Origin: a virus
IMG/VR virus record: IMGVR_UViG_3300033182_000964
Location: 1-32,646 of that record
Reading direction: 5' to 3' (one strand)
DNA: 32,646 nucleotides
Part shown: piece by piece, positions 1 to 32,646 of the stretch
How the letters are laid out: the number at the start of each line of letters is the position of its first letter
Numbering within the stretch: the first letter of the stretch is position 1
The notes under the pieces: model-generated
Seen by the model: the letters and a program-made list of their open reading frames with translations, nothing else
What the model was told of the DNA's origin: nothing
Database searches by the model: none
Translations under genes and position numbers: made by a program

Positions 1-3000
1 ATTATTGATCCTAACGGAGATGCAACATTCGAATTGGAAATAAATTCTGATTCTACTAATGAAGGTCCTGAGACATTCACTGTAACTCTAGATGATCATC
101 CTTCCGTTTCTGTTGATGTGACCATTAATGATACTTCAACAGCGACTCCAACTTACACTCTATCATCAAACTTAGATTCTGTTGAAGAAGGTTCAGTAGT
201 AACTTTAACTCTAAAAACGACACTTGTGGATGAAGGAACATCAGTTCCCTTCACAATCCACGGATCAAATATAACATTAGAAGATTTTATTGGATTACCT
301 AGTTTAGGTGCAGGTGCATTTATTATTGATTCTAATGGAGATGCAATATTCCAATTAGAAATAAATGCAGACTCAACAACAGAAGGTCCTGAGATATTTA
401 CTGTAACTCTAGATGATCATCCTGATATTTTTGTTGATGTTCTTATTATTAGTCAGACTTGGGATCTAACAGCATCCCCTTTACAGGTAACTGGAGATGA
501 TAGTATTGAACTTTCTTTATCTACATCTAATGTTGAAGATGGGTTTTATAGTTTTAATATAACAGGGTTGAGTCAGGGTGATATCGATGAATCAAATAGT
601 TCTGTTTTTTGGAACGGAAAAAAGTATGCTGGATCTTTTGATTTAGTTAATAATGCTTCATCACCTTTAACATTGAAGTTATTAAATAATAATCTTTCTA
701 ATGTTGTGATGACTGCAGAACTCGATAATAAACAAGATTCTGTAGATGTAAATATAAATAACGTTACAATATCCCCTTTCATACCACAATATGATCTTTC
801 AATAACCCCTGAAACTTTTAGTTATGGTGACACGGTAGAAGTTGAATTATTTACTAATCTTCCAGAAAATTCCATTGTTCCTTATACAATTACAGGGGAA
901 GTAGAATTAAGTGATTTTGATCCACCTTTATCAAGTAAAACAGGGCATAATTTCACGGTTGGTCCTTATGGCATAGCAAAAAAACAATATACTTTTACTG
1001 ACGGTGGAACATCTAACCCTAATTATGTAACAATCGGAGTATTTTCACATTCTTCCACAACATTCAGTCAAAATGACCAAGGTGAGATTTCTCTCTCTTC
1101 TAGTGAAACTTCTAGTGAAACTAGTAAAACTTTTGGAGTGATTCTAGATAATGTGACTCCTCTGGTCTATGATTATGCCATTTTAAAAATAAATGAAAAT
1201 CCTATTGCAGATACAGTAAAAATTCATTCTGGAATAGGAGGTACTGGAATCAAGGATGTAACACACGAAGGGTATGGATATAAATGGTCTGATATTACCT
1301 TGCGTCAATCTGGTCAATATTTTTGGAGAATAGGTCTTCCGCTTCATTATTTAAATCGTCGTGACGATGGAAGATTCACTTCTGATCCTTACGGATTACT
1401 ATCACCAGACAAGTTTGTTGATGTAAAAATTAACGGACAATCTGTTGATTTCAGCAAACTTTCTGGACATTTTGAAATTTCATCCCCTCAGGAAAATTTT
1501 GAGTTTGAGATTTATATCAGAAATGACCAATCAGACGGATACTATATAGATGAGACTGATGGCCAAGAATTCTCCCACTCCCATAAGGAATTGAGATTAA
1601 CAATAACTTATGTTCCTGATGGAAGTTACGATTTTGATGATATCAAAATTTTTCCTCAACCTAGGAATAAAATAAATAGTTACTCGCATTATGAGGGTCA
1701 TCGATCTGGCTACACTTGGAATTGGAATTATAATCCTTATGGGAATTTTGTGTCAGGAATTCAGAGGGGTAGTGGATACTATTATAACTACGCAGAAAAG
1801 AGAAATCGAATGGTTACTATGCCAGCATTGTCTCCAGAAGGAATTTTGACAAATGAAGTTTGGCAATCAGATTACAGATGGATTCAGTTCTGGTTATCTT
1901 CCAATGGCTCTCCACAGTACCACGAAGGGTTATACAATCCGTTGAATGTTCATACGATGCCGTACGGATTTCCTTATCCGACTAACTATTTTGATTTATT
2001 GAACGATCAATCGGATCGGGTGATAAGAGTGACTAACCCCGAGTACAATGGTGGATTTAATCCCACATACACGTTCATGTTGGAATACAATAGATTGAGT
2101 GAGATTGCTTTGAGAGGGGGAGATCCTAATGCAGAAAATTTAGAATTAGAATCAGGGAATCTGGAAGATGAAATATATTTCGAAATAACACAGTCGACTC
2201 TAGTTGATAATGATCATTATAGTTTTATAGACTTGAATAGTATTGAATATATTAAGACATGGAATAACTATTGGTTATTCGGTTCCGGAAGCGAATATAA
2301 AACCGACCTCAGTGAGTATAAATCGAACGACCCTCATTATTTTCCAATCCAATTAGATGCGAACGGTAATATCACAGGTTTCTTTGCAAAAAATCTATGG
2401 CGAAAACCGGACCCATCCTACCGCTGGTATAACGGTATAGGTAACGGATATGCAAAAAGTTATGTTCAAATAAAATTTAAAGATGAATATGTTCCTCTAT
2501 TATATGGAAAACAATTTAGATTTAGACTAAAACATCCTCATCCTCAAGCACAACTAGATTCTGAGGGTGCACCCCAAAAAACTCTGAATCATCCAGATTG
2601 GTACTGGAGAGATGTGGTAAATGCTACAGATGACAGAACTTTGCATCTCTCTGGCGGCCGATCTAATGTGAGCGGTTTTCATCAACATGATTTTATTTTC
2701 GATCATTTTTATGGCAGTGCTGGGTTCGTCACAGAAGCAAATGTTGATTGGGACTTGTTCCTTACTCCAACACACACTGATTTGGAAGAAGGTGATGGTT
2801 TTTATTTCACCGAAATAATGCTGACCGCTGAAGACGATTATCCAGTACTTCTTGGAAAGTATAAATTTCAAGTATTTGGAGAAGGTATAACTCCTGATGA
2901 TTTTCTCGGTTGGTCGACAATAGAGGATGAATATAATTATACCCGTTTTGATCACACAATGGAAGGGGTCATTACTGTAACGGCAAATAGTATTCCTTCG

Positions 3001-3501
3001 ATAATTATCGCAACCAGAGCAGACTTCAGAACAGAAAGTACTGAGCAGTTTTTTGTAAAATTAGTTGATTTCCCAAATGTTTCCACTGTGCAAACTATTA
3101 ATATAAATATTGATGATACGTCACAGTCTGGTCCTCTCACATTAACTGCACAATTTCCATCACCACCTATTGATGAAAATGGTCATACAAAAATACTTTT
3201 AAATTATGACTCCAAAAATCTTACTCAATATGATAGATTTGCTTTTAGAATAACTGGAGAAGGTATAACTCCTGATGATTTTGAATATTGGATGACGGAT
3301 GGAGGAATTGGAGAACAGTCATTTGGACCTAGTCTTGAAGGATTCCTCGAAGTTAATAGTTTTGGATACGGTTTAGTTGAAATTAAAATGCGTGAAGATT
3401 CAAAAACAGAACAAACAGAGTTATTTACTGTAGAATTGATCGATTATCCAGAAGTCACTGTCCAAGTGACTGTCAATGATACTTCTCAAGGTACTCCATA
3501 A
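1..3501 (+). CDS. Large repeat-containing structural/adhesin protein (5' end outside window)
   Basis: The frame is open from base 1, so the gene starts upstream and only the last 1166 codons are here. The protein is built from immunoglobulin-like beta units resembling Calx-beta repeats. Each unit ends in a pattern like EGPExFTVTLDDHP, then a VDVTINDTS-type strand. Clear units lie at about 1-135, 150-456, 2740-3125 and 3140-3490; the phrase GEGITPDDF occurs in the last two. The middle (about 1150-2700) is Trp/Tyr/Gly rich and non-repetitive. There is no catalytic motif. Such modular proteins in marine T4-like phages are usually virion surface fibres or decoration proteins, so a role in host attachment is an inference. 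It sits upstream of neck gene 13. The function call is moderate; that it is coding is near certain. Confidence 0.75.
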   Translation: MIDPNGDATFELEINSDSTNEGPETFTVTLDDHPSVSVDVTINDTSTATPTYTLSSNLDSVEEGSVVTLTLKTTLVDEGTSVPFTIHGSNITLEDFIGLPSLGAGAFIIDSNGDAIFQLEINADSTTEGPEIFTVTLDDHPDIFVDVLIISQTWDLTASPLQVTGDDSIELSLSTSNVEDGFYSFNITGLSQGDIDESNSSVFWNGKKYAGSFDLVNNASSPLTLKLLNNNLSNVVMTAELDNKQDSVDVNINNVTISPFIPQYDLSITPETFSYGDTVEVELFTNLPENSIVPYTITGEVELSDFDPPLSSKTGHNFTVGPYGIAKKQYTFTDGGTSNPNYVTIGVFSHSSTTFSQNDQGEISLSSSETSSETSKTFGVILDNVTPLVYDYAILKINENPIADTVKIHSGIGGTGIKDVTHEGYGYKWSDITLRQSGQYFWRIGLPLHYLNRRDDGRFTSDPYGLLSPDKFVDVKINGQSVDFSKLSGHFEISSPQENFEFEIYIRNDQSDGYYIDETDGQEFSHSHKELRLTITYVPDGSYDFDDIKIFPQPRNKINSYSHYEGHRSGYTWNWNYNPYGNFVSGIQRGSGYYYNYAEKRNRMVTMPALSPEGILTNEVWQSDYRWIQFWLSSNGSPQYHEGLYNPLNVHTMPYGFPYPTNYFDLLNDQSDRVIRVTNPEYNGGFNPTYTFMLEYNRLSEIALRGGDPNAENLELESGNLEDEIYFEITQSTLVDNDHYSFIDLNSIEYIKTWNNYWLFGSGSEYKTDLSEYKSNDPHYFPIQLDANGNITGFFAKNLWRKPDPSYRWYNGIGNGYAKSYVQIKFKDEYVPLLYGKQFRFRLKHPHPQAQLDSEGAPQKTLNHPDWYWRDVVNATDDRTLHLSGGRSNVSGFHQHDFIFDHFYGSAGFVTEANVDWDLFLTPTHTDLEEGDGFYFTEIMLTAEDDYPVLLGKYKFQVFGEGITPDDFLGWSTIEDEYNYTRFDHTMEGVITVTANSIPSIIIATRADFRTESTEQFFVKLVDFPNVSTVQTININIDDTSQSGPLTLTAQFPSPPIDENGHTKILLNYDSKNLTQYDRFAFRITGEGITPDDFEYWMTDGGIGEQSFGPSLEGFLEVNSFGYGLVEIKMREDSKTEQTELFTVELIDYPEVTVQVTVNDTSQGTP
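61..102 (+). repeat. Nucleotide repeat within adhesin gene, copy 1
   Basis: This 42-base stretch encodes the EGPETFTVTLDDHP segment. It is nearly identical at DNA level to 382-423, with only a few differences in the middle. Such DNA-level identity, beyond the protein pattern, points to a recent duplication or gene conversion of the repeat unit. Confidence 0.8.
382..423 (+). repeat. Nucleotide repeat within adhesin gene, copy 2
   Basis: This is the second copy of the 61-102 segment, encoding EGPEIFTVTLDDHP in the next beta unit. Confidence 0.8.
2878..2904 (+). repeat. 27-bp exact repeat in adhesin gene, copy 1
   Basis: This stretch is identical to 3256-3282 and encodes GEGITPDDF in the penultimate beta unit. 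Confidence 0.85.
3256..3282 (+). repeat. 27-bp exact repeat in adhesin gene, copy 2
   Basis: This is the second copy of 2878-2904, in the last beta unit. Confidence 0.85.
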
Positions 3502-3508
3502 TACATTT

Positions 3509-3516
3509 TATAAATA
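3509..3516 (+). promoter_or_regulatory. T4-type late promoter TATAAATA
   Basis: An exact match to the T4 late promoter box lies 8 bp after the stop of the adhesin gene and upstream of gene 13. By T4 spacing, transcription would start near 3522. The 3517-3751 leader holds no long gene (see the small ORF at 3643). Confidence 0.6.
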
Positions 3517-3642
3517 CCATTAGTAAGATGAAACGCAACCGTTTGAGGAAAATTCTGATTGGTTTATGCAAAGTCTTATATACTGTGAAGACGACAGAAT
3601 ATTTTGGATAACAGGTACGGATCACCTTACAGGAACGACAAA

Positions 3643-3759
3643 ATGAATATGAACTGCATAACATATTTTACAAATCGTTCGGGGTGTGCAGACCTAAAGC
3701 GGAAGACCTATGTTTTCGCCCACAGGAAACTTTGGTTTAATGGAGTATTAAATGCCTAA
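3643..3759 (+). CDS. Possible 38-aa small protein before gp13
   Basis: This short ORF begins MNMNCITYF and contains KRKTYVFAHRKLWF. It has a plausible ribosome binding site (AGGA at 3631-3634, 8 nt before ATG). Its ATG overlaps, as ATGA, the stop of an even shorter ORF (3566-3646, MQSLIYCEDDRIFW...). It runs 8 bases into the start of gene 13 in another frame. I do not recognise it. Two other frames of the same region also stay open for 27-43 codons, so this could instead be a decayed gene or a structured leader RNA. Confidence 0.3.
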   Translation: MNMNCITYFTNRSGCADLKRKTYVFAHRKLWFNGVLNA

Positions 3760-4513
3760 TCCTAATAGTAGAAATGAATTAAAAGAATATTGTTTAAGAA
3801 AACTTGGTCAACCAGTGATTGAAATAAACGTCGCTGATGAGCAGGTTGAAGATAGGATTGATGATGCTCTCAAAATGTACCATGATTTTCACTATGACGG
3901 TATAGAGAAAACTATTATAAAGTATGAAATTACTTCAGATGATAAAGACTCCAGTGGTGAATGGAAAGGATATATTCCTCTGAGTGATAATGTCATATCA
4001 ATAGAAAATGTATTAGATTTAAGTACAGATGGTTCTAGTGATATACTATTTGATGCAGAATATCACTTAGCTTGGGATGCCGTATACTCATTCAATGGTG
4101 TGAGTAGTAAATTTCAATACTACCATATGTCACAACAAAATGTAACACATATCAATCAAATGATATCTGGTAAAAAACTTTTAAGATACAGAAGACATAC
4201 GGATAAACTTCATATTGATATGGATTGGGATGATGTTTCAGTTGGAAACTTTATCATAATAGAAGCTTATCAAATAGTTGACCCCACAATATACAATCAA
4301 GTTTGGGGTGATAGATGGTTGAGAGAATATACTACTGAATTGATAAGAGAGCAATGGGGACACAATCTCAGTAAATATACTGGTGTTCAGATGCCCGGAG
4401 GTGTGACTTTTAACGGTAGTGATATACTATCGGAAGCACAAACTAGATTAAGAGAACTTGAAACAGAATTGAGAGAAACTTACGAAGAACCTCCAAAATT
4501 TTATATGGGATAA
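3752..4513 (+). CDS. 13: gp13-like neck protein
   Basis: This 253-aa protein begins with NSRNELKEYCLRKLGQP followed by an acidic helix EDRIDDALKMYHDFHYDG. That is the signature of the gp13 neck (head completion) proteins of marine T4-like phages. In T4, gp13 and gp14 form the collar ring that seals the DNA-filled head and joins it to the tail. The ATG is preceded by GGAG (3742-3745) at 6-nt spacing. The protein is close to the length of marine gp13 homologues. Genes 14 to 20, which separate 13 from the prohead core genes in T4, are not here: the next gene is already the prohead core cluster. The family call rests on sequence pattern recognition. Confidence 0.8.
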   Translation: MPNPNSRNELKEYCLRKLGQPVIEINVADEQVEDRIDDALKMYHDFHYDGIEKTIIKYEITSDDKDSSGEWKGYIPLSDNVISIENVLDLSTDGSSDILFDAEYHLAWDAVYSFNGVSSKFQYYHMSQQNVTHINQMISGKKLLRYRRHTDKLHIDMDWDDVSVGNFIIIEAYQIVDPTIYNQVWGDRWLREYTTELIREQWGHNLSKYTGVQMPGGVTFNGSDILSEAQTRLRELETELRETYEEPPKFYMG

Positions 4514-4520
4514 AAAATAT

Positions 4521-4528
4521 TATAAATA
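4521..4528 (+). promoter_or_regulatory. T4-type late promoter TATAAATA
   Basis: This exact late-promoter box lies 42 bp before the ATG at 4563. It would start a transcript near 4534 for the prohead core and protease operon (4563-6099). Confidence 0.75.
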
Positions 4529-4562
4529 CTACATAATACATTATGATTTATTGGGAGAAAAA

Positions 4563-4739
4563 ATGAACACTAATGACCTTATAGATAATATCTCAAAAGG
4601 GAATCTTTCGAAAGCAAAAGAAATGATTCAAGGTATTTTAGATAAGAAAGCAGTTGACTCTTTAGAACTTCAAAAAATGAACTTAGCAAATGACCTTTTT
4701 TCCGATGAAAGTGAAATCAATGATGGAGAAAATCAATGA
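4563..4739 (+). CDS. Small prohead core protein (gp67-like by position)
   Basis: This 58-aa, charged, helical protein begins MNTNDLIDNISKGNLSKAKE. The start at 4563 is preferred over the in-frame TTG at 4551 because GGGAG (4553-4557) sits just before it. Similar short proteins with the pattern DLIDNI...G...A.E stand just before gene 21 in marine T4-like phages, and T4 has gene 67 in this slot. In T4, gp67 is part of the prohead core on which the capsid shell assembles and is cleaved by gp21. Its stop overlaps the next ATG (ATGA at 4736), suggesting coupled translation. The role is inferred from position and size. Confidence 0.6.
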   Translation: MNTNDLIDNISKGNLSKAKEMIQGILDKKAVDSLELQKMNLANDLFSDESEINDGENQ

Positions 4740-5443
4740 AAACTTTAAAAGATATTAAGAAAAAAGATGAATTAAATGAAAATGTTGAAGTTGTCGGCAG
4801 TAAAAGCTTTTCTTCACTCAGAGAAAGTTCTTCTCAAGAAGGTGAAGTTGTAGTATCTAAACGTTCCAAAAAGAAAAAGAAAAAAATCGAAGAGACTGTA
4901 GTCACCCAAAAAGTGGAAGCAGTTGAAGAATCTGAACTACAAGAAACATTTGATCTTGGAGATAAAGTAAAAAGAAAAGACGGATCCGAAGAAGGTGAAG
5001 TTGTTCAGAGAAAAATCGAAGATAAATCCGTTGGTGGAAGATATAAACTGAAATTGAAGAACGGTTCAAGGTCTAAATGGATTAATGGTAATGCTCTTGA
5101 ATTAGTAGAGGGTGTAGAAGAGACTGAAACTGTTGAAACAACCACTGAAGATGTCGCAACAGAAAAGGTTGCGGAAAAGACTGAAACACCTATGACAGAT
5201 ATTTACTCTGCTATTGTTGAATCTGTAGAGAAGAATAGAGAAAAAAGAATCTATTTTGAGAATGATGATAGCACTTTCGTTATTGATCCAAGTGTTTCTA
5301 AAATTATAAAAGCAGTTTACGAGGGATTGAATAAAGACAACCGAAAGTTGATGAGAGATAAGTTAAATGAAAATCTTTCTTCTTTCTGTAAGGTTGCTTA
5401 TTTTTCAATGTGTAAACTAGGAAAGATAGACGAGGAAATCTAA
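4736..5443 (+). CDS. Prohead core-like protein upstream of protease (gp68 position)
   Basis: This 235-aa protein is very rich in Lys and Glu. It has a poly-lysine patch (SKRSKKKKKK), a central segment around residues 75-125 that looks like a small beta domain (GDKVKRKDGSEEGEVV...NGSRSKWINGNALELV), an acidic low-complexity linker, and a helical C-terminal domain (about 155-235). It lies in the slot of T4 gene 68 between the gp67-like gene and gene 21. It overlaps gene 21 by one base (TAATG). The charge and position suit a scaffold-associated core protein. It is longer than T4 gp68 (141 aa), and I do not recognise a closer match, so the role is inferred. Confidence 0.55.
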   Translation: MKTLKDIKKKDELNENVEVVGSKSFSSLRESSSQEGEVVVSKRSKKKKKKIEETVVTQKVEAVEESELQETFDLGDKVKRKDGSEEGEVVQRKIEDKSVGGRYKLKLKNGSRSKWINGNALELVEGVEETETVETTTEDVATEKVAEKTETPMTDIYSAIVESVEKNREKRIYFENDDSTFVIDPSVSKIIKAVYEGLNKDNRKLMRDKLNENLSSFCKVAYFSMCKLGKIDEEI

Positions 5444-6099
5444 TGAAACTGATTAAGGAATTAATACAAGAGGAAAATTTAAAATTCATCACTGAATCTA
5501 ATGAAGGTGGAGAAAAGAAGTTCTATATTGAGGGTGTTTTCATGCAAGCTGACATAAAGAACAAAAATGGTCGAGTGTATGATTCCAATATGCTATCTGA
5601 AAAAGTTGAAGAATATAACAAAAATTTTATAGAAAAAAATAGAGCTTATGGTGAACTAGGACATCCATCAAACCCTTCAATTAATTTGGAAAGGGTTTCT
5701 CATAGAATCATCTCACTTAAGAGAGATGGTGCTAACTTTATAGGTAAAGCACAGATATCTAGCACACCATATGGTAATATTGTTAAGGGTCTTTTAGAAG
5801 ATGGAGGAAAACTTGGTGTTTCTTCAAGAGGTCTAGGATCTTTAATGAAAGATAAATCAGGAGTTCTTAAAGTGCAAAATGACTTTATGATTGTGACTCC
5901 TGCTGATATCGTTGCTGACCCTTCTGCCCCTGATGCTTTTGTTGAAGGTATCATGGAAGGTAAAGAATGGGTATGGGATAACGGAATCATTCGTGAAAAA
6001 ACAGTAGAGGATTATAAACAAGTTGTTGAGAAGACTCCATCAAAAGATTTATCATTAGTAAAATTAAAACTTTTTGAGGATTTTCTTTCAAAACTCTAA
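5443..6099 (+). CDS. 21: gp21 prohead maturation protease
   Basis: This 218-aa protein closely matches the T4 gp21 family of serine proteases (T4 gp21 is 212 aa). GELGHPS places the catalytic His at residue 74. GVSSRG gives the Ser at 127/128. DIVADPSAPDAF around 155-166 contains the likely third member and a conserved family stretch. In T4 this enzyme sits inside the prohead, cuts scaffold gp22 and core proteins to peptides, and trims gp23 before packaging. The ATG overlaps the stop of the upstream gene (TAATG). A late promoter follows before gene 22. Confidence 0.92.
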   Translation: MKLIKELIQEENLKFITESNEGGEKKFYIEGVFMQADIKNKNGRVYDSNMLSEKVEEYNKNFIEKNRAYGELGHPSNPSINLERVSHRIISLKRDGANFIGKAQISSTPYGNIVKGLLEDGGKLGVSSRGLGSLMKDKSGVLKVQNDFMIVTPADIVADPSAPDAFVEGIMEGKEWVWDNGIIREKTVEDYKQVVEKTPSKDLSLVKLKLFEDFLSKL

Positions 6100-6110
6100 A
6101 TATTATTTTT

Positions 6111-6118
6111 TATAAATA
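6111..6118 (+). promoter_or_regulatory. T4-type late promoter TATAAATA
   Basis: This exact box lies between gene 21 and gene 22, with the ATG of gene 22 29 bp further on. It gives the scaffold gene its own late start. Confidence 0.75.
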
Positions 6119-6146
6119 ACTTTATAAACTATTTTAGGAGAAAAAA

Positions 6147-7328
6147 ATGGATAATGAAACTTTGAATACAGAAGAAAGTTTAGAAGTAACCGAAGCTTCA
6201 ATTGAAGAAGTTGGAGAGGTTGTTGAAGCAACCACAGAAGAAGAGGAAACTCTTGAATTTGATTCCGAAATTTCCGAGTCTGGTCACGATTCCAAAGAAG
6301 AGGAAGAAGAGGAAGAAGATGAGGATGAAGAGGAAGATTCTGTTGAAGAAAGTATCAATTTAGAATCTGCCATGAAAGATATGCCTAACACTAAATCTGG
6401 AATGGTTCAAAGTATCAATAATCTCCTCTCCCAAATGAAAAAAGATGAACTAAAATTTAAGATTAGTCATATTATGGAAGTTCTTATTGCAACTGAAAAA
6501 GAACTTGTAGAGAAAGAAAGTGGTCTAAATCTTTCCGCATTAGATTTATCTGAAAATGTTGAGGAACTATTCGAAGCAGAAGATTTGTCTGACAATTTCA
6601 AAAAGAAAGCAACTCTAGTTTTCGAAACTGCTGTTGCTAAAAGAGTTGATGAAGTTCAACAAAATATGGAAGAAAATTTCAGACAAGATATGGAAGAGCA
6701 AGTTGCTGCTTATAAAGAAAGATTGGCAGAAGCTACCGACAAACTTTTGAATGTTTCTATTCAAGATTGGCAAGAAGATAATAAACTTGCTATTCACACT
6801 GGTCTTAAATCAGAAATCACAGAACATTTTATTGAAGGAATGAAAACTCTTTTCAAGGAGCATTATATTGATATTCCAGAAGATAAAGAAAAAGTTTACG
6901 AAGCGTCTCAAAAGAAGTTGGAAGAAACGAATGCTAAATTAAACGAAGAAATTCAGAACAATTTAGATTTGAGGGGGACTATCGATAGTCTTACTTCCCA
7001 AATCTTGTTCTTGGAAAACACACAAAATTTAACAGATTCGGAAAGAGAAAAAGTCAAAGCTCTTTGTGAAAAAGTTAATTTCGAGAATGAAGAACAATAT
7101 GTTGAGCATATCAATTTGGTGAAAGAATGCTATTTGGGTAATGATAGTGAAGATGTTGAGGTTGAAAATAACACAACTTTAGATGAATCTACTGAAGAAT
7201 ATATCACAGAAGACGTTATTCTAGAGAGTGTTGAAGGTGATGTTCAACTAGCATCTGAGGTCGTAGTACCTACTAAAAGTAAAATTGATAAATACGCAGA
7301 TTTCCTTTCGGGGAGATGTAAATATTAA
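6147..7328 (+). CDS. 22: gp22 prohead scaffold protein
   Basis: This 393-aa protein is acidic and mostly alpha-helical, with a glutamate-rich stretch near residues 50-70 and long predicted coiled segments (about 125-310). Its place between the gp21 protease and the gp23 capsid gene is that of T4 gene 22. In T4 the product is the main internal scaffold that is degraded by gp21 during head maturation. A strong GGAG lies before the ATG. The N-terminal run of E/D residues is longer than in T4 gp22 (269 aa), so the protein is enlarged. Sequence similarity alone is weak, as usual for scaffolds; the call leans on context. Confidence 0.85.
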   Translation: MDNETLNTEESLEVTEASIEEVGEVVEATTEEEETLEFDSEISESGHDSKEEEEEEEDEDEEEDSVEESINLESAMKDMPNTKSGMVQSINNLLSQMKKDELKFKISHIMEVLIATEKELVEKESGLNLSALDLSENVEELFEAEDLSDNFKKKATLVFETAVAKRVDEVQQNMEENFRQDMEEQVAAYKERLAEATDKLLNVSIQDWQEDNKLAIHTGLKSEITEHFIEGMKTLFKEHYIDIPEDKEKVYEASQKKLEETNAKLNEEIQNNLDLRGTIDSLTSQILFLENTQNLTDSEREKVKALCEKVNFENEEQYVEHINLVKECYLGNDSEDVEVENNTTLDESTEEYITEDVILESVEGDVQLASEVVVPTKSKIDKYADFLSGRCKY

Positions 7329-7332
7329 AATT

Positions 7333-7340
7333 TATAAATA
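7333..7340 (+). promoter_or_regulatory. T4-type late promoter TATAAATA for capsid gene
   Basis: This exact late box is followed by a leader of about 70 nt before gene 23, the longest late leader in this window apart from the one before gene 13. Confidence 0.75.
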
Positions 7341-7377
7341 ACTATAAATTAAAATTATAATTGTAACTGTTATTATG

Positions 7378-7396
7378 TTAGATTCTGACAATCTAA
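7378..7396 (+). other. Stem-loop in gene 23 leader
   Basis: TTAGATT and AATCTAA form a perfect 7-bp stem around the loop CTGAC. The stem-loop lies about 32 nt after the expected late transcript start and ends 21 nt before the ATG, upstream of the ribosome binding site (AAGGAG). It could stabilise the very abundant capsid mRNA; that role is an inference. Confidence 0.5.
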
Positions 7397-7417
7397 ATGT
7401 AAAAAGGAGAAAATAAA

Positions 7418-8788
7418 ATGAGTTACGAAGAATTGTTGAAAAAATGGGAACCTGTTCTTGAGCATCCAGAGTTTGCTGAGATTAAGGATCCTTACAAGAA
7501 AAAAGTCACAGCAATCCTTTTAGAGAATCAGGATCGTGACATGGAAGCAAACAGAGGTTCTCTTAATGAAAGCAGTTTTGTTTCAACTGGAGCAAATGAT
7601 CCAGCAGGTTTCAGTTCTAGTTCTAGTGCAGCTGGTCCAGTTGCTGGTATGGATCCAGTAATGATTTCCATGATTCGAAGAAGTATGCCAAACTTGGTTG
7701 CTTTCGATATGATGGGTGTTCAGCCAATGAGCGGTCCTACTGGTCTTATCTTTGCTATGCGAAGTCGGTACAATGACCAGTCAGGTAATGAAGCATTATT
7801 TGATGAAGTAGATTCTAGGTTTTCCGGACATGGCACTGACAGTGCTCCTGCGGCAGGTTCACCAGATTCCAACCCTTTTGATAACTCTAGTCTTACTGGT
7901 AGAGGTGGAGATACAACACCTCCTTCCAACACTTATGACACTCAAACTGGTGATGGAATGACAACTCATAGAGCAGAACGACTTGGGTTGGATAACGATC
8001 ATTTCCGACAAATGTCCTTCAGTATTGAGAAAGTAGCAGTTACAGCTATGTCACGTGCTCTAAAAGCAGAGTACACTATGGAATTAGCACAAGATTTGAA
8101 AGCAGTTCACAATCTTGATGTTGAATCCGAATTAGCTTCGATTCTTTCCACTGAAATCATGACTGAAATTAATCGTGAAATGATTCGAAAGATTAACCTT
8201 TCTGCTAAGTTGGGTGCTCAAGATGACACTCAAAACGGTGGAATTTTCGATCTAGACGTTGACTCCAATGGTCGATGGATGGGTGAAAAATTCAAAGGTT
8301 TAATGTTCCAAATCGAGAGAGATGCTAACGCAATCGCAAAAGACACTCGACGAGGACGAGGTAACATGATTCTTTGTTCCTCTGATGTTGCTTCAGCACT
8401 TCAGATGGCAGGAGTTCTTGATTACTCTCCAGCACTTGCTAACTCTTTATCAGTAGATGATACTGGTAGTACTTTCGCAGGTGTTCTAAACGGTAAATAT
8501 AAAGTTTATATCGATCCTTATGCTAAGGGTTCTGAATATTATACAATTGGTTACAAAGGTTCAAGTCAGTATGATGCTGGATTGTTCTACTGCCCATATG
8601 TTCCACTACAAATGGTAAGAACTATCGGTGAGAACACTTTCCAACCAAAAATCGGTTTCAAGACTCGTTACGGTCTTGTTGCTAATCCTTTTGCTCACAG
8701 ACAAGCACATGATGCTACTGGTCAAAGAGGTGTAGCAGACGGTAACAACACTTACTACCGATTAGTAAAAGTTAAGAACCTTCTGTAA
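7418..8788 (+). CDS. 23: gp23 major capsid protein
   Basis: This 456-aa protein matches the T4 gp23 major head protein family. It has the conserved SGPTGLIFAMRSRY at residues 105-118, the helix region RQMSFSIEKVAVTAMSRALKAEYT, and the late beta-rich part with GLFYCPYVPL and NPFAHR. It is shorter than T4 gp23 (521 aa), as in other marine relatives. It forms the hexamers of the head shell, and the N-terminal part is expected to be removed by gp21. Low-complexity Ser/Asn/Gly loops around residues 125-180 are insertions typical of marine homologues. It has its own late promoter and is followed by a strong terminator. Confidence 0.96.
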   Translation: MSYEELLKKWEPVLEHPEFAEIKDPYKKKVTAILLENQDRDMEANRGSLNESSFVSTGANDPAGFSSSSSAAGPVAGMDPVMISMIRRSMPNLVAFDMMGVQPMSGPTGLIFAMRSRYNDQSGNEALFDEVDSRFSGHGTDSAPAAGSPDSNPFDNSSLTGRGGDTTPPSNTYDTQTGDGMTTHRAERLGLDNDHFRQMSFSIEKVAVTAMSRALKAEYTMELAQDLKAVHNLDVESELASILSTEIMTEINREMIRKINLSAKLGAQDDTQNGGIFDLDVDSNGRWMGEKFKGLMFQIERDANAIAKDTRRGRGNMILCSSDVASALQMAGVLDYSPALANSLSVDDTGSTFAGVLNGKYKVYIDPYAKGSEYYTIGYKGSSQYDAGLFYCPYVPLQMVRTIGENTFQPKIGFKTRYGLVANPFAHRQAHDATGQRGVADGNNTYYRLVKVKNLL

Positions 8789-8810
8789 TATTTAACTAAT
8801 AAACAGTACA

Positions 8811-8840
8811 AAAAACCTCCATCTTTAGGTGGGGGTTTTT
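8811..8840 (+). terminator. Rho-independent terminator after gene 23
   Basis: AAAAACCTCCA pairs with TGGGGGTTTTT over 11 bp (one G-U) around an 8-nt loop and ends in a T run. It sits 22 bp after the capsid stop codon. Confidence 0.88.
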
Positions 8841-8845
8841 GGCAT

Positions 8846-8853
8846 TATAAATA
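8846..8853 (+). promoter_or_regulatory. T4-type late promoter TATAAATA
   Basis: This exact box directly follows the gene 23 terminator and lies 26 bp before the ATG at 8872, giving a very short expected leader with AAGGA as ribosome binding site. Confidence 0.75.
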
Positions 8854-8871
8854 TAAGTAAGGATTTATATT

Positions 8872-9369
8872 ATGAGTTATGTGGATTATCAACCTTTGGA
8901 TAATAATTTATTATCCACAAACAATTTTAAATTGGTTTTTAGTGACTTTCCTAAGATGGAATACTTTGTTCAAAGATTCACCTTTCCTAGGGTGAATGTA
9001 GAACCATCATCGCATCCTAGTCCATTTAAACCAATTCCTACTCCAGGAAATCAAATATCCTATGAATCAATCACTTTCACTTTCACAATTTCAGAAGATT
9101 TATCAAATTATTTGGAAATATATAGATGGATGACTAAAACTGGAACTCCTAATTCACATGAAGAGTATCAAAATGTGAAAGATATTAAGGATTGCAACCT
9201 AATAATAACTTCTAATAATAAAAACCCTATACTTACTGTGAAATTTAAAGACGTTTTTCCTATAGCACTTTCTGGGTTTGAACTTGATGTAACTAATACA
9301 GAATTTACACCTGTATCTGCTACAGCAGAATTCGTTTTCAATACCCTATCTTTTGATACAAATTTTTAG
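8872..9369 (+). CDS. Tail-tube-like structural protein (gp19 fold)
   Basis: This 165-aa protein contains NNFKLVFSDFPKMEYFVQRF, then FKPIPTPG and a run of beta strands with DLSNYLEIYRWM. This pattern recurs in marine T4-like phage structural proteins related to the tail tube fold. It is expected to be a virion or assembly protein made late, since it has its own TATAAATA promoter. Whether it is the true tail tube (gp19) or a paralogue placed after gene 23 cannot be told here; T4 keeps gene 19 near genes 18 and 20. It lies just before uvsY. Confidence 0.6.
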   Translation: MSYVDYQPLDNNLLSTNNFKLVFSDFPKMEYFVQRFTFPRVNVEPSSHPSPFKPIPTPGNQISYESITFTFTISEDLSNYLEIYRWMTKTGTPNSHEEYQNVKDIKDCNLIITSNNKNPILTVKFKDVFPIALSGFELDVTNTEFTPVSATAEFVFNTLSFDTNF

Positions 9370-9379
9370 AAAGGATAAT

Positions 9380-9829
9380 ATGAGAAATACTATTTCCTTA
9401 GAAGAAATAGAATCTATGTGGGAATCTGATAGAAAAATGTTTCGAGATAATCTTTCAGAACATAATCTAGAAATTCCAAACCTACATGGTAAATATATGC
9501 AATTATATAATACCGAAAGAATTGTTAGAAAAAATCTACATCTAAAAAAGAAAAGATTATATCTAACTCTCCGAAAATACTTTATGGGAACATTGGATAA
9601 ACATTCTCTTGAAGAAAGAGGATGGATGCCTTTTGGTCTCAAAGTTCTAAAAGCAGATTTAGAATTTCACATTGAAGGGCACGATGAATGGAACAAAGTT
9701 GAACTCCTTCTAGAAATGAGTGAAATTAAAATCAATTTCTTAGAGCAAATATTAAGATTGATAATGAACAGAGGATTCCAAATCAAAAACGAAATTGAGT
9801 TAGTGAAATGGGAATCTGGTATGATTTAA
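9380..9829 (+). CDS. uvsY: UvsY recombination mediator
   Basis: This 149-aa, highly charged, helical protein resembles T4 UvsY (137 aa). The most conserved part is LERGWMPFG-type sequence followed by KADLEFHIEGHDEW and a C-terminal helix with NRGFQIKNEIELVKWESG, close to the T4 ending. UvsY helps load the UvsX recombinase on single-stranded DNA coated with gp32. The ATG at 9380 with AAGGA before it is preferred over the in-frame TTG at 9353, which lies inside the preceding gene. Its stop directly abuts uvsW. Confidence 0.85.
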   Translation: MRNTISLEEIESMWESDRKMFRDNLSEHNLEIPNLHGKYMQLYNTERIVRKNLHLKKKRLYLTLRKYFMGTLDKHSLEERGWMPFGLKVLKADLEFHIEGHDEWNKVELLLEMSEIKINFLEQILRLIMNRGFQIKNEIELVKWESGMI

Positions 9830-11311
9830 ATGGAAAGTATCACCGTATATAAAATAGACGAAATATACATGAAGATTGTGGGAGAAAGGAGTGTTCTCCA
9901 AGATATTTCAGAAGAATTTACTTTTTTTGCTGATAATTACAAATTCATGAAGAAGTATAAAAGTGGAGTTTGGGATGGTAAAATCCGACTTCTAAACCCT
10001 CTAAACGGAAAGCTTTATGTGGGTTTGCTCTATCGTTTATTTAAAGTTTGTAAAGAATTAGACTATAAAGTAAAATTCGATAATATTAGTGACTTTTCAT
10101 TAAATCAATTATCCATTGAGGATGTCAAAGATTTTATTCAAAACATTAATTTACCTTTCCCTCCAAGAGAGTATCAAGTTAATTCATTATATGACTGTAT
10201 TCAGAAGAAACGTTTAGTCGTTCTTAGTCCTACAGGTAGTGGTAAATCTTTAATTATTTATATGTTCATTCGATGGTTCCTTTCACAACATCCAGATGAA
10301 AAACTGATGTTGATAGTTCCAAATGTAAGTCTCGTACATCAAATATACAATGATTTCGAGGATTATTCAAGCGATAATTTATGGAATGTAGAAAAATTTT
10401 GTCAAAAGATATATTCTGGTCAAGATAAATTAGTAGGTAAGAATATAGCCATAACCACTTGGCAGTCGATATATCGTCTCCCTCCCTCTTATTTCAACGG
10501 ATATAGGGGTGTTATAGTTGATGAGGCGCATCAAGCAAAAGCATCATCTTTAACCAATATACTCGGTAAGATGCGGGATGCTGAATATCGAATTGGAACA
10601 ACAGGAACTCTTGATGATATAAATGTTCACCAACTGACTCTTGAAGGTCTTTTTGGAGTTGTAAGAAATCATGTTACTACTAAAAAATTGATTGATGATA
10701 ATTATCTCTCCAGTTTCAAAATAAAGTTTATAACGTTAAAATATCCAGAAGATGAATGTAAAGAAGTTTGTAAGATGGATTATGTTGATGAGATTGATTT
10801 TATTTTAGACCATCCTAAAAGAAATAAGTTTATAAAAAATCTTTGTAACATTACAAAAGGAAATACTCTCATTCTATACACTTATGTTGAAAAACACGGA
10901 GACCTTTTATCGGAAATGTTAGAAGAACTACCAGATAAAGAAGTTTTTTATATTCACGGTAAAATTGATGCTAAAATAAGAGAAGAGGTTAGAAAAAAAG
11001 TTGAAAGTATGAATAATGCTTTGATAGTGGCTTCATACGGAACCTTCTCTACAGGTATTAATATAAAGAACTTGCACAATGTTATCTTCGCATCTCCTAC
11101 AAAATCAAAAATAAGGTCATTACAATCAATAGGAAGAGGATTGAGACTTGGTGATGATAAGGAATCTTGTACACTTTTTGATTTGTGTGATGATTTCTCA
11201 ACAAAAAAGAAAACCAATTATATGATTAAACACGGAACCGAAAGAATGAAGATTTACATCAAAGAAGATTTTGAGATAGAATCTGTGACAGTCAGTTTCA
11301 CTGAGAACTAA
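9830..11311 (+). CDS. uvsW: UvsW helicase (SF2)
   Basis: This 493-aa protein is close in length to T4 UvsW (503 aa). It has the SF2 motifs in order: Q-type motif YQVNSLYDCIQ, Walker A SPTGSGKS (133-140), DEAH (231-234), GTTGTL, and IGRGLRLG. The N-terminal about 100 residues form the UvsW DNA-binding domain (KKYKSGVWDGKIRLL). UvsW remodels recombination and R-loop intermediates and in T4 helps switch replication from origin to recombination mode. The ATG follows the uvsY stop with no gap and a weak ribosome site, so translation is probably coupled to uvsY. Confidence 0.95.
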   Translation: MESITVYKIDEIYMKIVGERSVLQDISEEFTFFADNYKFMKKYKSGVWDGKIRLLNPLNGKLYVGLLYRLFKVCKELDYKVKFDNISDFSLNQLSIEDVKDFIQNINLPFPPREYQVNSLYDCIQKKRLVVLSPTGSGKSLIIYMFIRWFLSQHPDEKLMLIVPNVSLVHQIYNDFEDYSSDNLWNVEKFCQKIYSGQDKLVGKNIAITTWQSIYRLPPSYFNGYRGVIVDEAHQAKASSLTNILGKMRDAEYRIGTTGTLDDINVHQLTLEGLFGVVRNHVTTKKLIDDNYLSSFKIKFITLKYPEDECKEVCKMDYVDEIDFILDHPKRNKFIKNLCNITKGNTLILYTYVEKHGDLLSEMLEELPDKEVFYIHGKIDAKIREEVRKKVESMNNALIVASYGTFSTGINIKNLHNVIFASPTKSKIRSLQSIGRGLRLGDDKESCTLFDLCDDFSTKKKTNYMIKHGTERMKIYIKEDFEIESVTVSFTEN

Positions 11312-11331
11312 AACTAAAGTTTTTATTTAAT

Positions 11332-11355
11332 TATATTATTATATTATTATATAAG
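11332..11355 (+). repeat. AT-only tandem repeat upstream of gp55 promoter
   Basis: TATATTAT occurs twice head to tail (11332-11347), followed by a partial copy. It lies directly upstream of the -35 box at 11363, where an UP element would be. A role in promoter strength is possible but unproven. Confidence 0.4.
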
Positions 11356-11362
11356 AAAATAC

Positions 11363-11391
11363 TTGAATAAAATCCTATATTATGTTATAAT
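11363..11391 (+). promoter_or_regulatory. Sigma70-like promoter for gene 55
   Basis: TTGAAT, a 17-bp spacer, then TATAAT with TGT just before it (extended -10). It ends 21 bp before the ATG of gene 55, allowing early or middle expression of the late sigma factor. Confidence 0.8.
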
Positions 11392-11412
11392 ATATCTAAG
11401 GGAGAAAATAAT

Positions 11413-12021
11413 ATGAAGAAAACTGAGAAAAAAGTGAAAAAGAAGTCCACTAAAAAACACTATGTTAATAATAGTGATTTGTATGAATGTATGAAGACCT
11501 ATTTAAGTCAATGTGAAGAATGTGATAAAGATGGAATAGAAAGACCGAAAGTCCCTGAGTATATTGGTGAATGTTTATTTAAGATTGCTGAAAAACTAGC
11601 AACAAAACCTAACTTCATGAACTATACCTATAAGGAAGATATGATCTTAGATGGTGTTGAGAACTGTCTCAAATATATCACTAACTTCAATCCAGAGAAG
11701 AGTAAAAACCCTTTCAGTTATTTCACATCTGTTATATACTATGCTTTTTTAAGAAGAATAGAGAAAGAGAAAAAGTATACTTATACTAAATTGAAAGCTA
11801 TGGAAAATGAATTGTACAAACATGATAATATCGCAAATCTAAACTCATTTGACTCCTCTAACTTTTCTGTTGATGGAAATACAATGTATGATAATTTCTT
11901 TGAATTTATAGCAGACTACGAAAGAAACAAAGAAAAGAAGAATGAAAAAAAGAAAAAGGGTAAATCTTCCAAAGGATCTATTAAGATGAATCTAGTTCCA
12001 TTTTTTGATGATGAAGAATAA
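11413..12021 (+). CDS. 55: gp55 late sigma factor
   Basis: This 202-aa protein has a basic N-terminus and a core with KEDMILDGVENCLKYITNFNP and NPFSYFTSVIYYAFLRRIEKEKK. That is the sigma region-2-like signature of the T4 gp55 family (T4 gp55 is 185 aa). It would bind host RNA polymerase core and direct it to TATAAATA promoters, of which eight well-placed examples occur here. A Lys-rich linker is followed by the C-terminal motif NLVPFFDDEE, which fits the sliding-clamp-binding tail known for T4 gp55. The ATG has GGGAG before it and an own sigma70-like promoter. Confidence 0.92.
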   Translation: MKKTEKKVKKKSTKKHYVNNSDLYECMKTYLSQCEECDKDGIERPKVPEYIGECLFKIAEKLATKPNFMNYTYKEDMILDGVENCLKYITNFNPEKSKNPFSYFTSVIYYAFLRRIEKEKKYTYTKLKAMENELYKHDNIANLNSFDSSNFSVDGNTMYDNFFEFIADYERNKEKKNEKKKKGKSSKGSIKMNLVPFFDDEE

Positions 12022-12035
12022 TTTTAAAAAAACTA

Positions 12036-12064
12036 TTGACAAACGACTTAAATAATGTTATTAT
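12036..12064 (+). promoter_or_regulatory. Sigma70-like promoter before the 47/46 block
   Basis: TTGACA, 17 bp, TATTAT, with TGT before the -10. It is preceded by AACTA, as at 15197 and 29265. It would drive the 106-aa gene and genes 47 and 46. Confidence 0.85.
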
Positions 12065-12095
12065 AGTTATATAAGTTAAAAACTTGGGAGGAATA

Positions 12096-12416
12096 GTGGA
12101 TAATATTAGAGAGTTTGAGGGAGTCTTTTATAGACTGGATGATATAGATGTTAATGGAAGACCTTATGAAGATGCTCAACCAGTCAATCTCTTAAATAAA
12201 GAGACAGACGAAGAATTGAGATTGAGGTTGGAAAAAGAGAAAAAACTTAAAATCCAGAAAGCTCAGATGGCAGACGATGTTCATAGGGATAAATCATGTG
12301 GTAAAAAATCTTGTGGAAGTTGTTCTTGTGGAAACTTTAAAGTTCTTTTTGCTACAAACACTCATGAGGGTGTAAAATATGATTATTATGGTTTTGAAAT
12401 AAAGGATTATGAATGA
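12096..12416 (+). CDS. Small Cys-rich protein of unknown function
   Basis: This 106-aa protein begins with GTG at 12096. GGGAGGA (12086-12092) precedes it, so the in-frame TTG at 12084 would overlap its own ribosome site and is rejected. The protein has an N-terminal part with GVFYRLDDIDVNGRPYED, a charged helix, then a compact Cys cluster at residues 68, 73, 76 and 78 (C-x4-C-x2-C-x-C) followed by a short beta-like tail. The cysteines could bind zinc or an iron-sulfur centre. The stop overlaps the gene 47 ATG (ATGA), tying its expression to the recombination nuclease. I do not recognise the family. Confidence 0.75.
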   Translation: MDNIREFEGVFYRLDDIDVNGRPYEDAQPVNLLNKETDEELRLRLEKEKKLKIQKAQMADDVHRDKSCGKKSCGSCSCGNFKVLFATNTHEGVKYDYYGFEIKDYE

Positions 12417-13471
12417 AATTGGCTTTAATCACCGATACACATTTCGGTGGTAGAAATGATAGTCAAATTTTCACTGACTATTTTTTTAAGTTCTGGGAAG
12501 AAGAGTTTTTCCCGACAGTCTTAAAGAATAAAATCAAAAAAGTGATTCATCTTGGTGATATCTTTGATAGAAGGAAATTTGCTAATATCAAAACTCTAAA
12601 TTCTTTTAGAGAGAGATTTGCTGAATGGTTTGAGAAAAACGGAGTAGAACTTCATATAATTGTGGGAAATCATGATATCTACTACAAAGATACAAACAAA
12701 GTGAACTCTCCGAAAGAGATTTTAGGGGGTAGGTATAAGAAGATTAAAATCTATGAAGAACCTGAGATATTGAAGTTTGGAAAGACAAAAATATTATTTC
12801 TACCTTGGATAAATAGAGAAAATCAAGAACGTTCTATGGAATTGATTAATTCTAATGAAGCTTCTGTAGTTATGGGGCATTTAGAACTTTCTGGTTTCAA
12901 GATGTATAGAAACTCTGTCTGCTATCACGGTATGAGTCATAGTGTTTTTGATGGATATGACCTTGTAATGACTGGTCACTATCATCATAAATCAACAGTA
13001 GGTAATGTTGCCTATCTAGGTAGCACTTATGAAATTACTTGGTCAGACTATAATGATCCAAGAGGTTTTCATATTTTTGATACAAATACTTTAGAGTTGG
13101 AGTATCATCAAAACCCTCATAGAATATTTCATAAGATTATTTACGATGATACAAACTATGAAACAGTTTCCGATATGAATGTTGATTTTGAATATTGTAG
13201 GAATTGTTATGTTAAAGTTTTAGTCGAATCTAAAAACAATGCTTATCTTTTCGATAAGTTTATAGATTCTATTCAACTTCACCAACCATATGACCTTTCC
13301 ATTGTTGAGGATACAAACTTATCAGTCGAGGAGAGTGAGATGGTGAATGAAGCAGAAGATACCATTACAATACTCAACAAGTATGTTGATGGTTTAGATA
13401 TTGATGTAAATCTAGACAATTTGAAAAAAGTTTTACATTCTCTCCATAGAGAAGCAATAGATTTACAGTAG
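12413..13471 (+). CDS. 47: gp47 recombination nuclease subunit (Mre11-like)
   Basis: This 352-aa protein matches T4 gp47 (339 aa). Calcineurin-like metallophosphoesterase motifs are in order: DTH (8-10), GDIFDR (D49), GNHD (85-88), GHLELSG, and GHYHHKS. With gp46 it forms the Mre11/Rad50-type nuclease that resects DNA ends for recombination-dependent replication; it is also used in degrading host DNA. Its ATG overlaps the stop of the Cys-rich gene, and gene 46 follows after 7 bp. Confidence 0.96.
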   Translation: MKLALITDTHFGGRNDSQIFTDYFFKFWEEEFFPTVLKNKIKKVIHLGDIFDRRKFANIKTLNSFRERFAEWFEKNGVELHIIVGNHDIYYKDTNKVNSPKEILGGRYKKIKIYEEPEILKFGKTKILFLPWINRENQERSMELINSNEASVVMGHLELSGFKMYRNSVCYHGMSHSVFDGYDLVMTGHYHHKSTVGNVAYLGSTYEITWSDYNDPRGFHIFDTNTLELEYHQNPHRIFHKIIYDDTNYETVSDMNVDFEYCRNCYVKVLVESKNNAYLFDKFIDSIQLHQPYDLSIVEDTNLSVEESEMVNEAEDTITILNKYVDGLDIDVNLDNLKKVLHSLHREAIDLQ

Positions 13472-13478
13472 GGACAGT

Positions 13479-15188
13479 ATGTTAATTTTTGAAAAAGTTC
13501 GTTACAAGAATTTTCTATCAACTGGTAATTATTTCAATGAAATTGATTTAAATGAGAACTCGGCAACACTGATAGTAGGTAAAAATGGTGGAGGTAAATC
13601 TACATTTTTAGATGCTATATGTTTCGGTCTATTCGGAAAAGCATTCAGAAATATCAATAAGAATCAGTTGATAAATTCTATAAATGAGAAAGGAACAGTA
13701 GTTGAAGTTGAGTTTTCTATCAACAATAAGAATTATATGGTTAGACGAGGAATCAAACCTAATATTTTCGAAATATACGTTGATGGTGAATTTATGAATC
13801 AATCTGCTGACGCAAGAGATTTTCAGAAAAAGTTAGAAAAGACTATTTTGAAAATGAATATCAAATCTTTTACTCAAATAGTTATATTAGGTTCTTCAAG
13901 TTTTACTCCATTTATGAAACTGTCCACACAAAACAGGAGAGATGTTATAGAGGATATATTGGATATTGACATATTCAGTATTATGAATAATCTATTAAAA
14001 GAGAGATATTCTGAGTTGAAGGATGAACTCGCAAATAATAACTACGAGATTAAGAACATTGAAAATTCTATAGAACTTAAATCCGAATATTTGGATAAGA
14101 TGTTAGGATCTAAGAATAAAAAAATAGAATCTCTAATGACTGAAAATAAAGAATCAAGAAAGAAGATTGATAATATCAATAAAAAGATTCACACCAAACA
14201 TGAGGAAATAACTTCTATAAAGTTAGAGAATATGGAAAAAATTCTTTCTAACTTGAGAGAAAAGCAAGATATCTTTTCCAAAATGAAAACTCAAAAAAGC
14301 AGATTGCAAAGAGAGAGTGATTTTTTTGAAAAGAATGACCACTGTAATACCTGTCATCAAGACATTAATAAATCTGTTTCTGATAGTATTATACAAAAGA
14401 ATACAAAGAAGATTGCTAAAATTGATGAAGCTTTTGTCACAATAGAAAAGATGATAGCAGAGCAGGAAGGTTTGATTCAAGTTGAAAATGACAAGAGTGA
14501 AAAAATTAAAGAAATTCAAAATGAAATTTCCACTCTTCAACAGGACATAAGATTTCATGAGAAGAACATTTCCAAAAATGAAAAAGAAATGAACTTCTTA
14601 GAAAATAATAATGAGAATATAGAAAAAGAGAAATCTGGATTAGAAGATTTGAACAATCAACTCAAAAAACTTAACAATAAGAGATTGGAAGATTTGGAAA
14701 GAAGTGAATTATACAATGTCTGTCAAATGCTACTAAAGGATTCTGGTATTAAGACTAGGATAATCAAACAGTATTTGCCAGTCATGAACAAGTATATTAA
14801 CAATTATTTGAACAGTTTTGACTTCTTTGCTAATTTTAATCTTGACGAAAACTTCAGTGAAGTGATAAAATCAAGACATAGGGATGAATTTTCTTATGAT
14901 TCCTTTTCTGAAGGTGAAAAACAGAGAATTGATTTGGCAATTCTTTTTACTTGGAGAGAAATAGCAAGAATGAAGAATTCTGTTAATTCAAATCTTCTGA
15001 TATTGGATGAAGTTTTTGATTCATCACTTGATGCAGAAGGTACTGAAAACTTTATGAAAGTTATGAACACACTTGAAGGTAAAGGATTTAACACATTTGT
15101 TATATCACACAAAACCGATTTACTTTCCGACAAATTTGAAAATCAAATAAAATTCGAAAAAGTTGGAGACTTTTCATATAAAAAGTAA
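13479..15188 (+). CDS. 46: gp46 recombination nuclease subunit (Rad50-like)
   Basis: This 569-aa protein is close to T4 gp46 (560 aa). Walker A is GKNGGGKST (34-42). Two long coiled-coil arms flank a zinc hook C-N-T-C (Cys289 and Cys292). The ABC signature SFSEGEKQR starts at 475, and Walker B LLILDE is at 506-511. It is the SMC-like ATPase partner of gp47 that tethers and opens DNA ends. It is the last gene of the block before the gp45 promoter. Confidence 0.96.
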   Translation: MLIFEKVRYKNFLSTGNYFNEIDLNENSATLIVGKNGGGKSTFLDAICFGLFGKAFRNINKNQLINSINEKGTVVEVEFSINNKNYMVRRGIKPNIFEIYVDGEFMNQSADARDFQKKLEKTILKMNIKSFTQIVILGSSSFTPFMKLSTQNRRDVIEDILDIDIFSIMNNLLKERYSELKDELANNNYEIKNIENSIELKSEYLDKMLGSKNKKIESLMTENKESRKKIDNINKKIHTKHEEITSIKLENMEKILSNLREKQDIFSKMKTQKSRLQRESDFFEKNDHCNTCHQDINKSVSDSIIQKNTKKIAKIDEAFVTIEKMIAEQEGLIQVENDKSEKIKEIQNEISTLQQDIRFHEKNISKNEKEMNFLENNNENIEKEKSGLEDLNNQLKKLNNKRLEDLERSELYNVCQMLLKDSGIKTRIIKQYLPVMNKYINNYLNSFDFFANFNLDENFSEVIKSRHRDEFSYDSFSEGEKQRIDLAILFTWREIARMKNSVNSNLLILDEVFDSSLDAEGTENFMKVMNTLEGKGFNTFVISHKTDLLSDKFENQIKFEKVGDFSYKK

Positions 15189-15196
15189 AAAAACTA

Positions 15197-15225
15197 TTGA
15201 CATTCTTTCAAAGATAGTTTATAAT
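15197..15225 (+). promoter_or_regulatory. Sigma70-like promoter for gene 45
   Basis: TTGACA, 17 bp, TATAAT, a full consensus match. The upstream AAACTA context matches other promoters in this window. Confidence 0.88.
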
Positions 15226-15256
15226 AAAATAAACTGATATTAATTAGGAGAAAATT

Positions 15257-15946
15257 ATGACTACGATTAGTGTTTCAGAAGAAACAATGAGAACCCTTAA
15301 AAATCTTGCTAGTATTAACCAAGGATTATTGTTTACATCAGACAACACATTATCTACTATCAATAGTAGTAATAATGTTTTATGTACTGCTAAAATTACA
15401 GAAACATTTCCTTTCGAATTTGGTATCTATGATTTAAACAATCTTTTAGGAACGTTCTCTTTGTTCGAAAACCCTCAGATTGAAGTAAATCAAGAAGAAG
15501 GTTATATGACTATTCGTGATGGTAATACTAAATCAACAACTGTTAGATATAGGTTTGCTCCAAAAAATCTAATTAAAGTTCCACCCAAAAACCATATTGA
15601 CTTACCTTCACAGGATGTTGAGTTCACTCTCGGAGTTGATACTTTATCTCAACTCCAAAAAGCTAGTTCTGTGATGGGTTTACAATATCTATTTGTAAAC
15701 GGTTCCGAGGGTATTATTACTGTTGAACTGGGTAAACCTAGTGATGCTAATAGTAATCGTTTTAGTATAGAAGTTGGTGAGACATCTCATGAATTTTCTT
15801 TCATTTTTTTGATGGATAATATCAAACTTCTTCCTGATGATTATAATGTGGTTATTTCATCAAAATGTATTTCACAGTTTACTTCTGTTAATTCTAACAG
15901 AAACTATTGGATATCTACTGAAACTGGTTCTAAATTTACTGCATAG
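15257..15946 (+). CDS. 45: gp45 sliding clamp
   Basis: This 229-aa protein has nearly the length of T4 gp45 (228 aa) and shows its start pattern (LKNLASINQGLLF) and IYDLNNLLGTFSL. In T4 the trimeric ring holds gp43 on DNA and, with gp55 and gp33, activates late transcription. TAGGAG precedes the ATG. It is followed at 10 bp by gene 44, giving the clamp and clamp-loader operon 45-44-62-regA. C-terminal LxxFF tails that could bind this clamp are present in gp43, gp55 and the 28801 protein. Confidence 0.94.
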   Translation: MTTISVSEETMRTLKNLASINQGLLFTSDNTLSTINSSNNVLCTAKITETFPFEFGIYDLNNLLGTFSLFENPQIEVNQEEGYMTIRDGNTKSTTVRYRFAPKNLIKVPPKNHIDLPSQDVEFTLGVDTLSQLQKASSVMGLQYLFVNGSEGIITVELGKPSDANSNRFSIEVGETSHEFSFIFLMDNIKLLPDDYNVVISSKCISQFTSVNSNRNYWISTETGSKFTA

Positions 15947-15956
15947 GAAGTGTTAA

Positions 15957-16904
15957 ATGAATATTGGTGAAGAATATATCTGGGCTCAGAAGTATCGACC
16001 AAAGACAGTTGATGAGTGTATCATTATAGATGAACTCAAAGATAGATTTCAGAATTTCATAGAGAAGGGGGATGTTCCTAATCTCCTACTCTATGGAACT
16101 GCTGGAACTGGAAAGACAACTGTTGCAAAGGCGGTTCTTGAAACTCTTGGTTGTGATTATATTGAAATCAACGGTTCTCTTGAAGGTAGAAATATTGACA
16201 CTTTGAGAAACACTATCAAAAGTTTTGCTAGTTCTGTTTCTTTTACTGGTAAGAGAAAGTTTGTGCTTTTAGATGAGGCAGATGGATTAAATCCAACTTC
16301 ACTACAACCCGCATTGAGAGGGTTTATGGAAGAATTCTCTTCTAATTGTGGGTTTATTTTGACTTGTAACTTTAAAGACAAGATTATAAAACCTCTACAT
16401 TCAAGGTGTAGTGTGATAAACTTTTCTATTCCTAAAGATAAAAAACCTTTGATTGCTGCATCTTTCTATAAAAGAGTTTGTCAGATTTTGATAAAAGAGA
16501 ATGTAGAATATGAAGGTGGGATAGTTGCTAAATTGATACAGAAACACTTTCCTGATTTCAGAAGAGTCTTGAATGAACTACAACAATGTGCTAGTTCCAC
16601 AGGTGGTATTACTGGTGACATTCTTGTTTCACAAGATACTGCTATTGATGAATTAGTAGTCTATCTCAAAGATAAAAATTTTACCAAGATGCGAGAGTGG
16701 GTTGTCCAATATGGTGACACAGACCCTGAAAGATTTTTTCGTAAAATTTATGACGGTATGTACCAGTGGATGAAACCAGAAACGATTCCAACAGTTGTCA
16801 TAACACTTGCTGAGTATCAATATAAAGCTTGTTTTGTTGCGGATCAAGAAATCAATATTGTTGCTTGTCTAACAGAATTGATGGCAAATGAGGTTTGTAA
16901 ATAA
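15957..16904 (+). CDS. 44: gp44 clamp loader large subunit
   Basis: This 315-aa AAA+ ATPase (T4 gp44 is 319 aa) begins WAQKYRPKTVDECI, a typical clamp-loader start. It has Walker A GTAGTGKT (47-54), Walker B LLDEADG (D106, E107) and the SRC arginine-finger motif (149-151). Four copies with one gp62 open and load the gp45 ring in T4. Its TAA overlaps the gene 62 ATG by one base. Confidence 0.97.
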   Translation: MNIGEEYIWAQKYRPKTVDECIIIDELKDRFQNFIEKGDVPNLLLYGTAGTGKTTVAKAVLETLGCDYIEINGSLEGRNIDTLRNTIKSFASSVSFTGKRKFVLLDEADGLNPTSLQPALRGFMEEFSSNCGFILTCNFKDKIIKPLHSRCSVINFSIPKDKKPLIAASFYKRVCQILIKENVEYEGGIVAKLIQKHFPDFRRVLNELQQCASSTGGITGDILVSQDTAIDELVVYLKDKNFTKMREWVVQYGDTDPERFFRKIYDGMYQWMKPETIPTVVITLAEYQYKACFVADQEINIVACLTELMANEVCK

Positions 16905-17359
16905 TGAAATTGTTTGAAGAACTTGAAGATGATGAAGTCTTAGAAGAGGAGGATAACACCAAAGAAACCTACTGCCCATTTAAATTCTTTTTGAATTCTA
17001 TAAATAATACTAAAAAAAATGTCTTACTAGAAGACACTAACGGAAAAATTGAAGAAGCTTACAATTCTTACATTATAAATAAAACTTTATCATATTTTCC
17101 TGATACTATTATGCAATGTAATACAGTCAATATGTATTTTGATTTAGATAATAAATTGAAGTATGACTTTTTACTAAATAGTATTAGAAAGAGAAAAAGA
17201 TTTACCCCTTGGGTTAAATCTACTGCCGAAGAAAATATAGAAGTTATAAAGATGTATTTCAATGTAGGAAATGAAAAAGCCAATGAAATATTATCTTTAC
17301 TTAACGAAAACCAAATAAATAAAATAAAAGAGCAGTTAAGTAAAGGTGGTAGGGAGTGA
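16904..17359 (+). CDS. 62: gp62 clamp loader small subunit
   Basis: This 151-aa protein is shorter than T4 gp62 (187 aa), like other marine homologues. It has an acidic N-terminus, YCPFKFFLNSIN, then YIINKTLSYFPDTI and a conserved basic stretch SIRKRKRFTPWVK. It is the non-ATPase subunit that completes the clamp-loader ring with gp44. It is placed between 44 and regA with overlaps on both sides (TAATG and GTGA), so its synthesis is probably coupled to theirs. Confidence 0.88.
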   Translation: MKLFEELEDDEVLEEEDNTKETYCPFKFFLNSINNTKKNVLLEDTNGKIEEAYNSYIINKTLSYFPDTIMQCNTVNMYFDLDNKLKYDFLLNSIRKRKRFTPWVKSTAEENIEVIKMYFNVGNEKANEILSLLNENQINKIKEQLSKGGRE

Positions 17360-17754
17360 ATGAAGAAATAGAACTTTTAAGAGAATTAGTAGAAGTTAGG
17401 TTGAAAAAACCAGAAGACTTTTTAAAGATTAAAGAGACTCTGACAAGAATAGGAATCTCTTCGAAAGATAAAAAACTCTTTCAATCTTGTCATATTCTTC
17501 ACAAAAAGAGTAAGTATTATATAGTTCATTTTAAAGAGTTATTTAAACTTGATGGAAAACCTTGTGATATATCAATCGAAGATATTCAAAGAAGGAACGC
17601 AATAGCTTGTCTCTTAGAAGAGTGGGATTTACTTGAAATAGTTGATAAATTAAAAGTTGAAGATAAAATTCATATAAGAAAAATGAAAATTATCCCTTTC
17701 AGAGAAAAACGTGAATGGGAATTAATTCCAAAATATAATATTGGAAAAAGCTAA
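17356..17754 (+). CDS. regA: RegA translational repressor
   Basis: This 132-aa protein is strongly similar to T4 RegA (122 aa): LKKPEDFLKIKETLTRIGI, SCHILHKKSKYYIVHFKE, and an ending WELIPKYNIG. RegA binds start-codon regions of early mRNAs, including those of replication genes in T4, and blocks their translation. The likely start is GTG at 17356 overlapping the gene 62 stop (GTGA). This gives about 15 extra N-terminal residues compared with T4, and no ATG lies closer to the conserved part. Confidence 0.95.
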   Translation: MNEEIELLRELVEVRLKKPEDFLKIKETLTRIGISSKDKKLFQSCHILHKKSKYYIVHFKELFKLDGKPCDISIEDIQRRNAIACLLEEWDLLEIVDKLKVEDKIHIRKMKIIPFREKREWELIPKYNIGKS

Positions 17755-17763
17755 TAAATAATA

Positions 17764-17792
17764 TTGACAAACATTTAAATTTATGTTATTAT
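17764..17792 (+). promoter_or_regulatory. Sigma70-like promoter for hsp20
   Basis: TTGACA, 17 bp, TATTAT, with TGT before the -10. A transcript would start near 17799, leaving a 5' leader of about 75 nt before the hsp20 ATG. Confidence 0.85.
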
Positions 17793-17802
17793 AAAAATAA
17801 CA

Positions 17803-17832
17803 CTTAGAAATGCTGAAGGTCGGGTTTCTAAG
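17803..17832 (+). other. 5'-proximal hairpin in hsp20 leader
   Basis: CTTAGAAA and TTTCTAAG form a perfect 8-bp stem around a 14-nt loop (17811-17824). It would lie only about 4 nt from the expected transcript 5' end. Confidence 0.65.
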
Positions 17833-17851
17833 TTTTGTGAAAATGAATGAC

Positions 17852-17867
17852 TTGCTTAATAAAGGAG
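17852..17867 (+). promoter_or_regulatory. Candidate ROSE-like RNA thermometer masking the hsp20 ribosome site
   Basis: UUGCU (17852-17856) can pair with the ribosome binding sequence AGGAG (17863-17867) as U-G, U-A, G opposite G, C-G and U-A, with one more U-A pair (17857-17862) and a loop AAUA. UYGCU opposite the Shine-Dalgarno with a G-G mismatch is the hallmark of ROSE thermometers, which control small heat-shock genes in bacteria. Here too the gene is a small heat-shock gene. The pairing is short and seen by eye only. Confidence 0.45.
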
Positions 17868-17873
17868 TTAAAA

Positions 17874-18284
17874 ATGCAAATGTCTAAATTTTTTGAATTG
17901 GCTATCATAGATAGCATGACTGACGGATGGAACTTTAGGAGTTCTGAATCAAATTATTACCCACCACACAATGTGTTAAAATTATCTGATGATAGTTTTG
18001 CTCTAGAATTTGCTGTGGCAGGATTTAAACAAGAGGAACTGGAAGTTCTTCTGGATAAAAATACACTCGTTATATCTGGTAAAAAGAAATCGGATAACGA
18101 ATCACAAATAACCGATGCTTCTTATCATTACAAAGGTATATCGACAAGAAGTTTTAAAAAATCTTTTCAATTGGAAAAGTATTTGGAAGTCACTAATGTT
18201 TCTCTATCTGATGGTATATTAAAAATTCTTCTAGAAAGAATAGTACCAGAAGAAGAAAAACCTAAAATTTTGACGATAAGTTAA
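17874..18284 (+). CDS. hsp20: Hsp20 small heat-shock protein
   Basis: This 136-aa protein has the alpha-crystallin domain: FALEFAVAGFKQEELEVLLDKNTLVISGKKK, then RSFKKSFQLEKYLEVTNVSLSDGILKILLER, and a C-terminal tail with PKILTIS, holding an I/L-x-I-type motif used for oligomer assembly. It is an ATP-independent chaperone. Marine T4-like phages often carry it near regA; a role in virion assembly or stress is inferred. The ATG at 17874 has AAGGAG at 6-nt spacing. The upstream in-frame ATG at 17847 has no ribosome site and is rejected. Confidence 0.93.
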   Translation: MQMSKFFELAIIDSMTDGWNFRSSESNYYPPHNVLKLSDDSFALEFAVAGFKQEELEVLLDKNTLVISGKKKSDNESQITDASYHYKGISTRSFKKSFQLEKYLEVTNVSLSDGILKILLERIVPEEEKPKILTIS

Positions 18285-18295
18285 TTTTTAATAAA

Positions 18296-18319
18296 GTGGG
18301 AAGGGTAAAATCTTCCCAC
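18296..18319 (+). terminator. Hairpin after hsp20, possible terminator
   Basis: GTGGGAAG pairs with CTTCCCAC (8 bp) around an 8-nt loop, 11 bp after the hsp20 stop. No T run follows, so termination may be weak; it could also protect mRNA ends. A late promoter starts at the next base. Confidence 0.6.
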
Positions 18320-18327
18320 TATAAATA
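18320..18327 (+). promoter_or_regulatory. T4-type late promoter TATAAATA for amidase
   Basis: This exact box ends 5 bp before the ATG at 18333. With T4 spacing the transcript would begin at or next to that ATG. Confidence 0.6.
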
Positions 18328-18332
18328 AACTG

Positions 18333-18830
18333 ATGGTACATGCAAATTTTATTTTACTTTTAACAATTTTTTTAACAAGTGGTTTTTATTCAGATTTTAT
18401 TTTCGAGAAACCTACTAGAACTGTTAAAAAAGTTTTCATTCATTGTAGTGACAGTGATTGGAGACACCATGATGATATATCAGTGATTAGAAAATGGCAT
18501 GTACAGGAAAAGGGGTGGTATGATGTTGGATATCACTACTTCATAAAAAAGAATGGAACAATTCAGAAAGGTAGGAATTTAGAGTTCACACCTTCATCAC
18601 AAAAAGGTCACAATTCTAGAACTATATCTATTTGTCTGCACGGAAAAGAAAAATTTACTGAAAGGCAATTTGAATCATTAAGAAAATTATGTCTAGAAAT
18701 ATATAGAGCATATAACGGTAGAATAACTTTTCATGGGCATAGAGAAATTACAGATGAGAAAACTTGTCCGAATTTTGATTACGTTGAAGTTCTTAATTTA
18801 GACGAACATGGACGTATGAAGGGAATATAA
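18333..18830 (+). CDS. N-acetylmuramoyl-L-alanine amidase (PGRP/T7 lysozyme type)
   Basis: This 165-aa protein has an Amidase_2/PGRP domain from about residue 32. Zinc ligands are His37 (VFIHCS), His136 (HGHRE) and Cys145 (TCPNFD); GYHYFI (Y67, H68) and GRN follow the family pattern. The first 20 residues are strongly hydrophobic (ANFILLLTIFLTSGF), which suggests a signal peptide or signal-anchor; the n-region lacks basic residues, so export may be atypical. It would cut the bond between muramic acid and the stem peptide, acting as an endolysin. No ribosome site is visible, and the late promoter would give a leaderless mRNA. Confidence 0.9.
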   Translation: MVHANFILLLTIFLTSGFYSDFIFEKPTRTVKKVFIHCSDSDWRHHDDISVIRKWHVQEKGWYDVGYHYFIKKNGTIQKGRNLEFTPSSQKGHNSRTISICLHGKEKFTERQFESLRKLCLEIYRAYNGRITFHGHREITDEKTCPNFDYVEVLNLDEHGRMKGI

Positions 18831-18831
18831 T

Positions 18832-19131
18832 ATGAAAATTTATGCAATGAGAATGAAAACTGGTGAAGAAGTTATTTTCAGAACAGAAACAGATTTTGAT
18901 AAATTAGTCGAATCCATCAATCAGAATGTTTTGATTAAAGTTGAAAAACCTGTAACCATGTTACCAGTTGAAAATAGAGTTACGTTTGTTCCTTGGGTTT
19001 TCTTTGCTAAAGATGACAACTTCACTTTTAGCACTCAAGATGTAGTTCTGTTTTATTATCCACAAGAACAAATTGAATCCGAATACAGGAGAATGACTAG
19101 CGGAATTATTACCAGTCCATCTTTAGCATAA
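18832..19131 (+). CDS. Conserved small beta-rich protein (possibly Sm-like)
   Basis: This 99-aa protein begins MKIYAMRMKTGEEVIF, followed by a charged segment and FVPWVFFAKDDNFTFSTQDVVLFYYPQ. The strand pattern with a start like MKIYxxRxxTGEExI is shared with short conserved proteins placed near gene 43 in cyanophages and suggests an Sm-like or SH3-like barrel. It begins 1 bp after the amidase stop, so it is co-transcribed with it. Function unknown. Confidence 0.65.
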   Translation: MKIYAMRMKTGEEVIFRTETDFDKLVESINQNVLIKVEKPVTMLPVENRVTFVPWVFFAKDDNFTFSTQDVVLFYYPQEQIESEYRRMTSGIITSPSLA

Positions 19132-19136
19132 ATACC

Positions 19137-19165
19137 TTGACTTTTTTACCGTATTGTATTATAAT
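19137..19165 (+). promoter_or_regulatory. Sigma70-like promoter for gene 43
   Basis: TTGACT, 17 bp, TATAAT, 20 bp before the DNA polymerase ATG, with GTGAGGG as ribosome site. Confidence 0.82.
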
Positions 19166-19185
19166 AGTAATCAAAGTGAGGGTTT

Positions 19186-21672
19186 ATGCGTTTCTATACT
19201 TCCGTTAATTCGGTCAATGATAAAATTTTAGTTAAAGGTTTCGTTAATGGTGAAAGGTTCATTGATAAAGTTCCTTATCAACCTTCTATGTTTATGAAAT
19301 CTAATGCGGGTGATAAAACACCTTATAAGGATATCTATGGTAATCCTCTGAAAAAGATAGTGTTCCAGAGTCTCCAAGAAGCAAAAGATAAGTGTTTCCA
19401 AAAAAGCACAAGGGAAGACTACTATGGTATGGCAAACTTCGAATACTCTTACATTGCCGATGAGTGGCCTGATGAGATAGAGTTTGACCCTAAACTAGTA
19501 AAGAAACTCTATCTCGATATTGAGGTTTCATCTGAGAACGGTTTCCCCAAACCAGAAGAAGCTTCCGAACCTGTTACGGCAATAACTCTTTCTAATGGAG
19601 ATATGTATTTTGTTTTTGGGTTGAAAGAATATAAACCACATAAAGAAAAGATTTATTATAAAAGGTTCAAATCTGAGCATGAACTTTTAGAAGGTTTTAT
19701 CAAGTTCTGGTCTGGTTTTGAGGTAGATGTTATCACTGGCTGGAACACTAAGTTCTTTGATATTCCTTACCTAGTCAATCGTATCAAGGTTCTTTTAGGT
19801 GATAAAGAATCTAAAAAACTATCCCCGTTCGGTATAGTGAGAGAAAGGATGGTTCAAAAATATCAAATTGCTGGGCCATCTGGGGGAACACAACAGACTT
19901 ACAATATCTTGGGAGTTTCTGATTTAGACTATCTTGAAATGTATAAAAAGTTCACTTTCACTAATCAAGAAAGTTACAGACTTGATCATATTGCTTTCAT
20001 TGAACTTGGTGAAAAGAAATTAGATTATTCAGAATATGAAGGGCTTTCTGACTTGTATGAGAAAGATTATCAAAAGTTTATTGAATATAACGTAAAAGAC
20101 GTTGAGTTGATTGTGCGACTTGAAGAGAAACTTGGTTTCATTGAGATGGTTCAAACGATGGCATATGATGCTAAGGTGAATTATGATGATACATTCTTTC
20201 AAGTTCGTATGTGGGATGTTATTATTTTCAATGCTCTGAAGAAGTATAAGATTGTGATCCCTCCAAAGATTAAACAACCCAGTCAACCATTTGAAGGTGC
20301 TTATGTGAAAGAACCTAAATCTGGATACTATGAGTGGGTGACTTCTTTTGACTTGAACTCTCTTTATCCTCATATTATTATGCAGTGGAACTCATCTCCA
20401 GAAACACTCAAAAGAAAAAATGACGATGTAACTGTCAATGATTTACTCAATCAAGTCTATGAACCAGAAATAAGTGAGAATGAGTCTATGATGGCGAATG
20501 GTTCTGTTTATGATAAGACGAGAACAGGCATTCTTCCTGCTTTAATGTCAAAGATGTATGAAGATAGAAAGAAATACAAAAAGCAGATGATAAAACTGCA
20601 AAAGGAGTATGAGAAAACAAAAGACCATAACACCAAAATGCTTGCTGACAAGTATTACAATCTTCAGTTAGTCAAAAAGATTCAGTTGAACTCTGCTTAT
20701 GGTGCTATTGGCAATCGTTTTTTCCGTTTCTTTGATGTTCGTATCGCAGAAGGCATCACAACTTCTGGTCAGTTGGTCATTCGTTGGGCAGAGAAAAAGA
20801 TGAACGAGTTTCTGCGAAAAAGGTTTGGTAATGATGAAAAAGATTTCGTGATTGCTTCTGATACAGATTCTTTATATCTTGATTTGTCCGATTATGTTAG
20901 TGAGATGGAAACAAAAGATAAGTCCGAAATAGCAGACAAATTGAATCTAATTTCTCAAAATGAGATTCAACCTTATATGGAACAGTTCTATGATGAATTG
21001 AAAAACTATCTCAATTGCCCAAAACAAAAAATGGTGATGGAAAGAGAGGTTATCGCAGACCAAGGTATATGGATTGGTAAGAAGCACTATGTTCTCAATG
21101 TTCTTGATTCTGAAGGGGTTAGATATGAAAAACCTAAACTCAAGATGATGGGAATATCTGCTGTCAAGAGTTCTACTCCTGCTATCTGTCGTGATAACAT
21201 TAAGAAATCTATTGACATTCTGATGAATGGTAATCAGGAAGAGTTGTTTGATTTTTTGGATACTGCCAAAGACAGTTTTATGAAGGCTCCTGCTGAAGAT
21301 ATTATGTTTCCTAGGGGTGTCAATAATATCCAAAAATATACAGGTCAGGATACTCTCTATACGAAGGGGACACCTATCCACGTGAAGGGTGCATTACTCT
21401 ACAATAGGTTCCTAAAAGAAAAGAACCTTGAAAAGAAGTATGAAAAAATTGAAGAGGGTGAAAAAATCAAGTTCTGTTATCTGAAACAACCGAATCCTGT
21501 TTTCGATACAGTTTTTGCCATCAAAGATATTCTTCCAAAGGAGTTCGAGCTTCAAGAATTTATCGACTATGAAAAACAATGGGAGAAAGCTTTCCTCGAA
21601 TCTGTTGAAGATATTGTTGATGCTAGAGGTTGGAAGACAAAAAAATCTTCAAGTTTATTTGACTTTTTCTAA
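19186..21672 (+). CDS. 43: gp43 DNA polymerase (family B)
   Basis: This 828-aa protein (T4 gp43 is 898 aa) carries the 3'-5' exonuclease motifs DIE (111-113), GWNTKFFDIP and YNVKD. The polymerase motifs are DLNSLYP (389-395, motif A), KKIQLNSAYG (497-506, motif B) and SDTDS (558-562, motif C), with KKHY later. The C-terminus is KKSSSLFDFF (819-828), matching the clamp-binding tail of T4/RB69 polymerase (KKASLFDMFDF). It replicates the phage genome with gp45/44/62, gp41 and UvsX. The codons of its last residues also contain the -35 box of the next promoter and lie inside a 78-bp repeat. Confidence 0.98.
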   Translation: MRFYTSVNSVNDKILVKGFVNGERFIDKVPYQPSMFMKSNAGDKTPYKDIYGNPLKKIVFQSLQEAKDKCFQKSTREDYYGMANFEYSYIADEWPDEIEFDPKLVKKLYLDIEVSSENGFPKPEEASEPVTAITLSNGDMYFVFGLKEYKPHKEKIYYKRFKSEHELLEGFIKFWSGFEVDVITGWNTKFFDIPYLVNRIKVLLGDKESKKLSPFGIVRERMVQKYQIAGPSGGTQQTYNILGVSDLDYLEMYKKFTFTNQESYRLDHIAFIELGEKKLDYSEYEGLSDLYEKDYQKFIEYNVKDVELIVRLEEKLGFIEMVQTMAYDAKVNYDDTFFQVRMWDVIIFNALKKYKIVIPPKIKQPSQPFEGAYVKEPKSGYYEWVTSFDLNSLYPHIIMQWNSSPETLKRKNDDVTVNDLLNQVYEPEISENESMMANGSVYDKTRTGILPALMSKMYEDRKKYKKQMIKLQKEYEKTKDHNTKMLADKYYNLQLVKKIQLNSAYGAIGNRFFRFFDVRIAEGITTSGQLVIRWAEKKMNEFLRKRFGNDEKDFVIASDTDSLYLDLSDYVSEMETKDKSEIADKLNLISQNEIQPYMEQFYDELKNYLNCPKQKMVMEREVIADQGIWIGKKHYVLNVLDSEGVRYEKPKLKMMGISAVKSSTPAICRDNIKKSIDILMNGNQEELFDFLDTAKDSFMKAPAEDIMFPRGVNNIQKYTGQDTLYTKGTPIHVKGALLYNRFLKEKNLEKKYEKIEEGEKIKFCYLKQPNPVFDTVFAIKDILPKEFELQEFIDYEKQWEKAFLESVEDIVDARGWKTKKSSSLFDFF

Positions 21673-21717
21673 AAGATATGTTACTATAATACTATAGGAG
21701 TTAAAAATATGGATTTT
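21640..21717 (+). repeat. 78-bp direct repeat, copy 1 (end of 43 + promoter + start codon)
   Basis: It is identical to 22140-22217 except for one base (A at 21657, G at 22157). It holds the last codons of gene 43, a promoter, the ribosome site GGAG and the first codons ATGGATTTT of the next gene. The two copies are exactly 500 bp apart. Confidence 0.97.
21659..21687 (+). promoter_or_regulatory. Sigma70-like promoter of inserted gene
   Basis: TTGACT, 17 bp, TACTAT with TGT before the -10. The -35 overlaps codons for the gp43 C-terminal LFDFF. Confidence 0.65.
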
Positions 21718-22140
21718 AGTTATATTGTAGTACATGAAACTCTGTTAAACAAAGAAGCAATTATTGAACACTACTCAGAGAAAGACGGTGTAGAAGTCAA
21801 ATATGTTTGTACTACAGATTTAAAAGAAAGTGACTGTCCTGTAGATGTGTTCTACAGAGAAACTCCACATCCAGAGTTTGGTAACAGATATTTTGGGTTG
21901 TACTGGGATCAAGTTCGTGGACATTTAATGATTACCAATGCTGATGTAGTTGAAGAACTTGAGTTTGGCATGGTAGAATGCGATGGCAAATATTATTACA
22001 GTCAAAGTCGTCACGATTACAAAAAACTAGACAACGGCAAGATGATTGATGGAGGTCGAGCATATATTAAAACCAACCGAGGATGTGATGCTGTTATGCG
22101 AATCATCGATGGCAAGTTTATTGCTAAGGATGGCAGATGA
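21709..22140 (+). CDS. Inserted 143-aa conserved phage protein, unknown function
   Basis: This 143-aa protein begins MDFSYIVVHETLLN, where the MDF comes from the repeat shared with UvsX. Conspicuous later stretches are FYRETPHPEFGNRYFGLYW, ITNADVVEELEFGMVE, YSQSRHDY and DGGRAYIKTNRGCD. These aromatic, Gly-rich patterns look like a compact beta-rich protein of a type I have a vague memory of from cyanophages, but I cannot name a function. It stands between gp43 and UvsX, whose neighbourhood is direct in relatives, and is bounded by two 78-bp direct repeats. Promoter and ribosome site are copies of those of uvsX. It is clearly a real gene by its codon pattern. Confidence 0.8.
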   Translation: MDFSYIVVHETLLNKEAIIEHYSEKDGVEVKYVCTTDLKESDCPVDVFYRETPHPEFGNRYFGLYWDQVRGHLMITNADVVEELEFGMVECDGKYYYSQSRHDYKKLDNGKMIDGGRAYIKTNRGCDAVMRIIDGKFIAKDGR

Positions 22141-22172
22141 AAAAATCTTCAAGTTTGTTTGACTTTTTCTAA
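22137..22172 (+). CDS. Possible 11-aa peptide equal to the gp43 clamp-binding tail
   Basis: The second repeat copy leaves an ORF reading M-KKSSSLFDFF-stop, the exact C-terminal ten residues of gp43. Its ATG overlaps the stop of the inserted gene as ATGA, and AAGGA (22126-22130) lies 6 nt upstream, an effective-looking ribosome site. The single base difference from copy 1 is synonymous (Leu TTA/TTG). It may be only a recombination scar, or a translated peptide that competes for gp45. Confidence 0.35.
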   Translation: MKKSSSLFDFF

Positions 22173-22217
22173 AAGATATGTTACTATAATACTATAGGAG
22201 TTAAAAATATGGATTTT
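22140..22217 (+). repeat. 78-bp direct repeat, copy 2
   Basis: This is the second copy of 21640-21717 (77 of 78 bases identical). It supplies the promoter, ribosome site and first codons of uvsX. Confidence 0.97.
22159..22187 (+). promoter_or_regulatory. Sigma70-like promoter for uvsX
   Basis: This duplicated copy of the promoter at 21659-21687 (TTGACT, 17 bp, TACTAT, extended -10) lies 21 bp before the uvsX ATG. Confidence 0.65.
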
Positions 22218-23225
22218 GAAAGTATTATTTCTGCTGCTGGTAATGAGTTTGCTCAGACTGCCAGTGAGATGGAAGAAACACAATCATACATTGATACTGG
22301 AAGTTACACCTTGAATGCCATTTTATCTGGTTCTATTTACAAAGGACTTCCAGGAAATAAAGTTACTGCTTATGCAGGTGAACAGGCAACAGGGAAGACC
22401 TTTTTTGTTTTTGAGGCTGTGAAGAACTTTCTCCTTTCTAAACCCGAAGGAAGAGTTCTATTTTTTGAGACTGAGAATGCCTTGGAAAAAGGAATGTTTG
22501 ACTCTCGTGGAATTGACTCGTCCAGGATAACTATCTTCCCTGTTGCCACTATTGAAGAATTCAAGTCACAAGCAGTTAGGATTTTAGATGCCTATCTTGC
22601 TATAAAAGAATCTGAAAGACCTGATTTGATGATGTGTCTCGATTCACTAGGGATGTTGTCTACGTCCAAAGAGGTGAATGACACAACAGAAGGATCGGAT
22701 AAAGCGGACTTTACGAGACCTAAACTGATCCGTTCTGCTTTCCGAGTTCTCACTCTCAAACTCGGAAGAGCTAATGTCCCTCTTCTTATTACCAACCACA
22801 CTTATACGAGTGTTGGTAGTTTTATCCCTACTCAAACATCTGCTGGAGGTGGCGGTCTCAAATATGCTGCCTCCAGCATTGCTCTTTTAAGTAAGAAGCA
22901 AGTGAAGGAAGGGACAGAGAAGGTCGGAAACATAGTGAAAATAAAAATGGAGAAGTCGAGATTTACCAAAGAGGGTTCATCTATAGAAACTAAAATAGAC
23001 TTTGAGAAGGGTCTTGATAGATATCACGGAATGATTGAACTTGGATTAGAAGCAGGAGTGTTTCAAAAGAGTGGTACAAGGATTTTAGTCGGAGAATCCA
23101 AACTCTACCCAAAAGCAATCTACGATGACCCAGAAAAGTATTTCACAAAAGAAGTGCTTGACAAAATAGATGATTATGTGATAAAAAGATATAGTTACGG
23201 AAAAAATAGTACAACGGAGGAATAA
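22209..23225 (+). CDS. uvsX: UvsX recombinase (RecA-like)
   Basis: This 338-aa protein (T4 UvsX is 391 aa) has Walker A GEQATGKT (57-64), Walker B LMMCLDSLG (D145), the DNA-binding loop region with SAGGGGLKYAAS, and a C-terminal region matching the T4 family. It forms filaments on single-stranded DNA with UvsY and carries out strand exchange for recombination-dependent replication and repair. The 3' end overlaps the gene 41 ATG by one base (TAATG). Start at 22209 is set by GGAG in the repeat. Confidence 0.96.
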   Translation: MDFESIISAAGNEFAQTASEMEETQSYIDTGSYTLNAILSGSIYKGLPGNKVTAYAGEQATGKTFFVFEAVKNFLLSKPEGRVLFFETENALEKGMFDSRGIDSSRITIFPVATIEEFKSQAVRILDAYLAIKESERPDLMMCLDSLGMLSTSKEVNDTTEGSDKADFTRPKLIRSAFRVLTLKLGRANVPLLITNHTYTSVGSFIPTQTSAGGGGLKYAASSIALLSKKQVKEGTEKVGNIVKIKMEKSRFTKEGSSIETKIDFEKGLDRYHGMIELGLEAGVFQKSGTRILVGESKLYPKAIYDDPEKYFTKEVLDKIDDYVIKRYSYGKNSTTEE

Positions 23226-24610
23226 TGCGAGTTGAGAGAATCATAATATCGGGGATTCTCAAAAACGATTCTTACAGAAAGAAAGCTTTCCCACATCTTC
23301 ATGAAGAATATTTTCACGATAAGAAAGAATTGAGTATTTTTGAAATAGTTAAGAAACATATCTCGAAATATAAGAGTGCCCCTGTAAAAGATGAACTATT
23401 GACAGAAGTTCAAACAATTCAAATGACAGACAAGGATGTCGAAGATTGTCAAGAGATTGTAAAAGAACTTTTCAATATCGAAACATCTGATGAACAATGG
23501 TTATTGGAAAAAACCGAAGAGTGGTGTCAGGAGAAGTCTGTATATAATGCAGTCATGGAGTCTATTTCCATTATTGATGGCACTGTAAAGAAAAACAAAA
23601 ACATCATTCCAGATATTCTAAAAGAAGCTCTAGCAGTCACATTCAAGATAGAACTTGGACATGATTATATTGAAGATGCTGATGCCAGATTTGAGTATTA
23701 TAACAAGAAAGATGATAAGAAAATTCCATTCGGAATAGACTTGCTCAACAAAGTTACAAGAGGTGGTATTGCTTCGAAGACTTTGAATGTGGTTATGGCA
23801 GGAACAAATGTTGGAAAATCTTTCTTTATGACTGACTTTGCTTCACACTGTCTTGCTAATCAAAAGAATGTTCTGTATATCACTCTTGAGATGAGTGAAG
23901 AAGAACTTGCAAGAAGGATTGATGCCAATCTATTAAACATAAACATAAATGAACTTGATGAAGTTCCTACAAATATGCTCAAGAAAAAACTTGAAGAGAG
24001 GAGTAGGAATATCAAGGGTAAATTAATATTTAAAGAGTTTCCGACAGGTAGAGGAAGTGCAGCAGATTTCAATAAATTGCTTGATGAACTTGAATTAAAA
24101 AAGGGATTCAAACCCGATATTCTTTTTATTGATTATATCAATATCTGCGCTTCCTCTACTCTTGGAACAAAATATAAAGCAGATAAATACTTATATATCA
24201 AAACTATTGCTGAAGAACTCCGAGGTTTGGCAGTCGATAAAGATATTCCTATCTTCACGGCAACACAAACAAATCGAGAAGGATACGGTGATTCGGATCC
24301 AGATTTGACAAACACAAGTGAATCTTGGGGATTACCTGCTACTGCTGACTTTATGTTTGCTATGATGACTGATGACCAGTTAGAACAACTTTCCCAGTTT
24401 CGAATCAAACAACTCAAGAACAGATATAATCGTAAAGACTCGCATAAAAGATTCTGTATCGGTTATGACTTGATGAAGATGCGACTTTTTGATATTGATG
24501 ATGGAGGTATTGGTTCTGTATCAACAGGTCAACAAGATGACACTCCAAGTCACGGCAGTGGATTTCTTCAAAAGAAAAAGACTCTTGATTTTTCTGGCAT
24601 TTCAGTTTGA
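23225..24610 (+). CDS. 41: gp41 replicative helicase (DnaB-like)
   Basis: This 461-aa protein (T4 gp41 is 475 aa) has an N-terminal helical domain, Walker A GTNVGKS (193-199), LYITLEMSEEELARRIDANLL (motif H1a region), Walker B ILFIDYI (D303), TATQTNREG and an arginine-finger region with KNRYNRKDSHKRF. It is the hexameric 5'-3' helicase of the T4 replisome and works with the gp61 primase and the gp59 loader, neither seen here. The start overlaps the uvsX stop (TAATG). Confidence 0.96.
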   Translation: MRVERIIISGILKNDSYRKKAFPHLHEEYFHDKKELSIFEIVKKHISKYKSAPVKDELLTEVQTIQMTDKDVEDCQEIVKELFNIETSDEQWLLEKTEEWCQEKSVYNAVMESISIIDGTVKKNKNIIPDILKEALAVTFKIELGHDYIEDADARFEYYNKKDDKKIPFGIDLLNKVTRGGIASKTLNVVMAGTNVGKSFFMTDFASHCLANQKNVLYITLEMSEEELARRIDANLLNININELDEVPTNMLKKKLEERSRNIKGKLIFKEFPTGRGSAADFNKLLDELELKKGFKPDILFIDYINICASSTLGTKYKADKYLYIKTIAEELRGLAVDKDIPIFTATQTNREGYGDSDPDLTNTSESWGLPATADFMFAMMTDDQLEQLSQFRIKQLKNRYNRKDSHKRFCIGYDLMKMRLFDIDDGGIGSVSTGQQDDTPSHGSGFLQKKKTLDFSGISV

Positions 24611-24617
24611 GGTTATT

Positions 24618-25211
24618 ATGATAAATGTGATTTTTGATTTTGAATCTTTAGGATTAAATGAGAATAGTGTATTGTTAAGTTTGGGTGTTGTTGCTTTTGA
24701 CACAAAAGATTATGATATTCAGAGTGATGGAGTTGAAACGACTTTCAATAAACTTTTAAAGCAAGGTCTCTATGTAAAACTTGACGCAAAAGAACAGACA
24801 TCTAAGTATGGAAGAACTATTGATAAATCAACTCTTATGTGGTGGACTGAGCAAGGTGAGGAAGCGAAGGATGTTCTCCGAAAATCTGATGATGATGTTT
24901 CCTTAGATAGGATGGAATTATTATTGAAAGACTATTTTGAGTTGAATGGTGTCACTAAGAATACTCCTGTTTGGTCAAGGGGTTATACTGAACCTATGTG
25001 GTATGAATCTGTAAAACTGAATCTGAACACCTATGGATCCATAAGACATTATCAATATCGTGATATTAGAACTTTATTGAATGTTGTGATTGAGGATAAG
25101 TATTTGAGTCGAAATCATATTAATACTATTAAACAACCAGAAAATTTTATAAAACATAATGCTTTACACGATGTATGTTTTGATGCAGTTCAATTTCTCT
25201 GCACTCAATAA
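24618..25211 (+). CDS. dexA: DexA-like 3'-5' exonuclease
   Basis: This 197-aa protein belongs to the DEDD exonuclease superfamily, resembling T4 DexA (227 aa). Motif I is IFDFESLG (D7, E9), motif II is near TPVWSRGYTEPMWYES, and motif III is HNALHDVCFDA near the end. A short LSLGVVAFD follows motif I as in the family. The chosen ATG is 24618, just after the gene 41 stop, with GAGG (24609-24612) before it; the longer reading from 24489 would be embedded in gene 41. It probably degrades DNA 3' ends, but its part in infection is not established here. Confidence 0.88.
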   Translation: MINVIFDFESLGLNENSVLLSLGVVAFDTKDYDIQSDGVETTFNKLLKQGLYVKLDAKEQTSKYGRTIDKSTLMWWTEQGEEAKDVLRKSDDDVSLDRMELLLKDYFELNGVTKNTPVWSRGYTEPMWYESVKLNLNTYGSIRHYQYRDIRTLLNVVIEDKYLSRNHINTIKQPENFIKHNALHDVCFDAVQFLCTQ

Positions 25212-25213
25212 CA

Positions 25214-25221
25214 TATAAATA
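25214..25221 (+). promoter_or_regulatory. T4-type late promoter TATAAATA
   Basis: This exact box starts 2 bp after the dexA stop and lies 29 bp before the ATG at 25251. Confidence 0.7.
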
Positions 25222-25250
25222 CTTACACACACATTACACAGGAGGACATT

Positions 25251-25487
25251 ATGTCTAACAAAACACCGTTCGAGATTCGCCTTGAACTTCTAAAAATGGC
25301 GAAAGATTTATTGATGGATGAATACTTTCAAAAAGTGGATGCTATCAATATGAAGTATAACTATGATGTCGAAGCTTGCATCGGAGCAGGTTTAGATATT
25401 CCGGAAAGACCTACAATCCCCTACCCAACTGAAGAGCAAGTTATTTTGAAAGCAAAAGCACTCAACTCTTTCGTAAGTAACGGATAA
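25251..25487 (+). CDS. Conserved 78-aa phage protein, unknown function
   Basis: This 78-aa protein has an N-terminal helix TPFEIRLELLKMAKDLLMDE and an ending PTIPYPTEEQVILKAKALNSFV. The pattern TPxEIRxxLLxMAxDxL...YPTExEVxxKAxxLxxFV is shared by short proteins of cyanophage T4-likes. It has an excellent ribosome site (GGAGG at 25241-25245), an own late promoter and a following terminator, so it forms a single-gene late unit. That suggests a structural or assembly role; the function is not known to me. Confidence 0.8.
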   Translation: MSNKTPFEIRLELLKMAKDLLMDEYFQKVDAINMKYNYDVEACIGAGLDIPERPTIPYPTEEQVILKAKALNSFVSNG

Positions 25488-25494
25488 TCTAAAT

Positions 25495-25514
25495 GGGGGA
25501 TTGAAAAATCCCCC
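25495..25514 (+). terminator. Strong hairpin terminator with GAAA loop
   Basis: GGGGGATT pairs perfectly with AATCCCCC (8 bp) around a GAAA tetraloop, 7 bp after the stop of the 78-aa gene. The T run is only partial (TAAAATATTTTCT). It separates the late gene from the next cassette. Confidence 0.8.
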
Positions 25515-25536
25515 TAAAATATTTTCTCAAAACCTA

Positions 25537-25565
25537 TTGACTTTTCTTTTCAATTATATTATAAT
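25537..25565 (+). promoter_or_regulatory. Sigma70-like promoter of the helicase-nuclease gene
   Basis: TTGACT, 17 bp, TATAAT, 58 bp from -35 start to ATG, the same distance as at 29265-29323. Confidence 0.85.
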
Positions 25566-25599
25566 ATTAATATAAGGTAAGAAAAGGTAGGATTATGAA
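25560..25599 (+). repeat. Leader repeat A (left flank of cassette)
   Basis: This 40-bp stretch from the -10 box to the start codon matches 29288-29327 in 35 of 40 positions, including TATAATATTAATATA and GGTAAGAAAAGG. Confidence 0.85.
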
Positions 25600-27805
25600 C
25601 TCCAAAAAAGCAAAAAATAGACTTAGAAAATTAAAACAGTATGCCAAAAAAATATTTAATGAAGAACAACCCAAGGAAAGAAAGATGGAAAGAAAGATTT
25701 ATATTCTTGAAATAGATCCTGATCAGAAAAAATCTATTAAAGTTGGTCAAACTGATGGATGTGTTGAAAAACGCAACGCTGAAACAATGACCAACGCTAG
25801 TTTACGCCGTAGAGAAGGTACTAGTGCTTGGTGGGAATCGGCATATAAATACGATGGTACAAGATTTACTGATACTGACTTCATAAAATACTTACTTGAA
25901 AAGGGTTACGTATTCGAACGTAATAATAATGATAATAGATCTGAGTGGGTTGAGTTTGATCCAGAAGGTAAACGAGTTACATCCAATCAAATTAAAGATG
26001 AATTAAAGAAATTTATGGGTAGACCAGTATACAACCCTTTAGTACTTAGACCTGCACAAAGATATGTTATTGATGAAATCCAAAAACTGATAGATCGTAA
26101 TTGCAAGTACATTAATGCAGGATTGTGTGTGCGATTAGGTAAAACCGTTATTTCATTAGAAACAGCTGCAAGAAATAATTTTATGCCTGTATATATTGGT
26201 AAAAACTTAACTTCACAAACTAGTTCTAAAATTGATAACGACACATTTGGAATTGTACCAAATTTACTTACAGTCAGTATACATGGTGGAGAAAAAGTAA
26301 AAAAGATTATTGATCAAATTGAAGCAAAAAATGAAAAGAATTTGCCGATTCTTTTCGTTATTGACGAAGTTGATGACGCTTCACATACTAAAAATTCAAT
26401 ATCCACTATTAAACCAATAGTAGAACATTTCAAATCAAATGGAAATCTTGGTTGCGTTATTACTATGAGTGGCACAAGAATTCATAGAGGTGCAAAAGTT
26501 CTTAATCAAATTTCTGAAGGTGGATATAAGGAAGTTTTACTATATTATCATGAAATGCAGATATTACAACCCGAAGTGACATGTAACCGCAATTTCACTC
26601 GTATCTGTTTTTATGATAAATCGAATCCAGATCGTTTTTTAAATATTTCTGATTCATTAAAATGTGACACAGGTCGTAAAGATTTAGTTGAATTCTTTAA
26701 AAGTATATTGTCACGTGACAATAATTTCAAAATTGAATCTAATGATGAGTTCCCTCATTGGTTTGTTAAAATTTGTGCAAACAAACTAGATGGTGTGGGT
26801 ATATTAATAAAATTACTTAATAAAAACTGTTCTGAAATTGATGGTCAAAAATATGTTTATTTTGCGATTAATGGCAAAACCACAAAAAATAAAACTGCTC
26901 AAAAATATTGTCAAAACCTTATTCAAAAAAACAAGGATAAAATTTGCGTTTTTATTTCACAAGGTATGGCTACAACTAGTTTCAGTGTAAAGGGTATTGG
27001 TAATAGTCTTGTGTTGACAGATAATAAGTTAACTGCCGATGATATACAGGCATTACATCGAAGTGCTACTTGGGCTAAGGGGAAAGATGAATGTAATATG
27101 GTTGTTGTAACCACAAATGGTGATGAAGAATACAAATATGATGATGTATTTGAAAATGAGATTAAATCGGATAATCCAGAAGATCAGAAAATAAAGTATA
27201 AAAGTGTTTTAAATAATAACAGTATAACTCACATTATTACCAATGGTACTACCAAAGGCAGTAGTAAGCATTCAGTAAAAATTGAAAGTAAAAATGTTGC
27301 AGATTATATTGATAAAAAACAAAAAGCAATGAAATCTGTTAATAGTCTAGTGATTGCAATATATGGTGAAGATGTTGATCCTGAGTTACGTGAATGGATT
27401 GTTACTAATGCTAAAGGTTTAATCTCAAAAAGTAAAAAATTTAAAAGTGGAAAACCAGACTCAATTGAATCAGATTCAAGTCACAAAGATAATAAAGAGA
27501 CCTCAAAAGAAAAAAGTGGTAAAACTTCTAAAAAAGAAATAGAAATCACTCGACAGTTCGTGAAAGACTCTATAAATTTACCTGCAATTGCTAAAGAACA
27601 GGGAATTGGTATTCGAGATTTGTCTAACCTTAATGCGAATTTGGGTGTGGATTTAGAATTATTTTTTGATGTGTATGATTCTGTAGAAGGGTTTAAATGT
27701 GGTATTGATTTAATCTATAGGGATTGTGATGACAGGAAGTATTTAAGAGAGTGTATTGAGAGAACGATGTTTAAAAATGATTTTCTTGACACATTAATGC
27801 CTTGA
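25595..27805 (+). CDS. GIY-YIG-type (T5orf172-like) nuclease fused to SF2 helicase; restriction-like
   Basis: This 736-aa protein has an N-terminal domain (about 33-122) with IYIL (35-38), KVGQT (49-53), Arg60 and EW (117-118), the layout of T5orf172/GIY-YIG nucleases. An SF2 core follows: LRPAQRYVIDEIQ, motif I VRLGKT (179-184), motif II DEVD (257-260), motif III TMSGT (290-294), and QALHRSATWAKGK (from 485) as motif VI. A Lys/Ser-rich linker (about 620-655) leads to a C-terminal domain (about 656-736). It is followed by two methyltransferase genes, so a DNA restriction or translocase role is inferred. An alternative start exists at Met31. Confidence 0.75.
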   Translation: MNSKKAKNRLRKLKQYAKKIFNEEQPKERKMERKIYILEIDPDQKKSIKVGQTDGCVEKRNAETMTNASLRRREGTSAWWESAYKYDGTRFTDTDFIKYLLEKGYVFERNNNDNRSEWVEFDPEGKRVTSNQIKDELKKFMGRPVYNPLVLRPAQRYVIDEIQKLIDRNCKYINAGLCVRLGKTVISLETAARNNFMPVYIGKNLTSQTSSKIDNDTFGIVPNLLTVSIHGGEKVKKIIDQIEAKNEKNLPILFVIDEVDDASHTKNSISTIKPIVEHFKSNGNLGCVITMSGTRIHRGAKVLNQISEGGYKEVLLYYHEMQILQPEVTCNRNFTRICFYDKSNPDRFLNISDSLKCDTGRKDLVEFFKSILSRDNNFKIESNDEFPHWFVKICANKLDGVGILIKLLNKNCSEIDGQKYVYFAINGKTTKNKTAQKYCQNLIQKNKDKICVFISQGMATTSFSVKGIGNSLVLTDNKLTADDIQALHRSATWAKGKDECNMVVVTTNGDEEYKYDDVFENEIKSDNPEDQKIKYKSVLNNNSITHIITNGTTKGSSKHSVKIESKNVADYIDKKQKAMKSVNSLVIAIYGEDVDPELREWIVTNAKGLISKSKKFKSGKPDSIESDSSHKDNKETSKEKSGKTSKKEIEITRQFVKDSINLPAIAKEQGIGIRDLSNLNANLGVDLELFFDVYDSVEGFKCGIDLIYRDCDDRKYLRECIERTMFKNDFLDTLMP

Positions 27806-27830
27806 CATTGTATTTTATTTATGGTATTAT
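27802..27830 (+). promoter_or_regulatory. Sigma70-like promoter of methyltransferase genes
   Basis: TTGACA, 17 bp, TATTAT with TGG before the -10. Its -35 overlaps the stop of the helicase gene, so the methyltransferase pair can be expressed separately from it, as is usual for modification genes. Confidence 0.8.
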
Positions 27831-27869
27831 ATGTATATGAGATTAAAAAAGGGGACAGGAGTAACTAAG

Positions 27870-28841
27870 ATGTCAAAACTAATTATTTGTAGTAATCAAA
27901 ATATTCTAAGTTATTTTGAACGTGTTGCTAAAGGTGACACAATTGTTCTAGAAGATGATGTATCTAAGAAAAGATGGCTCCTTTTTCTTGAAAAATGTGA
28001 AATTTACGAGAGTGATGTTAATTTTATAACACAAGAGGGGTTTCTGGATATGAAAGATGTTAAATTTGATGCTATTATAGGTAATCCACCTTACAGTTTA
28101 GCTGGAAATAAAACTGGTAAAAGAGGAAGAGCTGTAACTTTATATGATAAATTTTATAAGAAATCTGTAGAACTTAGCCCTATTGTTTATATGATAGTTC
28201 CAGATACTAGTAGAAATACACAATCCTTTAATAATTTTATTCAAAATATTGATAATTGTAATAAAGTTATCCCAATTGACGACAATGTATTTGATATTAA
28301 TCAAAAAGTTTGGTGTTTAGTTAAAGATAAAAATTGTAAATCCCCTAAAGCAATTAAAATTGAAGATGTTAAATGGATTCCAAACGAATTTCCTAAACAG
28401 AGAGTTCAATGGTCTAAAGGTAAATTAAATGTGACGGGAAATAGGAACTTGTTAAAAAATATTGAAGGGGAATATACCGTCTACCACAAGATAAATGGTA
28501 AAGGTTGTATCAAATATTCAAGTGAATTCATAGATCCTAAGAAATGCTTTCCATCCGATGGATATGCTGTAATTATGCCACAACAGATTCAAAAAAATGG
28601 GTGGACTAGAACCGATATTATTAAATGTGATGGGAAACAATCTGCAATGAATGGTGTGAATTTAGCTTTTGTTAAAACTAAAGAAGAGGCTGAATATTTG
28701 GTTAAATATATGAAGTCTGATAAATTTATAAATCAAGCTTTGTCATATTGTGGTGGACAAAATAATGTGAAACTTGGCACATTGAAATTAATTAACATGG
28801 ATGATTATGAATTTGGAAAAGATAAGAAAACATCTCTTTGA
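27870..28841 (+). CDS. Adenine methyltransferase catalytic/target-recognition half (NPPY)
   Basis: This 323-aa protein has the catalytic motif IV of N6-adenine DNA methyltransferases, IIGNPPY (69-75), followed by the usual helix with YDKFYKKSVEL and YMIVPDTS, then a region like the target recognition domain of Eco57I-type enzymes (YAVIMPQQIQKNGW, TKEEAEYLVKYMKSD). It lacks the AdoMet-binding motif I upstream of NPPY. That part is found instead in the next gene. The start is 27870, since GGAG (27859-27862) precedes it; the ATG at 27831 overlaps the promoter. The protein is probably active only with its partner. Confidence 0.8.
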   Translation: MSKLIICSNQNILSYFERVAKGDTIVLEDDVSKKRWLLFLEKCEIYESDVNFITQEGFLDMKDVKFDAIIGNPPYSLAGNKTGKRGRAVTLYDKFYKKSVELSPIVYMIVPDTSRNTQSFNNFIQNIDNCNKVIPIDDNVFDINQKVWCLVKDKNCKSPKAIKIEDVKWIPNEFPKQRVQWSKGKLNVTGNRNLLKNIEGEYTVYHKINGKGCIKYSSEFIDPKKCFPSDGYAVIMPQQIQKNGWTRTDIIKCDGKQSAMNGVNLAFVKTKEEAEYLVKYMKSDKFINQALSYCGGQNNVKLGTLKLINMDDYEFGKDKKTSL

Positions 28842-29259
28842 AAGAGAGTATATGAGTGGTATTGATAGAGAAGAACTTCGTGTAAAAACTACAGCAGAAA
28901 TATTCACTCCAACAATCCTTGTGGAGGATATAATAAATGGAATGGATCCAGAATTATTTGAAGATGAGAGTAAAACCTTTTTAGACCCTTCTGTTGGTGA
29001 TGGTCAAATTTTAGTTAGTGTATTCTATAGGAAATTACAGAATGGTATTGAATTCGAACAAGCTCTTTCCACTTTATATGGTGTTGATTTAATGCAAGAT
29101 AATGTGGATTTATGTCGTGAAAGGTTATTATGTGGTCGTGAAGACCTTAGACATATAGTTGAAAATAATATCGTTTGTGCAGACGCTCTTCGATATCATT
29201 ACCGTTTTGATGGCACTCCTGCATACGATCAAAGTCCAGATTTACTTTCTTTTTTTTAA
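28801..29259 (+). CDS. Adenine methyltransferase AdoMet-binding half
   Basis: This 152-aa protein (if the first ATG is used; ATGs at 28807 and 28852 are also possible) carries motif X-like TAEIFTPTILVED (FTP at 35-37), motif I FLDPSVGDGQ (DPSVGDG 62-68), motif II YGVDL (D96) and motif III VCADAL (D128), and stops where an intact enzyme would continue to NPPY. NPPY is in the preceding gene, so the enzyme is split between motifs III and IV with the halves in reverse order. The genes overlap by 41 bp in different frames. The C-terminus SPDLLSFF has the LxxFF clamp-binding pattern. Confidence 0.8.
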   Translation: MIMNLEKIRKHLFEREYMSGIDREELRVKTTAEIFTPTILVEDIINGMDPELFEDESKTFLDPSVGDGQILVSVFYRKLQNGIEFEQALSTLYGVDLMQDNVDLCRERLLCGREDLRHIVENNIVCADALRYHYRFDGTPAYDQSPDLLSFF

Positions 29260-29264
29260 AACTA

Positions 29265-29293
29265 TTGACAACCCACCCATTTTTTAGTATAAT
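29265..29293 (+). promoter_or_regulatory. Sigma70-like promoter downstream of cassette
   Basis: TTGACA, 17 bp, TATAAT, a full consensus, directly after the methyltransferase stop. It drives the gene at 29323 and perhaps the following operon. Confidence 0.88.
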
Positions 29294-29327
29294 ATTAATA
29301 TAGGGTAAGAAAAGGAGATATTATGAA
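29288..29327 (+). repeat. Leader repeat B (right flank of cassette)
   Basis: This is the second copy of the leader at 25560-25599, with 35 of 40 positions identical and the same distance between -35 and ATG. Confidence 0.85.
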
Positions 29328-29559
29328 ATTTGGTTTGACTTATGAAGAGAAAATGGAAAGACAGAAATCTTTTTGGAGTTTATCGGAAGAAGAGGTTTCT
29401 AATCTCATTATAGAAATAGAAAAATATATTGAAAGGTTTAATCAAGATCCTTTTCTTGTGATTGCTAGAAAAGAGTTAGAACAAGATTTAGAAACTCTAC
29501 ATACCATTCTGTTAGAATTCCAATATGGTAAAAGAAGAAATCCTTCAACTACTAAATAG
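29323..29559 (+). CDS. Small helical protein, unknown function
   Basis: This 78-aa protein is almost wholly helical and charged (LTYEEKMERQKSFWSLSEEE, EVSNLIIEIEKYIERFNQD), ending with a basic tail. It has a strong promoter and an AAGGAG ribosome site. No motif is recognised. Its leader is nearly the same as that of the helicase-nuclease gene, so the two may once have shared the same position next to gene 25251. Confidence 0.65.
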   Translation: MKFGLTYEEKMERQKSFWSLSEEEVSNLIIEIEKYIERFNQDPFLVIARKELEQDLETLHTILLEFQYGKRRNPSTTK

Positions 29560-29576
29560 TTAGTAAGGATTTTGAG

Positions 29577-30848
29577 ATGAGAGAATATTCAATTACAACA
29601 GACATTATACTTGAATCTAAAAGCAACAAAAATTTACATTTAGAGCATTTAGAAGACTATCCATTGAATGATGGGTATAAGGGTATAACAAAAACTGTTT
29701 CTTTCCTAAATTCAGTATTTGACCTCCTAAAAGGTAACTCGGAACTTAATGTTGATGTAACCGTAAAGTATGACGGTGCACCTGCAATATTCTGTGGAAC
29801 AGACCCCTCTGATGGTAAGTTTTTTGTAGGAACCAAATCTGTATTTTCTAAGAGTTCCAAACTTGTCAAATCATTATCCGACATATCTAAATACGGATAT
29901 CCTGCAGGTTTAGCAGATAAGTTGAAAGTAGCATTCACAGAACTTTCCAAAATAGGAATCAAGAATGTCTTGCAAGGGGATATGATGTTCACCTCTTCCG
30001 ATATACAAAAGAAGAAGATAAACGGCATTCCTCACATAATGTTCCAACCAAATACCATAATCTATGCTGTTCCCGAAAAGTCCGAACTAGGAAAGAAGAT
30101 TATGTCTTCTAAAATAGGTATAGTTTTCCATACAACTTATTCTGGGGACTCATTGGAAAGTATGCAAGCATCTTTCGGTGCTAATGTGAGTCAACTGAAA
30201 AAAGTTTCTTCTGTTTGGTTTGATGATGCATATTATAAAGATGTCACTGGATTCCTTTTTTCTGGTTCCGAAACAGATGAAGTTTCCAAGAAGATAAAAG
30301 AGTTAGAAAGACTCGGAAATTCTATAGGTAAGAAATCAATGTCCAACATCTTTGAAATACAGAATCAATTCAAGTCTAATGAAATGGGAGCAGGGATTAA
30401 AACATTTTTCAACTCCAAAATTAGGTCAGGGTCATTACCTTCTGCTAATCTTAAATCTTTGAATGAGTATTTCTCACATTTCCAAAATCACTTCCAAAAT
30501 AAAATAATATCAAAATTGAAAACTGAAAAGTCTAGAGCACAGAAACTGGAAAGAATGAACAGTATGTTGACTCTTATGAAAAGAGAAACTTCTGCTCTAG
30601 TTAAACTCCTTAAATTTATGAAGTTGACGATAGAGATTAAAAATATGTTGATAAGGAAGTTAGAGAAGAACTCATCGAAAGGTCTTGGAACTTTTGTGAT
30701 TGATGATAAAGGTTTTAGAGTGACGACTCCAGAAGGGTTTGTTGCTATTGATAGGTCTTCTGGTGGAGCAGTTAAATTTGTTGACAGGTTGGAGTTCTCA
30801 AGACTCAATTTCACTGTTGATAAGAATTGGTCAAAGGCAAGTGTATGA
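29577..30848 (+). CDS. Ligase-like nucleotidyltransferase with long helical insert
   Basis: This 423-aa protein contains the covalent nucleotidyltransferase motif I VKYDGAP (K64, D66, G67), FFVGTKSVF (82-90), VLQGDMMF (131-138, like motif III) and, at the far end, PEGFVA (385-390, like motif IV) and VKFVDR (399-404, like motif V). In ligases these motifs lie within about 200 residues. Here a region of roughly 150-200 residues, mostly helical, separates III from IV. Related long proteins of unknown function are common in cyanophage T4-likes. An RNA or DNA ligase-type reaction is plausible but unproven. The ATG has AAGGA at 7 nt; the stop overlaps the next ATG (ATGA). Confidence 0.65.
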   Translation: MREYSITTDIILESKSNKNLHLEHLEDYPLNDGYKGITKTVSFLNSVFDLLKGNSELNVDVTVKYDGAPAIFCGTDPSDGKFFVGTKSVFSKSSKLVKSLSDISKYGYPAGLADKLKVAFTELSKIGIKNVLQGDMMFTSSDIQKKKINGIPHIMFQPNTIIYAVPEKSELGKKIMSSKIGIVFHTTYSGDSLESMQASFGANVSQLKKVSSVWFDDAYYKDVTGFLFSGSETDEVSKKIKELERLGNSIGKKSMSNIFEIQNQFKSNEMGAGIKTFFNSKIRSGSLPSANLKSLNEYFSHFQNHFQNKIISKLKTEKSRAQKLERMNSMLTLMKRETSALVKLLKFMKLTIEIKNMLIRKLEKNSSKGLGTFVIDDKGFRVTTPEGFVAIDRSSGGAVKFVDRLEFSRLNFTVDKNWSKASV

Positions 30849-31462
30849 AAAAAGTTGTTATGATATTTGGAAGGTTTAATCCTCCAACAACTGGGCATAA
30901 ACTTTTGGTTGATAAGAGTTTTAAGTTAGCAAAAAAATTAGGGGCAGAACACGCCATATTCACTTCAAAAACTAATGATGCTAAAAAGAACCCCCTATCA
31001 GTAAATGACAAAATAAAATATATGAAACTTTCTTTTCCTAAACATAGTAAGCACATTCATCACCCCGACGATATTGGAACTCGGTCTCCTGCTGAAGTTC
31101 TTGAAATGTTGAGTGAAAGGGGTTATGAGGAAGTTTATTTTATGGTTGGGTCGGATAGAGTTAAGTCCTTTGAAGGTATGACAAAATCTATGCAAGATAA
31201 AGGATACACAAAATTCAAGAAGATAGAAATAGTTTCAGCAGGTGAAAGAGACCCTGATGCAGATGATGTTTCTGGAATGAGCGCATCTAAAATGAGAAAG
31301 TTTGTTTTAGATGATGACTTTGACTCTTTTTCACAGGGAACTCCTATGAATACTAAAGATGCTAGAAATATGTTCGACGACATCAAAAAGGGAATGAAAC
31401 TTAACGAGAATAATTTAGAAAAGATGTTATTTGATAATTTCTTTAATTTGAATGAGGAATGA
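30845..31462 (+). CDS. Nucleotidylyltransferase (HxGH superfamily)
   Basis: This 205-aa protein begins with the cytidylyltransferase/NMN adenylyltransferase fold: VVMIFGRFNPPTTGHKLLV, with TTGH (15-18) in the HxGH place, PLSVNDKIKYM, YFMVGSDRV, and SASKMR (146-151) matching the ISSTxxR motif. The family transfers a nucleotide from NTP to a phosphorylated substrate (NMN, pantetheine phosphate, glycerol phosphate); the substrate cannot be told here. The start at 30845 overlaps the upstream stop (ATGA), so it is coupled to the ligase-like gene. The tail after about residue 165 is extra and ends with FDNFFNLNEE. Confidence 0.8.
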   Translation: MKKVVMIFGRFNPPTTGHKLLVDKSFKLAKKLGAEHAIFTSKTNDAKKNPLSVNDKIKYMKLSFPKHSKHIHHPDDIGTRSPAEVLEMLSERGYEEVYFMVGSDRVKSFEGMTKSMQDKGYTKFKKIEIVSAGERDPDADDVSGMSASKMRKFVLDDDFDSFSQGTPMNTKDARNMFDDIKKGMKLNENNLEKMLFDNFFNLNEE

Positions 31463-31463
31463 G

Positions 31464-31640
31464 ATGCCTAGAAAAAAGATTTTAGCACCACAAGAACTTG
31501 TTGAAAAAAGAATAAAAACTTGTTCTGAATGTCCAAGACTTTTTAAACCTACATTCACCTGCAAAGAATGTGGATGTTTTATGAAAATAAAAACGAAATT
31601 TAAGCAGGCAAAATGTCCTTTGGGTAAATGGGACGAATAA
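31464..31640 (+). CDS. Small zinc-ribbon protein
   Basis: This 58-aa protein has five cysteines: TCSECPRLF, then TCKECGCFM, then KCPLGKW near the end, a typical small zinc ribbon. Short proteins with LAPxELVEKRxxxC...KCPxGKW are conserved in cyanophage T4-likes. The start at 31464 is chosen over 31452 since GAGG (31454-31457) precedes it at 6 nt. Function unknown; nucleic-acid binding is possible. Confidence 0.78.
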   Translation: MPRKKILAPQELVEKRIKTCSECPRLFKPTFTCKECGCFMKIKTKFKQAKCPLGKWDE

Positions 31641-31648
31641 TATAAATA
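31641..31648 (+). promoter_or_regulatory. T4-type late promoter TATAAATA
   Basis: This exact box starts at the base after the zinc-ribbon stop and lies 24 bp before the ATG at 31673. Confidence 0.75.
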
Positions 31649-31672
31649 TACCTATACAAATATGGAGTTATT

Positions 31673-32646
31673 ATGGCAGATTTAAAAGATATGGAAGGTC
31701 CAGTAAAATTTAAAAAGGGTGTTGAGTTATACTATGACCCTAAAAAAGATATGTTCTACGACGAAAAAAAGAAAAAATACGTTAAAGAAAAGGACATTAT
31801 TAAGATGGTTGAAGATTCCGAAGAGGGATTAAAAACTTTAAATATGGAAGACCAACTAAATCTTTCTTTTTCCAAGACGTTTGATGCGCACAAAGAATAT
31901 CAAACAAAAAAAGTTTTTGAGAAAATAAAAAGTAAGAAAAAAGCAAAGAGAATAAATGAAAAGTTAAAAGCTTCCGACCCTATTCAGAAGTGGATTTCGG
32001 ATTTTGTTGATTCTGATGATGAAAGATTTGAAGGAAAAACAAAAGAAGAAAGAATCAAAATGGCAAAAGGTGCTTATTATGGAGCACAAAATGAAGAAGT
32101 GAAAGAACTTTTTGATAAAGACCTCTTCACCAAAGAACTTTTAGAAAAATCAGAAGAATATCAAAAGTTCTTTCAATCTGCTCTGAAAAAGTTCGGTGTA
32201 GACTCACCTGCTGAATTGGACGACAAGAAGAAAAAGGAATTCTTTGACTATGTTGATAAGAATTGGGAAGGTGATAACGAAGAGGATGAAGAAGAAACTA
32301 TTGAAGAATCTTACGACAGAAAAACCAAACTCAAGATCCATAAAGCGATGATGAAAAAGTATGGAAATGATCCATACTATAAACAAGTTATTGATGCGAT
32401 ATTTAAAGATACAGATGAAATGCAAAAAGCAATTAAATCCTTGATTGCCATTAGGGGCAATCAAGCATTCAAAAATCTCCAAAGCGATATGAAAAGAATG
32501 GTTGAAGAATCTATTGAAGAAACTGTTGAGGAATCAAGAATAAGACTATCATCATTAATGAATGGTGGTGCTTTGATTTACGATAGAGATGAAGACCCAG
32601 ATGATGATAAACTTGCTACTGTTAAGGTAAAAGGCAATCCAAAAAA
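31673..32646 (+). CDS. Late modular helical protein (3' end outside window)
   Basis: The frame is open for 324 codons to the window edge. The protein starts MADLKDMEGPVKFKKG (GGAG at 31664) and is Lys/Glu rich. Two modules recall marine T4-like phage proteins: DPIQKWISDFVDSDDERF with KTKEERIKMAKGAYYGAQ (about 105-140), and EEYQKFFQSALKKFGVDSP with DDKKKKEFFDYVDKNW (about 165-203). The latter recurs in several proteins of cyanophages. A late promoter supports a virion or assembly role. Function unknown. Confidence 0.72.
   Translation, partial: MADLKDMEGPVKFKKGVELYYDPKKDMFYDEKKKKYVKEKDIIKMVEDSEEGLKTLNMEDQLNLSFSKTFDAHKEYQTKKVFEKIKSKKKAKRINEKLKASDPIQKWISDFVDSDDERFEGKTKEERIKMAKGAYYGAQNEEVKELFDKDLFTKELLEKSEEYQKFFQSALKKFGVDSPAELDDKKKKEFFDYVDKNWEGDNEEDEEETIEESYDRKTKLKIHKAMMKKYGNDPYYKQVIDAIFKDTDEMQKAIKSLIAIRGNQAFKNLQSDMKRMVEESIEETVEESRIRLSSLMNGGALIYDRDEDPDDDKLATVKVKGNPK

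Follow-up and report, generated by a model that had tools for sequence, protein, structure and literature searches.

Does a phage gene for a small heat-shock protein carry its own translational switch, and if so, what does the switch sense? The question is raised by hsp20 in the 32,646-nucleotide stretch of DNA analysed here (hereafter the window), a 32.6-kb virus record of a marine T4-like phage with T4-like genes in a T4-like order. A sequence-only reading had proposed a ROSE-like RNA thermometer in the leader of this gene. Our best explanation, to which we assign a probability of about 0.74, is that a short two-hairpin ROSE-like element restrains translation of the phage Hsp20, and that heat would open the weak hairpin that holds the Shine-Dalgarno (SD) sequence.

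The hsp20 gene and its surroundings

The hsp20 gene (positions 17874–18284, plus strand) encodes a small heat-shock protein of the IbpA type, as indicated by Pfam HSP20 (E 9.8e-16) and PHROG 432 Hsp20 (E 1.5e-33). The sequence-only reading was therefore right to place its candidate before a small heat-shock gene. The N-terminus MQMSKFFEL is conserved in relatives, supporting the start codon at 17874. Another in-frame ATG, at 17847, lies within the leader and has no SD.

The upstream neighbour of hsp20 is regA (17356–17754, plus strand; Pfam Translat_reg, E 3.5e-43), which was called by Pfam; the other T4-like genes of the window were judged from the translations of their open reading frames. 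The order regA–hsp20 is also found in cyanophages S-PM2 and S-CRM01, and no hsp20 lies beside regA in HTVC008M and Mosig, the nearest Pelagibacter phages by regA. On the 3' side of hsp20, an inverted repeat (GTGGGAAG..CTTCCCAC) occupies 18292–18328. It is followed by a T4-late-like box, TATAAATA, just 5' of an amidase gene at 18333.

Fold of the leader

The hsp20 leader is 75 nt long (17799–17873, plus strand) and is assigned as a ROSE-like element by its folding, by a covariance-model match at 17804–17871 and by a sub-threshold match to Rfam ROSE_3. Hairpin 1 (17802–17833, plus strand) is composed of 17802–17811 and 17813–17816 paired with 17820–17833. It is stable, with a computed energy of −11.4 kcal/mol at 37 °C when folded alone. 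A perfect 5' hairpin had been claimed for 17803–17832; the hairpin stands but its perfection does not, since G17812 is bulged.

Hairpin 2 (17848–17870, plus strand) resembles a thermosensor. In the fold, 17848–17853 and 17855–17857 pair with 17862–17870, and G17854 is bulged opposite the SD. UUGCU (17852–17856) faces AGGAG and AAUA (17858–17861) forms the loop, as the sequence-only reading had described; that reading placed a G-G mismatch in the stem. The hairpin is weak (computed −3.0 kcal/mol at 37 °C when folded alone). The SD, AGGAG (17863–17867, plus strand), was recognized by its sequence six bases 5' of the AUG at 17874. It is the only SD in the leader and is located inside hairpin 2, where both UUGCU and the pairing are intact.

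Judged by its own sequence, the leader is modestly, indeed barely, beyond chance. The fold has a z-score of −2.43, and 6 of 200 shuffles are equally stable; about 10% of the 75-nt stretches in the window fold as well as the hsp20 leader. In addition, the expected chance count of U(U/C)GCU with a subsequent AGGAG is 0.75 for the window. These values are in line with a trivial explanation, in which an AT-rich leader with an ordinary strong SD happens to fold into these hairpins. Because a window of this length can yield such a motif and such a fold energy by chance, the case for the element rests on its relatives.

Conservation of the motif in phage hsp20 leaders

Six Hsp20 proteins served as queries against viral contigs; together with annotated phage records, this gave 169 distinct leaders. 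Single proteins were used to find the loci because phage Hsp20s diverge too much for a common profile to serve. The motif U(U/C)GC[U/G] faces the SD in 163 of these leaders, compared with 8 of 151 control leaders, which belong to other SD-led ORFs on both strands of the same contigs, some of them probably not genes. Three of the motif-positive controls (L284, L287, and L290) are hsp20 starts missed by the filter and one (L046) belongs to a second small heat-shock gene, so that the control rate is about 4/147 after removal of small heat-shock genes. None of the 12 control leaders from the window itself has the motif.

The six exceptions among the hsp20 leaders comprise L001 and L012 of the window's sister clade, in which the paired copy is AAGAAG; two Vibrio phages with longer spacing; a Salicola phage with CUGCC; and L134, whose leader looks unrelated. 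Relatives without UUGCU or without the pairing, which the sequence-only reading would have held against a thermometer, are thus few, and nearly all phage hsp20 leaders retain the motif together with the two hairpins. Three leaders (L271, L274, and L291) have three hairpins, the extra one lying between hairpin 1 and hairpin 2.

Covariation of the two hairpins

We built a covariance model, R2, from 14 leaders of other phages, leaving out the window and its sister clade and giving the structure by hand. An earlier model, R1, was dropped: its RNAalifold structure had 6 pairs only and its SD region was misaligned. In the window, R2 matches 17804–17871 with 30.1 bits (E 6.3e-8), and the next-best site has E 0.18. 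In all 11 larger records searched (nine from phages and two Pelagibacteraceae genomes), the top match is the leader directly 5' of hsp20, and the best match elsewhere has E 0.016.

Alignment A8 contains 82 matches. Standard pairs make up 94.7% of its pair cells, as against 73.8% after shuffling and at most 64% with the partners slid, and the covariation score is 0.527 vs 0.169. Changes on both sides occur in 14 of the 16 pairs, including all 9 pairs of hairpin 1. As A8 is fitted to the model and leans towards R2, permutation tests based on anchors were run independently. No pairs were counted on mixed-group MAFFT alignments (A2 and A4–A6), in which the hairpin arms of some rows are shifted by one or two bases.

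For hairpin 1, the bulged-G module served as the anchor for the rows of 73 representatives. Counted outward from the bulge, pairs two to five are formed in 74–95%, compared with 43–47% for permuted 3' arms, and all Watson-Crick types occur. At the third pair inside the bulge of hairpin 2, U-A occurs 60 times and A-U 7 times, and outer pairs four and five are above permutation. Hairpin 2 is mostly invariant and covaries little, since the SD is constrained in its own right. The covariation that had been suggested as a check in related phages is therefore strong in hairpin 1 and modest in hairpin 2. The two hairpins have a bulged-G module, YGC/GG, in common; in hairpin 1 this conserved module contains the bulged G17812.

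Conservation, covariation, and the covariance-model matches together refute the chance fold, to which we give practically no weight. The distribution of the leader also bears on regA, which encodes a translational repressor and lies directly upstream of hsp20 in the window, S-PM2, and S-CRM01, a position that would suit a leader targeted by RegA. However, the same leader occurs where regA is not adjacent to hsp20 (P-SSM7, P-SSM4, Melnitz, and PA5oct), as well as before genes of Pelagibacteraceae and of the Pseudomonas type. We therefore reject binding by RegA as a very improbable explanation.

Relationship to known ROSE elements

Leaders of Pseudomonas ibpA are proven thermometers with a two-hairpin plan. 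Hairpin II melts from 25 to 42 °C and hairpin I stays folded; hairpin II alone suffices, and hairpin I is unneeded for heat regulation (PMC3669281). The cyanobacterial thermometer of Synechocystis hsp17 has been described as a single short hairpin (PMC3669281).

The phage leaders are kin to the short ROSE element of Pseudomonas ibpA (RF02523, ROSE_3; Krajewski et al. 2013, PMC3669281). Both have two hairpins only, in a leader of 60–75 nt before a small heat-shock gene, with a stable 5' hairpin containing a GAUGCC..GGGUC core and a 3' hairpin in which U(U/C)GCU faces the SD. The phage leaders differ in being AT-rich and less stable, in scoring below the Rfam cut-off, and in residing in lytic phage genomes, where many copies lie behind T4-late-like boxes. 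The enterobacterial ibpA thermometer ROSE_2 (RF01832) likewise has the motif, in the form UCGCU, facing the SD before ibpA. The window leader combines three features of the ROSE-like class: it precedes a small heat-shock gene, its U(U/C)GCU 3' hairpin pairs imperfectly with the SD, and its stable 5' hairpin is conserved.

In a short-stretch search, the window leader scores 22.1 bits with Rfam ROSE_3, below the gathering cut-off of 43; in a whole-window Rfam search there was no ROSE match with E up to 10. Other phage leaders are below 43 bits as well (L006, 31.0; Methylophilales phage Melnitz, the best phage, 34.1). The positive control, the Pseudomonas-type leader L034 from a record named Pseudomonas phage Y7, scores 69.2 bits. 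Recognition is reciprocal: with the phage-built R2, L034 scores 29.6 bits (E 9.5e-8). The ROSE_2 element of L046 was not reported by R2.

Two of these leaders come from records marked UNVERIFIED. The ROSE_3 leader of the Pseudomonas ibpA type at 540–606 of L034 is perhaps host DNA. L046 (Campylobacter phage A18a) has an enterobacterial ROSE_2 at 463–535 (100.4 bits) together with ibpA-like genes; these sequences probably stem from the host or from a contaminant.

The hsp20 genes of Pelagibacteraceae have the same leader as the phages. In a tree of 63 Hsp20 proteins, the window groups with its sister clade (100/100), and most phage proteins are apart from the cellular ones, with many unsure forks. 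Because of this separation, the leader looks old in phages and not recently captured. The leader of L363, on a Nonlabens contig, resembles that of the cyanophage-type L114. At L295/L296, in a Rhodobacteraceae metagenome-assembled genome, L295 shares its leader with the phage-type L271, and the L295 protein clusters with the Hsp20s of phages. Both cases are likely phage contigs within bacterial assemblies.

Promoters and the sister clade

A candidate sigma70-type promoter (TTGACA-17-TATTAT; 17764–17792, plus strand) precedes the leader. It matches the consensus at 11 of 12 positions, has TG before the second hexamer, and predicts an RNA start at about 17799; sites of this kind number 8 in the scanned region vs 4.5 in shuffles. 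A T4-late-like TAAATA box lies 5' of hairpin 1 in 33 of the 73 representatives; nine have a sigma70-like site, and 31 have neither pattern. Thirty of the 33 TAAATA boxes end 8–12 bases before the bulged G, which would place the RNA start at the base of hairpin 1. The hsp20 leader is retained across phages though promoters vary.

The closest relatives of the window, the sister clade L001–L013, have two SD-like copies in the leader. In 10 of 11 tested, UUGCU pairs with the upstream copy and the true SD is free; in L001, two pairings compete. The paired AAGAAG of L001 and L012 is a poor SD, and the pairing is nevertheless retained. As modelled, the hairpin is conserved in this clade without conservation of SD occlusion. 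In L001–L012, inverted repeats (for example CTGACTTTTTAGTCAG or CTAGTGTATACTAG) are found between the TTGACA box and hairpin 1; positioned between a −35-like box and the leader, they are possibly an operator.

The free downstream SD of the sister clade raises the possibility that the thermometer is degenerating in the window's clade, and that the hairpin serves mainly to stabilize the 5' end of an RNA from which Hsp20 is made constitutively. The stability of hairpin 1 and the promoter boxes, which put it at the RNA 5' end, fit such a role. However, the window has no second SD, unlike the sister clade; its only SD lies in hairpin 2, and UUGCU and the pairing are intact. We regard degeneration as improbable.

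Predicted response to temperature

When the leader is folded without coding sequence, the computed accessibility of the window SD (calculated on GGAGU, 17864–17868, one base off AGGAG) increases from 0.02 at 10 °C to 0.14 at 42 °C. Inclusion of 40 coding bases gives an increase from 0.15 to 0.29, whereas the curve is flat or slightly falling with 12–20 coding bases. The computed melting of the window leader is therefore not decisive, as it depends on the coding length included. Across the family as a whole, warming from 15 to 42 °C raises the predicted median only slightly, from 0.30 to 0.34. In the predictions, the SDs of phage hsp20 genes are paired to a greater extent than control SDs, with a median unpaired value of 0.31 vs 0.50 at 25 °C (p 2e-6).

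The predicted energy of a 26-nt piece containing hairpin 2 is −3.8 kcal/mol at 37 °C, close to the −4.7 kcal/mol of the Pseudomonas ROSE_3 control. Removal of the bulged G17854 would lower it to −7.6 kcal/mol. Nearest-neighbour rules describe the unusual pairs of ROSE hairpins poorly.

Heat or Hsp20 as possible signals

In E. coli, Cedecea, and Vibrio, IbpA binds the ROSE-type leader of its own gene and uses R93 to repress translation; lysine is no substitute for this residue, and self-repression requires positive charge at 97 and 98 too (PMC10474464). The phage locus resembles this E. coli system (PMC10474464) in the kind of gene, the leader, and the key arginine, which makes binding by the phage protein a candidate. 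The window Hsp20, which reads GISTRSFKKSF in this region, keeps the leader-binding arginine of IbpA, and both hairpins carry the bulged-G module. We therefore weighed feedback by Hsp20 beside heat.

In its strong form, this explanation holds that Hsp20 binding is the main function of the leader: free oligomers would bind both hairpins and block synthesis, and misfolded protein would titrate Hsp20 away, making the leader a sensor of protein damage during infection and not of heat. Arginine occupies the position of R93 in 175 of 186 phage Hsp20 proteins, and arginine or lysine occupies position 97 in 181 of 186. Melting of hairpin 2 needs no YGC/GG module in hairpin 1, where one is nonetheless present. 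Hairpin 1 is conserved though its counterpart is dispensable for heat regulation in Pseudomonas (PMC3669281), and the sister clade retains the UUGCU hairpin where the SD is no longer covered. However, the remaining 11 of the 186 proteins have lysine at the position of R93, and position 98 is rarely basic. The presence of R93 is itself weak evidence, as this position is conserved more widely among small heat-shock proteins. Moreover, feedback is compatible with temperature sensing, and E. coli does both. We consider a leader that serves mainly for Hsp20 binding possible, though with the odds against it. A broader version is rather doubtful. It views phage hsp20 leaders as an old ROSE-like family built on one bulged-G module in both hairpins, which would chiefly sense damage through Hsp20 binding and not heat, with the sister clade as a rewired form in which the SD is uncovered.

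Translational restraint by a two-hairpin element that heat opens is the reading we prefer. Hairpin 1 would cap the RNA near its 5' end and remain folded. On the model of the proven Pseudomonas thermometers, UUGCU of hairpin 2 would pair with the SD in cool cells, leaving one G bulged or mispaired, and keep ribosomes off; we infer that the SD is occluded in this way in the cell. Warming, and possibly also a shortage of free Hsp20, would open hairpin 2, and Hsp20 would be made. This supply would help the phage when proteins misfold in infection. Control of the SD through the leader is likely, and heat is most likely the trigger. Feedback by Hsp20 is a serious rival or partner, and might count as much as heat.

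Discussion

The element is of a known kind, a ROSE-like translational control element, and is apparently unreported in phages. In literature searched short of most subscription journals, we found no report of a ROSE-type thermometer in a virus or of an RNA thermometer before a phage hsp20 gene, a provisional result; two papers on cyanophage small heat-shock proteins mention neither leaders nor thermometers. The novelty suggested for a phage-borne thermometer thus holds as far as earlier reports are concerned, but it is not special to this phage. The leader is the rule for phage hsp20 genes: nearly every one examined has it, those of cyanophages included. For annotation of such leaders, the sequence model R2 can be used.

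As the leader is conserved across deep branches of phage Hsp20, it would be under selection during infection. The infections in which that selection would act often take place in seawater, within a narrow temperature range. The phage leaders may therefore be a clean natural setting in which to separate heat from chaperone shortage as the signal sensed by ROSE elements, or to show that both are sensed.

Follow-up and report, generated by a model that had tools for sequence, protein, structure and literature searches.

The gp43-uvsX junction and gene X

The window, by which we mean the whole analysed stretch of 32,646 nucleotides of the viral record IMGVR_UViG_3300033182_000964, carries a gene of 143 aa, here called X (21709..22140), between two intact replication genes; all genes and repeat features of this junction lie on the + strand. 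Upstream is gene 43, which encodes a family B DNA polymerase (19186..21672; phrog_262, E 7.9e-294; PF00136/PF03104), and downstream is the uvsX recombinase gene (22209..23225; phrog_97, E 1.7e-70; PF00154), followed by a gene for a DnaB-like helicase. The window gp43 aligns with RB69 gp43 as far as the last residues, and its C-terminal KKSSSLFDFF, encoded together with the stop codon at 21640..21672, is a probable sliding-clamp-binding tail by its alignment with KKASLFDMF of RB69, which we take to be clamp-binding.

X is enclosed by two copies of a direct repeat spaced 500 nt apart (21627-21717 and 22127-22217; 91 nt, 95%). Their 78-nt core (21640-21717 and 22140-22217) has a single mismatch, A21657 against G22157 at the third position of a Leu codon, and from 21658/22158 the copies share an exact stretch of 60 nt. 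The next-longest exact repeat anywhere in the window has 28 nt, and across 100 versions of the window simulated with an order-2 Markov model the longest exact repeat had a mean of 16 nt and a maximum of 20. The repeat and ORF analysis bears out the original prediction of duplicated 78-bp copies with one mismatch and a 500-bp period around a 143-aa gene. The core comprises the gp43 codons for KKSSSLFDFF and stop, a predicted promoter (TTGACT-17-TACTAT), AGGAG and ATGGATTTT, and it takes in the first three uvsX codons; a promoter scan places the -35 hexamer TTGACT at 21659-21664, inside the gp43 tail codons. Copy 1 (21627..21728) provides the RBS (21696-21700) and the ATG (21709) of X, and its homology to uvsX reaches about 21728 through codons 4-7 of another uvsX allele; read in this way, the duplicated stretch is about 102 nt, longer than the 78 bp first proposed. 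Copy 2 (22127..22217) holds a GWQM-type gp43 tail, the predicted promoter, an RBS (22196-22200) and the uvsX start. Gene 43 is intact, as had been proposed, and X and uvsX each have a predicted promoter, a ribosome site and a start codon. No evident meaning attaches to the period of 500 itself. Directly after X, an ATG overlapping its TGA opens a putative frame of 11 codons, MKKSSSLFDFF (22137..22172), which possibly encodes a free clamp-binding peptide. Internal direct repeats also occur in the 1155-aa ORF at the window start (1-440 and 2866-3282; 119 nt, 84%; 39 nt, 87%).

Residues 28-135 of X match the PHROG profile phrog_12504 (E 1.7e-17), whose proteins are found in Caulobacter phiCbK-like phages (about 42% identity to X) and in metagenomic phages. 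In a 16-row alignment with invariant EKDGVEVK and TPHP stretches, this family is strongly conserved. The homologues begin M[NK]I.H in 23 of 23 cases (15 of them aligned) and X begins MDFSYIVVHE, with MDFSNIV being the UvsX start in 9 of the 11 contigs of the window's clade that show the UvsX head. As its homologues begin M[NK]I.H and X begins MDFS like UvsX, X is fused to a uvsX start. A chance value of 3e-5 for this uvsX-like head was set aside as proof, since the X homologues share part of the stretch (ATTGT). At the other end, the C-terminus of X itself is cut: X ends FIAKDGR, its nearest homologue (L001) continues past that point, the DNA after X is the gp43 tail of the clade contig L025 from AGGATGGCAGATG onward, and the right flank AGGATGGCAGATGAAAAAATC is identical to that tail. 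These comparisons place the left join of X inside uvsX codons 5-7 and the right join inside gp43 codon -14. Short similar sequences occur at both joins (AACATTGT/AATATTGT on the left, AGGA on the right), and the joins suggest illegitimate recombination.

A structure model of X (pLDDT 86.7) is of mixed helix/strand type, with no PDB match at E <= 0.001 and with only two phage hypotheticals as BFVD matches at E <= 0.001, and no nuclease, transposase or restriction-modification family was matched in Pfam, PHROG or PADLOC. Genes of the X family lie tens of kb from gp43 in all four records with a gp43 match (10 records searched, 23 loci), and a 13-nt direct repeat was found around none of the 23 homologues in the stretch tested (less than 50 nt upstream for L002 and L018). 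Unlike X at gp43, the phrog_12504 gene of phiCbK has unrelated genes around it, most of them hypothetical. No more can be said of X than that it is an accessory, mobile gene of large phages, here under a predicted replication-gene promoter.

Empty and occupied sites in relatives

Clade contigs were gathered by scans of IMG/VR with uvsX, gp43 and DNA patterns, in which records very close to the window may be missing, and records of the same contig were counted once (L026=L037=L051; L029=L041; L030=L042=L049; L031=L039=L053=L108; L032=L038=L057; L044=L052; L045=L048; L047=L054; L050=L121). Twelve distinct clade contigs show the gp43 end, with gp43 85-93% identical. Excluded from the twelve are L027 (=L107), which begins 24 nt before uvsX, and L055 and L056, which end inside gp43; L036, L040, L043 and L046 are chance matches outside gp43. 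The gp43-uvsX junction is empty in 10 of the 12, with uvsX 36-37 nt past gp43, and X was not found in any of the 17 clade and near-clade records, most of them fragments. The remaining two contigs, L031 and L050, carry a PF01555 DNA methyltransferase between gp43 and uvsX, with only the left side of the insert seen in L050, which ends 53 nt past gp43. Because ten of the 12 clade sites are empty and none holds X, X is an insertion, and its repeats are probably a target duplication. This supports the insertion with duplicated flanks that had been predicted, and the counter-case named there, X at the junction without the repeats, was not found among clade relatives. Removal of one 500-nt period in silico gives a normal gp43-uvsX junction, which is the product that the precise deletion proposed between the copies would leave.

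X has been seen at gp43-uvsX in one contig only, so the primary event has been seen once. A single metagenome contig, with no second contig bearing X at the junction, could reflect an assembly artefact made at the 78-bp repeat, however, we regard this as very improbable: the X ORF carries a gp43-tail remnant on its right and a uvsX start on its left, which repeat collapse would not make, and an unrelated gene with a duplication of its own stands at the same site in L031.

This second occupant (L031:5129-5962) lies between the copies of a perfect 20-bp repeat, TTATTTGACTTTTTCTAAAA, containing the same gp43 tail codons and hexamer. The methyltransferase ends KLFDFF, residues derived from the gp43 tail and absent from its homologues L109 (78% identical, ending SVEDYLEA) and L110 (62% identical). 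The junction could be imagined as a site where genes are captured again and again and armed on arrival, each taking either the promoter, RBS and start of uvsX, as for X, or a clamp-binding tail, as for the L031 methyltransferase, which would be tethered to the clamp; the insertions would be reversible and exchangeable between co-infecting phages. We find this general reading doubtful. A literature search on clamp-binding methyltransferases in phages gave no match, which is not proof of absence in print. The L031 repeat (20 bp) is much shorter than that of X (102 bp), and different mechanisms may lie behind the two.

Across the wider T4-like group the order 43-uvsX-41 is common: gp43 directly precedes uvsX in S-SSM4 and Caulobacter phage Cr30, and in S-BM1, S-CAM7 and Sf-CH5 gp43 is immediately followed by one or two small ORFs. 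A gp43-tail repeat was present in one of 15 gp43-uvsX gaps tested, that of L031, the other 14 being from more distant loci, and none was found at the three cyanophage junctions L112-L114, which hold small extra ORFs. In L069 the 6.3-kb gp43-uvsX gap is surrounded by an imperfect promoter-like repeat of 36 nt with 5 mismatches, which may be just a pair of similar promoters. At L033:4206-5106 (gp43 44%), 900 nt separate gp43 from uvsX with an HNH-type-looking gene at the end, and this gap has no gp43-tail repeat. Between uvsX and the helicase gene (uvsX-41), L024:4009-5906 holds a two-gene cassette consisting of a 386-aa unknown protein and a PF01555 methyltransferase, for which no flanking repeat beyond 12 nt was found; since this cassette lacks a long flanking repeat, insertion in general can do without duplication.

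Within the window itself, a second promoter-RBS-ATGAA repeat lies at 25554-25599 and 29282-29327 (46 nt, 85%; core 27/28). The genes between its copies give Eco57I-type and N6_Mtase matches and are missing from L026, L027, L028, L030 and L032. By its arrangement this is possibly another insertion with a duplicated promoter; an exact empty site for the 25554-29327 segment was not found. At 27831-29259 a methyltransferase is apparently split into two overlapping ORFs, the Eco57I part followed by the N6_Mtase part, the latter ORF ending SPDLLSFF.

An element that brings its own recombinase, of the transposon or homing-endonuclease kind, would also place a gene between gp43 and uvsX. Passages of PMC2988022 describe many free-standing homing endonucleases in the gene junctions of T4-like phages, and the HNH-like gene read from the sequence of the more distant L033 occupies this very junction. 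X, however, matches no nuclease or transposase family in Pfam, PHROG or PADLOC, and it has no significant PDB match and no terminal inverted repeats. With no such domain in X and no inverted repeats at the locus, homing endonuclease and transposon were both rejected, and we give an element of this kind a very slight chance.

Flank haplotypes and the course of the insertion

The two copies differ in their outer parts. The gp43 tail is of the GWKT type in copy 1 and of the GWQM type in copy 2, and the uvsX head is of the MDFS type before X and MDFE in the true uvsX. The window gp43 is L025-like until about 100 nt from its end and then 98% like L028, L030 and L032, and the first 200 nt of the window uvsX are 98-99% like L024. 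At the 21657 site, GWKT tails have G in five of five contigs and other tails have A in six of seven, with A in copy 1 and G in copy 2. Both copies look like recombinants of opposite sense, formed within 17 nt. The claim that the event was recent or actively homogenised is only partly supported: the central 60 nt are the same in both copies and include a promoter C absent from relatives, but the outer halves are different haplotypes. Because of these different haplotypes, the locus has recombined since or during insertion, exchanging with other phages within the repeats or next to them, and a plain duplication of one molecule is not the whole history, which comprises more than one event. The private promoter C favours one original molecule or later conversion. 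The opposite switches are compatible with a single crossover of a one-period circle, with a double crossover, or with one point mutation combined with flank exchange.

Two co-infecting phages may have been joined through X, the left part running from the GWKT tail to uvsX codon 7 and the right part from the GWQM tail onward, in which case the duplication would be the overlap of the parents and no target would have been duplicated in a single genome. Copy 1 does join a GWKT tail to an MDFS head, as do 4 of the 12 contigs (L028, L030, L032 and L045), and copy 2 differs from it in both tail (GWQM) and head (MDFE). However, copy 1 has A at the 21657 site where GWKT tails carry G in five of five contigs, copy 2 has G where GWQM/GWKM tails carry A in two of two, and the identical central 60 nt with its private C means that conversion or mutations must be added. 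Overall, we see this joining as possible, if somewhat unlikely.

Alternatively, a one-period circle made up of X and a single repeat copy, excised from another X-carrying phage, could have entered a single-copy site by a single, Campbell-type crossover. This predicts a haplotype switch in the same 17 nt in opposite sense, from resident to incoming in copy 1 and from incoming to resident in copy 2, as is seen. Nonetheless, the prediction rests on one variable site (21657/22157) that one point mutation could mimic, the promoter variant is common to both copies, and a double crossover between linear genomes would give nearly the same picture. We therefore judge the circle to be unlikely.

Insertion of X by illegitimate recombination with long target duplication, the repeats being used later for exchange, is the course that we consider likely. 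X would have come from another phage lineage and entered between gp43 and uvsX at short shared sequences, with the 5' join pairing about AAYATTGT of X with uvsX codons 5-7 and the 3' join pairing AGGA with gp43 codon -14. On the target, the left join is positioned downstream of the right one, and for this reason about 102 nt would have been copied to both sides. The need for a duplication probably stems from the -35 box of the uvsX promoter, which lies within the last gp43 codons: an insert that spares both the polymerase tail and the uvsX promoter must have this stretch repeated. The L031 repeat agrees with such a need, since its 20 bp span the same codons and hexamer. The duplication would thus preserve the whole gp43 clamp-binding tail while uvsX keeps its promoter, and X would be expressed from the first copy, beginning at the uvsX start codon. 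The repeats could then act as homology for exchange with other clade phages, which would account for the mixed flank haplotypes, and should permit the precise loss of X.

Here gene gain is caught in a marine lytic T4-like phage in a case where homologues are known from elsewhere, relatives show the site both empty and independently occupied by another gene, and both joins can be read. The case shows how a compact operon for replication takes in a gene and keeps both overlapping functions of one short stretch, the polymerase tail and the promoter, and the gain of clamp binding by captured genes becomes a testable question.

Comparison with known systems

Free-standing homing endonucleases of T4, as described in passages of PMC2988022, resemble X in being single genes in replication-gene junctions, sometimes with start/stop overlap with the neighbour, whereas X has no nuclease domain (GIY-YIG, HNH or other; no Pfam match). 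By term counts, 'duplication' and 'direct repeat' are absent from the main text of that paper. PeSL, described in an account within PMC4503421 as mobile regulatory cassettes of T4-type phages (Arbiol 2010; Comeau 2014), are likewise promoter-bearing segments between T4-like genes and possible homology for gene shuffling, but the repeat at X duplicates a particular gp43-uvsX junction and is no dispersed cassette. A PeSL cassette was rejected, as 21400-22500 contains 0 terminator-like stem-loop sites.

Insertion with long target duplication has been described in bacteria in passages of PMC1643837, PMC3031569, PMC4978471 and PMC3154945, the first two of which credit it to Nobusato et al. (2000). 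The cargo in these accounts is often a restriction-modification gene, an association and no strict requirement. A literature search on repeats and illegitimate recombination gave no match, which does not prove absence in print. The likeness to the bacterial cases, as those passages present them, includes a gene present or absent between close relatives, a flanking direct repeat of which the empty allele has one copy, repeats of varying length, the lack of a transposase and a DNA methyltransferase as cargo (L031). In contrast to them, the insertion is in a lytic T4-like phage and not in a chromosome, the cargo X is not restriction-modification, and the repeated unit includes a protein tail together with a promoter and start codon used by the cargo. 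The comparison points to long target duplication in phages as well, beyond the restriction-modification genes of bacteria from which it is known.

What the first reader, a model, noticed from the sequence alone, without database searches (positions are those of the whole stretch)
27870..29259. Adenine methyltransferase split between motifs III and IV, with halves encoded in reverse order
The first gene holds NPPY and a target-recognition-like region but no AdoMet-binding motif. The second gene holds FTP, DPSVGDG, VDL and ADAL and stops just where NPPY should follow. Together they make one complete enzyme, permuted and divided. Split and permuted amino-methyltransferases are known as classes, but this arrangement in a T4-like phage beside a helicase-nuclease is unusual. 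The motifs are seen directly; joint function is inferred.
Basis: partly seen in the sequence, partly recalled or inferred. Interest (0 to 1): 0.8.

Follow-up and report, generated by a model that had tools for sequence, protein, structure and literature searches.

The report
Two-piece phage DNA methyltransferase-restriction system
A T4-like phage encodes a DNA-methylating enzyme in two pieces, one with the catalytic and DNA-reading parts and one with the cofactor-binding part, next to a DNA-cutting helicase; the same set occurs in many phages and matches the little-described bacterial restriction system DrdVI, and the cofactor piece seems to carry a hook for the phage's replication clamp.

Summary
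Gene A (27831/27870-28841) has NPPY and a target-recognition-like region but no AdoMet motif I. Gene B (28801-29259) has FTP, DPSVGDG, VDL and ADAL and stops where motif IV should follow. The pair is not unusual: 81 of 87 non-redundant viral B loci have an NPPY ORF directly upstream. In Aeromonas phages A and B are naturally fused in that order, and the fused protein's model aligns end to end with beta-class methyltransferases. With the upstream GIY-YIG-helicase gene (25595-27805) the set is the phage counterpart of the bacterial DrdVI R-M system (M1 + M2 + translocase-nuclease); B matches the M1 family at profile E 7.6e-26. One correction: this A is not a clean half. It keeps about 70 residues that appear to be a degenerate AdoMet half, and in a low-confidence model A alone makes a complete Rossmann fold. 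One addition: B's C-terminus (DLLSFF) matches the clamp-binding tails of gp43 (SLFDFF) and gp55 (LVPFFDDEE) in the same window, and across 26 genomes B tails resemble their own polymerase's tail (permutation P 0.0004). Best reading: a two-subunit adenine methyltransferase of a phage R-M system, with B supplying AdoMet and probably tethered to the clamp.

The parts
25595..27805 (+). R gene: N-terminal T5orf172/GIY-YIG nuclease-like domain plus SF2 helicase (translocase-nuclease), counterpart of R.DrdVI
   Evidence: Invariant Y, KxGxT, R and E-W of the GIY-YIG/T5orf172 core in alignment with R.DrdVI and NatCom; helicase Walker-A-like RLGKT and DEVD box read from the sequence; 38-45% identical relatives upstream of the same A subtype; BLASTP to R.DrdVI E 2e-5 over the nuclease domain
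27831..28841 (+). Gene A (= M2): catalytic motif IV NPPY plus target-recognition-like region; start may be 27870
   Evidence: Pfam Eco57I 7.6e-10 from profile position 51 on; BLASTP to M2.DrdVI E 8e-7 around NPPY
27870..28070 (+). N-terminal degenerate AdoMet half of A (beta1-beta3 equivalent; no GxG, keeps LED/LEN motif II-like acid)
   Evidence: Conserved in 5 relatives (N9, L27-E28, S32, W36); modelled as beta-alpha-beta-alpha-beta; residues 1-156 align as a full Rossmann methyltransferase (low-confidence model)
28083..28094 (+). Motif IV NPPY of A
   Evidence: Read directly; NPPY, NPPF or NYPY in the upstream ORF of 81 of 87 loci
28801..29259 (+). Gene B (= M1): motif X (FTP), I (DPSVGDG), II (VDL) and III (ADAL) of a gamma-type methyltransferase; no motif IV
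   Evidence: Alignment A1; PHROG 21201, 4376 and 11371; profile vs bacterial M1 Prob 99.7, E 7.6e-26; profile hits the N-termini of CamA and M.BseCI
29236..29256 (+). C-terminal tail of B, PDLLSFF: putative sliding-clamp-binding motif
   Evidence: Same LxxFF pattern as gp43 and gp55 C-termini in the window; tail matches own polymerase tail across 26 genomes, permutation P 0.0004
28801..28841 (+). 41-nt overlap of A and B (B in +1 frame): likely translational coupling
   Evidence: ORF coordinates; relatives show similar short overlaps; the A-end CTT TGA is not conserved, so no programmed frameshift is claimed
15257..15946 (+). gp45 sliding clamp of this phage, the proposed partner of the B tail
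   Evidence: PHROG 223, E 2e-64

Best explanation
The three genes at 25595-29259 are a phage-borne DrdVI-type restriction-modification system. A (M2) carries the catalytic NPPY and the DNA-recognition region. B (M1) carries the AdoMet-binding half, and the two proteins together methylate the amino group of adenine at one specific sequence. The GIY-YIG-helicase protein is the ATP-driven cutter of unmodified DNA. Shown: motifs, gene order, conserved pairing, natural A-B fusion, a composite fold in a fused relative, and homology of B, A and R to M1, M2 and R of DrdVI. Inferred: that B supplies AdoMet to A in this phage, that the target is adenine, and that B's LxxFF tail docks on the gp45 clamp so that newly made phage DNA is methylated at the fork before the nuclease can act on it.
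For: Adjacency: 81/87 non-redundant viral B loci have an N(P/Y)P(Y/F) ORF directly upstream; B keeps motif I in 91/94 and NPPY in 0/94; upstream A is 9 absent, 50 degenerate, 22 intact for motif I. Relatives whose A starts at motif IV. Single-chain A-B proteins in Aeh1, CC2 and phiWae14; AF2 of the Aeh1 fusion (pLDDT 76.9, pTM 0.73) aligns across both halves to beta-class enzymes (Z 10.6) and through its A half to M.TaqI (Z 8.0, model 1..238). DrdVI: B vs M1 family E 7.6e-26, A vs M2 8e-7, R vs R.DrdVI nuclease domain 2e-5. M1-2.DrdVI cloned in E. coli, GCAGCC, 6mA (PMC6430315); DrdVI described as a fused translocase and REase with M1 and M2 (PMC4996451). Bacterial M2: 64/64 have Lys in the G-loop (DPxxKSGVF) while 80/80 M1 keep CGxGN, the same division of labour. 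R upstream of or fused to A in 61 of 71 loci whose A has an N-half, 0 of 8 where A starts at motif IV. Tail; clamp ligands end in similar, interchangeable hydrophobic-acidic C-termini (PMC2988020).
Against: A alone models as a full Rossmann domain, so B is not needed to complete the fold there (low-confidence model with no usable A-B placement). 22 of 81 viral A proteins keep an intact GxG yet still sit beside a B gene, so B is not always the only possible AdoMet site. The window subtype of A keeps an invariant motif II-like acid, so it might still hold AdoMet. No activity data exist for the phage proteins, and the DrdVI paper does not show that both M genes are required. Tail similarity is partly phylogenetic: within T4-like phages alone P is 0.028, within the others 0.135, and Aeh1, CC2 and several jumbo phages lack the tail.
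Confidence: 0.62

Rival explanations
1. A is the complete catalytic methyltransferase in itself (its degenerate N-half still holds AdoMet in a non-standard way). B is an accessory subunit: an AdoMet sensor that licenses restriction, or a tether to the replication clamp, not a donor of AdoMet to A's active site.
For: Low-confidence window model: A residues 1-156 align as a full class I methyltransferase fold, Z up to 9.7 over 138 residues. A with intact GxG in 22 of 81 loci still has B next door. Invariant E28 at the motif II position of the window subtype. Where R is linked, A always keeps an N-half.
Against: A of the window type has no G-loop at all. In relatives where A starts at motif IV only B can supply the AdoMet half. 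Bacterial M2 have an invariant Lys in the G-loop (64/64). The fused Aeh1 model builds one domain from both parts.
Confidence: 0.27
2. A and B are a methyltransferase used only to protect phage DNA; the nearby helicase-nuclease has another role (host DNA breakdown, recombination or homing), so this is not an R-M system.
For: Pairs without any detectable R exist (8 loci with A starting at IV). T5orf172 domains have been proposed to act in recombination (PMC7824862). Some A proteins are fused to GIY-YIG domains only (phi-ST2, PKO111).
Against: R is directly upstream of, or fused in frame to, A in 61 loci. The same R, A and B set is the characterised DrdVI system. The three R proteins linked to the window's A subtype are 38-45% identical to the window's R over the full length.
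Confidence: 0.2
3. The pair is decaying: A lost its AdoMet motif and B is a relict, so neither works.
For: A's motif I is degenerate.
Against: B is conserved at cofactor positions in 91/94 loci, and the layout is kept in very distant phages; all three ORFs are intact in the window.
Confidence: 0.05

Closest known systems
DrdVI R-M system of Deinococcus wulumuqiensis 479 (M1.DrdVI, M2.DrdVI, DrdVI; GCAGCC, 6mA; filed as Type IIG)
   Same: Small AdoMet-half gene (M1 = B), NPPY + recognition gene (M2 = A), and a GIY-YIG-translocase gene (R), adjacent and co-oriented; detectable homology of all three
   Different: Order M1-M2-R in DrdVI, R-A-B here. M2.DrdVI keeps a full-length N-half with a conserved Lys in motif I; the phage A has a shortened, different degenerate N-half. 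Phage B lacks the long bacterial C-terminal region and ends in an LxxFF tail.
Permuted M.EcoKI-like (clade 2) adenine methylases noted in jumbo phages (PMC7824862; APU01582.1)
   Same: Permuted amino-methyltransferase in large phages; probably includes the fused Aeh1/CC2-type proteins (my inference; that accession was not checked)
   Different: One sentence in that review; the split two-gene form, its link to the GIY-YIG-helicase and to DrdVI, and the clamp-like tail are not described in the passages read
Beta-class amino-methyltransferases (CcrM, M.BceJIV, EcoP15I Mod)
   Same: Order IV - recognition region - X-I-II-III; the fused relative aligns with them across both halves
   Different: A and B sequences are gamma-type: Eco57I/N6_Mtase Pfam hits, B profile hits CamA and M.BseCI, A half aligns with M.TaqI
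Type ISP enzymes (LlaGI, LlaBIII)
   Same: Nuclease, SF2 helicase, gamma-type methyltransferase and recognition region acting together (general knowledge)
   Different: Type ISP is one chain with an Mrr-type nuclease and unpermuted motifs; here the nuclease is GIY-YIG-like and the AdoMet half is a separate protein

Membership tests
DrdVI-type R-M system | Separate small M1 protein with motifs X-III and no motif IV | tested here: met
   B; vs M1 family E 7.6e-26
DrdVI-type R-M system | M2 protein with NPPY plus target-recognition region | tested here: met
   A: Eco57I 7.6e-10; E 8e-7 to M2.DrdVI
DrdVI-type R-M system | Adjacent GIY-YIG nuclease fused to SF2 translocase | tested here: met
   25595-27805; invariant Y, KxGxT, R, EW; conserved linkage
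DrdVI-type R-M system | M2 motif I changed to DPxxKSGVF (64 of 64 bacterial M2) | tested here: not met
   Window A lacks the motif altogether. This is a feature found here, not one that defines the family in the literature.
DrdVI-type R-M system | Sequence-specific m6A methylation and cleavage of unmodified DNA | not testable with these tools
   No activity data for the phage proteins
Beta-class amino-methyltransferase | Linear order IV-VIII, recognition region, X, I-III | tested here: met
   Gene order A then B; fused relatives and structural alignment
Beta-class amino-methyltransferase | Sequence membership (Pfam N6_N4_Mtase PF01555) | tested here: not met
   A and B hit Eco57I and N6_Mtase, not PF01555
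Type ISP restriction enzyme | Single chain nuclease-helicase-methyltransferase-recognition region | tested here: not met
   Three separate ORFs; even R-A fused relatives keep B separate
T4-type sliding-clamp ligand (B tail) | Short hydrophobic-acidic C-terminus like those of gp43, gp55 and gp33 | tested here: met
   DLLSFF vs gp43 SLFDFF and gp55 LVPFFDDEE; 26-genome permutation P 0.0004
T4-type sliding-clamp ligand (B tail) | Physical binding to gp45 | not testable with these tools
   Needs a binding assay or complex prediction

The most novel reading that the evidence does not exclude
The AdoMet-binding subunit is itself a sliding-clamp ligand. The phage keeps the cofactor half of its methyltransferase on the replication clamp through a C-terminal tail copied from, or converged on, the DNA polymerase tail. 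It brings in the catalytic and recognition half, and thus an R-M enzyme that can swap specificity modules marks nascent phage DNA at the fork. B would be a constant clamp-and-cofactor platform, A an exchangeable specificity module.
Probability: 0.4. Interest if true: 0.82.

Novelty: new variant of a known kind. Interest (0 to 1): 0.62.

Why it matters
It gives a large set of phage 'hypothetical proteins' (P-SSM2_036/037, Aeh1ORF084c, many cyano-, jumbo and other phage genes) a likely function and joins them to one characterised but little-described R-M system. It shows an amino-methyltransferase in several stages of splitting and permutation: fused, split with A starting at motif IV, split with a degenerate duplicate half, split with an intact duplicate half. 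That makes the origin of the beta-class order from a gamma-type enzyme testable. If the clamp tail is real, it is a prokaryotic parallel to DNMT1's PCNA-binding motif and explains how a phage could carry a restriction enzyme without cutting its own new DNA.

Tried and rejected
Programmed +1 frameshift joining A and B (A ends CTT TGA, as in the RF2 gene): rejected because A ends and frames are not conserved in relatives. tblastn of A against phages and a scan of viral contigs with A: no hits, so relatives were reached through B. First combined alignment (A3) placed A rows on the B half; discarded for modelling, though it shows that A's N-half and B are alike. B as simple complement of a missing half in every relative: rejected, since 22 of 81 viral A proteins keep an intact GxG. 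Bacterial beta-clamp motif in all M1: QLSLF and QMSLF occur in Lactococcus and Lactiplantibacillus relatives, but close DrdVI M1 relatives have mostly E(G/D)SLF, so the clamp idea is argued for phages only. gp45 presence vs tail type could not be scored because most records are fragments. L062-L065 matches are short C-terminal fragments next to an unrelated DPPY gene. A shared active site for the window pair could not be measured: its model is weak (pTM 0.43) and coordinates are not exposed. PDB sequence searches with M1 and M2 of DrdVI gave no match.

Full report
Observation. ORF A (27831-28841; possible start 27870) and ORF B (28801-29259) overlap by 41 nt with B in the +1 frame. A has DAIIGNPPY and hits Pfam Eco57I only from profile position 51 on (E 7.6e-10); B hits N6_Mtase weakly (0.0012) and PHROGs 11371, 21201 and 4376 (E 9e-20 to 4e-16). 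B reads EIFTP, FLDPSVGDG, YGVDL, CADAL and ends before motif IV. In 16 diverse relatives the invariant columns of B are those of motifs X, I and II, so the cofactor site is under selection. A profile of B matches the N-terminal halves of the gamma-class enzymes CamA and M.BseCI.

The pair is widespread. tblastn of B finds 82 phage records: cyanophages, Aeromonas and Vibrio phages, Prevotella phages (among them Lak megaphages); a second query adds Klebsiella phages. The gene directly upstream of B carries NPPY (NYPY in S-SKS1) in P-SSM2, S-CAM7, phi-ST2 and S-SKS1. Among non-redundant IMG/VR loci, 81 of 87 have such an ORF directly upstream. B keeps motif I in 91 of 94 and has NPPY in none. The upstream A protein is of three kinds, by a simple pattern test: no N-half at all (9), degenerate motif I (50), intact GxG (22). 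Aeh1, CC2 and phiWae14 have A and B as one protein in that order.

The helicase-nuclease is part of the unit. Homologues of the 736-aa gene at 25595-27805 lie directly upstream of A or are fused to it in 61 loci. None was detected in the 8 loci with enough upstream sequence in which A starts at motif IV (Fisher P 1.7e-6, relatedness not corrected). The R proteins of the three loci with the window's A subtype and an adjacent R (L167, L203, L227) are 38-45% identical to the window's R over the full length. The N-terminus has the T5orf172/GIY-YIG residues Y, KxGxT, R and EW.

What it is. The bacterial homologues found through phage NatCom_35866 lead to plasmid pDrdVI, where M1-2.DrdVI methylates GCAGCC (6mA) and was cloned and expressed in E. 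coli (PMC6430315). PMC4996451 describes DrdVI as a fused translocase and REase with separate M1 and M2 and a GIY-YIG domain in a relative. B aligns with the M1 family (profile E 7.6e-26; BLASTP 2e-13), A with M2 (8e-7), R with R.DrdVI in the nuclease domain (2e-5). In 80 bacterial loci M1 keeps CGxGN in all, and 64 of 64 readable M2 have Lys in the G-loop (FLDPxxKSGVF) with NPPYQ intact. The work is thus divided the same way in bacteria and phages: cofactor loop in M1/B, catalytic motif in M2/A.

Structure. AlphaFold2 of the natural A-B fusion of Aeh1 (pLDDT 76.9, pTM 0.73) aligns over residues 1-373 with beta-class methyltransferases (M.BceJIV Z 10.6, rmsd 3.7 A, 162 residues; TTHA0409, M1.HpyAVI, CcrM and EcoP15I Mod close behind). 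Against gamma-class M.TaqI only its first 238 residues, the A half, align (Z 8.0). So the fused relative builds one catalytic domain from both parts, in beta-class order with a gamma-type recognition region. Foldseek alone gave only weak matches (best E 1.8e-3). The window pair, joined in one chain by a single +1 reading word, gave a weak model (pLDDT 63, pTM 0.43). There A residues 1-156 by themselves match complete class I methyltransferase folds (Z up to 9.7, 138 residues). Its N-terminal 70 residues are conserved in four relatives, with an invariant N9, L27-E28, S32 and W36 but no G-loop. The window's A is therefore a full-length fold with a degenerate cofactor half, not a clean half. How B's half fits such an A is unresolved.

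Clamp-like tail. B ends in a variable linker and a short hydrophobic tail. In the window the gp43 C-terminus is SSSLFDFF, gp55 ends NLVPFFDDEE and B ends DLLSFF. gp43 and gp55 C-termini are established T4 clamp ligands, similar and interchangeable (PMC2988020). The polymerase and B tails of the same genome resemble each other: TLESFFS/TLDQFFN (L034), SLDDFF/NLDQFFENKK (L211), TLESFFG/GLEAFF (S-CAM7), SLESFFT/GLEGFFV (ACG-2014f), and, in phages of another type, TFQSLFEF/TWNQLFEI (L183), TFNQLFEFEA/VWNNLFEYMEK (L169). Over 26 genomes, matched pairs score higher than shuffled pairs (P 0.0004; 0.028 within T4-like, 0.135 within the rest). A strict tail pattern occurs in 31 of 96 B tails against 16 of 648 other ORFs. 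Relatedness is not corrected, the pattern was chosen after seeing the tails, and Aeh1, CC2 and some jumbo phages lack it. Two other window genes besides gp43, gp55 and B also meet the strict pattern.

Mechanism proposed. B binds AdoMet and, likely, gp45. A docks with B, reads the target and flips the base into NPPY. R cuts DNA lacking the mark. Methylation at the fork would keep phage DNA ahead of R. Enzymatic activity, target sequence and clamp binding are not shown.

Novelty. The permuted form in jumbo phages was mentioned in one line (PMC7824862) and DrdVI is known. The link between them, the split phage form as part of an R-M unit, the graded loss of A's cofactor half, the conserved Lys in bacterial M2 and the polymerase-like B tail were not found in the papers searched. 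Only an open-access library was searched.

Noticed in passing
window 15257-24610: T4-type replication block (gp45, gp44, gp62, regA, Hsp20, amidase, gp43, uvsX, gp41) with gp55, uvsW and gp46/47 upstream: a T4-like phage fragment.
   Followed up: partly
window 30827-31462: Nucleotidyltransferase-like protein (FGRFNPPTTGH) ends LEKMLFDNFFNLNEE, also a possible clamp-type tail.
   Followed up: no
L087-L166, M2 genes: All 64 readable bacterial M2 proteins have Lys in place of the first Gly of the motif I G-loop (DPxxKSGVF); reason unknown.
   Followed up: partly
L083 2824-3516; L086 1273-2193: Lactococcus and Lactiplantibacillus M1 relatives carry QLSLF / QMSLF, the bacterial beta-clamp motif, near the C-terminus.
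   Followed up: partly
L080 (LR756508, 484 kb phage), 4133-10317: Two A-like genes around one B: a 278-aa A starting at motif IV upstream and a 1256-aa nuclease-helicase-A downstream, with another ORF between.
   Followed up: no
L077 (Prevotella phage Lak-A2), about 3488-6429: B homologue is intact, but the upstream partner is not readable as one ORF in the standard code; Lak phages may use a recoded stop.
   Followed up: no
L078 3488-4975; L003 2298-3956: In Klebsiella PKO111 and Vibrio phi-ST2 the A protein has an N-terminal GIY-YIG-like domain but no helicase, a possible minimal version of the system.
   Followed up: no
L082 5968-8284 (ACG-2014f): B is separated from its NPPY gene by one ORF and lies upstream of it, unlike most relatives.
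   Followed up: no
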